Of a stretch of DNA of 39,924 bases, positions 1 to 39,924 are shown piece after piece. Numbering within the stretch: the stretch's first letter is position 1; the number at the start of each line of letters is the position of its first letter. Under the pieces are notes generated by a model. The model was not told where the DNA came from and made no database searches. It saw only the letters and a program-made list of their open reading frames with translations. The DNA lies in IMG/VR virus record IMGVR_UViG_3300044527_000590, positions 1 through 39,924 of that record. The stretch is one strand, 5' to 3'. The DNA comes from a virus. Position numbers and translations under genes: made by a program.

Positions 1-47
1 TTATTCCGGCATCTGGAACATCAACGGTGTCGTTTTTGGAACTGTAA
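1..47 (+). CDS. 3' end of secreted phage tail-associated protein (partial)
   Basis: The window opens inside a reading frame whose last 14 codons and TAA stop are identical to the end of the complete gene at 37702-38178. The base identity continues without a break into the following fibre gene. It is therefore the tail of a second copy or allele of that gene, cut by the window edge. Confidence 0.75.
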   Translation, partial: IPASGTSTVSFLEL

Positions 48-127
48 TTGGAGGGGTTGATTATGAAAAAGATGCTTTTTGCGTCGGTGATGGTTTGTCT
101 GCTTGAGTTTGCGTGTACTTGTCGCGG
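1..127. repeat. Direct repeat, copy A (exact match to 38132-38258)
   Basis: Bases 1-127 are identical to 38132-38258. The first mismatch is at base 128 (G here, C at 38259). The repeat covers the end of the upstream gene, the GGAGGGG ribosome site and the signal-peptide codons of the fibre gene. Weaker similarity continues to about base 335. An exact run of 127 bases starting at the contig edge is what a de Bruijn graph break with k = 127 would leave, so this may reflect assembly of two fibre alleles and not a physical terminal repeat. Confidence 0.9.
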
Positions 128-1916
128 GGAGTCCGGGGTTGAGTCAAAGGTTATTCCTGCCGGCAACATTCCTATGTCGATCCGTCCGGGACTGCTTGGC
201 GACTCCGGGGTGGCGGCTGGTGATCTGGCTACTGTGAACGACCTCGCCACCAAGCTCTCCATCTCCAATATCACCCAAACCGTCACCTCTGGCACCGACA
301 CGGTGCCGAGCAACAAGGCGGTGCAGGATGCGCTGGATGAAAACCTAATCGTTATCCCAAACGCACTTTATGCGGTAGCGTCAAACCAATGTTTTGTAGG
401 ATTTGATAATCTAATATCAGCTGATTATAAGGATTATTGGTGGGATACTTCTGGTGCTGGTCAGCAGTTTGATTGGTCGTGGCAATATACACCGACTAAC
501 AATGCCTCTGATTTTTCCCTCATGATTATACGCGGAACCCGATTCAACAATAAGATACTATCAAGTAATCAAATACCTGTTTATGTCGGGACGCTGGAAG
601 ATGGAGCAAGTGGACTCGGTTTTACAAATGCGGTAACTACGTTAAGCACGACTCCGGCGGCAGTTGGAACTGTATCTGCAACGATAACAGGGTATGGACA
701 GCTTCGCTCATTTACATCTAAATTTAACACTGTGAATATTCCGGTAGTGGTTGGAAATACTGGAGGAACCACCGGAGCTATTGACCGTATTGCCGTTGAA
801 ATCAGGAACATTATCTACACGGCTGGCGACAATGGGAATGTGACAAATGTTCAAACTGGGTCAATCGTCGCGACGGGTAGCGTTTCTGTGGCCTCTGCAA
901 ACACGACAAACCTAGATGTTTCGGTTACGCTGAATAAGACTATTCTTCAGTCGGACATTACAGGAAATTGTCTTTTTGTTGGGTATCGGGCTTTCAAGTC
1001 CGATGGATTAAACGCCAGCGTTTTGAGAGTAACTGGTACAGCGAGTGACATTGTTGCTACAAACAACCAGTCTCACTACTTTTGGAATAATGTAACGAAC
1101 TGGATGGATTTTTCCGGTGACGGGAACATGGGGATTAAACTTGCGCTGGTCGGCGTATCTCCGACAAACAAAATCCTCTGTGTTGGTGACTCTACTACGG
1201 CTGGCGGACAGTGGGTTTATAGGATGACAAGCCTTGCATCAAACGATTTGATGAAGATCGTTACACTTGGAACAAAAACCAACTCGGCATACGCTGGTAA
1301 TTTTCATGAAGGAATTTCGGGGTGGACGTGGAACGCTTTTACATCAAGCACATCAAGCCCGTTTGTTGCGGCTGGTGTTTTGAATATGAGCAACTATTTC
1401 GCCAATGTAATTTCAAATTCACCGGATTATGTGCTTGTCCATCTTGGGATTAACGATACATATCTCGCAACCGACGCATTGACTGACGGCGGGATACTGG
1501 CGCAGTGGACATTGGATTACCCGCGCATCACTAATTTTATTGCACAGGTTCTTGCATACAATCCATCAGCTAGAGTTGGTCTTGCTATGACGATACCACC
1601 CGCGTATGAGCAGTACGCCTTTGGTGATGATTATAACGTAGGGAAAACTCGCTACAGACAGAAAAGAAACCAGTTGTTGTACGCTAAGTATATTCAAGAT
1701 TCATTCTCAACATACAACACGAACTCCGTATTTGTCATTCCGGTATATGCCTCATTGGACTCTCTCTATAATTTTTCAACGGGTGACTATGCCCCAAATA
1801 TCCACAATACAAATACTATTGTCAGGCAAAGCAATGGAGTACACCCGGCTACGTCAGGATATTACCAGATGGGTGACGTGCTTTGGGCGTGGCTGAAATA
1901 CATCGTTGTGAGGTAA
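63..1916 (+). CDS. Tail spike/fibre with signal peptide and C-terminal SGNH (GDSL) hydrolase domain
   Basis: A probable receptor-binding tail spike that would deacylate surface glycans. The ATG at 63 is chosen over an upstream TTG because GGAGGGG lies six bases before it. Of 617 residues, about 1-24 form a Sec-type signal peptide. Residues 25-95 are an anchor shared with the fibre at 38194-39303. A middle beta-rich region follows, and about 370-617 is an SGNH hydrolase: GDS with Ser377 (block I), GIND with Asn464 (block III) and GVHP with His594 (block V). The residue three before the histidine is Asn591, where the family usually has Asp, so the triad may be altered. The gene is followed at once by small membrane-protein genes. 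The fold call is strong, but the role as a virion spike is inferred from the shared anchor and position. Confidence 0.8.
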   Translation: MKKMLFASVMVCLLEFACTCRGESGVESKVIPAGNIPMSIRPGLLGDSGVAAGDLATVNDLATKLSISNITQTVTSGTDTVPSNKAVQDALDENLIVIPNALYAVASNQCFVGFDNLISADYKDYWWDTSGAGQQFDWSWQYTPTNNASDFSLMIIRGTRFNNKILSSNQIPVYVGTLEDGASGLGFTNAVTTLSTTPAAVGTVSATITGYGQLRSFTSKFNTVNIPVVVGNTGGTTGAIDRIAVEIRNIIYTAGDNGNVTNVQTGSIVATGSVSVASANTTNLDVSVTLNKTILQSDITGNCLFVGYRAFKSDGLNASVLRVTGTASDIVATNNQSHYFWNNVTNWMDFSGDGNMGIKLALVGVSPTNKILCVGDSTTAGGQWVYRMTSLASNDLMKIVTLGTKTNSAYAGNFHEGISGWTWNAFTSSTSSPFVAAGVLNMSNYFANVISNSPDYVLVHLGINDTYLATDALTDGGILAQWTLDYPRITNFIAQVLAYNPSARVGLAMTIPPAYEQYAFGDDYNVGKTRYRQKRNQLLYAKYIQDSFSTYNTNSVFVIPVYASLDSLYNFSTGDYAPNIHNTNTIVRQSNGVHPATSGYYQMGDVLWAWLKYIVVR

Positions 1917-1920
1917 TCAA

Positions 1921-2073
1921 ATGAACCAAGAACCTGACAACTACGAGTACACCGACAAGATAGGCCGCGTTCCTTGGTACGTTGCCTTTGGTGTGCCGTT
2001 CTTGGCGTTGCTATTAATCGGATTGTCATTGGCGAATTTAGTTATCAAACATTATTTAACCACGGCTCCGTAA
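1921..2073 (+). CDS. Small single-span membrane protein (50 aa)
   Basis: ATG four bases after the stop of the spike gene. The product has a polar N-terminus (MNQEPDNYEYTDKIGR), one hydrophobic segment at about residues 20-43, and a short tail. There is no recognisable family. Its position between the spike and other membrane genes suggests a lysis accessory or holin/antiholin role, but this is only positional. The stop codon falls in the loop of a hairpin that is conserved at the other fibre module (2064-2089 and 39552-39575). Confidence 0.5.
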   Translation: MNQEPDNYEYTDKIGRVPWYVAFGVPFLALLLIGLSLANLVIKHYLTTAP

Positions 2074-2089
2074 GAGCCAGCCGAAAGGC
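2064..2089 (+). promoter_or_regulatory. Double-hairpin RNA leader, copy A
   Basis: Two adjacent hairpins: GGCTC 2064-2068 with GAGCC 2074-2078, then GCC 2080-2082, GAAA loop, GGC 2087-2089. The same stems with different loops occur at 39552-39575. In both places the element lies just before a gene for a roughly 110-residue protein starting MTE. This suggests a conserved structured 5' leader affecting translation. The function is unknown. Confidence 0.5.
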
Positions 2090-2111
2090 CAAACACAGAA
2101 AGACCCCAACC

Positions 2112-2450
2112 ATGACTGAAATCTGCAAAGCCGAAGCTCTCCAAGCGAAATGTATCCTAGCCATTCAGGTTGCCGTAAAGGATGCGGTTAGTGAATCTAT
2201 TCTTCCGGTGCAGGAAAAGACCGAAAAGATTTACAACCGGATGTTCGTGGACAATGGCAAAACCTCGATACAAACCAGCTTGTCAAACCTTGAGCCGATT
2301 CTTGAGGACTTGCAGAATTTGAAGTCTATGCGGTTTCAGTTGAAGTTACAGTGGGGGATGTTGCTTGGCTTTGCAACGGCTGTGGTGGGTATGATTGTTT
2401 GGGCTGTGCAGTCTGGCATAGCTCGGGTTGCTACTCATATCGGAGGTTAA
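2112..2450 (+). CDS. Coiled-coil protein with C-terminal membrane segment
   Basis: 112 residues. About 1-75 are soluble and helical with likely coiled-coil character, and about 83-102 are a hydrophobic span, giving a tail-anchored layout. XhlA-type phage lysis proteins are built this way, but no sequence signature proves the match. The ATG at 2112 is the first methionine after the double-hairpin leader, and the upstream in-frame extension has no ribosome site. It occupies the same place as the unfinished gene at 39596, which also begins MTE and ends in a hydrophobic stretch, so the two are probably functional counterparts. Confidence 0.55.
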   Translation: MTEICKAEALQAKCILAIQVAVKDAVSESILPVQEKTEKIYNRMFVDNGKTSIQTSLSNLEPILEDLQNLKSMRFQLKLQWGMLLGFATAVVGMIVWAVQSGIARVATHIGG

Positions 2451-2487
2451 TGATTTCCCGCAATTCAGCGGGGCAAGGAGAATGGTT

Positions 2488-2832
2488 ATGAACAGTATCG
2501 TTGAAATGATAAGCGGAAAGAAAACGTACATCACGGTTGCCGTTGTGATGATTGTGGTCGGACTGATGGCTTGCGGAATAAACATTCCAGAGTTTGTTTG
2601 GCCACTGCTTGCCGCCGCAGGGCTTGGGTCAGTTCGATCAGCTGTCGGTGCCGTGGCACCCGTACAGGGTTCAGGTTTCTTTACCGGCAAGAAGACCTAC
2701 ATACTGGCATTAATCATGGCCGCGCTCGCCGGGTTGCAGGCGTATGGTATCCCGATTCCTGAAATCGTGTATATCCTGCTTGGAAGCCTTGGGGCAGGCA
2801 CGCTTCGTATGTCAATTCCGAAGGTTATATGA
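2488..2832 (+). CDS. Holin-like membrane protein with internal duplication
   Basis: 114 residues from the ATG at 2488, seven bases after AAGGAG (an in-frame ATG at 2482 is too close to it). The protein is two copies of a 57-residue unit. GKKTYI occurs at 10-15 and 67-72, and GINIPEFVWPLLAAAG at 30-45 matches GIPIPEIVYILLGSLG at 87-102. Each unit carries a hydrophobic hairpin, giving three or four membrane segments in all. GKKTYI-type small membrane proteins are common beside phage lysis genes and are often called holins. The stop overlaps the start of the next gene (ATGA), so translation is coupled. Confidence 0.6.
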   Translation: MNSIVEMISGKKTYITVAVVMIVVGLMACGINIPEFVWPLLAAAGLGSVRSAVGAVAPVQGSGFFTGKKTYILALIMAALAGLQAYGIPIPEIVYILLGSLGAGTLRMSIPKVI

Positions 2833-3041
2833 TTCCTGTAATCCCAACATGGGCGTTAGGCGCGGGGGCTATCATCGCCCTTGCGCTTCCCGTATATCTG
2901 GATTGGAAGTATAAAAATGCAAAGCAAAAGAAAACGGATGAACTCAAAGTCAATACGGCTCCTGCCAGTCCTGACGATATTGTTGACATTGATCGCATTC
3001 AGCGGCTGCAAGACGAGCGGAACGTTCCTCCCGCCAAGTGA
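2829..3041 (+). CDS. Short i-spanin-like (Rz-type) membrane protein
   Basis: 70 residues. It has an N-terminal transmembrane segment at about 5-25, then a charged stretch rich in Lys, Asp and Arg ending in a Pro-rich tail. It starts by a four-base overlap with the holin-like gene. A lipoprotein frame begins inside it in another reading frame, which is the arrangement of embedded or overlapping Rz/Rz1 spanin pairs. At 70 residues it is much shorter than the usual Rz (about 150), so the call rests mainly on gene architecture. Confidence 0.45.
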   Translation: MIPVIPTWALGAGAIIALALPVYLDWKYKNAKQKKTDELKVNTAPASPDDIVDIDRIQRLQDERNVPPAK

Positions 3042-3186
3042 TGGCGTGGTGACAATCGTTAAGAGCGGGGTGGTCTATTTCCCTGCCAAATCGGTGATGT
3101 TTCCGGATGGTAAGGGCGGGCAAACCATGAATGAGTTCGGGTTTTATGCGGATAGTCGCTGGCGGTTGGCTCCGCCAAAGAAATAG
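2938..3186 (+). CDS. Overlapping lipoprotein, o-spanin (Rz1)-like
   Basis: 82 residues from the ATG at 2938, in a frame different from the i-spanin-like gene and overlapping it by 104 bases. It has a basic start (MNSKSIR), a hydrophobic core and a lipobox-like FSGC with the candidate lipidated cysteine at residue 24. The mature part is short and polar. ATG 2917 is an alternative start adding seven basic residues. With the preceding gene it resembles an Rz/Rz1 pair that would disrupt the outer membrane of a diderm host. Phenylalanine at lipobox position -3 is not ideal. Confidence 0.45.
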   Translation: MNSKSIRLLPVLTILLTLIAFSGCKTSGTFLPPSDGVVTIVKSGVVYFPAKSVMFPDGKGGQTMNEFGFYADSRWRLAPPKK

Positions 3187-3207
3187 ATAACTGCAACCAC
3201 TTTTAAT

Positions 3208-3233
3208 AACACCCTTTAAAATATGGTGTTTTC
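3208..3233 (+). terminator. Weak hairpin terminator
   Basis: AACACC (3208-3213) pairs with GGTGTT (3225-3230), followed by a short T run. It lies directly after the last lysis-like gene. The stem is short, so termination would be weak. Confidence 0.35.
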
Positions 3234-3277
3234 TAGGTTCCCCCCACCTCCATGCTTTTAAAAGCTGATGGATTGCA

Positions 3278-3328
3278 AAAACCCCTGTTTTTATTGATTA
3301 AAACCAATAGAGACGGGGGTTTTGTTTT
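3278..3328 (+). terminator. Rho-independent terminator after lysis module
   Basis: AAAACCCCTGT (3278-3288) pairs over 11 bp, with one G-T wobble, with ACGGGGGTTTT (3313-3323). A GTTTTG tail follows. The loop holds a smaller ATTG/CAAT stem. It separates the rightward late/lysis transcript from the integrase region and could work in both directions. Confidence 0.7.
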
Positions 3329-3420
3329 GTCCGTCGCGTTTGCTATTGTCTCCTATGATATGTCTATGATACGTCTATTAGCATGTAAAAAGTGCAACCA
3401 CTTTTCAACCGGAGGGGCGT

Positions 3421-4521
3421 ATGCGGGGAGTGTGTGTTTATGACCGGGCAGACCGGAAGAAGAGTCCTTACGGGGCAAGGTGGAGTTCGGAGGGTAAATA
3501 CCGGTTCCAGTTTTTCAGCAAAAAGGCGGATCGGGATGCGTTTATCACCGATTTTGAGAAGAGGGTTGGGCTGCATGGCCGGGCTATTTTGTCGATGTCT
3601 GCCGGGGATGCGATGATTTGGGCGGAGTGTGTGAAGCTGGCAGGGTCGGCCCCGGCGGTTCTTAAGGCGGTTCAGCAGGCGACGGATCGGAGCAGGTTGC
3701 GGCGGGTTGATTTGTCGGCGGCGCGTCTGGAGTATGAAGAGGATCTGTTCAATAAGGGGTGTGATGAGGATTACCGGCGGCATGTGAAGAAGGCGCTGGG
3801 GCGGTTCCCCATGTCGGGGGCGGCTTTTGATGTGGGGCAGGCTGAGGCCAGGACCTGGGCGGCCGGTTTGAGTTTCGCACCCCGGACGGTGCGCGGGCAT
3901 ATCAAGATTCTGACGGCGTTCTGGAACTGGATGGTTGCTCGCGGGTATGCGGCTGATAATGTTTTCCGGTCTGTGCCGGTTCCGGTGGTTTCGGAAAGCG
4001 AGCCGGGGTTTTTGACGGTGGATGAGATGGGCCGGCTGATGAAGGCGGCGCTGGATCATTTCCCTGATGCAGTGGCGTATTTTGCGCTGGGGGCGTTTGC
4101 CGGGTTGCGGTCGAGCGCGATCTGCCGGATGGATTGGGAGGAGCATATCCGCTTTGAGCAGCGCGGGATCCTGATTACCGGGGCGAATGCAAAGAACAAG
4201 CGCCGGCAGTTTGTGGACGGCCATGAGCCGAATCTGTGGGCGTGGCTGGAGTGGGCGCGGGAGCATGCTCCGGCGGGGTTTGATTTAGAGCCTAGACTGT
4301 GGGAGCGGCGGCGGGAGCAGGTGGCGGAGAAGGCGGAGGTGGTGATGCCGCATAATGCACTCCGGCATTCGTTCTGCACCTACCACTGTGCGCTTTATGG
4401 TGATGCGGGCAAGACGGCAACCCTGTTGACGCACCGGGGTAACGTGGCGATCCTGTACCAGCACTATAAGGGGAACGCGGGCAGGCCGGAGGCGGAGAGG
4501 TACTTTGGGATCAGGCCGTGA
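3421..4521 (+). CDS. int: Tyrosine recombinase (phage integrase)
   Basis: 366 residues; ATG preceded by GGAGGGG. It catalyses site-specific integration and excision of the phage DNA. About 1-100 are an N-terminal arm region, 100-185 a core-binding SAM-like domain (FWNWMVARGYAADN), and 195-366 the catalytic domain. Visible catalytic residues are Arg230 (AGLRSS), a lysine in NAKNKR (258 or 260), the H-x-x-R pair His311/Arg315 (HNALRHSF), His338 and a terminal tyrosine. The YQHY motif contains Tyr346 and Tyr349, and by analogy with related HY-ending enzymes Tyr349 is favoured. The complete catalytic set indicates a functional enzyme and a temperate life style. It is convergent with the minus-strand gene at 4570. 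Confidence 0.9.
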   Translation: MRGVCVYDRADRKKSPYGARWSSEGKYRFQFFSKKADRDAFITDFEKRVGLHGRAILSMSAGDAMIWAECVKLAGSAPAVLKAVQQATDRSRLRRVDLSAARLEYEEDLFNKGCDEDYRRHVKKALGRFPMSGAAFDVGQAEARTWAAGLSFAPRTVRGHIKILTAFWNWMVARGYAADNVFRSVPVPVVSESEPGFLTVDEMGRLMKAALDHFPDAVAYFALGAFAGLRSSAICRMDWEEHIRFEQRGILITGANAKNKRRQFVDGHEPNLWAWLEWAREHAPAGFDLEPRLWERRREQVAEKAEVVMPHNALRHSFCTYHCALYGDAGKTATLLTHRGNVAILYQHYKGNAGRPEAERYFGIRP

Positions 4522-4569
4522 GAGCAGGGGTTAGGGGGCGGGTGGCTGACGGATCGGGCGGATTGCTGT

Positions 4570-4884
4570 TTAAAAGTTCTCTCCTATCCAAACGACAAAC
4601 ATGATTATTAATGCCAAAGGAAGCAGAAGCACTATAGCTTTAATGGCTGTCAGCCAAGACATCATAAAAGAGCAAACTAAACGCTGTTCAACAGAGGTCG
4701 TCTGTCTGCAATCTTTATTTAAAAAAAATATAACAGCCATCGTGGAAAACAGAGGAATTAGCATTACAAAACCATTAGAGGGAGCGATGTCGCCAGCTAT
4801 TACGCTGGCTGTAATGAATGTCCCAATTTCAAGCAGGTTTGTGCCTGACGATACGTTATCTTTGAATAGTTTTTTAAATTCCAT
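4570..4884 (-). CDS. Minus-strand membrane protein in the switch region
   Basis: 104 residues with probably three membrane segments (about 20-35, 40-55 and 75-100) and a charged N-terminus (MEFKKLFKDN). It lies in an AT-richer patch, convergent with int and divergent from the ribbon-helix-helix genes. No family is recognised and no strong ribosome site precedes it. The opposite-strand frame at 4601-4909 looks less protein-like, so the minus strand is preferred. Its place beside the switch suggests a lysogenic conversion or superinfection-exclusion gene expressed from the prophage. Confidence 0.5.
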   Translation of the reverse strand: MEFKKLFKDNVSSGTNLLEIGTFITASVIAGDIAPSNGFVMLIPLFSTMAVIFFLNKDCRQTTSVEQRLVCSFMMSWLTAIKAIVLLLPLALIIMFVVWIGENF

Positions 4885-4941
4885 TAGAATTGTTCCAGAT
4901 TGTTTTTAGCCAATTCATGCGGGCAATCCTACAGGCGTAAA

Positions 4942-4978
4942 AAAATAATTCAAAATAAATGTTGTGTTAAGCTATAGG
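4942..4978. promoter_or_regulatory. Divergent promoter pair between the membrane gene and the regulators
   Basis: Rightward: -35-like TTCAAA (4949-4954), 18-base spacer, -10-like TATAGG (4973-4978). Leftward: TTAACA (reverse strand of 4965-4970), 17-base spacer, TATTTT (reverse of 4942-4947). Each box matches sigma-70 at four or five of six positions. The operator palindrome at 4979-4992 sits at the rightward start point, consistent with autorepression. Confidence 0.4.
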
Positions 4979-4992
4979 AGGTGTTAACACCT
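4979..4992. promoter_or_regulatory. Operator O1, perfect palindrome AGGTGTTAACACCT
   Basis: A perfect 14-bp palindrome immediately downstream of the rightward promoter and before the first ribbon-helix-helix gene. Near copies lie at 5291-5304 and 5365-5378. A half-site-like GTGTTAA is at 4964-4970. The likely binder is one or both adjacent ribbon-helix-helix proteins. Confidence 0.65.
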
Positions 4993-5014
4993 AGAACCAT
5001 GAAGCGAGGCATAT

Positions 5015-5206
5015 ATGGCAAACCAGAGAAAAAAGGGGAAATCACAGGTTAGTGCTTGGGTTACCGAGGATGTGGCCGGCCGGGTTAAAAAGATTGCAGA
5101 AACAGAGGATCGCCCGGTGAGTGATGTGGTTAATGATATTTTGAGGGAATGGATAGCTAAAGAAGAAGAGAGTATAAAATATGGCAAATCTAAGCGCAGT
5201 CATTGA
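5015..5206 (+). CDS. Ribbon-helix-helix (CopG/Arc-type) DNA-binding regulator 1
   Basis: 63 residues. A basic N-terminus (MANQRKKGK) is followed by a beta strand (QVSAWVTEDV), helix A (AGRVKKIAETED) and helix B (PVSDVVNDILREWIAKE), the usual pattern of a dimeric ribbon-helix-helix repressor. A GCGAGG site precedes the ATG. The end overlaps the next regulator by 26 bases. With three operator copies around it, and no CI-type repressor visible elsewhere, it is the best candidate for part of the lysogeny switch. The function is inferred from fold and position. Confidence 0.7.
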   Translation: MANQRKKGKSQVSAWVTEDVAGRVKKIAETEDRPVSDVVNDILREWIAKEEESIKYGKSKRSH

Positions 5207-5351
5207 TGATGATCTAAAACAAAAACTGGAAGTCATTGCTGGGCGTGAACATCGTTCTATCAGCAATGTTGTTTCAATTATTTTGTCTAAAGGTGTTACC
5301 ACCTACGAAGAAAATTCACGCAAGAAACGCCAGCTGGCGACTGCTGGTTAA
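5181..5351 (+). CDS. Ribbon-helix-helix regulator 2 (overlapping)
   Basis: 56 residues, in a different frame and starting inside the end of regulator 1. It has strand LSAVIDDD, helix DLKQKLEVIAGREH and helix SISNVVSIILSKGV, then a basic tail (ENSRKKRQ). The fold is the same class as its neighbour but the sequence is distinct, so the two could form different homodimers or a heterodimer. Operator O2 (5291-5304) lies inside its 3' end. A purine-rich stretch at about 5163-5171 can serve as its ribosome site. Confidence 0.65.
   Translation: MANLSAVIDDDLKQKLEVIAGREHRSISNVVSIILSKGVTTYEENSRKKRQLATAG
5291..5304. promoter_or_regulatory. Operator O2, AGGTGTTACCACCT
   Basis: Matches O1 at 13 of 14 positions. 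It lies within the coding end of the second ribbon-helix-helix gene, 61 bases before O3. Spacing of this kind could allow cooperative binding or looping between operators. Confidence 0.55.
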
Positions 5352-5364
5352 TTTTTTTATGTAA

Positions 5365-5378
5365 GGGTGGTAACACCC
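5365..5378. promoter_or_regulatory. Operator O3, GGGTGGTAACACCC
   Basis: A near-palindrome related to O1, placed five bases before the AAGGAG ribosome site of the first early gene (5394). Binding here would block transcription or translation initiation of the long rightward early operon. Confidence 0.55.
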
Positions 5379-5393
5379 AACCAAGGAGACGAA

Positions 5394-5558
5394 ATGAGCA
5401 CGTTTGACCGGATGGAGATTATCGCGGAGATCGAGGCGGCGGCGCAGGCGCTGGGGATGCAGAAGCTGACGGTGTTGAACAAGCTTCCTGATCTGGTGGA
5501 TGCCGATCTGCTGAAGCTGTGGAGCGCGTTGAAGTCGATTGGGGAGGTTGGCAAATGA
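5394..5558 (+). CDS. Small helical early protein (54 aa)
   Basis: ATG at 5394 follows AAGGAGACGAA. The in-frame GTG at 5367 lies inside O3 and is not used. The 54 residues are mostly helix (RMEIIAEIEAAAQALG, LPDLVDADLLKLWSAL) with no recognised family. It is the first gene of the rightward early operon, and its stop overlaps the HD gene start (ATGA), so it may be a regulator or inhibitor made early. Confidence 0.6.
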   Translation: MSTFDRMEIIAEIEAAAQALGMQKLTVLNKLPDLVDADLLKLWSALKSIGEVGK

Positions 5559-6187
5559 TTGATCAAAAAGAACGGGCGGCGGCGAACCGGGTGCGGGTGG
5601 TGGATTTGCTGATCGGAACCCAGCGCGAAGGGATGGATCGGCTGGTTGAGTGGTTGGTGAAAGAGGGCTTTTTTGAAGCTCCGGCGTCCACGAAGTATCA
5701 CGGAGTTTATGAGGGAGGGTTGGCAGCGCATTCGCTGAATGTGTTCGACCGGCTTTCGGTGATGGTGGCGGCGTACCGGATTGCGGTGCCGCCAGAATCT
5801 CTGGTGATTGCCGCTCTTCTCCACGATGTCTGCAAGGTGGGGGCATACCTGCCGGTGGAAAGTGACAAGTGGAAAGTGGCGGGTGTGCCGGAGTACCGCT
5901 GGAACAAGGAGCAGCCAAAGGGTCACGCTGTGCTGTCGATCGAGCGCATCCAGAAGTTCATCAAGCTGACGGATATCGAAGAGCTGATGATCCGGTACCA
6001 CATGGGCGTTTACGGCCTGAACGAATTTGAGCCCGGAAAGGGCGAATATCCACTGCGCGGCGGCGGTCTGGCTAACGCCTGGCACCATTATCCAATCGTT
6101 AAGCTGATGTATTTTGCCGATGAGTTGGCGACGCTGGGCGAGAAGGCGGAAGAGGTGAAGACGGCTGGGGAAAAAGGCACAGAATGA
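5555..6187 (+). CDS. HD-domain phosphohydrolase
   Basis: 210 residues. HD motifs are visible: His49 and His59 (HGVYEGGLAAHS), the His90-Asp91 doublet (ALLHDVCKVG), a later His in IRYHMGVYG and an Asp in MYFADEL. HD enzymes hydrolyse phosphate esters, often nucleotides, so a role in nucleotide turnover or signal degradation is likely, but the substrate cannot be read. A heptamer repeat array (5857-5884) is translated in frame as part of residues 102-110, between the HD pair and the later ligands. Start by ATGA overlap with the previous gene. Confidence 0.8.
   Translation: MIDQKERAAANRVRVVDLLIGTQREGMDRLVEWLVKEGFFEAPASTKYHGVYEGGLAAHSLNVFDRLSVMVAAYRIAVPPESLVIAALLHDVCKVGAYLPVESDKWKVAGVPEYRWNKEQPKGHAVLSIERIQKFIKLTDIEELMIRYHMGVYGLNEFEPGKGEYPLRGGGLANAWHHYPIVKLMYFADELATLGEKAEEVKTAGEKGTE
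5857..5884 (+). repeat. Heptamer array (GGAAAGT type) inside the HD gene
   Basis: Four consecutive 7-base units: GGAAAGT, GACAAGT, GGAAAGT, GGCGGGT. It is one of about a dozen short-period imperfect arrays in this genome. It is in frame and has not broken the gene. Confidence 0.6.
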
Positions 6188-6399
6188 ACTTTGAAAAACA
6201 AATTCTTACTACGGCTGAGGCGGCGCAGTGGCTGGGGATCCCGGCGCCGGAGCTGAAGAGGTTGATGCAGGCCGGGCATATCCGCCGTCTGCGCGGATAT
6301 CACAAGCCGTTCAAGTTTTCGCGGGTCGAGCTGGAGCGGTATCTGTGCGCCGGGGTGGTGGCGTTGGGGGAGCGGGGGCGTGGGGGAGTGTGTGGGTGA
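6184..6399 (+). CDS. Helix-turn-helix protein, excisionase-like
   Basis: 71 residues by ATGA overlap with the HD gene. The pattern LTTAEAAQWLGIPAPELKRLMQAGHIRRLRGYHKPFKFSRVELERYL is a MerR/excisionase-type winged helix, with recognition helix about 21-32 and a basic wing. It may be the directionality factor of the integrase or an early regulator. The C-terminal residues (GERGRGGVCG) and the stop codon are encoded by an octamer repeat array, so the natural end of the protein may have been rewritten by the repeat. Confidence 0.65.
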   Translation: MNFEKQILTTAEAAQWLGIPAPELKRLMQAGHIRRLRGYHKPFKFSRVELERYLCAGVVALGERGRGGVCG

Positions 6400-6417
6400 G
6401 TGGGTGTGTGGGTGAGT
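6384..6417 (+). repeat. Octamer array (GGGTGAGT type)
   Basis: Units GGGAGTGT, GGGTGAGT, GGGTGTGT, GGGTGAGT. The array contains the TGA stop of the helix-turn-helix gene and ends 14 bases before the next start. A related array is at 6621-6648 and another at 10818-10845. Confidence 0.6.
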
Positions 6418-6431
6418 GCGGGAGGTGAACG

Positions 6432-6638
6432 ATGGACCGAAGACGCGGTTACTGGGACGGGACGGAGGTTGTGGAGAAGGGATCAGGGAGCAGGAGTCAG
6501 GTGACAGTCCGGCGGGCGGTTCCAACTCTTGAGCCGCTGGAAGAGACGGGTGAGTTTAGATCGTGGTACCGGGGGAAGTTCGGGCGCGATCCGGTGACGC
6601 TGAGTCCGGTTTTTGATGGGGAGTGTGTGGGTTCGTGA
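6432..6638 (+). CDS. Hypothetical basic protein (68 aa)
   Basis: ATG 6432 follows GGAGGTG. The product begins MDRRRGYWDGTEVVEKG. Its residues 17-23 are translated from a heptamer array at 6481-6508, and its last residues (GECVGS) come from an octamer array. No family is recognised. The middle (ETGEFRSWYRGKFGRDP) looks like real protein. About a third of the gene is repeat-derived, so it may be a remodelled small gene. Confidence 0.45.
   Translation: MDRRRGYWDGTEVVEKGSGSRSQVTVRRAVPTLEPLEETGEFRSWYRGKFGRDPVTLSPVFDGECVGS
6481..6508 (+). repeat. Heptamer array (AGTCAGG type) in the 68-aa gene
   Basis: Units GATCAGG, GAGCAGG, AGTCAGG, TGACAGT. Same family as the arrays at 17150-17177 and 32314-32341. 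It is translated in frame. Confidence 0.55.
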
Positions 6639-6648
6639 GTGTGTGAGT
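6621..6648 (+). repeat. Octamer array at the end of the 68-aa gene
   Basis: GTGTGTGG, GTTCGTGA and GTGTGTGA in succession, containing the TGA stop codon. It resembles the array at 6384-6417. Confidence 0.45.
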
Positions 6649-6667
6649 AATAACCAAGGAGACGAAA

Positions 6668-7108
6668 ATGTGTAAGGTGACGATTCATGAGTTGAAGAAG
6701 GCGAAGAAGCCGTATTCGAAGTCGGGCGAGGATTGGGTGCTGTACATCATGGAGTGTGTGGTGTCGGTTGATGGGAACACCAAGACCGATGTGCGGACGG
6801 TTAAGACGTTCGAGCAGGAAATCTTCCAGCAGATCAATACCATGCAGGCCGGTCAGAAGCTGACGTTTGAGGCCGATAAGAAGCCGGACGGTGCGGTTTT
6901 TGAGTACACGATTAAAAAGCCCAAAGCTGAATTTAACCACAGAGGGCACAAAGGCACAGAGGGGCAGACAAACCGGCAGTGCGTTCTGAAGGTGGCGGTT
7001 GAGCTGGAGCGGGCACGGTCTGAGGTGACTGGCGATGTACCAACGGCCAAGGACATTATTGCAACTGCAGAAGAGCTGCTGGTGTGGCTGGAAGGGGGTG
7101 CCAAATGA
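6668..7108 (+). CDS. Hypothetical early protein with in-frame repeat insertion
   Basis: 146 residues; ATG follows AAGGAGACGAA. Residues 1-88 form a beta-rich, charged domain (ECVVSVDGNTKTDVRTVKTF). Residues 98-123 and beyond (LKVAVELERARSEVTGDVPTAKD) form a helical tail of a kind seen in phage early proteins. Between them NHRGHKGTEG is the translation of a CACAGAGGG-type repeat array. No enzyme motif is visible. It may be a DNA-binding or recombination accessory, but that is a guess from position. It overlaps the next gene by ATGA. Confidence 0.6.
   Translation: MCKVTIHELKKAKKPYSKSGEDWVLYIMECVVSVDGNTKTDVRTVKTFEQEIFQQINTMQAGQKLTFEADKKPDGAVFEYTIKKPKAEFNHRGHKGTEGQTNRQCVLKVAVELERARSEVTGDVPTAKDIIATAEELLVWLEGGAK
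6935..6967 (+). repeat. CACAGAGGG-type array inserted in frame
   Basis: CCACAGAGGGCACAAAGG followed by CACAGAGGGG, an imperfect 8-9-base period. Its translation, NHRGHKGTEG, is a tell-tale of this repeat class. It separates two domains of the host gene. A related poorer array (CACAAAAAG, CACGAAAAA) is at 9359-9376. Confidence 0.6.
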
Positions 7109-7569
7109 ATCCGTTTAAACCATTGCCGACCGAGGAACTGGCGCGGAAGCATTTTGACAAACCTGAAGCCCGGGCAAAGGGCGTTATAAGCACAGATCCG
7201 CATGTGTGGATTGTGTACTGGCCGGACACCAATACGGTGCGGTTTTACAACGAGGCCGGCGTTGAGTTGCGACCGATGGGCGACCGTCTGGAAGATGGCG
7301 AGACCGAAGCCAGTGCGGAAGAGGCCGCTGTGATTATCCATTTTATGTCTGATTTTCTGGGGGCACAAAACGCCATTCGCACAGACATGCACAATCGCAA
7401 GATTCCGCGCTCGGTGCAGAGCTGGGAAGAGTTGAATGCAGTGACGGACGCCAATGTGTATCTGGAAGAGGCGTTTAACCGGGAAGCCGGCGAGCAGAAA
7501 GCCTGCGACTGGTGCAATGTACTGATTGAGAACCTACAAAAGTGGCTTGAGCATAACGCTAAGCGCTGA
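7105..7569 (+). CDS. Hypothetical early protein (154 aa)
   Basis: ATG at 7105 overlaps the stop of the previous gene. It is a soluble, acidic protein with a small beta region (VWIVYWPDTNTVRFYNEAGVEL) followed by helices (EEAAVIIHFMSDFL, NVYLEEAFNREAGEQ). No family or motif is recognised. It sits directly before the DNA methyltransferase. Confidence 0.6.
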   Translation: MNPFKPLPTEELARKHFDKPEARAKGVISTDPHVWIVYWPDTNTVRFYNEAGVELRPMGDRLEDGETEASAEEAAVIIHFMSDFLGAQNAIRTDMHNRKIPRSVQSWEELNAVTDANVYLEEAFNREAGEQKACDWCNVLIENLQKWLEHNAKR

Positions 7570-7578
7570 GTGATAAAT

Positions 7579-9018
7579 ATGAAATTTATATCGGTATGCT
7601 CAGGAATTGAAGCGGCAAGCGTCGCATGGGGGCCGCTCGGCTGGAAGGCTGTCGGATTCTCCGAGATCGAGCCGTTTCCGTGTGCGGTGCTGGCGCATCA
7701 TTATCCGGATGTGCCGAACTATGGCGATTTAACGAAATGGAAGGAGTGGGGAATTGAAAGAGGAACAGTCGATGTTATTTGCGGTGGAACACCATGCCAA
7801 AGTTTCTCCGTCGCTGGACTGCGAAAAGGACTGGATGATCCGCGTGGCAACCTCATGCTCGTCTTTCTTGCGCTTGTTGACGCAGTACGGCCCCGATGGG
7901 TGGTATGGGAGAACGTCCCCGGAGTCCTTAGTTCCAACGGCGGACGGGACTTTGGTGCCTTCCTCGGAGGGCTGGGGCAACTCGGCTACGGGTGGGCCTA
8001 CCGGGTGCTTGACGCTCAATACGTCAGAGTGGACGGGTTTGAGTGTGCCGTTCCGCAACGTCGGCGGCGTGTGTTCGTTGTCGGATGTCTTGGAGACCAA
8101 GCCAGTGCCGCAGCGGTACTTTTTGAGCAAAACTGCCTGTGCGGGAATCCTGCGCCGAGCCGAGAAGCGGGGAAAGGATTTGCCGCCTCAGTTGGAAAAG
8201 GCGTTGAAGTCGGTAGCCATTGGGACGGCAGCGGAGTCCATCCCAGCATAACGCAGAGCCACAACACGGGCGGGATAGGTCAGAGCAATCAGGAGATTTT
8301 TAGTCAGCGTGGATGCGGCCTTGTTGAAGCCCATCGAATGGTCGCTTTCGGTGAATACGAAACGGACGGAACCGCGTCGGCTATGAAGGCGCGTGATTAC
8401 AAAGACGCAACTGACCTTATTTCCTGCCTAATGGATCAAGGCGGTTCGGTGATGAACGTCGAGAACGGAATCACCGGAACGCTTCGCCGCAAAACCAAAG
8501 GACATGAGCCGATTATCTGTTGCGCCGAAGTCTCGCCTTGCATGACGGCGGGCGGCGCACCGTTCGAGCGCACCGGCAACGAGCGCACCGAGTGCGAGGC
8601 GATTGTGGCCTTTTCATGCAAAGACAACGGGCGGGATTGTCAAGCAAACATCGCGCCGACAATGAGAAGCATGGGGGCTGATGGGAGCCATGCGAACGGA
8701 GGCGGTCAGCTGGCGATTGCGATCCACGACAAAGCCACTCGGCACAACGGCGGCGGTGATTCTCGCAATGGTGACGGCGGATTAAACTGCTCGATGGTCG
8801 CACAATCCATGTCCGTCCGACGCTTAACGCCGACCGAGTGCGAGCGGCTGATGGGATTTCCAGACAACTACACGGCTATTCCCTGGCGCGGAAAACCAGC
8901 AGAACTTTGTCCAGACGGACCGCGCTACAAAGCTCTCGGCAACTCTTGGGCTGTCAACTGTGCCCGGTGGGTTGGAACACGGATTCAGATGGTGGAGGAT
9001 TTGAAGGAAATGCTGTAG
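7579..9018 (+). CDS. C5-cytosine DNA methyltransferase (Dcm-type)
   Basis: 479 residues; ATG 7579 is preferred although GTG 7570, just after the previous stop, is possible. It transfers methyl from S-adenosylmethionine to C5 of cytosine. Motif I is SVCSGIEAAS (5-14), motif IV GGTPCQSFS with catalytic Cys73, motif VI WENVPG (110-115), motif VIII QRRRR (160-164), and motifs IX-X RRLTPTECERLMGFP and GNSWAV at the C-terminus. Residues about 170-410 are an unusually long target-recognition region. No partner endonuclease is visible, so it is an orphan enzyme that probably protects phage DNA from host restriction. The recognition site cannot be read from sequence. Confidence 0.9.
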   Translation: MKFISVCSGIEAASVAWGPLGWKAVGFSEIEPFPCAVLAHHYPDVPNYGDLTKWKEWGIERGTVDVICGGTPCQSFSVAGLRKGLDDPRGNLMLVFLALVDAVRPRWVVWENVPGVLSSNGGRDFGAFLGGLGQLGYGWAYRVLDAQYVRVDGFECAVPQRRRRVFVVGCLGDQASAAAVLFEQNCLCGNPAPSREAGKGFAASVGKGVEVGSHWDGSGVHPSITQSHNTGGIGQSNQEIFSQRGCGLVEAHRMVAFGEYETDGTASAMKARDYKDATDLISCLMDQGGSVMNVENGITGTLRRKTKGHEPIICCAEVSPCMTAGGAPFERTGNERTECEAIVAFSCKDNGRDCQANIAPTMRSMGADGSHANGGGQLAIAIHDKATRHNGGGDSRNGDGGLNCSMVAQSMSVRRLTPTECERLMGFPDNYTAIPWRGKPAELCPDGPRYKALGNSWAVNCARWVGTRIQMVEDLKEML

Positions 9019-9048
9019 GTCAGGAAACCAATGAAGAAGGAGACTGAT

Positions 9049-9384
9049 ATGAAAGAGCTGATTGTTCACGACGGGATTCATTTTGTGGATTTGCGGCGGT
9101 TCCGTTCGTTTCGGACTGGTAATTGCCAGCTGATGATTGAGCGGACAGGATTTTTGATTTTTGCACGGCGCGGGAAGGCCGGGACGGTTCCGGGCTTCGT
9201 CTCCTTGGTGGCCTCCCGGCTCCGCGCCGTGCGCTATTTTTGGGCGGGCATGATGGGACGGATTGGACGGATTGGACGGATGGTGTGGGGCGGGTGCTGG
9301 GTGGTGAGTTGGGAAACCGGCAAGACGCGGGTGTTTTGGAAAGCCGGAGAGGTTTTGCCACAAAAAGCACGAAAAACGGAGTGA
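9049..9384 (+). CDS. Small early protein extended through hairpin and repeat DNA
   Basis: 111 residues from ATG 9049, eight bases after AAGGAG (the ATG at 9031 has none). Residues 1-38 (MKELIVHDGIHFVDLRRFRSF) look like ordinary protein. Residues 39-62 read through a long imperfect hairpin (9163-9232). Residues about 69-78 (MMGRIGRIGRM) are the translation of a nonamer array, and the end comes from a CACAAAAAG-type array. Most of the C-terminal half may be insertion-derived. No family is recognised. Confidence 0.4.
   Translation: MKELIVHDGIHFVDLRRFRSFRTGNCQLMIERTGFLIFARRGKAGTVPGFVSLVASRLRAVRYFWAGMMGRIGRIGRMVWGGCWVVSWETGKTRVFWKAGEVLPQKARKTE
9163..9232. repeat. Long hairpin element with 11-bp perfect arms
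   Basis: GCACGGCGCGG (9163-9173) is inverted at 9222-9232, and pairing continues with a small bulge through GCCGGGA/TCCCGGC. T-rich stretches flank both arms symmetrically. It is a compact palindromic element like a small MITE or REP unit. It lies in frame inside a small gene and directly before a nonamer array. Confidence 0.55.
9256..9282 (+). repeat. Nonamer array (GGACGGATT type)
   Basis: Three consecutive units: GGACGGATT, GGACGGATT, GGACGGATG. The same family occurs at 12052-12078 and 12789-12815, and a poorer copy at about 4547-4564 after the integrase gene. Confidence 0.65.
9359..9376 (+). repeat. CACAAAAAG-type nonamer pair at the end of the small early gene
   Basis: CACAAAAAG (9359-9367) followed by CACGAAAAA (9368-9376), shortly before the stop codon at 9384. 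It is a degenerate relative of the array at 6935-6967. Confidence 0.4.
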
Positions 9385-9387
9385 GCA

Positions 9388-9765
9388 ATGCACGTTAATT
9401 CTCTGCTGGCTTATTACGACGGGATGAAGGCGTTCTCGAAGAGAGAAATGCTGATTCTTGGTTGGTTGCTGATGAATCCGGGTGCGTGGACGGATCGGCA
9501 GGTTAAGCACGGGTTGGAGTTGGGGGACATGAATGCGGTGCGTCCGAGGATTACGGAGCTGGTCGGGCGCGGCGCGTTGGTGGAGTGCGGTGATGTGGTT
9601 TGTCCGGTGTCTGGAAAGCATGTTCGGAGGGTGCGGATTGGTGAGGGGTTTTTGAATAAGAGCATCGTGGCGGCGCCGGTGCAGCCCGTACAGGCCGGCG
9701 GGGAGCTGGTCGGTCGGTGTGAGCGGTGGAAGGTTCCGGCTCGCGGGCAGTGCAGTTTGTTTTGA
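9388..9765 (+). CDS. Winged-helix DNA-binding early protein
   Basis: 125 residues. SKREMLILGWLLMNPG, TDRQVKHGLELGDMNAVRPRITELVGRGALVECG and VRRVRIGE form a winged helix-turn-helix of the type often found in phage early operons, with the recognition helix in NAVRPRITELVG. A tail of about 40 residues rich in Val, Gly and Cys follows. It is probably a transcription or replication modulator. Starts four bases after the previous stop. Confidence 0.65.
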   Translation: MHVNSLLAYYDGMKAFSKREMLILGWLLMNPGAWTDRQVKHGLELGDMNAVRPRITELVGRGALVECGDVVCPVSGKHVRRVRIGEGFLNKSIVAAPVQPVQAGGELVGRCERWKVPARGQCSLF

Positions 9766-9782
9766 TCAACGAAAGAGGGATT

Positions 9783-9899
9783 ATGGAAAAAAGTTTGTGC
9801 GAAAAATGCGACATGGCCTATCGCTGCGACCGGAAGAAAAAAAACGAGCAGCCTGTTAAGCAGTGCAGTTTTTTTGGACGGAAGGATGTGACGAAATGA
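9783..9899 (+). CDS. Small cysteine-rich (zinc-binding-like) protein, 38 aa
   Basis: MEKSLCEKCDMAYRCDRKKK and so on, with cysteines at 6, 9, 15 and 28: one CxxC plus two more cysteines, a plausible four-ligand zinc site. GAAAGAGGGA precedes the start. It ends in ATGA overlap with the next gene. It resembles the cysteine-rich protein at 10988 in plan, not in sequence. Confidence 0.5.
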   Translation: MEKSLCEKCDMAYRCDRKKKNEQPVKQCSFFGRKDVTK

Positions 9900-10117
9900 T
9901 CTGGAAGTTTTGGCGGAGAGGGAAGTTCGTTGATTCTGAGCAGTTGCGGCGGGTGGTGAATCTGATTCCGGAGTATGTGGATGCTCTGATCGATGAGCGG
10001 ATGGGTCGGCGGGCCCAGGCGGAAGGGCTGGACGGCCGTGAATTGCACGGTCCGGCGGAGCGCAAGCTGAAGAAGATCGAGGGGCGTCTGGCGGAGCTGA
10101 TCGGGGGTGGGCGGTGA
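9896..10117 (+). CDS. Hypothetical helical protein (73 aa)
   Basis: ATG at 9896 overlaps the previous stop. It has a charged N-terminus (MIWKFWRRGKFVDSEQ), then helices (LRRVVNLIPEYVDALIDERM, ERKLKKIEGRLAELI). The last residues, RLAELIGGGR, are nearly identical to the end of the next gene because a 26-bp segment is duplicated at both gene ends. No function is recognised. Confidence 0.5.
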   Translation: MIWKFWRRGKFVDSEQLRRVVNLIPEYVDALIDERMGRRAQAEGLDGRELHGPAERKLKKIEGRLAELIGGGR

Positions 10118-10119
10118 GC
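10088..10119 (+). repeat. Duplicated gene-end/start module, copy 1
   Basis: 32 bases matching 10627-10658 at 31 positions, 26 of them (10094-10119) in an unbroken identical run. It encodes the end (AELIGGGR) of one gene, a G-rich ribosome site and the overlapping GTGA stop-start of the next. The two copies bracket the YfbR-like gene exactly, which suggests cassette insertion or duplication. Confidence 0.7.
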
Positions 10120-10656
10120 TGGATCCAAACCTATACGGGCAAAAAATTTGATGTGCGTCAGCCGCGGCCGGAGGATGTTTGCTGGATGGATATTGCGCAT
10201 TCGCTGTCTCAGCAGTGCCGGTTTAACGGTCACACGAAGCATTTTTACAGCGTGGCGCAGCATTGCTGGATTATGAGCCTTAATGTTCCACAGGAGTTTG
10301 CTCTTTACGCTCTGCTTCATGATGCGGCGGAAGCCTATATCGGGGATATGCCGGCGCCGGTGAAGCAGTTGTTTCCGGAGTTTTCTGTGATGGAGGACAT
10401 GCTGCTGTCGTGCATCTATAAGGCGGCGGGCATTCCTGAGCCGTCTGCAGAGGCGCTGGCCGTCGTGAAGGAATACGATCTGCGGATGCTGATGACGGAG
10501 CGCCAGCAGTTGCTGGGTGAACCGCCGGAGCCGTGGCTGCTGGATGGCATGGGGATTAAGCCGTTGGATATTCAGATCGTGTTAGAAGAACCATCTCATG
10601 TGTCAGCTGAAGATTATCTGGAGCGGCTGGCTGAGCTGATCGGGGGTGGGCGGTGA
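10114..10656 (+). CDS. YfbR-like HD-domain 5'-deoxynucleotidase
   Basis: 180 residues; GTG start at 10114 overlapping the previous stop (GTGA), with GGGGGTGGG as ribosome site. HD ligands are His50 (SVAQHCW), His69-Asp70 (LLHDAAEAYIGDM) and later acids, in the arrangement of YfbR-type phage enzymes that dephosphorylate deoxynucleoside monophosphates. A role in reshaping the nucleotide pool during infection is likely. The final eight residues come from the duplicated 26-bp module. Confidence 0.8.
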   Translation: MSWIQTYTGKKFDVRQPRPEDVCWMDIAHSLSQQCRFNGHTKHFYSVAQHCWIMSLNVPQEFALYALLHDAAEAYIGDMPAPVKQLFPEFSVMEDMLLSCIYKAAGIPEPSAEALAVVKEYDLRMLMTERQQLLGEPPEPWLLDGMGIKPLDIQIVLEEPSHVSAEDYLERLAELIGGGR

Positions 10657-10658
10657 GC
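10627..10658 (+). repeat. Duplicated gene-end/start module, copy 2
   Basis: Second copy of the segment at 10088-10119. It again supplies the C-terminal LAELIGGGR, the ribosome site and the GTG start of the following gene. Confidence 0.7.
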
Positions 10659-10961
10659 GGCGGTAAGAAGAAAAAGACGGTGGCGTTTGACGTGGACGGT
10701 CTGCGCTGGATTGTCACGAACCATGAAGCGCTGGGGCTGAAGCTGGCGGATATCCCGATTGATGCCAAGGCGTACCCGGTTGGGTGTGTGGTGGGGGCGG
10801 TGACGTATGGGGGGCATGTAAGTGAGTGTGTGGGTATGGGAGTGAAAAGCCCGTGGTTTTTTGGGCCGGTCGGGTGGCTGTTGAGTCACCACAAGCCGCT
10901 GGCTGATCCGGTACCGATGAAGGGGTATCTGGGGTTGTTTGAGGTTGAGTTGCCGCTGTAG
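10653..10961 (+). CDS. N-terminally shortened ASCH-domain protein
   Basis: 102 residues from GTG 10653. GCVVGAVTYGG, SPWFFGPVGWLL and PMKGYLGLFEV are the later strands of an ASCH (PUA-like) nucleic-acid-binding domain. The usual first part with the PWA and ENR-like motifs is missing and replaced by MSGGKKKKTVAFDVDGL. Residues about 55-64 come from an octamer repeat array. It may be a trimmed but expressed RNA- or modified-DNA-binding protein, or a decaying gene. Confidence 0.6.
   Translation: MSGGKKKKTVAFDVDGLRWIVTNHEALGLKLADIPIDAKAYPVGCVVGAVTYGGHVSECVGMGVKSPWFFGPVGWLLSHHKPLADPVPMKGYLGLFEVELPL
10818..10845 (+). repeat. Octamer array in the ASCH gene
   Basis: Units GTAAGTGA, GTGTGTGG, GTATGGGA, GTGA, inserted in frame between conserved strands of the ASCH fold. 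Same family as 6384-6417 and 6621-6648. Confidence 0.5.
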
Positions 10962-10987
10962 CGGCAGAGAACTGAAAAGGAGACGCA

Positions 10988-11149
10988 GTGAACGAAGTTC
11001 CGGAGCTGGTGAAGGTGAAGCAGGTGAATGAGCACTGCACCGGGTGTTTTTTTAAGACGGCGCGGAACCAGATGTGTTCTGACCTTCAGCGGGCACAGTG
11101 CGTTGCGGAGAGGATTATTTTTAAGGCGAAGAAACCAGGGCGGGCATAA
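10988..11149 (+). CDS. Small cysteine-rich protein (53 aa)
   Basis: GTG start preceded by AAGGAGACGCA. EHCTGCFFKTARNQMCSDLQ and AQCV give Cys17, 20, 30 and 38, a zinc-knuckle-like set common in small phage early proteins. It has a basic C-terminus (KAKKPGRA). Function unknown. Confidence 0.55.
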   Translation: MNEVPELVKVKQVNEHCTGCFFKTARNQMCSDLQRAQCVAERIIFKAKKPGRA

Positions 11150-11176
11150 GCCGCGCCCGTAATAAAGGACAATGCA

Positions 11177-12037
11177 ATGAGTAAGAAATATTGGGTTGCA
11201 GAGGAAAAGGTGCAGGCGGCGTGTCGGGCGACAATGGAGCAGTTTCATGAGCCGTTGGCGGCGCTTGGGGTGAATGTGTTGTGCGTGTTTGCCAAGGCGG
11301 AAGACAAAAAGGGGTTTCCTTTGCCGGCGGTTAAGCTGCGCGGCCGCTCCTGTTACGCGACGATCAGGGCCGTTTCGGATGAGGATCGGGCCGCTGGAAT
11401 GCCAGATGCGGTGATGACGATTGATCATGTTTTGTGGAAAACACTCTCCACCGAGCGGCAGGTTGCTCTGCTGGATCATGAGCTGACGCATATTGAATTG
11501 GCCGGCGGAGAGTCTTCGTCCGGGGTGAGTCTTGCGATGCGCAAGCATGATTGGGAGCTGGCGGGCTTCTTCGATGTGGTGAAGCGGCACGGGAAGGACG
11601 CGATCGAGCTGGTTGATTTGATTAAGTTTGGCCGGTCGGAGCCGGGTCAGCTGGCGTTTCGGTTTATCGAGGATGGTGAGCCGTCGATTGCCGAGCGGGC
11701 GGCGGAGTCGTTCGTTGGGTCGATTGAGCCGGGCGGGTCGGTTGAGATTTCGACCGGCGGAAAGACGCTGCTGAAGATTGAGAAGGGCAAGGACGGGAGG
11801 GTGAAGAGTTTCAGTCCGGCAGAGGGTCAGAGTGATGAGGCGCTGATTGTCCAGGCGCTGGAGGTTCTGCGGGAAACGAAGCGGGCGAGCACGTCCGGCC
11901 TGCAACGGCGGTTGAAGATTGGATACAACCGGGCTGCGGGTCTGATGGATTTACTGGAAGAGCGCGGGATTGTCGGCCCGGCGACGGAGGCGGGGCCGCG
12001 TGAGATTCTGAAACTGCCCGAAGTCGCGGCGGCGTGA
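11177..12037 (+). CDS. Zincin metallopeptidase-like domain fused to an FtsK gamma DNA-binding domain
   Basis: 286 residues. About 1-140 resemble the putative phage metallopeptidase family, with HELTH at 101-105 as the zinc motif and a further His/Glu group in MRKHDWELAG (121-130). Residues about 145-215 are a linker region. Residues 218-278 (ALIVQALEVLRETKRASTSG, LQRRLKIGYNRAAGLMDLLE, ERGIVGP, REIL) closely match the winged-helix gamma domain by which FtsK recognises KOPS-type G-rich DNA. No translocase motor is present. It may bring a peptidase to host chromosome sites or to phage DNA, or act as a regulator using a borrowed gamma domain. Both folds are clear; the role is inferred. Confidence 0.75.
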   Translation: MSKKYWVAEEKVQAACRATMEQFHEPLAALGVNVLCVFAKAEDKKGFPLPAVKLRGRSCYATIRAVSDEDRAAGMPDAVMTIDHVLWKTLSTERQVALLDHELTHIELAGGESSSGVSLAMRKHDWELAGFFDVVKRHGKDAIELVDLIKFGRSEPGQLAFRFIEDGEPSIAERAAESFVGSIEPGGSVEISTGGKTLLKIEKGKDGRVKSFSPAEGQSDEALIVQALEVLRETKRASTSGLQRRLKIGYNRAAGLMDLLEERGIVGPATEAGPREILKLPEVAAA

Positions 12038-12051
12038 GGGGTTGGGGGATC

Positions 12052-12078
12052 GGACGGATTGGACGCATAGGACGGATT
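12052..12078 (+). repeat. Nonamer array before the radical SAM gene
   Basis: GGACGGATT, GGACGCATA, GGACGGATT. It fills the short gap between the FtsK-gamma fusion gene and the ribosome site (GGAGGGG) of the next gene. Confidence 0.6.
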
Positions 12079-12093
12079 TAATGGAGGGGATTT

Positions 12094-12798
12094 ATGCCGC
12101 TGAATAAGACGAAGGGGAATATGTACGACTGGATCACGCACACGCATAACCACCTGGGCGGGGAGTGTCCGCATAAGTGCGTGTATTGCTCCATTCAGGA
12201 TATGCAGAAGCGTTTTCCGGATCTTCCGTACAGCGGTCCGCTGTGCCTGCGGGAAAAAGAGTTTGCGGTGCAGTACGGCTCCGGAAAGACGATTTTTATT
12301 GAGAACTGCAATGATCTGTTTGCTCGGCAAGTTCCGCTTGAGTGGGTTCGCCGTATACTGGATCACTCTTGCCGGTTTCCTTTTAATGATTACGTCTTTC
12401 AGACAAAAAACCCAGTCCAAGCCACGCCTTTTATAGGGAGTGGAGTTTTTCCCCGTTCGTTTTTGTTCGGATGCACGGTTGAGACGAATAGAGAAAATGA
12501 TCTAGGTAACGCTCCAGGACGGTTTTTAAGAACAGTTGCTATGAAGCAAATCTCTACCGGTGGATTTAGAACGTTCATCACCATCGAGCCGATCATGGAT
12601 TTTGATCTGGATGAGTTTGCCGGGATGATTATCGCGGCGCGGCCGTCGTTTGTGAACATCGGGGCGGACTCCAAGGGGCACGGTTTGCCTGAGCCGTCGT
12701 TTGAAAAGGTGATGCAGCTGGTGGATCGGTTGAAGGCGGCGGGGATCGATATCCGGGAGAAGCGGAATTTGGACAGATTAAAAAAAGCGGACGCATAG
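12094..12798 (+). CDS. Radical SAM protein (phage Gp37/Gp68, DUF5131-like)
   Basis: 234 residues, ATG eight bases after GGAGGGG. GGECPHKCVYCS carries the CxxxCxxC iron-sulfur cluster motif at Cys25, 29 and 32. FIENCNDLFARQVP, VFQTKNP, FGCTVETNR and FITIEPIMDFD are landmarks of the phage Gp37/Gp68 group, which is related to spore photoproduct lyase-like radical SAM enzymes. The substrate is unknown; nucleic-acid modification or repair is a common suggestion. The TAG stop lies inside a nonamer repeat array, so the last residues (KKADA) may be repeat-made. Confidence 0.75.
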   Translation: MPLNKTKGNMYDWITHTHNHLGGECPHKCVYCSIQDMQKRFPDLPYSGPLCLREKEFAVQYGSGKTIFIENCNDLFARQVPLEWVRRILDHSCRFPFNDYVFQTKNPVQATPFIGSGVFPRSFLFGCTVETNRENDLGNAPGRFLRTVAMKQISTGGFRTFITIEPIMDFDLDEFAGMIIAARPSFVNIGADSKGHGLPEPSFEKVMQLVDRLKAAGIDIREKRNLDRLKKADA

Positions 12799-12815
12799 GA
12801 CGGATGGGGCGCATG
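12789..12815 (+). repeat. Nonamer array spanning a stop and the next start
   Basis: GGACGCATA, GGACGGATG, GGGCGCATG. It contains the stop of the radical SAM gene and both candidate ATG starts (12804, 12813) of the next gene. Confidence 0.6.
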
Positions 12816-12998
12816 GACAATGACAGGCCGATTATTTTTGAAGGTAAGCCGGGGCTTTGCTGGCACTGCGGGCACGGAGAAGTGTCGAGTGTCGAGGGGC
12901 AAGTGGCTGGAAAAGGGTGCAATCAGTGGCTGGTGACGCGGCCGGTGTCGGTGAGTAATTGCCGGGCGTTTTTGAATGTAGACGGGCTTTCCTTATAG
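12813..12998 (+). CDS. Small cysteine-rich protein (61 aa)
   Basis: ATG 12813 is chosen; ATG 12804 is also in frame, and both lie in repeat DNA. PGLCWHCGHGE gives a CxxC pair and later cysteines (GC, NC) could complete a zinc site. Residues 25-33 (SSVEGQVAG) derive from a heptamer array at 12881-12908. No family is recognised. Confidence 0.45.
   Translation: MDNDRPIIFEGKPGLCWHCGHGEVSSVEGQVAGKGCNQWLVTRPVSVSNCRAFLNVDGLSL
12881..12908 (+). repeat. Heptamer array (AGTGTCG type)
   Basis: AGTGTCG, AGTGTCG, AGGGGCA, AGTGGCT in frame in the small cysteine-rich gene. Confidence 0.55.
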
Positions 12999-13010
12999 AA
13001 GGGTGTTTTT

Positions 13011-14240
13011 ATGAGTCGGAATCGTAAGTGGTGGCATAAGGCGAATCATGACCGGGTGCTGAGGGATCAGTTTGTCTGGAATCTGCCGGATGAGGCGCTG
13101 GGTCTGCTGACGCGGATCCAGTGTATGACCGGCAGTACGGAGCGCGGGCATGAAACCGGGGTGCTGTGTTCTGAGGCGGGGGATAAGATGTCCGCCGATG
13201 AGCTGGCGTTTTTGCTTTCACGCGGGGATGCGGAGCAGGAAGCGCGGATTATGCACCGGCTTAGTGTTCTGGCTCGGGCAAAGCAGATATGCCCGCGTGC
13301 GTTGGAGCGCGGGCAGATTAAGCTGTTGCATTGGCAGGAGGATCAGGAGATGCCCGCGTCGCAGGATGGTGAGCGTAAGCGTAGCGAGGCGGATGAGAGG
13401 ATGGCTGAGGAGGTGCAGGCCTTCCGTCCCGACCTTGTGCGGTTCTTCGCAAAGTTGGGAAACAGGGCGGTTACGGATGGGGAGTTGCTTTCCTTTATAA
13501 AGGCGGTCACGGGGAAATATTCAAAAACCCAAAATAAGTTTTTGGAATTTTTGTGGTCTGAGGGGGTGCTTGCCCGCGACGCGGATGGACTCAACAGGCT
13601 CGCTTCGCTCGCCCCTCCCGCCCCCGCTGGTGTTGGATTTTCTGGAGGTGGAGCTGCCTCTCCAACCTTGGCTGGAACTGGAGAGGAAAATTTCCCGAAT
13701 GGGAAATTTCCCGTAGAGATAGATCCAGATCCAGAAACAGATATAGATTTGGGAATGAGAATACATTCCCAGCTGGATTCAGCTGGAGATGGAGGGGGGG
13801 CGGGAGGGGCGAGCGAAGCCGGGGATACCGGCTCCCGGGAGCGTCCGGCTTTTTGCCGGACACCCTCAGCGGCCTCCGGCAGTCCGCCGGATGCCTCCGG
13901 TGATAAACCATGCCAGTTTGTTTTGCAGGAGCCCGGCGATGCGTGGAGGTGTTCCGATGTGCTGGCCGCGTCCATCGAGTTTTTGAGCCGGTGTCCGGGA
14001 TGGCAGGAGAAGCGTTACGGCAACAACCCTTCCAGTTCGGTGGTGCTTCGCAGTAAGTGGCGGGAGTTGCGGGAGAATCCACACGTCGGGCCGGAAGAGG
14101 CGGAGCGTATCTGGCGGGCGTGTCTGGACGGAGCGATAACCGACAAGCTTGACCGGCAGGGTTGGAAGAGCTGGGTGGCAATTTTCATGAAGCGGATGCG
14201 GGTGCAGGTTGATGTGTTGAAGCCGATGGGGGTGAAGTGA
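13011..14240 (+). CDS. Replisome organiser-like protein with palindrome-rich linker
   Basis: 409 residues; ATG preceded by GAAGGGTG. The N-terminus (RNRKWWHKANHDRVLRDQFV, LPDEALGLLTRIQCM) with a helical region to about 185 resembles phage replisome-organiser or DnaT-like N-domains, which bind the origin and load the helicase. Residues about 195-305 are a low-complexity linker rich in Gly, Ala, Pro and Ser, encoded by DNA dense in inverted repeats. Residues 305-409 form a helical C-domain (SKWRELRENPHVGPEEAERI, WKSWVAIFMKRM). Lambda-type phages carry their origin inside the initiator gene at the same relative place. Family assignment is moderate. Confidence 0.6.
   Translation: MSRNRKWWHKANHDRVLRDQFVWNLPDEALGLLTRIQCMTGSTERGHETGVLCSEAGDKMSADELAFLLSRGDAEQEARIMHRLSVLARAKQICPRALERGQIKLLHWQEDQEMPASQDGERKRSEADERMAEEVQAFRPDLVRFFAKLGNRAVTDGELLSFIKAVTGKYSKTQNKFLEFLWSEGVLARDADGLNRLASLAPPAPAGVGFSGGGAASPTLAGTGEENFPNGKFPVEIDPDPETDIDLGMRIHSQLDSAGDGGGAGGASEAGDTGSRERPAFCRTPSAASGSPPDASGDKPCQFVLQEPGDAWRCSDVLAASIEFLSRCPGWQEKRYGNNPSSSVVLRSKWRELRENPHVGPEEAERIWRACLDGAITDKLDRQGWKSWVAIFMKRMRVQVDVLKPMGVK
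13602..13861. repeat. Nested inverted repeats inside the replication gene (candidate origin or MITE)
   Basis: A perfect 24-bp inverted repeat has arms at 13602-13625 and 13796-13819. Inside it are AAATTTCCC/GGGAAATTT (13688-13696, 13701-13709) and TGGGAATG/CATTCCCA (13750-13757, 13764-13771), plus CAGCTGGA twice at 13771-13790. Just outside are the palindrome GCTCCCGGGAGC (13831-13842) and GTCCGGC-TTTTT-GCCGGAC (13843-13861). The inner part is AT-richer than its surroundings. This fits a replication origin, or a small inverted-repeat element that landed in a tolerant linker. Confidence 0.65.
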
Positions 14241-14593
14241 TGGTTTGCAAAATTGAGTTGAAGGCGGAGTTGGAGAAGTCGCTGGCGGCCGGTGCGATGA
14301 CGGAGCGGTTTGCGGTGCTGGCGGAGGAGTGTGTGCGGGGTTATTTCAGCCAGAACAGTATGCGCGGATATCCGGCCAGTGCGAAGGATGAGTTTTTGAG
14401 CGAGTTCCGCGTTCAGCTGGTTCGTCACTGGCAGAAGCTGGATCCGGCGCGCAATCCGTTTGCGGCGATTACGCAGCGGGGGCGCTGGGCGGGCATGACG
14501 GTCGTGCGTAAATACAAGGCGCGGCAGCGGCTCATGGAAAAGATGCGTGGTGAAGGCCGGTTTGATGAGGCTCTGGAAGAAACAGCGGTTTGA
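14240..14593 (+). CDS. Sigma-factor-like protein (T4 gp55-type late sigma candidate)
   Basis: 117 residues by TGATG overlap with the previous gene. EFRVQLVRHWQKLDPARNPFAAITQRGRWAGMTVVRKYKARQ follows the pattern of sigma region 2 and of T4 gp55-like phage sigma factors (xFDPxxNPFAYxTQxxxNAFLRxx). No region 4 is present, as in gp55. If real, it would direct host RNA polymerase to phage late promoters, and the repeated TGCGTATATAG element upstream of late genes is a candidate target. The call rests on a short motif, so a plain DNA-binding protein remains possible. Confidence 0.5.
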   Translation: MVCKIELKAELEKSLAAGAMTERFAVLAEECVRGYFSQNSMRGYPASAKDEFLSEFRVQLVRHWQKLDPARNPFAAITQRGRWAGMTVVRKYKARQRLMEKMRGEGRFDEALEETAV

Positions 14594-14626
14594 TTTTTCA
14601 ACGGACAAAACAGAAAGGGTGTTGGA

Positions 14627-14857
14627 ATGAGCAAGGACAACGGGAAGCGGAAGATGTTCCGGCGTGAGCGCCGGGTGAAGCAGGCGAATGATTTGGCGCT
14701 GAATGTGTTTTTGAGGATGCAGATGCAGCCTCTGATGGAGCGGTTGAAGCTGGCGCGGTTTCTAGTGTTTCGAAGCGATCTGCGTTATTTCGCGCGGAAG
14801 CAGGGCAAGAGCGTCCGGCAGGTGCTGGAGAAAATAGAACAGGAAGAGAAAGGGTAG
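14627..14857 (+). CDS. Hypothetical basic helical protein (76 aa)
   Basis: ATG preceded by GAAAGGGTG. Strongly basic (MSKDNGKRKMFRRERRVKQ), with helices around LNVFLRMQMQPLMERLKLAR and VRQVLEKIEQEEKG. No family is recognised. It lies between the sigma-like and GroES-like genes and may be a nucleic-acid-binding accessory. Confidence 0.5.
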   Translation: MSKDNGKRKMFRRERRVKQANDLALNVFLRMQMQPLMERLKLARFLVFRSDLRYFARKQGKSVRQVLEKIEQEEKG

Positions 14858-14860
14858 GTT

Positions 14861-15127
14861 ATGGGTATCAAATTGTATGGCAAGACGGTGATGGTTGAGC
14901 CGGTTCCAAAGGAGCAGGCGATTAAGTTGATTATTCCGGATGCGGCGAAGGAAAGCGCTCCGTGTGACATTATTGTCCGGGCTGTCGGTCCGGAGGTCAA
15001 GGCGGTGAAGGTTGGGGATTGTGTTGTGTGTCGGGCCAGCGAGGGTAAGCCGCTGAAGTTTGACAACGGCGACGGGGTGAAGCTGTATAGCTTTTTCGAG
15101 GAGAAGGACATTCTCGGAAAGTTCTAA
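14861..15127 (+). CDS. GroES-like co-chaperonin
   Basis: 88 residues. KTVMVEPVPKE, KLIIPDAAKESAP, VRAVGPE, VKVGDCVVCRASEGKPLKFD and YSFFEEKDILG follow the Cpn10 fold in order, including the mobile loop that binds GroEL (about 20-30). It is slightly shorter than bacterial GroES (about 95). Phage co-chaperonins such as T4 gp31 replace host GroES to fold the capsid protein. Its place just before the terminase and head genes fits that use. Confidence 0.8.
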   Translation: MGIKLYGKTVMVEPVPKEQAIKLIIPDAAKESAPCDIIVRAVGPEVKAVKVGDCVVCRASEGKPLKFDNGDGVKLYSFFEEKDILGKF

Positions 15128-15140
15128 TTATTACCCCGCT

Positions 15141-15182
15141 ACGCGCATGCGTGCGCGGAATTGTGTGCGCACGCGCGCGCGT
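15141..15182. repeat. Alternating purine-pyrimidine hairpin before terS
   Basis: A 16-base arm (15141-15156) pairs at 14 of 16 positions with 15167-15182 around a 10-base loop. Both arms are almost pure alternating CG/TG, a strong Z-DNA-prone sequence. It lies in the only gap between early and packaging genes, 39 bases before the small terminase start, so it could be a terminator, a packaging (pac) site or a regulatory structure. No T run follows. Confidence 0.55.
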
Positions 15183-15220
15183 CCTTATACCGCAACTGAC
15201 AAACCGGACTACTCAGACCG

Positions 15221-15772
15221 ATGAAAAAGCAGAAAAAACAGACGGAAAAACCTCCGGTTAAAAAGGTTTCCAAGGCTCGGAAAAAGCCGGTGAAGGTTGG
15301 CCGTCCGGATGGGTTTTCGTGGCCGGTTGCTGAGCTGGTTTTAGATGCGATCGCCGGCGGGGAAAGTCTGACGCATGCCTGTGAAAAGGACGGGCTTCCG
15401 ACTCGTAAAACGGTTTCTGGTTGGGTGCGTAAGGGTGCGCTGGGTATTGATCCGGATTTGCGTCAGTTTGCGGAGGGGTTTGTGCTGGCGTGCCGGGTGC
15501 GGGTGGCTCTGCTGGAGGATGATTTTGTAGAGCTGATTCGCAAGATTCGGACAACTCCAGCGCTTGAGTTTCGTGAGATGGAGGCGGTGCGCTTCAAACT
15601 CGAGATGGACGGGCTCAAGTGGTACCTGGGTAAGTTCCGGATTGGTGAGCAGCTGGCCGGGGTGGAAGAAGCTCTTGACCGGTTAAAAATGGCAACCGGA
15701 GAAGACGAAGAGGGTTCTGGTGATGGTCGGTTTATGATGGTGGTTAGACGTGCGGAGGTTGCGGATGCGTGA
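15221..15772 (+). CDS. terS: Terminase small subunit
   Basis: 183 residues. A Lys-rich N-terminus (1-30) precedes a helix-turn-helix (VLDAIAGGESLTHACEKDGLPTRKTVSGWV, about 42-70) typical of small terminases, then a coiled helical oligomerisation region and an acidic tail. It would recognise the packaging site and regulate the large subunit. It overlaps the large terminase start by eight bases, as is usual for this pair. Confidence 0.75.
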   Translation: MKKQKKQTEKPPVKKVSKARKKPVKVGRPDGFSWPVAELVLDAIAGGESLTHACEKDGLPTRKTVSGWVRKGALGIDPDLRQFAEGFVLACRVRVALLEDDFVELIRKIRTTPALEFREMEAVRFKLEMDGLKWYLGKFRIGEQLAGVEEALDRLKMATGEDEEGSGDGRFMMVVRRAEVADA

Positions 15773-17144
15773 AATATCGGCAACCCTGAACTATCAGCGG
15801 CTGGTGGACAGCACGTTTCCGGCTTATTCGGGCTGGTTGAACAAGTCGGTTGCTGAGCGTCGCGCCGGCTGGAATATTTCAGGGGCTGATTACCGGGCGA
15901 CGCGCAAGCGGTATGCGGTGCTCGAGGGTTCGTCCGGATCCTCAAAAACGATTTCGATTTTGCAGTATCTGATTTCGTATCAGTTGCTGCAGCGCAAGGT
16001 GAAGGTGGACTGTTTCCGGCACGATCAGGCGACGTGTAACGATTCGGTGATTGAGGATTTCCGGTTTGTGATGGGGCCGGATCAGTTCGGGCTGTGGGAT
16101 GATAAGTGCTGGAATGAGCAGCGCAAGGAGTACCGGTTTAAAAACGGGGCCATGCTGCGGTTTCGCGGGTGTCAGAAGCCGGGCAAGCTGCACGGTCCGC
16201 GTCGTGATATTGCGTGGCTGAACGAGGTGACGGAAATATCCTACGAAGCGTTCCGGCAGATTAATGCGCGAACCAACGATTTTATTATCATGGACTTCAA
16301 TCCCAGCATTTCGGTGCATTGGGTGTTTGAGCGGGTATTGAAGCAGGGCGGGGATCGGGTGGATTATTTCCACTCGACGTTCCGGGACAATCCTTTCATC
16401 AGTCCGGAGGCGCGGGCAGATATCATGAGCTGGCGGCCAACGCCTGAAAACATACTGGCCGGCACGGCGGATAAGTGGAGCTGGGAAGTTTACGGGCTTG
16501 GGAAGCGGGCGCGGCGCGAAGGGGCCATCTTCGACAACTGGCTGGTGCTGGAGGATGAACAGTGGCCGAAAGAGCTTTACGCGGCGCAGCGGGATGGACA
16601 TTTCGTGGACTTTGGTTTCTCTCAGGATCCTACGGCCGTGGGCCGGGCGTTCCTGCTGAATGATCGGCTATATGTGCGCGAAGTGGTGTATGAGACGGGG
16701 CTGATCACCACGGTGAATCAGAGCAATCCGGATAAGCCGTCGCTGGAGCTGCGGTTGAGGGAAGCAATCGAGTGCGGGCTGTTTCTTCCGGGTCTGCTGA
16801 TGATCGGTGATGCGGCGGCGGCTGAGCAGCTGGCCGACTTGGAAACCAGCGGATTCCGCGTTGAGGCGTGCGAAAAGGGTGCTGGAAGCATCCAGTACGG
16901 GATCAGCCTGCTGAAGCAATTCACGATCTACGTCCACCGGGACAGCAACAATTTTCAGGCTGAGTTTGAGAACTATGCATGGAAGAAGCTGCCGGACGGT
17001 AAGTTTTCCGATGAGCCGGAGGATAAGTTCAACCATCTGATTGACGGGTTGAGGTATTGGGCGCGGCGGAACGTGAAGCCGAGGGCATTGAATGCAGGGC
17101 GGCGGGTGAGCAGTCGGGTGGTTAAAAAATTGAGGAGATACTAA
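15765..17144 (+). CDS. terL: Terminase large subunit (ATPase and nuclease)
   Basis: 459 residues from ATG 15765, seven bases after GGAGG (the upstream GTG 15750 is less likely). Motor domain: Walker A EGSSGSSKT (54-62, Lys61) and Walker B DIAWLNE with catalytic Glu154. Nuclease domain: acidic residues Asp282 (VDFGFSQDP), Asp349 (MIGDAAAAE) and Asp427 (FNHLIDGLRYW), the RNase H-like set. It is of the Terminase_3/PBSX-like class and drives DNA into the procapsid. The stop overlaps the next start by one base (TAATG). Confidence 0.9.
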   Translation: MREISATLNYQRLVDSTFPAYSGWLNKSVAERRAGWNISGADYRATRKRYAVLEGSSGSSKTISILQYLISYQLLQRKVKVDCFRHDQATCNDSVIEDFRFVMGPDQFGLWDDKCWNEQRKEYRFKNGAMLRFRGCQKPGKLHGPRRDIAWLNEVTEISYEAFRQINARTNDFIIMDFNPSISVHWVFERVLKQGGDRVDYFHSTFRDNPFISPEARADIMSWRPTPENILAGTADKWSWEVYGLGKRARREGAIFDNWLVLEDEQWPKELYAAQRDGHFVDFGFSQDPTAVGRAFLLNDRLYVREVVYETGLITTVNQSNPDKPSLELRLREAIECGLFLPGLLMIGDAAAAEQLADLETSGFRVEACEKGAGSIQYGISLLKQFTIYVHRDSNNFQAEFENYAWKKLPDGKFSDEPEDKFNHLIDGLRYWARRNVKPRALNAGRRVSSRVVKKLRRY

Positions 17145-17755
17145 TGCAGAAGTCAGGGGTCAAAAGTCAGAGGTCAGAAAAAGCGGAACCGGCTGTGTTC
17201 ATTCACCTGCAGCCGACTGCGAACGAGTTGCGTCAGGCGTTTATGGAGCAGGTTGAGGCCGGTACGATTAAACATCTGCCTGAATGGTTGCGGACGCTTC
17301 CGGGCTGGATGAGTTATTTGAACCCAAAGCCAAAAGCTCCGCGCGCGATCGCGTTTTGTCCGGTGGTGATTGAGGTGGAGGGGAGATATCCGGCGGTGAT
17401 TTACCTGACGAACTGGCGCGAATGCGGAAAAAGCGTGCAGGTACATTTTGCGGCTCACGCTCAGTACCGTCCAAAGACCGTGTTTTGGGCGGCAAAAATG
17501 GCGCTGCGCATGATTTTGAACAGCAAGGAAGTGGATCTGCTGGAGGTTTGCTGTGAGGGAAACAATCAGGTTGCTGAGAAAATGGCGCGGGCGATGGGGT
17601 TTTCTGAGGTGGCTCGGGTTGGTGGGTGCGTATATAGCCTGAAAACAAACAAAGGGGATATTTATGGGCGGACCAAAAGCACAAAAGCCTCCAGCGCCGG
17701 AGAAAGCGGCTGCTCCTGTCACTCCGGAGAATGCCGAGGTTCAGGCTGCCGGTGA
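17144..17755 (+). CDS. GNAT-fold virion-associated protein
   Basis: 203 residues. PEWLRTLPGW, IAFCPVVIEVEGRYPAVIYL, TVFWAAKMALRMILN, DLLEVCCEGNNQVAEKMARAMGFSEVARV form an acetyltransferase-like fold, as in the small protein that precedes the portal in podoviruses (T7 gp13-like). Residues 4-11 (SGVKSQRS) are translated from a heptamer array. The last 31 residues overlap the next gene in another frame and are unusually Ser/Gly/Cys-rich (SGCSCHSGECRGSGCR), so the true conserved protein ends near residue 172. Whether it binds acetyl-CoA is unknown. Confidence 0.65.
   Translation: MQKSGVKSQRSEKAEPAVFIHLQPTANELRQAFMEQVEAGTIKHLPEWLRTLPGWMSYLNPKPKAPRAIAFCPVVIEVEGRYPAVIYLTNWRECGKSVQVHFAAHAQYRPKTVFWAAKMALRMILNSKEVDLLEVCCEGNNQVAEKMARAMGFSEVARVGGCVYSLKTNKGDIYGRTKSTKASSAGESGCSCHSGECRGSGCR
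17150..17177 (+). repeat. Heptamer array (AAGTCAG type) at a gene start
   Basis: AAGTCAG, GGGTCAA, AAGTCAG, AGGTCAG, directly after the ATG of the GNAT-like gene and in frame. Confidence 0.6.
17627..17637 (+). promoter_or_regulatory. Late promoter-like element TGCGTATATAG, copy 1
   Basis: Identical to the elements at 21196-21206 and 37660-37670. It lies 27 bases before the portal-leader gene (17664), inside the end of the GNAT-like gene. It resembles a stand-alone -10 box, like the TATAAATA late promoters of gp55-type systems. Confidence 0.45.
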
Positions 17756-17867
17756 GGCAGAACGGCGCAGACTTCAGCAGCAAAAAGGGCGGCAAACGAC
17801 CTATCAGGTCAATCCGGCCGCTGGCGGGCAGTTTGCAAACATGCTGAAAAAACGGACGGGCGACTAA
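17664..17867 (+). CDS. Small pre-portal structural protein (67 aa)
   Basis: MGGPKAQKPPAPEKAAAP is the Pro/Ala-rich start typical of the small protein before podovirus portals. The rest (EAERRRLQQQKGRQTTYQVN, GGQFANMLKKRTGD) is polar and disordered-looking. A GGGGA site precedes the ATG. It overlaps the preceding gene by 92 bases. Role unknown, probably head or connector assembly. Confidence 0.6.
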   Translation: MGGPKAQKPPAPEKAAAPVTPENAEVQAAGEAERRRLQQQKGRQTTYQVNPAAGGQFANMLKKRTGD

Positions 17868-17873
17868 AAAAAA

Positions 17874-17901
17874 GGCTTTAGACCTTAGGCTTTAGGCCGG
17901 T
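17874..17901 (+). repeat. Heptamer array (GGCTTTA type)
   Basis: GGCTTTA, GACCTTA, GGCTTTA, GGCCGGT. It fills the gap between the pre-portal gene and the portal start and provides no good ribosome site. Confidence 0.6.
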
Positions 17902-17905
17902 CTGA

Positions 17906-19570
17906 ATGAAAAATATGGCAAAAACGATTGCAGAGAAGATTCTCCGGACGCGCGATACGCTGAAAGGCCAGCGGGCAACGTATAAAAACGTGTGTGATGA
18001 AGCGTGCCGGCTGTTTAATCCTGAGCTTGAGGATCTGCTGGAAGCCCCGGCTGGTTCTGAGATTCTTCAGCCGATTATTTCAACGGGCATTCTGGCGCAG
18101 GAGCGGATGGTTTCAGGTCTGTTTTCCAACACCATGAGCATGGGCCGCGGGAACATCATCGATCAGGACCAGAAGAAGATGAAACAGTCCGAGATGGCGC
18201 GGTTTTATACGGCGCTCAGCAAGGCAACGCACCGGAGGATTCAGCAAAGCCCGTTTCCCGAAGCATACAACGAGATGCTGTCCGGCTTTGGTGTGCGTGG
18301 TGAAGGGGTGTTTTATGTCGATTTCAACGAGAAAACTTCTCAGCACGAGTTTCTGGTGTATCCCAGCACGAAGGTTTTTCCGGTTCGCAATGCGCGCGCG
18401 GAGCTGATTGAGGTTTACCGCGAATATGAACTGACGGCCGTTGAGGCGGTTGATGAGTTTGGGCTGGAGGAAGTTCCGTCGGTGATCCAGACGGCTTACA
18501 AAAACGAAAAGCACGAAGAGAAATTCAAATTTGTGCATGTTTTGCGTCGGCGCAAAGAGCGCAACGGCAAGCGGATGGACAGCAAAAACATGCCGTATGA
18601 AAGCATCCACGTTGAAGAGTCTACCCGGACAAAGGTGAAAGAGTCCGGAACAAAGCGGATGCGGTATCTGGTACCGCGTTTTTATGTGCGCGACGGGGAG
18701 CCGTTCGGGCGATCTCCGGCCATGAAGGCTCTGCCTGTGGCTCGGACGCTGATGAAGGTTGTCTCGGATCACATGGACGGGGTTGAGCTGGGGATTGCTC
18801 CGCCAATTTTCCTGCCGGATCGGGACGCGGTAGAGTCTGCGGTACTGGAAGCGTTCGGGGTGAACTACTGCGACACCAGCAAGGGGCAGATTTTCACGTA
18901 CACCGGCAACGGCAATCTGCAACTGAGTGCGGATTTCATCACCTGGCTTACGGATGAGTTGAATAAACTGCACTACGTGGATCTGTTCACGATGCTGGAG
19001 CAGATTAAAAACAGCGCCAAGACGGCGTTTGAGATTTCCCAGCTGATCGCGGAACGGATTCAGGCGATCAGTCCGGTAATCAACCGGCTTGGGAATGGGT
19101 TCTTTTCGCCGCTGTACGAGCTGGTTGCTGAAGACATTCTTGAATATGACCTGCTCGGTGAAGAGGTTCCGGCGGCACTGGCCGGCAGTGAGTTCTCGGT
19201 GCAGTACACCAGTCGGCTCGATGTGCAGCTGGCTGATCTGGAGATTTCCAGTCTGGCTCAAGCGGTTATGCAGGCGGCGGAGCTGATCGCGGCCATCAAA
19301 CAGAATCCCTGGCTGGATGCGGTTGTTAAGACATACGAAACAATCAAAAAGATTTTCGCGGCCAAAAACGTGGATGTGGAGCTGTTGTTTACTGAGCAGC
19401 AGTTCAAAGAAAACATCAAAAAATATATGGACGCGCAGGCGGCAACCAAGCAGCAAGAGCAGCTCGGCGGCATGGTGCGTCCGATTGATGCGCAGCGGGC
19501 ATCGGAAGAGGGAAGTCCGCTTGAAGCCGGGGTGGCGGCAATGGAAAGCGCCCAAGGGGTGGCGATCTAA
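17906..19570 (+). CDS. Portal protein (podovirus head-tail connector)
   Basis: 554 residues from ATG 17906 (ATG 17915 also possible). It matches the head-to-tail connecting protein family: an N-terminal helical region (RDTLKGQRATYKNVCDEACRL), PFGRSPAMKALP in the middle (about 267-278), and NSAKTAFEISQLIAERIQAI with LGNGFFSPL (about 365-400) near the clip and stem. A Gln/Lys-rich C-terminal barrel region follows. The length is normal for T7-like portals (about 530-560). It would form the dodecameric DNA entry gate. Confidence 0.85.
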   Translation: MKNMAKTIAEKILRTRDTLKGQRATYKNVCDEACRLFNPELEDLLEAPAGSEILQPIISTGILAQERMVSGLFSNTMSMGRGNIIDQDQKKMKQSEMARFYTALSKATHRRIQQSPFPEAYNEMLSGFGVRGEGVFYVDFNEKTSQHEFLVYPSTKVFPVRNARAELIEVYREYELTAVEAVDEFGLEEVPSVIQTAYKNEKHEEKFKFVHVLRRRKERNGKRMDSKNMPYESIHVEESTRTKVKESGTKRMRYLVPRFYVRDGEPFGRSPAMKALPVARTLMKVVSDHMDGVELGIAPPIFLPDRDAVESAVLEAFGVNYCDTSKGQIFTYTGNGNLQLSADFITWLTDELNKLHYVDLFTMLEQIKNSAKTAFEISQLIAERIQAISPVINRLGNGFFSPLYELVAEDILEYDLLGEEVPAALAGSEFSVQYTSRLDVQLADLEISSLAQAVMQAAELIAAIKQNPWLDAVVKTYETIKKIFAAKNVDVELLFTEQQFKENIKKYMDAQAATKQQEQLGGMVRPIDAQRASEEGSPLEAGVAAMESAQGVAI

Positions 19571-19833
19571 TGGTTAAACCAAGCAAAACGCGGCGGGCAG
19601 TGGCCGATGGGGAGCAGCGCAAGCGGGCGGCTCGGTTCAGAAAGGTATTCGGAACGGCGGATGGAAAGCAGGTGCTTGAGGATCTGATTGCCAAGTCCGG
19701 GATGAACGGGCCGCTTTTTGCGACGGATCAGCGGGTGCAGGATGCAAATGTGGCCCGGAATGATTTCATGGTGTGGGTTATCGAACAAATCAACTGGAAG
19801 CCTGTAGAGGGCAAGGAGGATGCAAGTGAGTAA
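19570..19833 (+). CDS. Bbp19-like phage protein
   Basis: 87 residues; TAATG overlap with the portal gene. ARFRKVFGTADGKQVLEDLIAKSG and FATDQRVQDANVARNDFMVW match the Bbp19-like domain first named in Bordetella phage BPP-1, found between portal and scaffold genes of many podoviruses. Function unknown. Confidence 0.7.
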   Translation: MVKPSKTRRAVADGEQRKRAARFRKVFGTADGKQVLEDLIAKSGMNGPLFATDQRVQDANVARNDFMVWVIEQINWKPVEGKEDASE

Positions 19834-20221
19834 AGTTACAAGTGCGCTGCTGCTGGGCGGCAAAGTGAACGTGAAAAAGGTTACGCTCAAAGAGCTGGCT
19901 GATTTCATTGCGGCTGAAAAGCTGGATGTGGTGATTGGCAAAGACAAGGCTGAAGCGTTAAACGCCATTTGCGACGCGCTGGAAGCTCGCGGTGACGTGG
20001 CCCCTGAAGCGGATGAAGGTCCTGAAGTTCCTGATACGGATGAGCCTGTTGGTGAACTTGGTGAACCGGCCGTTAGCGGATCGAACTATCTCAAGCGTCG
20101 TGCCGGCAAGATTAAGGCCGGACGCAACGAACTCGGTCAGATTCCATCTGACTTGAAAGAGCAGGCCAGCAAAAGCTCTTACATTGCCCGTCGTTTCAAA
20201 AAAATGAATCCGAAAGGCTAA
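19820..20221 (+). CDS. Hypothetical head-region protein (133 aa)
   Basis: ATG 19820 follows AAGGAGG and overlaps the Bbp19-like gene by 14 bases. About 1-55 are a small alpha/beta domain (VTLKELADFIAAEKLDVVIG), 58-85 an acidic Asp/Glu/Pro linker, and 90-133 a basic tail ending FKKMNPKG. The acidic-linker-basic-tail design fits an assembly cofactor. No family is recognised. Confidence 0.5.
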   Translation: MQVSKVTSALLLGGKVNVKKVTLKELADFIAAEKLDVVIGKDKAEALNAICDALEARGDVAPEADEGPEVPDTDEPVGELGEPAVSGSNYLKRRAGKIKAGRNELGQIPSDLKEQASKSSYIARRFKKMNPKG

Positions 20222-20224
20222 GGC

Positions 20225-21178
20225 ATGCTGAAATTCATTCTTTGGATGTTTTTCCCGTTGCTTCCGATGGTCCGGTATATTGGCGAAGACGGAGCAGGCG
20301 GCGGTGGATCCGGCGGCGGTGACGGCGGCGGTGACGGCGGAGGATCTGGTGACGGTGGATCGCGCAGCATGGAAATTCCTCCCGATGGTGGAAGGACAAA
20401 GACTCCGGCCGGCGGCGGTGATAAGCCGTGGTTTGAGTCTGCCGGGGTTGATCCGGCCCTCCTGACCGATAAGGACAAGGAATATAAAACCCTTGGCGAC
20501 TATGTGAAGGGTGCGCAAAGCGCCCGGCAACTGGCCGCGTCGAAGGGGATTCCTCTGCCTGCCAAAGATGCCACACCGGAGCAGAAGGCGGCGTTTCAGG
20601 CCGAGGTGATGAAACACTTTCCCGATCTGCCGGTGGCGCCGGAAAGTGCCGACAAATACGAAATCCCGATGTTCAAGGATTCCGGACTGCCGGAAACTCG
20701 GCAAAAGGCAATTACCGGAGCGTTTCATAAGGCCGGATTGAGCAACAAGCATGCGCAGGCTGTGATGGATATCTATTCCGATCAGGTGGCGCAGGACATG
20801 GAGGATGCTCAGGCGCAGATTGCAACCCAGCGAACAGCCACGGATGCCGAGTTAAAAACCGAATGGGGGGCCGCGTTTGCGGATCGCCAGGCGGGGATTG
20901 ACCGGATTGGCGAAAAATATCCTGAACTGTTTTCCGTGATGAAGTCGGTCGGGATCGATGCGCGCAAGGACTTCCGCGTCATGATGGACGAAGTGGCTCG
21001 CAGTATCAGCGAAGACCATCCGGGAGGAAGCGGCAAGGAGTCGGCGGACGGTATTGAAACGCAGATCACCGAGCTGCGGACAAAGATCAAGGGAACCGAA
21101 AACTCGCTTGAACGGCAGAAACTGATCAAACAGGAATCGGAATTGTATAAAAAACGCGATGCGCTGCGGAAAAAATAA
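20225..21178 (+). CDS. Scaffold (capsid assembly) protein with hydrophobic N-terminus
   Basis: 317 residues. After a Gly-rich, disordered segment (about 20-45) the protein is highly charged and helical (QKAITGAFHKAGLSNKHAQA, EDAQAQIATQRTATDAELKT) and ends in a coiled-coil and basic tail, the usual plan of podovirus scaffolds placed directly before the capsid gene. The first 16 residues (MLKFILWMFFPLLPMV) are strongly hydrophobic. A start at ATG 20267 would remove most of them, but it has no better ribosome site than GAAAGG before 20225. If 20225 is correct, the scaffold could dock procapsids at the membrane. Confidence 0.7.
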   Translation: MLKFILWMFFPLLPMVRYIGEDGAGGGGSGGGDGGGDGGGSGDGGSRSMEIPPDGGRTKTPAGGGDKPWFESAGVDPALLTDKDKEYKTLGDYVKGAQSARQLAASKGIPLPAKDATPEQKAAFQAEVMKHFPDLPVAPESADKYEIPMFKDSGLPETRQKAITGAFHKAGLSNKHAQAVMDIYSDQVAQDMEDAQAQIATQRTATDAELKTEWGAAFADRQAGIDRIGEKYPELFSVMKSVGIDARKDFRVMMDEVARSISEDHPGGSGKESADGIETQITELRTKIKGTENSLERQKLIKQESELYKKRDALRKK

Positions 21179-21190
21179 ATCCGGGTAAAA

Positions 21191-21207
21191 CTGGATGCGT
21201 ATATAGG
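21191..21207 (+). promoter_or_regulatory. Late promoter-like element, copy 2 (CTGGATGCGTATATAGG)
   Basis: 17 bases identical to 37655-37671; the core TGCGTATATAG is also at 17627. It lies between scaffold and capsid genes and runs straight into a terminator stem. A transcript started about seven bases after TATATA would lack the 5' arm of that stem and so escape it, while transcripts arriving from upstream would form the full hairpin. Confidence 0.55.
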
Positions 21208-21232
21208 GGCGAGGGAATACCTCGCCCTTTTT
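21207..21232 (+). terminator. Rho-independent terminator after scaffold
   Basis: GGGCGAGG (21207-21214), loop GAATA, CCTCGCCC (21220-21227), then TTTTT. The eight-base perfect stem and T run are typical. It overlaps the promoter-like element just before it. Confidence 0.75.
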
Positions 21233-21377
21233 CTTTGGGCTGAGCCCCTCCATCCGCGTGGATCGCGGCGGGTGGCGGCGCAACCGCAAGCAAGCCCCCT
21301 CCTTCGGAGGAACACGGTGAGCGAATGGTGAGAAATCACGGTTTGTTAACTGAAATGTAAAAACGAAGGAGAAGAAG
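21233..21377 (+). promoter_or_regulatory. Capsid gene leader with small hairpins
   Basis: About 145 bases without a gene. It contains ATCC-GCGT-GGAT and CCTCC-TTC-GGAGG hairpins and ends in AAGGAGAAGAAG, a strong ribosome site for the capsid gene. A long structured leader before the most abundant protein may stabilise the message or pace translation. Confidence 0.35.
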
Positions 21378-22433
21378 ATGAAAATTATGTTTATTGGAAA
21401 TCCAGTCTTGGCCTTGCTGAGCTGGTTGCTTGCTCCGGCGGTGCGCTTCGCGTCGCAGGATACTCATATGTTCGAGCAGTTTACGGCCAACGTAAAAGAC
21501 CTGCTCGGTGAACATCCGGCCCACTCTATTCTGGCGCACATGTGCGAAGAAGAAGCGGGATCCGGCAAAGGCGTGTGGATCAACGGAATCAGTGCTGCGG
21601 ACAGCGACGATGCAGTCAGCAAAGCATTGACGGCCAAAGACACGGTGAAGGAATACCAGCAGCTGGCCGCTGAAAGTCAGACCTGGGACAACTTCAAAAA
21701 GACCATTACTCCGTTTAACGATGTAATGAAGATGGTCAGCTGGTCCGCTCCGAGTCTGGTTGAATGGGGTCACTCGTTCGACGAAGACGAAGAATGGCAG
21801 CATCTGGCCGATCCGAAGGGTTCCACGGTTAACGTCGGTATCCGTAAAATCTTCAAAGACCGCGATGAGCTGTTCCTTGCCGGTGCTACGGCCGCAACCG
21901 TCAGCCGCAAATCCAGCGACAATGAAACCCTGCACTCGGTTTCTCTGCCGGCGACCCAAACTCTAGATGACATGACCTATGCAGACATCGATGTCGACAG
22001 TCTGCCAAGCATGATCTGCGAGAAGTTTGACAATGTTTGGTATGCCAAGGGCAGCCCGATCTATTGCGCAATTTCCGCAACGATGGCGCGGCATTTCCGC
22101 AAGAACAGCCGCAACCAGATTCATAACACGGACTTCGTGCGCAGTTATGAGCACTTCATGCAGGGAACGATCCCGGACATCGACGGTGTAACCTTCATTG
22201 TCCTGCCTAAATCCATGATGGCCTCCATCACCGGCGAAGGCGCGGTAGACTCCTATGTGGCATGGGTTCCCCAGGCTATCAACCGGGTCATGTACAGCGG
22301 GTTCAAGACCTCGACCTCTACTCAGGGGTTGCTGCGTGATACGCAGTTGGTTTACATGCGCGAAAAAGAAGACTTCAAGCGCATCGACGACCTCGGTGTA
22401 GTCGTTGGCGATATCGTCGCCGCGGCGCAATAA
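21378..22433 (+). CDS. Major capsid protein with signal-like N-terminal extension
   Basis: 351 residues, preceded by AAGGAG at ideal spacing. Its position after the scaffold, its size, and landmarks such as WDNFKKTITPFNDVMK, GHSFDEDEEW and a viral beta-domain (DIDGVTFIVLPKSMMA) fit a podovirus HK97-fold capsid protein. Residues 1-24 (MKIMFIGNPVLALLSWLLAP) form a basic-then-hydrophobic segment resembling a signal peptide, which is odd for a cytoplasmic assembly protein. The next methionine (about residue 31, MFEQFTANV) has no good ribosome site, so the segment is probably translated and may be cleaved on maturation. Confidence 0.75.
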   Translation: MKIMFIGNPVLALLSWLLAPAVRFASQDTHMFEQFTANVKDLLGEHPAHSILAHMCEEEAGSGKGVWINGISAADSDDAVSKALTAKDTVKEYQQLAAESQTWDNFKKTITPFNDVMKMVSWSAPSLVEWGHSFDEDEEWQHLADPKGSTVNVGIRKIFKDRDELFLAGATAATVSRKSSDNETLHSVSLPATQTLDDMTYADIDVDSLPSMICEKFDNVWYAKGSPIYCAISATMARHFRKNSRNQIHNTDFVRSYEHFMQGTIPDIDGVTFIVLPKSMMASITGEGAVDSYVAWVPQAINRVMYSGFKTSTSTQGLLRDTQLVYMREKEDFKRIDDLGVVVGDIVAAAQ

Positions 22434-22496
22434 CGGACGGCCCCGGTCGCAAGGCCGGGGCTTCCATAGTTTGAAAATTAATTGAAGGGGTTGAAA

Positions 22497-22919
22497 ATGA
22501 AAAAAATGACAATTATGGCAGTGATGGCGGCCGTGGCGCTGGGTGTGCAGGCTGAGAAGTATGTGACGGTGGGCGTTGCTCCCGGAACGAACAACGTGGC
22601 AACCATTACGCAAAGTTTCGCGGCGGTAGCCATTCCGGTGGCGATCTACACGGAACTGACCGGAACGACCACGAACGCGGTGACGATTGGTTTTACGCCG
22701 TCGGTTGCAACGAATGCGGCTGACTATGGCAAAACCTACCGGATCGGCTCGTTTTCGACGGTTGGCGGTGCGGAAGCTACGGTGGTGATGAACGATCCTC
22801 TGAATACCAATTCGGCTGGCACGGTTATCATGAATCGCGGCGATGCTATGCCTCTTACCGGCGCCGGCGGCACAGCCAGCACGAACGTGTTTTATCGGGT
22901 TGTATTCAAGCTGCCCTGA
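22497..22919 (+). CDS. Secreted-type head/decoration candidate
   Basis: 140 residues from ATG 22497 (after GAAGGGG). A clear signal peptide, MKKMTIMAVMAAVALGVQA, is followed by a beta-rich Thr/Ala/Gly/Asn domain. In podoviruses the gene after the capsid often encodes a decoration or head-fibre protein, but an N-terminal Sec signal is unexpected for one. It could instead be a host-surface protein made late. No family is recognised. Confidence 0.55.
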   Translation: MKKMTIMAVMAAVALGVQAEKYVTVGVAPGTNNVATITQSFAAVAIPVAIYTELTGTTTNAVTIGFTPSVATNAADYGKTYRIGSFSTVGGAEATVVMNDPLNTNSAGTVIMNRGDAMPLTGAGGTASTNVFYRVVFKLP

Positions 22920-22992
22920 GCGCTTCGCAACGTGATGAAACCAAGGCGGAGCGGGTTATCCGTTCCGCCTTTTTACTAAAAAGAGGTGAATT

Positions 22993-24354
22993 ATGCCGGT
23001 ACATGCAAATTTCGTGGATACGCTGGAGCAGGTTGGTGATCTGGCGCTGGGAAAAGTCGGAGAGAAAAAGCGTCTGACAAACATTGAAACGGATACCGGC
23101 AACCATGCAGAGGTAATACGGCTGTTTATTCACCAGGTGATCCGCGAAGTGCAGAGTGAGTTTCGCTGGTCTGAGCTGACCAAATCGGTCGAGCTGGAAA
23201 GCCCGATCGCTGAGAATGATGATACGTATCAGTACACGCTTCCGAGTGACTTTCTACGTCCGGCCAGCAATCGTGATCAGGACTATGTGATTGAAAATGG
23301 CTATCTGTTCACCTCAGTAGCTGAAAACTTCCCGTTCCGGTACATTCGCTATTCGGAAAATCCAGCGGAGTGGAGCGGTTTGATGGTGAAATGTGTGTTT
23401 TTCCGTCTGGCGCTTGAAATCTGCATGCCACTGACTGAGAACGCGCAGAAATACAACAGCCTGCTTGAAGAGTACGAAAAGGTTGTTTTTCCCCGGGCTA
23501 AGATGGTGGGGAGTTTTGACACGGAAAATCCGCGTCCACGCATTGCGCGGGGCCGGTACAGCCGGACACGCGGAGGGGTGGGCGGAGCGATCGCCGGCGC
23601 ATTCAACCGGGTGATTGGCGTGATAGCTCCCGGGCATAATCATGATGTTGATTACGTTTCTTTACACGGAACGGATCAGGTGGCTGAAGAGAATTTGCAA
23701 AGCGGTTCGGTTACGGCCGTCAAGCTCGCGGGCGATGCCACGGCACTGATAACAGACGGTGACGCGGCGACGTTGGCATCGGCTGAAAGCTATGCGGATG
23801 CGGCTGATGTGGTTGCGCTTGCGTCGGCGGCTTCGACTGCTGATTCAAAGGATGCTGCCGTTCGGGTGGCTCTGCTGCCTAATATTGTTTATGCAAAAAA
23901 AACCACAGTCGAAACAATTACCGGTGCAAATCCCGGCCCGAACTGGACAAACATTGCCGATATGGTTGCAACAATTACCCCTCGGCTGGCAACGTCGAAA
24001 CTGCGGATTCGTGCTGTAATTTACGGGCAGGCTACATCATCCAGCTATCCCATTGTTCTTAGAATTACGCGTGATGCTGCAGCCATTGAACTGGCAACAG
24101 ACAAGGGGACAAACCGCACGGCGTGTCACGGATTGATAGGATATTTTTACGAAGCGCACGAAATGGGATGTTCGGTTATAGAGCTGATCGTTGAGGCAAC
24201 GGACGCCAGTGCTACGGTTTTCAGAGTTCAGGCCGGAATTTTATCAAACAGCACAAATACCGGGATGATCAACCGGAGTCAAACCGACACCGACACAACG
24301 CTATTTCCTCGTTGCATCAGTACGCTCACGGTTGAGGAGATCTTCACAGCATGA
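22993..24354 (+). CDS. Tail tubular protein A (gp11-like adaptor) fused to a fibre-like domain
   Basis: 453 residues. About 1-185 form the helical adaptor of T7 gp11-type tail tube A proteins (MPVHANFVDTLEQVGDLAL, TNIETDTGNHAEVIRLFIHQ, FRWSELTKSV, LPSDFLRP). After a basic linker (RGRYSRTRGGVGG), residues 215-290 carry HNHDVDYVSLHG and Ala-rich helical coils, and 295-453 a beta-sandwich domain that looks like a fibre tip. Standard gp11 proteins end near residue 200, so the extra 260 residues are a fusion that may make the adaptor ring also display fibres. Confidence 0.7.
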   Translation: MPVHANFVDTLEQVGDLALGKVGEKKRLTNIETDTGNHAEVIRLFIHQVIREVQSEFRWSELTKSVELESPIAENDDTYQYTLPSDFLRPASNRDQDYVIENGYLFTSVAENFPFRYIRYSENPAEWSGLMVKCVFFRLALEICMPLTENAQKYNSLLEEYEKVVFPRAKMVGSFDTENPRPRIARGRYSRTRGGVGGAIAGAFNRVIGVIAPGHNHDVDYVSLHGTDQVAEENLQSGSVTAVKLAGDATALITDGDAATLASAESYADAADVVALASAASTADSKDAAVRVALLPNIVYAKKTTVETITGANPGPNWTNIADMVATITPRLATSKLRIRAVIYGQATSSSYPIVLRITRDAAAIELATDKGTNRTACHGLIGYFYEAHEMGCSVIELIVEATDASATVFRVQAGILSNSTNTGMINRSQTDTDTTLFPRCISTLTVEEIFTA

Positions 24355-26933
24355 GAGTATTTCGACACAATTTAAGCGGCGGGGTGCTGGGTGCGGATCT
24401 GCATTACCGCTCCGACATGGAGCATTACCACAAGGGCAATCTGGTGCAGGACAATTTTCTTCCGACACCATACGGCGGGATGATTCGCCGTCCGCCGAGT
24501 GAAAAAGTGCTGGAGCATGGTCCGGTGACGGTTGAAGGGGTTGTTTATCAGCCGTCGGTGATCCGGTATTTTGGATTTGTGTATGATCGGGTTGCTCAGT
24601 ATGTCGTGGCACTGATCAGCTACGCGGCAAGCGGGCATGACTCGTGGAGCCGGTTTGAGATATTTGATCTGGCCGGCACGCTGAAGGATACGGTGGACTG
24701 CGACTATGCGGCATTGAACATCAATGAGCTGTCGGATAAGCAGCTTAACGATGTGATGTACCTTGCACATAATGGCTATCCGACGCAAAAGCTGGTGCGC
24801 ACGGCGGACACGGAGTGGACGCTCGATGACGCGGAGCTGGAGGGCGGGCCGTGGCTTCCGTGGAATGCCGACGAAACGACTCTTTCGGTTGAGAAGGCAG
24901 CGTATGCGGCCGGAACAACTTATGCGATGGGTGATGTTGTGCATACGGGAGGATCTGAAAAATCAATTACAGCAGCCCAATATGTGTTTTGGTATACTGA
25001 TGGGGGTGGATATCCGTGGTATTATAGAAATTATTATCTTTTAAAACTAACCATTGCGTCAGGGCATGGCATTTCTGCTGGCGATACGATTGGGGTTTCT
25101 GGTTTCAGCGAAGGTGCGGCGCCAATCAATGGGAACTATAATGTCCTTATTTCCGACGCTACTTCTATTCATATAAACACCGGATATCGTAAAAACGACT
25201 ATGGTGATTCAATATATTATTATCCGCTTCCGGGTAGTTTTAGTAATGAAAAGGTTTTAACGGGCGGCGGCAACAGTTTTTTTGTGTCTCTGTCTGATGC
25301 GAACGCCGGCAATGCTTTGCCAGTTGCTCCTGCGACCGCGACGGCGTATTGGCGCAGGACTGCGTTTGTCGGCTCAATAACGCTTAAAAGCGGTGCTGAT
25401 CTGTTCACGGAGGACAACATCGGTCAGAAGGTCTTTTGCGCTGTAAATATCGCGCAGACATACGATGGAATCTTTACGGCAACCGGCAGTGCGTCTGCGC
25501 CGGTGGCTTACTCTAATGGATCCGTTAAGCTGCTCACGCAGGGCGGAGTCTGGAGCGGGATTTGCGCTCTTCAGAAGAGTCTGGATGGTGGCGTGACGTG
25601 GGAAACGATTGGCGTTGTAAACGGAGCAGGCGGCAACAATAACGGTGAAATTACCCGCGACATCGAAGATCCGCTGGCCTTGTTGCGTGTTTATATGCAG
25701 ACGTACACGGCGGTTACGGGCGCAACGGGATGCATGTGGCAACTGGAATTTCCGTCCGGCACTCCGTTTATCGCAAACATCACGGCTTACACGGATGCGC
25801 GGACGGTGACGGTTGAGCCTGAAACATCGCTGACCGCTCTTTTCCAGACCAAAAACTGGAAGCTCGGAGCGTTCAGCGAAACCAACGGCTATCCGGGTGT
25901 GGTGGCGATCCATGACGAACGGCTGATGCTGGGCGGGTCGAAGCTGCAGCCGTTTATGGTGTGGGGCTCTGCGGTCAACAACTGGGGATGGTTTGCTGAC
26001 GGGGTGCTGGAGACTTCTCCGCTGGCGATTCAGGCGAATGCTGACCGGGCGACGCGGCTCTGTTGGCTGGCGAGCAAAGGGGAACTGCTGTTCGGTACGG
26101 ACTTCAACGAGTATTCCGCCGGATCGCGCGACTCGGACAAGATCATCAGCGGGGTGAACCCTCCCAAAATTGCGGTGCAAAACTCGTACAGTTCGGCACC
26201 TATTCAGGCGCTGCTGATTGGTGAAGACATTATTTTTGTGCAGAGCGACAAAAAGACACTGCGGAGCATGTCGTTCAGTGATGCAAAATGGGGTTATGCG
26301 GGGATGAATATGACCGTCTCCTGCCCGGATATCGCCGGGAGCGGCTTCCGGTGGTTAAGCGTACAAAAGAATCCGTTTCCGGTGATTTGGGCGGGCACGG
26401 AAGATGACACGCTGATTTCGTTCACCTACGACAAGGAAATGAACATTACCGGCTGGGCAAACCATCCGCTGGCCGGTGCAACGGTGGTTTCCGGGTGCGT
26501 CATTCCGACGGCTGGAATTGATACGGTGTTTATCTGCACGAACCGCGACGGCGTGTTTCAGATGGAAAAGCTGGATTATGCCAATCAGGTGTTTACGGAT
26601 GATCAGGACGGAACAGATACAGCCATGACCAGTTTGGTGCGGCCTACCAGTTTGGTGCAGGCCCCGAACGTATTGGAAGAGGCCAAGTACCGAATCACCA
26701 AGATATTTCTTTACCTAAAAGCCTCACAGGGCGGCGAGGTGAGCGTGGACGGCGGGGAGACATGGGAAGTCATTGAGTACCCGTCGGCGGAACTGTTTAC
26801 GGGCAAGGTGGAAATTTCCGTTAATTCCGGCAACACCGAAGAGGCTCCGCTGATGATCCGCACAACCGGGACGCAACCGTTTAATTTACTGTCTATCGGC
26901 GCGGACATTGACCGGCAAAGCACAAAGGAATGA
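24351..26933 (+). CDS. Tail tubular protein B (gp12-like nozzle)
   Basis: 860 residues by ATGA overlap with the adaptor gene. FRHNLSGGVLGADLHYRSDM, GGMIRRPPSE, LNDVMYLAHNGYPTQKLVR and WFADGVLETSPLAIQ are typical of podovirus nozzle proteins. Residues about 215-310 are an AT-rich insertion with LTIASGHGISAGDTIGVSGF and INGNYNVLISDATSIHINT, the pattern of the small E1-FCCH-like beta module frequent in tail proteins. The protein would form the tail nozzle under the adaptor ring. Confidence 0.8.
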   Translation: MRVFRHNLSGGVLGADLHYRSDMEHYHKGNLVQDNFLPTPYGGMIRRPPSEKVLEHGPVTVEGVVYQPSVIRYFGFVYDRVAQYVVALISYAASGHDSWSRFEIFDLAGTLKDTVDCDYAALNINELSDKQLNDVMYLAHNGYPTQKLVRTADTEWTLDDAELEGGPWLPWNADETTLSVEKAAYAAGTTYAMGDVVHTGGSEKSITAAQYVFWYTDGGGYPWYYRNYYLLKLTIASGHGISAGDTIGVSGFSEGAAPINGNYNVLISDATSIHINTGYRKNDYGDSIYYYPLPGSFSNEKVLTGGGNSFFVSLSDANAGNALPVAPATATAYWRRTAFVGSITLKSGADLFTEDNIGQKVFCAVNIAQTYDGIFTATGSASAPVAYSNGSVKLLTQGGVWSGICALQKSLDGGVTWETIGVVNGAGGNNNGEITRDIEDPLALLRVYMQTYTAVTGATGCMWQLEFPSGTPFIANITAYTDARTVTVEPETSLTALFQTKNWKLGAFSETNGYPGVVAIHDERLMLGGSKLQPFMVWGSAVNNWGWFADGVLETSPLAIQANADRATRLCWLASKGELLFGTDFNEYSAGSRDSDKIISGVNPPKIAVQNSYSSAPIQALLIGEDIIFVQSDKKTLRSMSFSDAKWGYAGMNMTVSCPDIAGSGFRWLSVQKNPFPVIWAGTEDDTLISFTYDKEMNITGWANHPLAGATVVSGCVIPTAGIDTVFICTNRDGVFQMEKLDYANQVFTDDQDGTDTAMTSLVRPTSLVQAPNVLEEAKYRITKIFLYLKASQGGEVSVDGGETWEVIEYPSAELFTGKVEISVNSGNTEEAPLMIRTTGTQPFNLLSIGADIDRQSTKE

Positions 26934-26937
26934 GTTT

Positions 26938-27558
26938 ATGGATCCGATAACCGCAACACTGTTAATTATTGGAATTGTGGGGACGCTGGCCGGCACAACC
27001 ATGTCGTATCAGGCGCAAAAGGCGGCGGGTCAGCAGGCAAAGTATAACGCGGACCATGCGGCCAAGGTTGAGGAGATGCAGGCCGAAGAGGAAAAGCTCC
27101 GGCGCTCGGCCCAGGAGCGGCAGGAGCGGAAGCAGGCACGGATGCGGCGTGCATCCATCGAGGCAGATTTTGCGAAAAGCGGGCTTTTGATGACCGGAAC
27201 TCCGGTTTATCTGCTGGAAGAGCAGGCCAAGGCCGATGAAATGAACATTCTGGAAGGCAACCGGATTTCGTCGGTTGGCTTTATGCGATCGATGGAGCGT
27301 GCGCGGCTGATTCGCCAGCAGGGTAAATTTGACAAGTCGGCGGCGGACTACGGAGCAACGACCACGCTGATCAGTGGTGCGGGCAGTCTGGCTCTGACGG
27401 GTGCGTCGTTTAGTGCGGCCGGCGGATTGGGGCCGAAGACGCCACCTCCACCCGGCGCGGGCGGAACGATGGTTTCCGGCGGTGGCCAAGGAGCCGGATA
27501 TAATAACGGCATGAATGGGCGCGTTACACCGGGCAGCAATAATTTGTTTAACGCATAG
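26938..27558 (+). CDS. Internal virion protein, gp14-like
   Basis: 206 residues from ATG 26938, eight bases after AAAGGA. It has an N-terminal membrane segment (ATLLIIGIVGTLAGTTMSY), long charged helices (VEEMQAEEEKLRRSAQERQE), SGLLMTGTPVYLLEEQ, and a Gly-rich end. This is the plan of the T7 gp14-type ejection protein that enters the host outer membrane during infection. It is followed by gp15- and gp16-like genes in the usual order. Confidence 0.75.
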   Translation: MDPITATLLIIGIVGTLAGTTMSYQAQKAAGQQAKYNADHAAKVEEMQAEEEKLRRSAQERQERKQARMRRASIEADFAKSGLLMTGTPVYLLEEQAKADEMNILEGNRISSVGFMRSMERARLIRQQGKFDKSAADYGATTTLISGAGSLALTGASFSAAGGLGPKTPPPPGAGGTMVSGGGQGAGYNNGMNGRVTPGSNNLFNA

Positions 27559-27569
27559 GAAGGGTTTAT

Positions 27570-29228
27570 ATGGGCCGCATACCGATGGATTTGGGAGTGA
27601 ACTACCAGCGCAATCCGGAGCCCACGGCCGTGCCGCGCGGTTTTGGCATGGAGCGATTTAACAAGGTTGCCGAGCGCGGGCAGGTGATTGCCGGGCTGGG
27701 GGCGAAAGTGGCGGACATTGCCACCGATTACGCGGCCAAAAACAAGCAGGCGGATCTGCGGGCGGATGCGCTGGCGGCGCAGTCGCAGTTTAAGATTATT
27801 CAAACTGAAGCACAGTTGAAGGCATCTGAGACCGATGATCCGAATGAAATCCGGCAGATTTGGGCGGACGCACACGGACAATACAGCAGCTGGGTGGTCG
27901 GGAAGTCGGAAAAGGGTGTTCCAAATATCCGCTGGAGCGATCAGCAGAAGGAGATGGTGACGGCTTCAGATGCCCTGCAGGGAGAGTTTCGCACGACGGC
28001 CGAGCTGAGGATTGCTGAGGTTGGCAAGCGCAACAGCAACGCCAAGGCTTTGCAGGCGCAGCGGGATGCAGAGATTGCCGGTGATCGGGAAACCATCACT
28101 CAGGCGGTGCAGGTGCGAATTGAGAACGGCACGCTCACGCGAGAAGAGGGAGAGGTTGAGCGGCGGGCATCTTTCCTGAAGTCGGATTTGACTCTGGCGA
28201 ATAACAACATTGTGAATATCGGGAAAATGGAACCGGCCAAAGCGCTGGAAGCGGCTGATCAGTTTGAAAAGTTATTGATGGCCAAAGATGAAAAAGGCAG
28301 ATGGCTGCGGTTCGAGCATATTCCTGAAAAATCCTCCGATCCTCGCGCGAAAACCAGAGACCAATTAATAAAAGAAGCTCATTCGGAAGCGGTTGCTTCG
28401 GCCAATCGCATGAAAGCCGAGGATGAATTACAAGTCACGATTAGCGATTTTGCTTATATGGATGCGGTGAAGAAAAAAGGCGGGGCGCTGTCACCGGCTG
28501 AAATGATGGGTCTGAATCTTCGGCCTGAAACTCTGAAAAAGGTTCGTGATCTGGAAAAAGAGCAGGCCAAAGAAAAAGCAGCAACCCCGGAATATGCGCT
28601 GGAAATGAATCGCCTGGTCCGCGCCTATGATGCCAAGGCGGATTCTTCGTCTGATGAGCAAATCAAATTACAGGCTAAAATCATGGCGATGCCGGACGGG
28701 GCAAACAAAACCATGCTGATCAATCAAATTGAACTAAAAGCAGCAGGTGCAGGAAACCGTCTGATGAAGGTCGAGCCGGATGATGTAAAAGATCTTCAGG
28801 CTTCGATCACGGATCAGCTGCTTGATCTGGTTGAGCGGGCAAATTTCGACGGGAAAAACGAATATTCTGGCGGACGCTATAGCAAAACCACCACAGAGAC
28901 CGGTCAAAAGGTAGGGGTATTCCACGGTGATTTGTCGATTGCGGCCGGGGCAGTGCAGAGCATGGTGGATAGCTATGTTGCCAAAAACAAGCCGTCCGCC
29001 GATCAGCTGCTGGATTGGTACAACACGAATCCGTCCATCAAGTCCTTGCGCGATGATCTGAAGCTGAAGGATTTTATTGGCCGTTTGCCGTCCATGCTGG
29101 GATCGATGCCGGCCGCGTCGTCCGGACAGTCAAAGAAACCGCTGAAAGATTCGCTGAGCGGGCAGTTTTCAGGCGGTAATGTTACGGATCAGCAGGATGC
29201 TTTTATGAAATTTTTGGGGGGGAAATAA
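27570..29228 (+). CDS. Internal virion protein, gp15-like
   Basis: 552 residues, almost entirely helical, beginning MGRIPMDLGVNYQRNPEP and with GFGMERFNKVAERGQVIAGLG. Size, position and helical content match podovirus gp15-type ejection proteins that form a periplasmic tube for DNA entry. No enzyme motif is visible. The stop overlaps the start of the giant gene (TAATG). Confidence 0.7.
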   Translation: MGRIPMDLGVNYQRNPEPTAVPRGFGMERFNKVAERGQVIAGLGAKVADIATDYAAKNKQADLRADALAAQSQFKIIQTEAQLKASETDDPNEIRQIWADAHGQYSSWVVGKSEKGVPNIRWSDQQKEMVTASDALQGEFRTTAELRIAEVGKRNSNAKALQAQRDAEIAGDRETITQAVQVRIENGTLTREEGEVERRASFLKSDLTLANNNIVNIGKMEPAKALEAADQFEKLLMAKDEKGRWLRFEHIPEKSSDPRAKTRDQLIKEAHSEAVASANRMKAEDELQVTISDFAYMDAVKKKGGALSPAEMMGLNLRPETLKKVRDLEKEQAKEKAATPEYALEMNRLVRAYDAKADSSSDEQIKLQAKIMAMPDGANKTMLINQIELKAAGAGNRLMKVEPDDVKDLQASITDQLLDLVERANFDGKNEYSGGRYSKTTTETGQKVGVFHGDLSIAAGAVQSMVDSYVAKNKPSADQLLDWYNTNPSIKSLRDDLKLKDFIGRLPSMLGSMPAASSGQSKKPLKDSLSGQFSGGNVTDQQDAFMKFLGGK

Positions 29229-32200
29229 TGGCACGCGGACAATTCTCTGATGAACAGCTGGATTTGCTTTCTGAACGGGTTCCCATGGCGGCGGTTGAGC
29301 GTCCGGAGGTTGACCGGATGCTGCGGGAGCGGACGCAACGGCGGGTATTGACCGGACTGTATGAGCATGAGCGGACGGTGGGCGTGGCGGATGCTGACAA
29401 GCCTCTATTTATCAAAGCATTTGGTGCCGGGCTTGGGCTCGATTTGCGGGATCGTACATCGGAAGAGGCGGTTGAGTTTTTATCCGGAAGTCCGGATGTG
29501 AATGAGAGTTTTGAGCGGGTGCGTTCCAGCTTGAAAAAGCTACACGGAGAAGAGGGTATTGATCCGTTTCTTGGCCTGAGTGGCGACGAGCAGGCTAAAC
29601 GGGTGAGGAACATCAAGGAATTTGAGCAACTGCAAACCGGAGTGAAGGCGGCAGTCGGCGTACAGCCCGGGTCTATGGTTCCGTCCATGCCACCAATTAA
29701 GCCTGTTACGGATGCAGAGGTGGCTGCCGGAGTGACAAAGCAGAAAGAGGATGCGTTCTGGAGTTCTCCCAAGCTGGTACGGGATGCGCTGTGGCCTAAA
29801 ATGGTTCCCGAAGCTCAGCAGGCGGCGGTGAAGTCGATTTTCTACAAGAATCCAGCGCGGGCAATGGATGCGATCGATCCTCTTCTTGAAGGTCTGCCAC
29901 CTGAACAGATCAGGATGTTTTCGGCAGTGGCGCTGGCGGCGCGTCCGGAGCTGAAGAAAAGTTTTGATGAGCGTTTTGGACTGACGTTTGAAAAGGTTTT
30001 CCAGCGCCGGAAAGAGAACGCCAAGTATTTTGTGCGCTCGATCGGCGCGGAGCGTCCCGGCAATCCTCTGGGCTTTTACAATGCGGCGCAGGATGTCTTC
30101 GGAGAAAACGGGTTTGAAGCCTATCTTGAGAATCCGGACGCGGAGGGCGGTAAAAAGTTTGAACAGCTTCGTAAGCGGGCAGAGCAGGATTTTAATACGG
30201 TGGCGATGCCCGGCATGAGCGGAATGGAATACCGTCAGCTTCCGCAGAAAGTTCCGCTGAGTGATGAGGATCTGGTGGGCTTTTACAAAGCCGGTAAACA
30301 GCAGGTCGATTGGGAAAAACGCTATCGCGCTGTCAGTAATGCGGTCGTGGAGAAATACAAGCCTCTGCCGTCTTTTCAGGAATACATGCTGGGCGGGCAT
30401 GAGGTAGTTGTGGACATGGTTTCACTGGCGGCGGCAACGTATGCCGGAAATATCGTCGCTCCGGGTTCTGGTACGGCCTTTGCGCTGGGTGCAACGTGGA
30501 TGGATCACCAGGCGGAGATGGAGCGCACGCTGATTTATGACCACGGCATGAAGCCGGTGGACGCCAAGTTGTGGACGGGCCTTGCGGCCGCTCCGTATGC
30601 TGCCATTGAATACGCCGAGATAAAGGGGTTCTCAGATTTCAGTTTCCGGGGGTTGGAAACGGCCAACCGGAGTTTAAACCGCAGCATCCCGAATCTGTTC
30701 ATGACCTATTTTCCGCAATATCTGAAGCGGGCCGGTGTGGGGACGGTCAAGGAAACCGGTGAAGAGGTTCTACAGGGCGCTGTAGATTTTGCGCTGATGG
30801 AGACCGTCCGCAATCTATACGAGACTGAAGGGCTGACGTTTGACGGGAATGCAAAGGCATTCTGGGATGAAGCTGTTGGGGCCGTCAAATACATGTGGAT
30901 GGCCGGTCTGGTTGGCGGGCAGGTAACGGGCGCGATGCAGGGCACGGCGGATGTTCTACGTGGAGGCGGGGTAAAAGGGTTTTTTGCACCTGAATTTAAA
31001 ATGGCCGTGCGCGACCGTACTTTGCCGCTGGAAGAGTTTGAGGCTGAGGTTGGGTTGAGACGCGCCCGGACGGATGCAACGCGCCTACGGGCTGAAAGCG
31101 GCTTTAAGGATGGCGTTCCTGAAAACGTGCTGGAGCTGGTCCGCGTGACGCGCGGGGATGATGTAAACACGGAAGTTGACATTGAAAGCGAGATTTCGAA
31201 GCTGGGCTATGAAAATCCGGCCGCTGTGGTGGAAATGGCCCATGCGGAGCTGGACGTGCGCGATAAGACGCGGGAAGTCATTCAGTCGAAGATTAACACG
31301 CTGGACCGGATGATGGATGCGGAGCGCGGGCAGGATGAATTTGTAGTGCCGAAGAACGGGCCGAAGTTCGGTATGGTGGAGTTGGCACTGAACGGCTGGG
31401 CATCCGGGCTGGATGTTGCGCTTGACGTAGTGGCAACTCCGGAAGAGTTTTCGCAGAAGTACGGGGTTGGTGAGGGGGTGGCCGTCAAGGCGGCCAACAT
31501 GCGCAAGACGGGCGGCGGATGGCAGGTTGTGCTGGTAGACTCAATGCTAAAAAGCAACGCGGATGCCTATGCGCAGTTCCGGCATGAGGTGCTGGGGCAT
31601 GTCGGCTTTGATCTGTCGAAGAATGGGCCGGAAGTTGTCGGGCGGATTGCCGGGCTGGTCGGGCTGGACTATATCAAATCGCGGCTTCCGCAATATGCGA
31701 AGCTGCACGAAGCGGGCAAACTGACGGATGCCGGGCTAGTGCAAGAGTTTCTGGCAGTGCTGGCTGGCGATCTGCGCCGGGCGTCGGCTTCGGATGCCGA
31801 TAAAGGGATGCTGGAAAAGCTAAAAGAAGGCTTTGTGCGGTCGCTCGGTGTTGAAAGTGCAGGATCCATGACGGCGCGTGAAGTGGTTGATCTGGCGCGG
31901 CAGGTGATGGGCGAAGCATTCAAGGCCGGATCGATGCAGAAGAATGACGGTTCAGGTTCTCAGCGGGCTTATGACGAACAGCAGAAAAACGCGGGCAAAG
32001 ACCTGAAAAAGCGCAAGGCCGCTGCCGAAAAACAGATTCAGCAGATGGCGGACGAAAATCCGGTTATCAAGATGGTGTTGGAAAACGGCGGGGTGCAGAT
32101 GCCGGCTGGCAAGGAAAAGAGCTGGCCGGAAGAGTATCAGGCAATACCTAAGCGGTTTCGTGGCGTAAAGGGCGCGGGATTGTCTCTTGACCAGCTGGCG

Positions 32201-35200
32201 GATCAGGCGGCGGCTCTCAAGGGAACCACGGCGGATTATTCCACGTCGGAATTTCGGGCGGAGTTGGAGGCTTTTGAAGCGAAGGCGGAGCGGATCCTTG
32301 CGGATGCGGAACAGGGGACAGGGGTCGGGAGTCAGGAATCAGCCAATGAAGAGCAGCAGCTGCTTGCTGATCTGGAGTCCGGGAAGATCACCGAGGATGA
32401 ATATAATGCGGCTATGGCGGAGTTGACGGGTGCGCGGTTTTCGGTGGAGCAGCTTGGGTTTGATCTGGGGGGTGCGGCGGATCAGGCGCAAACGGGCGGA
32501 CTGTTTGATGGCGTGAAGTCGCCCGGTCGGCAAACTTCTTTATTTAATCAGTCGAAAGCGGCGGAGTCTGCTCTAGGTGCGGAGTTGTTTTCTGATGAAC
32601 AGAGGACGGCGCCGCTGGCGAAGAAAAAGATTCAGGATTTCGGCGAGGTGATTCATGGCGCGCGCAAGCACTACGCGGAAGAGTATCTGTCGCGCGCTAA
32701 ACAGGGCGAGCTGCTGGATGTGGCGGCTGAGCCGATGTCGAAGAGCTGGCCGGAGCCGGATTATCAGAAGCTGCTAGACGGCGGGACGGATGCCGGGGTG
32801 GTGGCCTTTATCCATGCCTCCAGGGATGAGGTGCCGAACAAGCCGCGTTCGGGCTGGAAGCTGCGGAAGTATGTGCAGGTGGTGGATCAGTTGCGCGGGC
32901 TGTCAAATCAGCTTCTGCGTGGTGAGATATCGTCCGAAAACATCCGGGCGCTATTAAGCCGTCCGGAATTTTCACAAATCAGCCTGAATGTGGGCGGTCG
33001 GGCGGAGCTGTACGCCAAAGTTGGGCACGCAAAGAGTCTGAAGGGCGTTTATGTGACGCAGGGTACATACACCATGTTTAATGGTGTGCCGTATTCCCCG
33101 GCGAAAGTCATCTGGTCTGTAGAAAAACGGGAAAGCAATTCTCAGAGTGGGAACTGGCCGCGGATGATGGCAACCGGTGAAAGCCGGCAAGAGGCTGTGG
33201 AAAAGTTTGCGGCGGCCTATGCTGGTTTTAATGATGCCCAGAAAAAAGGAAAAGAGGTTGAGTTCAACCTGTACCGTAAGCGCGGGCAGGAAGGCGTAAT
33301 TGTCGGTAAAAAAATCGGACGCAATTATGTGGATCTGATGGTTTTGCCGGATGTGAAGGCGGCGCGCGACTATCTGAAAAACAACAGGGCTGAGCTGGAG
33401 CGTAAGCTGGAGGATTATAAGAAGATCCCGGAAGAGCGCCGCGCTGAAAACTCTCCACGCGTTGGAGATGACTACCGGAAGGGTAGCGACGTTACGCCGG
33501 AGCAGTTCCAAAACACATTTGGTTTTCGCGGGGTGCAGTTCGGAAACTATGTTGAGGATGATCGTCGGCAGGCTGATTTGAATAATGCGTATGACGCGCT
33601 GATGGATTTGGCCTTGCTACTGGATATTCCTCCGGCGGCTGTTTCACTGAATGGAGAGTTGGGATTGGCATTCGGTGCGCGTGGGCATGGAGGTAAAGAG
33701 GCTCCCAGCGCACACTATGAGCCGGTGCAGGTTGTGATCAACCTGACTAAACGCGCAGGGCCCGGCTCGCTGGCGCATGAGTGGTGGCACGCACTGGACA
33801 ACTATTTTTCTCGGACGGGCGGGAAGCCTGCCGGATATATGACAGGGGTTATTCCAGGTACCGCAGGGGTTCGTCAGGAAATGGTGCAGGCGTTTGGAAA
33901 CATTCAGGAGGCTATCCGCAAAAGCGGTCTGCCGGAACGCTCTAAACTGCTGGATGCTCGCCGGTCAACTCCGTACTGGAGTGAGATGATCGAGATGTCG
34001 GCCCGAACATTCGAGGCGTTTGTGAAATCCCGGATGGATCAAACGAACATCGAAAACGACTATCTGGTTAATTTTAAGGACATGGTGGATTACATTGTGC
34101 AGAGCTTTGCAGCTAAAGAAATGTATCCCTATCTGCTGGATGAAGAAAAAGATGCGGTTAATTCCGCGTTTAATGCGCTTTTTGAAACGGTGCAAAGTCG
34201 TGAAACTGAAAAAGGCACGGCGCTGTTTTCCATCGAGCAGATGGAAGACGGCCGGCGGGCGGTGGTGCTGGAGATGGCGCGGCTGATTATGGCGGATCAG
34301 GAACGCGGCGCGACGAAGAGCACGGTAACAAAAGCCAAGGTGCAGGAAACGCTGATTAGCGTCGGGGTGCGGGCGGACAAGGCCATGGCGCAGGAGGATC
34401 TGGAACGCGCTAAGGAGATTGTTGGTCTGGTGCGGGCACAGCGCAGCATGGGAGGAGATTTGAACCGGCTGATGGCGCAGGCTGAAATCAATACGCATTA
34501 CGGCCGTCAGCTGGAAGAGGCCCATAAGATGGGTGAGCGCGGCGGGCGCATCTGGCAACAGGCGCAGGATGAGGTGGATCAGCGGCGCAGCGAGCGGATT
34601 AAGTATGCCAGGCAGATTGCGGTCGGTCTGACGTCCGGCGAGCTGGATGACAAAAACCATATCGATCTGGAAAACCTCTGGAAGAAGCTGATTATTGAAG
34701 AGCGGGTACGCAAGCCGCGCCAGGCGAAGGAAACGGATAAGGAATACGGAGAGCGTCCCAAGGGCACTCCGTTGCCGGATGATTTGAAGCTGGATATTAC
34801 CAACGACGAATACGCGCTGGAGATCCGGGACTGGCTGCATGAAGTGCGCCGGGCGGTGTATCGTCAGCTGATGTTCAATAAAGCTCCGGTGCCGATGGAG
34901 TTTCAAAAAGCGTGGAAAGATCCGATTGTGAAGGCGGCCTACATGCAGACGGTGGAAAACCTGTTGCGCGAAAAGGTGCAGGATCTGACCTATGGAGAGA
35001 AGCGCGACAAGCTGGTGAAACGCATTGAAGATCTGGGAACCCGCAAGCAGCTGGACAAATACGAAAATGCCGTGGCTGGCATTATGGATGAGATGTTTAA
35101 CACGGCGGTTGATCAGAACCGGCAGGAATGGATTTCTCAGGCGTGGACGGAGTTGGAAAAGGTTGGCGGAGCGCTTAAAAGCCGGCAGAGCAAGTATGCC

Positions 35201-37648
35201 CGGCAGCTGTCCGGACGTGCTGAACTGATGTTCCGTGAAATCAAGGGCGTGATGGCGCTGGACGAAGAGGCGCTGGCGAATGAAATCAATACGGAGCTTG
35301 CCAAGCTGGACGATGAAACGAATCTGGATGCACAGCAGGCGATCCGCGACCGGCTGAGCGTGTTGGATCGTTTCGGCGGTCTGCAATATAAGAAGCTCGG
35401 TGACATTGCCGATGCGGTGACATGGTTGCATGACACGATGGCCGAAGAGCTTGAAAAACAGCAGGAAGTCGTTGAGCGTCGCAAGGTGGCTGCCAAGTCG
35501 TGGAAGGCAACCATTATTGATTCCCTGCCGAAGAAGCGGATTGCTCCGGACGGCGTGGCTGGCGGTGTGCGCAATATGTTCACGCGGGCGATGCCGGTGA
35601 AACTGCGTCTGCGGGATCTGGTGCGCTATGGTGTTCCGGCTGCCGTGGAAAAGGCGCGCGCCCAGGTTGAAGAATATTCTTCTCAGCTGGCTGATGCCAA
35701 TACCCGCAAGGAGCTGGAGGACAATCAGCATTTGCTCTGGATAAAGAACACGCTGATGGCACTGTATAAAACTGAGGATGCCGGCGCTGTCTGGCATGAT
35801 CTGGTTCATGAGCGCGATGAGTATGCGCAGTATTCGGATGACAATCTGCCGATGAGCAAAACCCAGCTGATGCAGCTGGTGGCAACATTTTCACAGGCTG
35901 ACTTTGCCAAGCGGGCGCAGATGGTTCTGAAATATGAATCCACTATTTCCGCGCTGGCGCAGGAAATGGGAATCAGTCTGGCCGATCTGAAGGGCACTCC
36001 AGCGGTTGCTTATGCTGGTATGGATATCACCAAAGAGCTGGCGCGGCGCGAAAAGATTGATCCTTTTCAGGTATCGCAGCTGATGTATGCGGCGGTTGAA
36101 GAAGGATCACGGCTCGGACGGCAGTATAACACGGCGCTTAAAATCATTGATGACGGGGTGCTGAGTGATGCTGATTTTGAGCTGATCAATAAGCTCCGCC
36201 GGTGGTATGCCATGTCCCGCGGGGCGCTGAGTGCCGCGCTGGAGAACATTACCGGCTTACCGATTCCGGCCAACATGGATCCAAACTATGTTCCGGTCAA
36301 AAAACAGTACGAAAAAGGCGGGATCAACGGAGGCGGGCAGAGAATGCCGGTAACTCCGGCCGGACTTTCGCGCCGCGTGGAAAACTATCGTTCGTTTGAT
36401 GAGTCGGCGGATATCTTGAGTCTCTGGCATAGCCGGATGCAGGAAAACAGCCAGTTCAAGCATTTTGGCAGTCTCTATCAGGATTTGGGCGTGCTGTTCA
36501 ACGATCCGGACGTACTGCACAAAGCACGCGTGGCTCATGGAGAGAAGTTTGTTAAGGGGCTGACTGATCATCTGACGGATATCATGAGCGGGAAACCGGC
36601 AACGGTGAAAAGCGATTCGCTGGGTGCGACACTGGTAAACCTGAAAGCCTTCACGGCGCTGGGATTCAACCTGTCGCTATTTCCGCGCCAGTGGATCGGC
36701 GGGCTGCCGTCCTTCGGTTATTTTGTCACCGCCAAGGAAATGGCCGGGTATGTCGCGGATCTGACCAGCGCAGAGGGCCGCGCTGCATTTACGATGATCC
36801 TGAACAGCGATTGGGCGAAGTCGCGCCGGCAGACGGGGAACACGCAGATTCTGAACGAAAGCATGGCAAAAATCGACCGCTTCAAGATTCTGCGAAAATA
36901 CAAAGAATACGCCATGATGCCGTCCATGTGGGGGGATAGCTTCTCCATTGCAACATTCGGCCAAGGTTTTTATAGGGCTCAGCGTGTGGAAGCGGCTCGG
37001 CGCGGCATTGAAACCGAAGAGCAGATTCATGAATTTGCCATGAATCGGCTGTGGGAAATTTCCAATTTGTCCCAGCAGTCCGGGGCTGTCATGAACCGCT
37101 CGGAATGGCAGCGCAGCGGAAGCTGGGCGGATCGGGCGTTTGGGATGTTTACGAGCGGACCGCAACAGCAGATGAGTTTTCAGATTGATGCTTATCGAGA
37201 ATGGAAATCAATCCAGGGTGATCCGGAACGCAAGGCGGCGGCGTTGAAGCAGTTCGCAAAAGTCGGTTTCATAAACCATGTGCTGGTTCCGCTGGGATAC
37301 AACGGAATCAAGATCATGGTCAATGCGCTGTTGCGGGCAGGGTTTGATGAGGATGACGCCAAAGAAATGCTGATTTCAATGATTATGGGGCCTTTCGGCG
37401 GGCTTTACATTGGTGGAACCGTGTTGCAGACCATGGCAGAAACCCTGATTGACGGGGAGCAGTTCTTTAAGTCTGACTTTACGCCAGTGTCTGGGGTTCT
37501 GCAGGACGCTGAATTGATGGCGGTGGCGGCTCGTGCGATTGTGACGCTGGAATTTTCGGAGCTGCCAAGAATCTTTGATGATGCGCTGAAAAACAACTTT
37601 GCTCCGTACCGTGACGGGAAGAAAATCAAAGAGGGCTGGTTCGAATAA
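29228..37648 (+). CDS. Giant polyvalent ejection protein (gp16-like) with two zincin-type motifs
   Basis: 2,806 residues. About 1-600 are helical with membrane-like stretches (AAATYAGNIVAPGSGTAFAL), resembling internal virion proteins. HEVLGH at 786-791 marks a metallopeptidase-like domain. About 1,420-1,600 match the LPD1-type large-polyvalent-protein domain, with FGFRGVQFGNYV, LSLNGELGLAFGARG-like sequence and HEWWH at 1517-1521. The last third is helical and ends in hydrophobic segments. No lysozyme motif is seen. FS[DVI]EQ recurs at 6-10, 1071-1075, 1121-1125 and 1667-1671, near domain borders, and may mark processing sites. A heptamer array (32314-32341) lies in a linker. It is probably injected with the DNA and acts inside the host. 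Confidence 0.75.
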   Translation: MARGQFSDEQLDLLSERVPMAAVERPEVDRMLRERTQRRVLTGLYEHERTVGVADADKPLFIKAFGAGLGLDLRDRTSEEAVEFLSGSPDVNESFERVRSSLKKLHGEEGIDPFLGLSGDEQAKRVRNIKEFEQLQTGVKAAVGVQPGSMVPSMPPIKPVTDAEVAAGVTKQKEDAFWSSPKLVRDALWPKMVPEAQQAAVKSIFYKNPARAMDAIDPLLEGLPPEQIRMFSAVALAARPELKKSFDERFGLTFEKVFQRRKENAKYFVRSIGAERPGNPLGFYNAAQDVFGENGFEAYLENPDAEGGKKFEQLRKRAEQDFNTVAMPGMSGMEYRQLPQKVPLSDEDLVGFYKAGKQQVDWEKRYRAVSNAVVEKYKPLPSFQEYMLGGHEVVVDMVSLAAATYAGNIVAPGSGTAFALGATWMDHQAEMERTLIYDHGMKPVDAKLWTGLAAAPYAAIEYAEIKGFSDFSFRGLETANRSLNRSIPNLFMTYFPQYLKRAGVGTVKETGEEVLQGAVDFALMETVRNLYETEGLTFDGNAKAFWDEAVGAVKYMWMAGLVGGQVTGAMQGTADVLRGGGVKGFFAPEFKMAVRDRTLPLEEFEAEVGLRRARTDATRLRAESGFKDGVPENVLELVRVTRGDDVNTEVDIESEISKLGYENPAAVVEMAHAELDVRDKTREVIQSKINTLDRMMDAERGQDEFVVPKNGPKFGMVELALNGWASGLDVALDVVATPEEFSQKYGVGEGVAVKAANMRKTGGGWQVVLVDSMLKSNADAYAQFRHEVLGHVGFDLSKNGPEVVGRIAGLVGLDYIKSRLPQYAKLHEAGKLTDAGLVQEFLAVLAGDLRRASASDADKGMLEKLKEGFVRSLGVESAGSMTAREVVDLARQVMGEAFKAGSMQKNDGSGSQRAYDEQQKNAGKDLKKRKAAAEKQIQQMADENPVIKMVLENGGVQMPAGKEKSWPEEYQAIPKRFRGVKGAGLSLDQLADQAAALKGTTADYSTSEFRAELEAFEAKAERILADAEQGTGVGSQESANEEQQLLADLESGKITEDEYNAAMAELTGARFSVEQLGFDLGGAADQAQTGGLFDGVKSPGRQTSLFNQSKAAESALGAELFSDEQRTAPLAKKKIQDFGEVIHGARKHYAEEYLSRAKQGELLDVAAEPMSKSWPEPDYQKLLDGGTDAGVVAFIHASRDEVPNKPRSGWKLRKYVQVVDQLRGLSNQLLRGEISSENIRALLSRPEFSQISLNVGGRAELYAKVGHAKSLKGVYVTQGTYTMFNGVPYSPAKVIWSVEKRESNSQSGNWPRMMATGESRQEAVEKFAAAYAGFNDAQKKGKEVEFNLYRKRGQEGVIVGKKIGRNYVDLMVLPDVKAARDYLKNNRAELERKLEDYKKIPEERRAENSPRVGDDYRKGSDVTPEQFQNTFGFRGVQFGNYVEDDRRQADLNNAYDALMDLALLLDIPPAAVSLNGELGLAFGARGHGGKEAPSAHYEPVQVVINLTKRAGPGSLAHEWWHALDNYFSRTGGKPAGYMTGVIPGTAGVRQEMVQAFGNIQEAIRKSGLPERSKLLDARRSTPYWSEMIEMSARTFEAFVKSRMDQTNIENDYLVNFKDMVDYIVQSFAAKEMYPYLLDEEKDAVNSAFNALFETVQSRETEKGTALFSIEQMEDGRRAVVLEMARLIMADQERGATKSTVTKAKVQETLISVGVRADKAMAQEDLERAKEIVGLVRAQRSMGGDLNRLMAQAEINTHYGRQLEEAHKMGERGGRIWQQAQDEVDQRRSERIKYARQIAVGLTSGELDDKNHIDLENLWKKLIIEERVRKPRQAKETDKEYGERPKGTPLPDDLKLDITNDEYALEIRDWLHEVRRAVYRQLMFNKAPVPMEFQKAWKDPIVKAAYMQTVENLLREKVQDLTYGEKRDKLVKRIEDLGTRKQLDKYENAVAGIMDEMFNTAVDQNRQEWISQAWTELEKVGGALKSRQSKYARQLSGRAELMFREIKGVMALDEEALANEINTELAKLDDETNLDAQQAIRDRLSVLDRFGGLQYKKLGDIADAVTWLHDTMAEELEKQQEVVERRKVAAKSWKATIIDSLPKKRIAPDGVAGGVRNMFTRAMPVKLRLRDLVRYGVPAAVEKARAQVEEYSSQLADANTRKELEDNQHLLWIKNTLMALYKTEDAGAVWHDLVHERDEYAQYSDDNLPMSKTQLMQLVATFSQADFAKRAQMVLKYESTISALAQEMGISLADLKGTPAVAYAGMDITKELARREKIDPFQVSQLMYAAVEEGSRLGRQYNTALKIIDDGVLSDADFELINKLRRWYAMSRGALSAALENITGLPIPANMDPNYVPVKKQYEKGGINGGGQRMPVTPAGLSRRVENYRSFDESADILSLWHSRMQENSQFKHFGSLYQDLGVLFNDPDVLHKARVAHGEKFVKGLTDHLTDIMSGKPATVKSDSLGATLVNLKAFTALGFNLSLFPRQWIGGLPSFGYFVTAKEMAGYVADLTSAEGRAAFTMILNSDWAKSRRQTGNTQILNESMAKIDRFKILRKYKEYAMMPSMWGDSFSIATFGQGFYRAQRVEAARRGIETEEQIHEFAMNRLWEISNLSQQSGAVMNRSEWQRSGSWADRAFGMFTSGPQQQMSFQIDAYREWKSIQGDPERKAAALKQFAKVGFINHVLVPLGYNGIKIMVNALLRAGFDEDDAKEMLISMIMGPFGGLYIGGTVLQTMAETLIDGEQFFKSDFTPVSGVLQDAELMAVAARAIVTLEFSELPRIFDDALKNNFAPYRDGKKIKEGWFE
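32314..32341 (+). repeat. Heptamer array (GGAGTCA type) in the giant gene
   Basis: GGGGACA, GGGGTCG, GGAGTCA, GGAATCA, translated as GTGVGSQES in a low-complexity linker. Related to 6481-6508 and 17150-17177. Confidence 0.6.
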
Positions 37649-37654
37649 CCCCCT

Positions 37655-37671
37655 CTGGATGCGTATATAGG
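37655..37671 (+). promoter_or_regulatory. Late promoter-like element, copy 3 (CTGGATGCGTATATAGG)
   Basis: Identical over 17 bases to 21191-21207. It is seven bases after the stop of the giant gene and 31 bases before the start of the fibre-module gene at 37702. It probably drives the fibre and lysis genes separately from the head-tail operon. Confidence 0.55.
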
Positions 37672-37701
37672 CGGAAGAGTACCAACCAAGGAGTTCCGTC
37701 T

Positions 37702-38178
37702 ATGAAAAAGATTATCGCTGTCCTGTTTGTATTGGCCGCTTGCATGGTTTCCAGAGCCGAGCAGTGGACCATGACCATCACCAGTTCAACGCGCTGCATC
37801 CCGGCGCAGAGCATCGCCACCAACCTGATCACCACCTGGACCAACGGCATTGCCGTGTCGGCCGGCGGTTACTACAAAAACTCATCCGGATTGACGTATA
37901 TGGCCGTGACTGCGGGCACCGGTACCAACGCACCGACTCACCGGATCGGCAAGGCATCCACCACCGACGGCATAAGCTGGCTGTTTTGCAGTCCAACCAT
38001 TGGACAGAAGGGCGTTGTGGCCTGTGTGATGGCCGGCAACGAGGTGCATTACAACCGCAACGCGGCCGCAACCACGAATATGCCTTGGACGGTGAAGAAC
38101 ATCTTTGATCCGGCGCGGGGTGACTGGCGCTTTATTCCGGCATCTGGAACATCAACGGTGTCGTTTTTGGAACTGTAA
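37702..38178 (+). CDS. Secreted-type tail-associated protein (158 aa)
   Basis: ATG preceded by AAGGAG. MKKIIAVLFVLAACMVSRA is a clear signal peptide, followed by a beta-rich Thr/Ser/Asn-rich domain (QWTMTITSSTRCIPAQSIAT) that looks like a fibre base or chaperone. No family is recognised. It directly precedes the fibre gene and is also the gene whose 3' end opens the window. Its place between ejection protein and fibre fits a connector for the fibre. Confidence 0.6.
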   Translation: MKKIIAVLFVLAACMVSRAEQWTMTITSSTRCIPAQSIATNLITTWTNGIAVSAGGYYKNSSGLTYMAVTAGTGTNAPTHRIGKASTTDGISWLFCSPTIGQKGVVACVMAGNEVHYNRNAAATTNMPWTVKNIFDPARGDWRFIPASGTSTVSFLEL

Positions 38179-38258
38179 TTGGAGGGGTTGATTATGAAAA
38201 AGATGCTTTTTGCGTCGGTGATGGTTTGTCTGCTTGAGTTTGCGTGTACTTGTCGCGG
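38132..38258. repeat. Direct repeat, copy B (exact match to 1-127)
   Basis: The internal copy of the repeat at the window start. Divergence begins at 38259 and rises towards the fibre tip. The distance between copies, 38,131 bases, would be the unit length if the genome is circular. Confidence 0.9.
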
Positions 38259-39303
38259 CGAGTCCGGGGTTGAGTCAAAGGTTATTCATGCCGGAAACAT
38301 TCCAGTATCCATTCGTCCGGGACTGCTTGGCGACTCCGGGGTGGCGGCTGGTGATCTGGCTACTGTGAACGACCTCGCCACCAAGCTCTCCATCTCCAAT
38401 ATCACCCCAACCGTCACCTCCGAAACGAACACGGTGCCGAGCAATAAGGCGGTGGATGATGCGCTGGCGTTGAAGGTAGATAATAACAACGGCACAGCAA
38501 CCAACCTTTCCGTTTCCGGAGGCTTAACAGTAAGCGCGGTTTATTCTAACGCCAGCACAACAATTTCAGGTACCAATGCTGGAACTTACGCTGGGGTTTA
38601 CGTGTATCACCATACCGACCCGACATATTCCGACGTTTTTACTAACTCTGCCGGTTTGTTCCTTTTCTCAAATGTTGATCAATATTATGCAGGAACTTAT
38701 GCGCTCGGCGCGTCCGTTGGGAGTAGTACATATTGTGGTAATGACTCGGTGTGGGTAGATGGTGGAACCGGTGCCCCGGCGGATGTTATCCAGACGGGCA
38801 CACCGGCACACAATTTGATTGACAGCGGAAACCTGACCATGAATGGGGTAAACCCCAGCATTTCGCTACCTCTGTATACCGGCGGGGGCGCATGGCTTGT
38901 CAGTGGCGGGAACAATATTGGCACTGGTTCGATGGGCCTTGTACTCAATAGTCCATTTGCTTTTGTGCTGAATAGCGATTTTACAGCAAATAAAGGATGG
39001 AATGGTTTTGCTTTGGCTATCGGCCAGACGAATTATTGTAGTTTTTCCACAACCTTTGGCGGCTGGGGTGAGTCCCTTGGCCTGCCAGATCAGCCGAATT
39101 TCTTCATGTACAACGACTACTCTTATTACAACTCACTGGGCGGTGATATTGCCTATATAATAGGCCTAGTGTCACAGGTCTACAAGATCAACTATCGGTT
39201 GATGCTTAACCCTGACGTAATTCCAACATCACGCACAAACGCTTTAATCGGTGAAATTTATGTAGACGGAACAAACGAAGTTTTAAAAATTCGATTAGAT
39301 TAA
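38194..39303 (+). CDS. Tail fibre with signal peptide, alternative tip without SGNH domain
   Basis: 369 residues from ATG 38194, after GGAGGGG. Residues 1-95 match the spike at 63-1916 with only about ten changes and end in VPSNKAVDDALALKVDNN, a typical fibre hinge. The remaining 270 residues are a different beta-rich tip (GGLTVSAVYSNASTTISGT, SLGGDIAYIIGLVSQVYKIN) with no hydrolase motifs. The tip DNA is more AT-rich than the anchor, which suggests exchange. It is an alternative receptor-binding module. Confidence 0.75.
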   Translation: MKKMLFASVMVCLLEFACTCRGESGVESKVIHAGNIPVSIRPGLLGDSGVAAGDLATVNDLATKLSISNITPTVTSETNTVPSNKAVDDALALKVDNNNGTATNLSVSGGLTVSAVYSNASTTISGTNAGTYAGVYVYHHTDPTYSDVFTNSAGLFLFSNVDQYYAGTYALGASVGSSTYCGNDSVWVDGGTGAPADVIQTGTPAHNLIDSGNLTMNGVNPSISLPLYTGGGAWLVSGGNNIGTGSMGLVLNSPFAFVLNSDFTANKGWNGFALAIGQTNYCSFSTTFGGWGESLGLPDQPNFFMYNDYSYYNSLGGDIAYIIGLVSQVYKINYRLMLNPDVIPTSRTNALIGEIYVDGTNEVLKIRLD

Positions 39304-39313
39304 AAGGAACACT

Positions 39314-39547
39314 ATGAGAAAAATTATTATATTGTTATCGCTTGCGCTGTTTTGTCTGGTTGTCGCTGCTGAACCGGTTTTTCTAAAGTCTGTGGTTATT
39401 GCAGATAAATCAAATACCACGGTTCGGGTGATATATGTCAAGGATGGCCTTGTTTACAATGTCAGTTCCACTTCGTCTGTATCCAACCAAATCCCAGACA
39501 TTGACGCAAAGATTGCACAGTTGAAGTTGCAAGCGGGGCTTAAATAA
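39314..39547 (+). CDS. Small secreted protein of the second fibre module
   Basis: 77 residues; AAAAGGAAC precedes the ATG. MRKIIILLSLALFCLVVAA is a signal peptide; the mature 58 residues are beta-rich (VFLKSVVIADKSNTTVRVIY) with a helical end. It occupies the place of the 50-residue membrane protein after the first spike but is unrelated. Possible fibre chaperone or lysis accessory. Confidence 0.55.
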   Translation: MRKIIILLSLALFCLVVAAEPVFLKSVVIADKSNTTVRVIYVKDGLVYNVSSTSSVSNQIPDIDAKIAQLKLQAGLK

Positions 39548-39551
39548 CCAC

Positions 39552-39575
39552 GGCTCATTGAGCCAGCCTAAAGGC
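39552..39575 (+). promoter_or_regulatory. Double-hairpin RNA leader, copy B
   Basis: GGCTC (39552-39556)/GAGCC (39560-39564) and GCC (39566-39568)/GGC (39573-39575) around a TAAA loop. It has the same stems and spacing as 2064-2089 with different loops, again just before a gene starting MTE. Confidence 0.5.
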
Positions 39576-39595
39576 CACATAACAGGGGAGACGCA

Positions 39596-39924
39596 ATGAC
39601 CGAGAAAAAGCAGAAAGAGGCCGCAGAACAAATGGCAGAACACGACGAGCGGGTTCGCATGGAAAGTGAAGCATCCATTTTGTTAAAAGCCAAGAGCCTC
39701 ACTAACGGTCACGCAGGCGACCCTAAACTTACGGGGGACGTTTTGTTCTGGCTTACGGAAGAAATGATCGAGCAGGGGCGGCTGTTGCGTACCATAGTTT
39801 TGAGCCTCTCTATGTTTCAAAAGACTGAGCATTGTGTGCTGAACCATTCAGGCAAGATGGGCAAGATTGCGCTGTTTGGAACTACGTTTAAGGTTCCGCT
39901 GGCTGTGGCTATCGGGGTTTGGGG
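39596..39924 (+). CDS. Helical protein with late hydrophobic segment (partial, cut by window end)
   Basis: Open from ATG 39596 (after GGGGAGACGCA) to the edge, 109 codons. It has a charged helical N-terminus (MTEKKQKEAAEQMAEHDERV), a middle helix (VLFWLTEEMIEQGRLLRTIV), and a hydrophobic stretch beginning at about residue 100 (FKVPLAVAIGVWG). It corresponds in place and plan to the gene at 2112-2450, so the second fibre module brings its own version of this membrane protein. Confidence 0.6.
   Translation, partial: MTEKKQKEAAEQMAEHDERVRMESEASILLKAKSLTNGHAGDPKLTGDVLFWLTEEMIEQGRLLRTIVLSLSMFQKTEHCVLNHSGKMGKIALFGTTFKVPLAVAIGVW

Follow-up and report, generated by a model that had tools for sequence, protein, structure and literature searches.

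The 39,924-nt stretch of DNA analysed here in full (the window; IMG/VR record IMGVR_UViG_3300044527_000590) opens on a sequence that recurs near its end, and each copy leads into a different fibre gene. The locus raises the question of whether one circular phage genome has a population with two fibre alleles, one genome holds two fibre modules in tandem, or two phages were joined during assembly. We confirmed the exact 127-base repeat described in an earlier note on this DNA: bases 1–127 are identical to 38132–38258, recur only once in the whole window, and have their first mismatch at base 128. Chance does not account for an exact match of this length within 40 kb. It comprises the final 47 nt of a conserved 158-aa gene, a spacer and the initial 65 nt of the fibre gene (Table 1). 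The similarity goes on past it: the first 336 bases align without gaps at 95% identity, and ~94 of them (183–276) form another exact match.

Table 1. Features of the fibre locus and their positions in the window.
Feature	Position	Strand	Remarks
k-mer overlap, left contig end	1..127	+	same graph node as 38132-38258
Fibre allele A	63..1916	+	617 aa; ~96-aa anchor; GDSL/SGNH esterase domain in tip (residues 371-605)
50-aa membrane protein gene, cassette A	1921..2073	+	ends inside hairpin boundary
Double-hairpin boundary hp1, allele A	2057..2092	+	
112-aa gene after hp1 on A	2112..2450	+	99% identical in G001 despite other tip
Second hairpin boundary hp2	2452..2492	+	before two-helix membrane-protein slot
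114-aa two-helix membrane protein	2488..2832	+	at best holin-like (E 0.036); G001 has an unrelated 77-aa gene instead
Small lipoprotein-like gene	2938..3186	+	spanin-like at best, E 0.32
Tyrosine integrase	3421..4521	+	end of variable region
158-aa conserved gene	37702..38178	+	signal-peptide-like N-terminus; directly upstream of fibre; single copy, 7 related contigs
Second occurrence of node	38132..38258	+	contig then continues into allele B
Fibre allele B	38194..39303	+	369 aa; same anchor, unrelated ~270-aa tip without database match
77-aa signal-peptide-like gene, cassette B	39314..39547	+	
Double-hairpin boundary hp1, allele B	39545..39578	+	
Gene after hp1 on B	39596..39922	+	cut by contig end; 98% aa, 94% nt identical to G012 gene

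The length of the repeat looks like a product of the k-mer size of the assembler, with no biological origin. G001 (IMGVR_UViG_3300045131_001751), the nearest public relative, closes on itself with an end overlap of exactly 127 bases at a place corresponding to window positions 2237–2363, distant from the 127-base node of our contig, and the end overlap of a more distant relative, G006, is 99 bases. According to simulations in the COBRA paper, contig ends of maximum k-mer length remain at forks in metaSPAdes and MEGAHIT assemblies, and the k list for metaSPAdes in that paper includes both 99 and 127 (PMC10914622). Since the same length occurs elsewhere in G001, another k in G006, and contigs end in this way at branches, we take 127 to be an assembler constant. 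A k-length exact repeat at a contig end with divergence at the next base is the form of a de Bruijn branch, and the graph branch proposed in the earlier note thus stands. From the coordinates, we infer that the contig is a 38,131-bp circle carrying allele A, to which a 1,666-bp stub with allele B is attached: it would set out from the node along A, round the circle, pass the node again and exit along B for 1,666 bases. Judged from its header, the record is a virus record classified without end repeats; the B stub that follows the node would hide an end overlap. The stub stops short of rejoining the backbone, and its final 127 bases, where the contig stops, had no match in the relatives compared.

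The anchor is shared by the two fibre proteins and the tip is not, as had been read from the DNA: ~96 residues are common to A and B, and BLASTP found no match between them beyond these. The GDSL/SGNH domain of the A tip scored 36.3 bits against a Pfam cut-off of 32.9 and resembles receptor-binding proteins of Lactococcus phages (26% identity). The B protein had no match in any library used, a comparison of both proteins with solved structures found nothing, and the sole match of the A and B tips among viral contigs was the anchor of G001. A structure of the B tip predicted with no alignment input had a pLDDT of 32, unusable for a fold search. The GC content of the tips, at 44–48%, is below the 55% of the backbone, which fits an outside origin of the tips. 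Their position and domains suggest that the tips bind receptors; the domains concerned are the GDSL domain of A and a lectin domain in the G001 cassette only, and host-surface binding is putative.

The locus was then compared among relatives. One 158-aa gene and one anchor were found in each of the related contigs holding the locus (7/7), a set that includes G004, whose copy lies at the contig end, and G002 and G003, which do not differ from each other over 14.9 kb. Anchor identity was 91% in G001 and ~35–50% in distant relatives, and the tips of these contigs showed no alignment to one another, so that close relatives combine a conserved anchor with tips that lack homology, all at one locus. 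In G001, aligned blocks are 92–98% identical in nucleotides and the portal is 99% identical in amino acids; its complete circle of 38,166 bp, once rotated, runs through the 158-aa gene, anchor, tip, small genes and integrase. It holds a single fibre gene with a third, unrelated tip cassette, in which the gene next after the fibre has a concanavalin-type lectin domain.

An anchor duplication that placed both fibre modules in one genome, in the order B-A or A-B, would be compatible with the evidence inside the window, where A and B follow the same anchor within one contig. Such a tandem is nevertheless very unlikely, because each relative has one fibre locus (a single anchor in the complete G001 circle and in every one of the six other contigs) and because the B anchor is the group's own, as described below. 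The B end also does not enter the repeat node, unlike a simple tandem in an assembly graph, and those relatives with the hairpin boundary hp1 at this locus have just one copy of it. No relative thus supports the tandem pair that the earlier note had left open, whereas the circular genome with two fibre alleles, its other reading, agrees with both the one fibre per relative and the complete relative circle with a third tip. We therefore conclude with good confidence that the contig records a turn through the graph of a circular, temperate, podovirus-like phage, in which the node splits into A and B, and that tips differ within the population and are swapped at shared joints. A and B presumably coexisted in one sample as strains.

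Alternatively, B could come from another phage with only the anchor in common, misjoined here by the assembler. The gene downstream of B, 94% identical in DNA to that of the otherwise unrelated phage G012, is what such a join might produce. However, just past the node B matches the continuous locus of G001 (99%, window 37600–38444) better than A does: over 300 bp of anchor, mismatches numbered 6 between B and G001, 10 between A and G001, and 14 between A and B. Moreover, G012 has a different fibre N-terminus and no 158-aa gene. Since its anchor is nearer to that of G001 than the A anchor is, B is best read as this phage group's own locus, not a stray sequence, and a chimeric join is very unlikely.

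Under the preferred reading of one circular genome with two fibre alleles, the next point is what is exchanged along with the tip. As the earlier note had observed, each fibre is followed by its own set of small genes; the sets differ throughout the extent of B, except for a 34-nt double hairpin (hp1) present in both. The further proposal that tip and downstream genes are swapped as a block failed on comparison with two other phages. Despite their different tips, A and G001 have the 112-aa gene in common (99%); they differ again in the membrane-protein slot (114 versus 77 aa), past which the small lipoprotein gene and the integrase, within the stretch 2917–4521, are once more common to both. 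G012 (IMGVR_UViG_3300027972_000033) lacks portal, tail and integrase homology to the window phage and has a weak terminase match only, yet its locus runs from an anchor linker (89% identical in nucleotides) through cassette genes like those of G001 (40%, 71% and 59% aa) and hp1 to the downstream gene of B. Because a G001-type left part joins the 112-aa gene in G001 and the B gene in G012, tip and downstream genes do not form one block, and they did not co-vary across A, G001, G012 and B. Exchange has thus involved an otherwise unrelated phage, and the tip pool includes the siphovirus-like G012. The plan of the locus is the 158-aa gene, fibre anchor, exchangeable tip cassette, double hairpin, exchangeable small genes and integrase, with one fibre per genome. 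Assignment of the downstream genes to lysis is weakly supported at best, by sub-threshold holin and spanin matches (Table 1). Separately, the end of the G009 fibre is repeated in a second G009 gene (L025:6652–7871; 51% over 41 aa), perhaps through a tail-end duplication inside that cassette.

In the cases compared (A, B, G001 and G012), the switch point is hp1. This element of ~34 nt has the form GGCTC-loop-GAGCC, A, GCC-loop-GGC, lies ~20–40 nt ahead of the next start codon, and is present in A, B, G001, G002/G003 and G012 and, diverged, in G006. Both sides of the fifth pair of stem 1 are changed in G012, from C-G to T-A, and the stem in G006 is shorter with pairing kept. A covariance model of hp1 gave one match per genome in relatives with hp1 at the locus and two in the window; an extra match, in G004, was weak (E 0.0026) and fell outside the fibre locus. 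The second hairpin, hp2, precedes the membrane-protein slot; it reads CCCGC-loop-GCGGG in A, G001 and G012, and CCGGC-loop-GCCG in G003, with one pair altered on both sides. Hairpin pairs were also counted with hand-set stems; the automatic alignment misplaces stem 2 of G003. Because A was the only hp1 copy whose folding clearly surpassed that of shuffled sequence (z −3.4, compared with −0.9 for B and −1.9 for G003), the case for RNA rests on paired changes in few sequences. An Rfam search gave no match, and a loose hairpin pattern gave 16 matches among viral contigs, those beyond this locus being about the number estimated for chance. The hairpins may act as joints for recombination, as translation elements or in both roles. 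A speculative and rather doubtful possibility is that they are structured RNA joints, selected for translation or RNA processing of the following gene, that also act as exchange sockets across unrelated podovirus- and siphovirus-like phages of one bacterial group.

Lambdoid phages have boundary sequences, short homologies between interchangeable genes at which recombination joins modules; the joints here differ in being hairpins with paired changes. The closest described elements to hp1 and hp2 are the start-associated and extended start-associated sequences of Cluster K mycobacteriophages, which are likewise short conserved inverted repeats just 5' of start codons, ahead of varied gene families, and whose function is unknown there (PMC3203893). 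Those occur in 11–19 copies, whereas hp1 and hp2 each occur once per genome, at module borders, and are unrelated to them in sequence.

The variation at this locus most likely reflects ordinary mosaic exchange of receptor-binding modules. Tips would be replaced when co-infecting phages or prophages undergo homologous recombination, with the anchor as the left joint and the hairpin-bearing gaps as the right. A programmed switch, whether retroelement, invertase or shufflon, could also make alternative tips, within one lineage; the tip varies in every relative, and a tyrosine recombinase (3421–4521) is encoded 1.5 kb downstream. We regard it as extremely improbable: the window had no match to RVT_1 (reverse transcriptase) or Resolvase (serine recombinase), it showed neither a tip copy, silent or inverted, nor inverted repeats around the cassette, the complete relative has a single fibre locus, and the tips are unrelated in sequence, not variants of a template. 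On the same observations we rejected both a diversity-generating retroelement (DGR) and a Gin/Cin-type invertible fibre cassette, which reach the same outcome of alternative tips on a constant anchor but do so with a reverse transcriptase and template copy or with a serine invertase and inverted copy.

Mosaic exchange of this kind has precedents. Metaviromic islands and host-recognition modules have been documented in marine phages (PMC3909814; PMC7029224), and there too related genomes from one environment have fibres with a constant N-terminus and a non-alignable C-terminus, with lectin-like, carbohydrate-binding tips as a further likeness. The present phage differs in being temperate, in its apparently Verrucomicrobiota-like host, and in having been found by an assembly fork instead of read recruitment. 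Among Alteromonas phages, a fibre region is exchanged by phages that differ in morphology but presumably belong to one host group (PMC10579305); here the shared cassette includes the post-hairpin gene, 94% identical in DNA, and we identified no chaperone. Fibres with constant anchors and variable tips, and modules common to unrelated phages, are thus already documented (PMC3909814; PMC7029224; PMC10579305), and this locus is a new, clear instance.

The host group is perhaps Verrucomicrobiota-like. Among 84,980 genome species, the integrase had three relatives (45–48%), in one MAG each of Victivallales and Verrucomicrobia, none of them shown to be the same prophage, and the portal had no relative by alignment. 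A 2806-aa protein (29228–37648) has LPD5 and LPD1 polyvalent-protein domains and a segment 33% identical to part of Verrucomicrobia MAG locus L046, near an integrase. Compared with that of G003, the integrase is far more diverged in its N-terminal half and nearly identical in its C-terminal catalytic half, which suggests that recombination may have occurred inside the gene. Just upstream of it lies a near-identical 16-nt direct repeat (3189–3204, AACTGCAACCACTTTT; 3390–3405, AAGTGCAACCACTTTT), whose second copy falls within the palindrome AAAAGTG-CAAC-CACTTTT; the repeat is a candidate attP or integrase arm site. A 482-aa C-5 cytosine methyltransferase gene (7570–9018) has a further match, to a PHROG with the name DNA primase.

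Several proteins of the window have N-termini resembling Sec signal peptides, a likeness judged by eye and hydropathy only. These include the fibre anchors, the 158-aa protein and several cassette genes (window 63–140, 37702–37760 and 39314–39370), often with LPA|E or AxA ahead of the conserved part, as well as the gene after the major head protein (22482–22919; MKKMTIMAVMAAVALGVQAE). The fibres of G002, G004, G006, G010 and G012 have similar starts. Tail fibres are assembled in the cytosol, and such starts are unusual for them. The phage DGR target proteins surveyed in one study are reported to have no signal peptides (PMC6199706). The hairpin joints and these fibre N-termini are mildly unusual, and are the parts that a specialist might follow.

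In a public record, a fibre swap within a phage population can thus take the form of a circular genome that is filed as a linear one and ends in a stub carrying the second allele. A scan for exact k-length repeats between contig ends and internal sites would reveal many hidden receptor-binding alleles. At this locus, tip and downstream genes reassort separately at short hairpin joints, and they do so with an unrelated phage as well.

Follow-up and report, generated by a model that had tools for sequence, protein, structure and literature searches.

Two kinds of hydrophobic N-terminal segment on late proteins of a BPP-1-like podovirus hint at assembly steps at the host membrane

Seven late genes of a 39,924-nt viral contig (the window, i.e. 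the whole stretch of DNA that was analysed) encode proteins starting with a basic-hydrophobic segment. As judged from sequence, the segments are of two kinds: classical Sec signal peptides on the product of the gene after the capsid gene and on the fibre-cassette proteins (genes 22497, 37702, 38194, 39314 and 63, named by their first positions) versus shorter, less hydrophobic leaders on the scaffold and capsid proteins (genes 20225 and 21378; ‘head leaders’). The original prediction was right about the starts and N-termini of all seven ORFs; its view of the seven as one thing was not supported, as the head leaders differ from the Sec signals in hydrophobicity, in an Arg stop and in conservation. 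We see an even chance that these are two unlike elements, with the 22497 and fibre proteins exported by Sec and the head leaders acting as docking helices rather than export signals. The cytoplasm is generally regarded as the site of all tailed-phage assembly. The segments hint that part of virion assembly may take place at the host membrane or outside the cytoplasm.

The window carries a BPP-1/epsilon15-like podovirus head module, as indicated by a PF12236 portal and a head gene order matching that of BPP-1 (Table 1). Podoviruses of the BPP-1/epsilon15/HTVC010P type have in common this portal family and the order portal, small genes, scaffold, capsid, (cement), tail tubular A, tail tubular B and internal proteins. 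What sets the window apart from them is that its fibre proteins and the protein in the cement position carry export signals and that its capsid and scaffold bear leaders. The PF19821 match of the capsid scored 30.6 bits (cut-off 25 bits); the predicted capsid model (pLDDT only 30) was uninformative on the HK97 fold, and a PDB sequence search with the capsid profile gave no match. ‘Protease’ labels were weak (PHROG 458 on the scaffold; PHROG 36941 on gene 19820, 0.0056). No tRNA was found in the window or in 12 loci scanned.

Table 1. Features of the window and of the retroelement in relative G007
Feature	Coordinates	Strand	Basis or remark
Phage contig	39,924 bases		podovirus late region
Terminase	15750		in the late region
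Portal	17906		Pfam PF12236 1.6e-63
Scaffold-type protein (317 aa)	20225..21178	+	between portal and capsid; PHROG 3742 6e-17, PHROG 458 1.2e-5
Scaffold leader	20225..20278	+	MLKFILWMFFPLLPMVRY, then Gly-rich linker; leader comparison across lineages
Major capsid protein (351 aa)	21378..22433	+	PF19821 2.6e-7, PHROG 3437 4.2e-7
Capsid leader	21378..21449	+	MKIMFIGNPVLALLSWLLAPAVRF; leaderless relatives begin just downstream
22497, predicted Sec signal peptide	22497..22553	+	...LGVQA|EKY; signal seen in all homologues found
22497, mature part	22554..22919	+	jelly-roll-like (model pLDDT 72); at place of BPP-1 bbp16 (synteny)
Tail tubular A	22993..24354	+	without leader; PHROG 394 1.5e-25, PHROG 6942 3e-9
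Tail tubular B	24351		followed by internal proteins
Internal protein (2806 aa)	29228-37648		LPD5 and LPD1 (large polyvalent protein) domains
Fibre cassette	37702, 38194, 39314, plus 63		63 lies near contig start
Fibre-cassette protein 1	37702..38178	+	predicted Sec signal 37702-37758 (...VSRA|EQW)
Fibre-cassette protein 2	38194..39303	+	Sec-like signal about 38194-38259, then adaptor SKVIHAGNIPVSIRPGLLGDSGV
Small protein	39314..39547	+	predicted Sec signal 39314-39370 (...VVAA|EPV)
Second copy of fibre N-terminus (signal and adaptor)	63..1916	+	GDSL esterase C-terminus (PF13472 1e-8); 300-nt repeat
G007 diversity-generating retroelement (DGR)	L041 5263-7872		fibre gene, VR 6499-6614, TR 6679-6794, reverse transcriptase 6652-7872

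That such segments are unusual for a tailed phage was confirmed. We used a crude rule of our own, not SignalP: a best 10-residue Kyte-Doolittle mean of at least 1.8, starting by residue 15, with at least one K or R before it. The rule was passed by 7 of the 15 late genes of the window versus 2 of the 93 in six control phages that we had chosen ourselves (BPP-1 0/14, HTVC010P 1/20, BUCT708 1/15, 66FD 0/15, T7 0/10 and lambda 0/19), both passing control genes encoding hypothetical proteins. None of 13 scaffold, capsid and cement proteins from five further named phages passed. Late proteins of BPP-1, 66FD, T7 and lambda differ from those of the window in having no such N-termini (0/58), while the segments recur in relatives.

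Scanning viral contigs with the capsid and portal sequences yielded relatives of 60 to 99% capsid identity, a small group of about a dozen contigs. Contigs G001, G003, G004, G007 and G008 were examined along their entire lengths and G002 in part. Cellular-genome contigs scanned with the capsid and with the portal yielded no confirmed relative. Among named phages, tblastn found no match for the capsid, 37702, 38179 or the mature part of 22497; the portal matched 192 records, all below 60% identity.

The capsid leader is present in the window, L002-L008 and L026 (G008), and absent from L016 (G007; its capsid starts MASQNVHMF) and L077 (MATQSHVEV). Every capsid-leader phage has gene 22497 with its signal; in G007 and L077, no such gene lies between those for capsid and tail tubular A. 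Capsid leader and gene 22497 are thus found together in 9/9 records (several near-identical), and neither is found in the other two. The scaffold leader is present in the window, L002-L006, L008, G007 and G008, and overall in seven of the nine phage lineages read. It does not follow these features: G007 has it, and it is absent from L007 (MAEEVADV, with similar upstream DNA) as well as from L077, where gene 22497 and the two head leaders are all missing. In the portal tree G007 groups with G008, in the capsid tree it does not; given these different placements, the co-absences in G007 may stem from one recombination event. Homologues without the segments, which the original prediction had counted against itself, were found in G007 and L077 for the capsid, in L007 and L077 for the scaffold, and in G007 for the fibre and adaptor proteins; they mark the segments as detachable.

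The N-termini of 22497, 37702, 38194 and 39314 have long hydrophobic cores and n-region charges between +2 and +3, and most of them end in an A-x-A-like site followed by E or D. The combination recognized by signal peptidase I (basic n-region, hydrophobic core, small-x-small motif) can be read in 22497, 37702, 38194/63 and 39314, the predicted site of 38194/63 (C-R-G|E) being the weakest. Five ‘textbook’ Sec signals had been claimed; all five look functional by sequence, but just four are independent, since the 5′ ends of genes 63 and 38194 are copies of each other (300 nt, 95% identical). The duplicate (window 1-300 and 38132-38431) covers the end of the 37702 gene and the start of the fibre gene, followed by different C-terminal domains; it suggests duplication or swapping of a fibre-module cassette, or a contig-end effect.

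The mature part of 22497 was modelled as an all-beta domain resembling a jelly roll. Its fold matches (Foldseek, VIA-align) were unspecific: the nearest were nucleoplasmins, along with many viral jelly rolls. Helicobacter phage cement proteins (ranks 21 and 27) and the HFTV1 turret were among the matches listed; the BPP-1 cement protein was not. In comparison with bbp16, which we take to be that cement protein, 22497 has the same place, the same size and a jelly-roll-like model, but no sequence match. Based on model and position, the 22497 product is likely a cement protein. In a neutral simulation from the window sequence, the fractions for hydrophobicity of the 22497 signal were 0.03-0.04 in four of five homologues and 0.11 in one; as hydrophobicity is kept better than drift predicts in these four, selection for it is indicated.

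In five phages, all 18 fibre-cassette proteins have Sec-like N-termini, versus none of two in G007; 17 of the 18 are read from the called start and one (G001 36752) only from an internal ATG, and the near-identical window and G001 are not independent in this count. Dual products from internal starts of fibre genes were considered and rejected, as no internal start is conserved near the cleavage site. The G007 homologues start MKNLTAWTMTI and MRYDPGVQSKSIPAGHIPVSIRPGLL, equivalent to the mature part of the others, and the adaptor SKxIPAGxIPVSIRPGLLGDSG is common to the exported forms and the leaderless G007 fibre. In G003, the fibre protein (L037 2901-4247) has the shared signal and adaptor; its C-terminus had no Pfam match and contains GDSGSP, suggestive of a serine protease.

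In G007 we identified a diversity-generating retroelement, with a reverse transcriptase (RVT_1 7e-18) and 116-nt TR and VR copies, the VR located at the fibre gene end; 17 of the 23 TR-to-VR differences fall at TR adenines. BPP-1 likewise has a DGR, on mtd. Diversification by the DGR leads us to infer that the G007 fibre is an Mtd-like virion receptor-binding protein. Phage DGR target proteins are reported to be without signal peptides (PMC6199706). A lineage with export signals on the cement-position protein and on all fibre-cassette proteins, set beside a sister phage with leaderless homologous fibres, makes a natural comparison, in which one can ask whether virion parts can be added outside the cytoplasm, or how a receptor-binding protein comes to be secreted.

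Secretion through the inner membrane, with cleavage by signal peptidase I, would apply to the 22497 product and to the proteins of genes 63, 37702, 38194 and 39314. Their mature parts resemble modules of virions, namely a cement-position jelly roll and adaptor-bearing fibre proteins. Once exported, they may become part of the particle as holin and spanins let cytoplasm and periplasm mix, or they may have the envelope as their target. Joining particles at lysis is favoured because the adaptor is retained in the exported fibre forms, with a secreted, envelope-acting role nearly as likely. Such export-linked completion of the virion appears possible; export, docking and timing are all steps that we infer.

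There is a considerable chance, if short of even, that the Sec-signal proteins are instead late secreted or surface proteins modifying the envelope or blocking superinfection, with an esterase, a possible protease and a receptor-masking lectin as candidate roles and the C-terminal domain of tail tubular A as the receptor binder. Tail tubular A fits this explanation: it is long in 8/8 leader-bearing phages with the gene read and short in the two leaderless ones, G007 (208 aa) and L077 (215 aa), which lack the fibre-like domain. In phages with the exported fibre forms, the protein is long (378-462 aa) and its C-terminal domain variable, differing wholly even in close relatives (window versus L003). 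The GDSL domain of gene 63 fits as well, and phages are known to encode surface-exclusion proteins. Against this explanation stands the adaptor, kept between the exported fibres and the leaderless, DGR-diversified G007 fibre, which would follow if the two forms continue to dock on one common partner.

Sec signals as such occur in phage genes for SAR endolysins, spanin lipoproteins, surface-exclusion proteins and filamentous-phage coat proteins. To our knowledge, the exported phage proteins described serve lysis, exclusion or as membrane-extruded coat, and not as cement or fibre of a tailed dsDNA phage. JG068 gp47 and gp49 have Sec signal peptides (PMC3765740), and excerpts on two Bacteroides phages mention one or two signal peptides, there not stated to belong to virion proteins (PMC5723332). 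Among the papers listed by our literature searches, we recognized none reporting that a tailed phage has Sec signals on its capsid, cement or fibre proteins.

The head leaders have the form M-K-hydrophobic(8-18)-R-[FY] ahead of a complete protein; compared with the Sec signals, their cores are shorter or contain Pro or Trp. Summed insertion scores ranged from −0.8 to +3.0 for head leaders versus −4.7 to +0.4 for the other segments. The residue directly after the core is Arg in 10 of 12 head leaders and His or Glu in the other two; translocation is made less likely by this Arg and by the marginal hydrophobicity. The head leader would most likely act as a docking helix that keeps scaffold and capsid at the membrane, on its cytoplasmic side, during prohead assembly; a shared partner might take the place of the membrane. 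T4 and SPN3US proheads are reported to be attached to the inner membrane, with assembly in T4 started by portal gp20 with YidC and release after proteolysis by gp21 (PMC9026906). The idea is alike, in that heads would form against the inner membrane from the cytoplasmic side and come free afterwards; unlike T4, the window has the segments on scaffold and capsid, a portal without one and no firmly identified head protease.

A neutral simulation from the window sequence reproduced head-leader hydrophobicity (fractions 0.10-0.61 in 9/9 comparisons, none below 0.05). Since it is kept no better than under neutral drift, a membrane role is weakened. This result speaks for a quite plausible alternative, though one we would not put at even probability, that head leaders never touch the membrane and serve instead as helices for contacts between proteins (scaffold with capsid or with portal), being a more hydrophobic version of a scaffold N-terminal element. 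Judged by eye, a short basic/hydrophobic start before a Gly/Ala/Thr-rich linker is seen in 6 of 10 known related scaffolds (66FD, BUCT708, YeP5, PfDIW6, V1.021 and probably MT835618; not in BPP-1, HTVC010P, SR18 and MW202742); the frequency of such starts also supports a tether function in the scaffold. However, the elements of other scaffolds are shorter and more polar, none passing our hydrophobic rule, and no named capsid examined bears such a leader. Docking helices on capsid and scaffold could also be part of a fuller scheme, which we consider doubtful: cement and distal fibres would be exported by Sec and, at or during lysis, join already DNA-filled particles outside the cytoplasm, with capsid and scaffold held at the membrane by detachable leaders. 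If true, this would be a tailed phage that completes its virion across the host membrane.

A reading in line with the original prediction takes all seven segments as Sec export or membrane-anchor signals, with heads assembled at or across the membrane and cleaved by signal peptidase. Capsid leader and 22497 do come and go together, and leaderless relatives start at a plausible cleavage point. Still, we regard this as improbable. Capsid and scaffold leaders lack the strong core, a convincing small-x-small motif and the freedom from an immediate basic stop expected of signal peptidase I signals; some capsid leaders have a weak A-P-A, but there is no consistent A-x-A, the scaffold leader is absent singly in L007, and export of the capsid away from the packaging motor is implausible.

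Comparison across relatives shows that the head leaders are real and translated, and that phages can lose them. All eight capsid genes compared have AAGGAG or AAGGAGG ahead of codon 1; at the internal HMF codon the upstream match is 0-4 bases. Capsid residue 31, named earlier as a possible true start, is contradicted by the AAGGAG at codon 1 and by G008, where the capsid reads HTFE, not HMFE, and thus has no Met to start from. Leaders differ in length by whole codons only. Leader pN/pS was below 1 in 21/21 capsid and 15/15 scaffold pairs (the pairs are not independent, and many synonymous sites are near saturation), and higher than in the body in 20/21 and 14/15 pairs, respectively. Wrongly called starts, with the true ones downstream, would agree with this weaker constraint and with the two relatives lacking leaders, but are very improbable given the Shine-Dalgarno sequences, the in-frame length changes, the pN/pS values and the fibre genes without conserved internal starts.

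Two minor features lie in other parts of the window. A short ORF (2881-3186) has a lipobox-like N-terminus (LIAFSGC) and probably encodes a spanin-type lipoprotein. A 39-nt direct repeat (92%; 10081-10119 and 10620-10658) is located at the ends of two neighbouring early genes.
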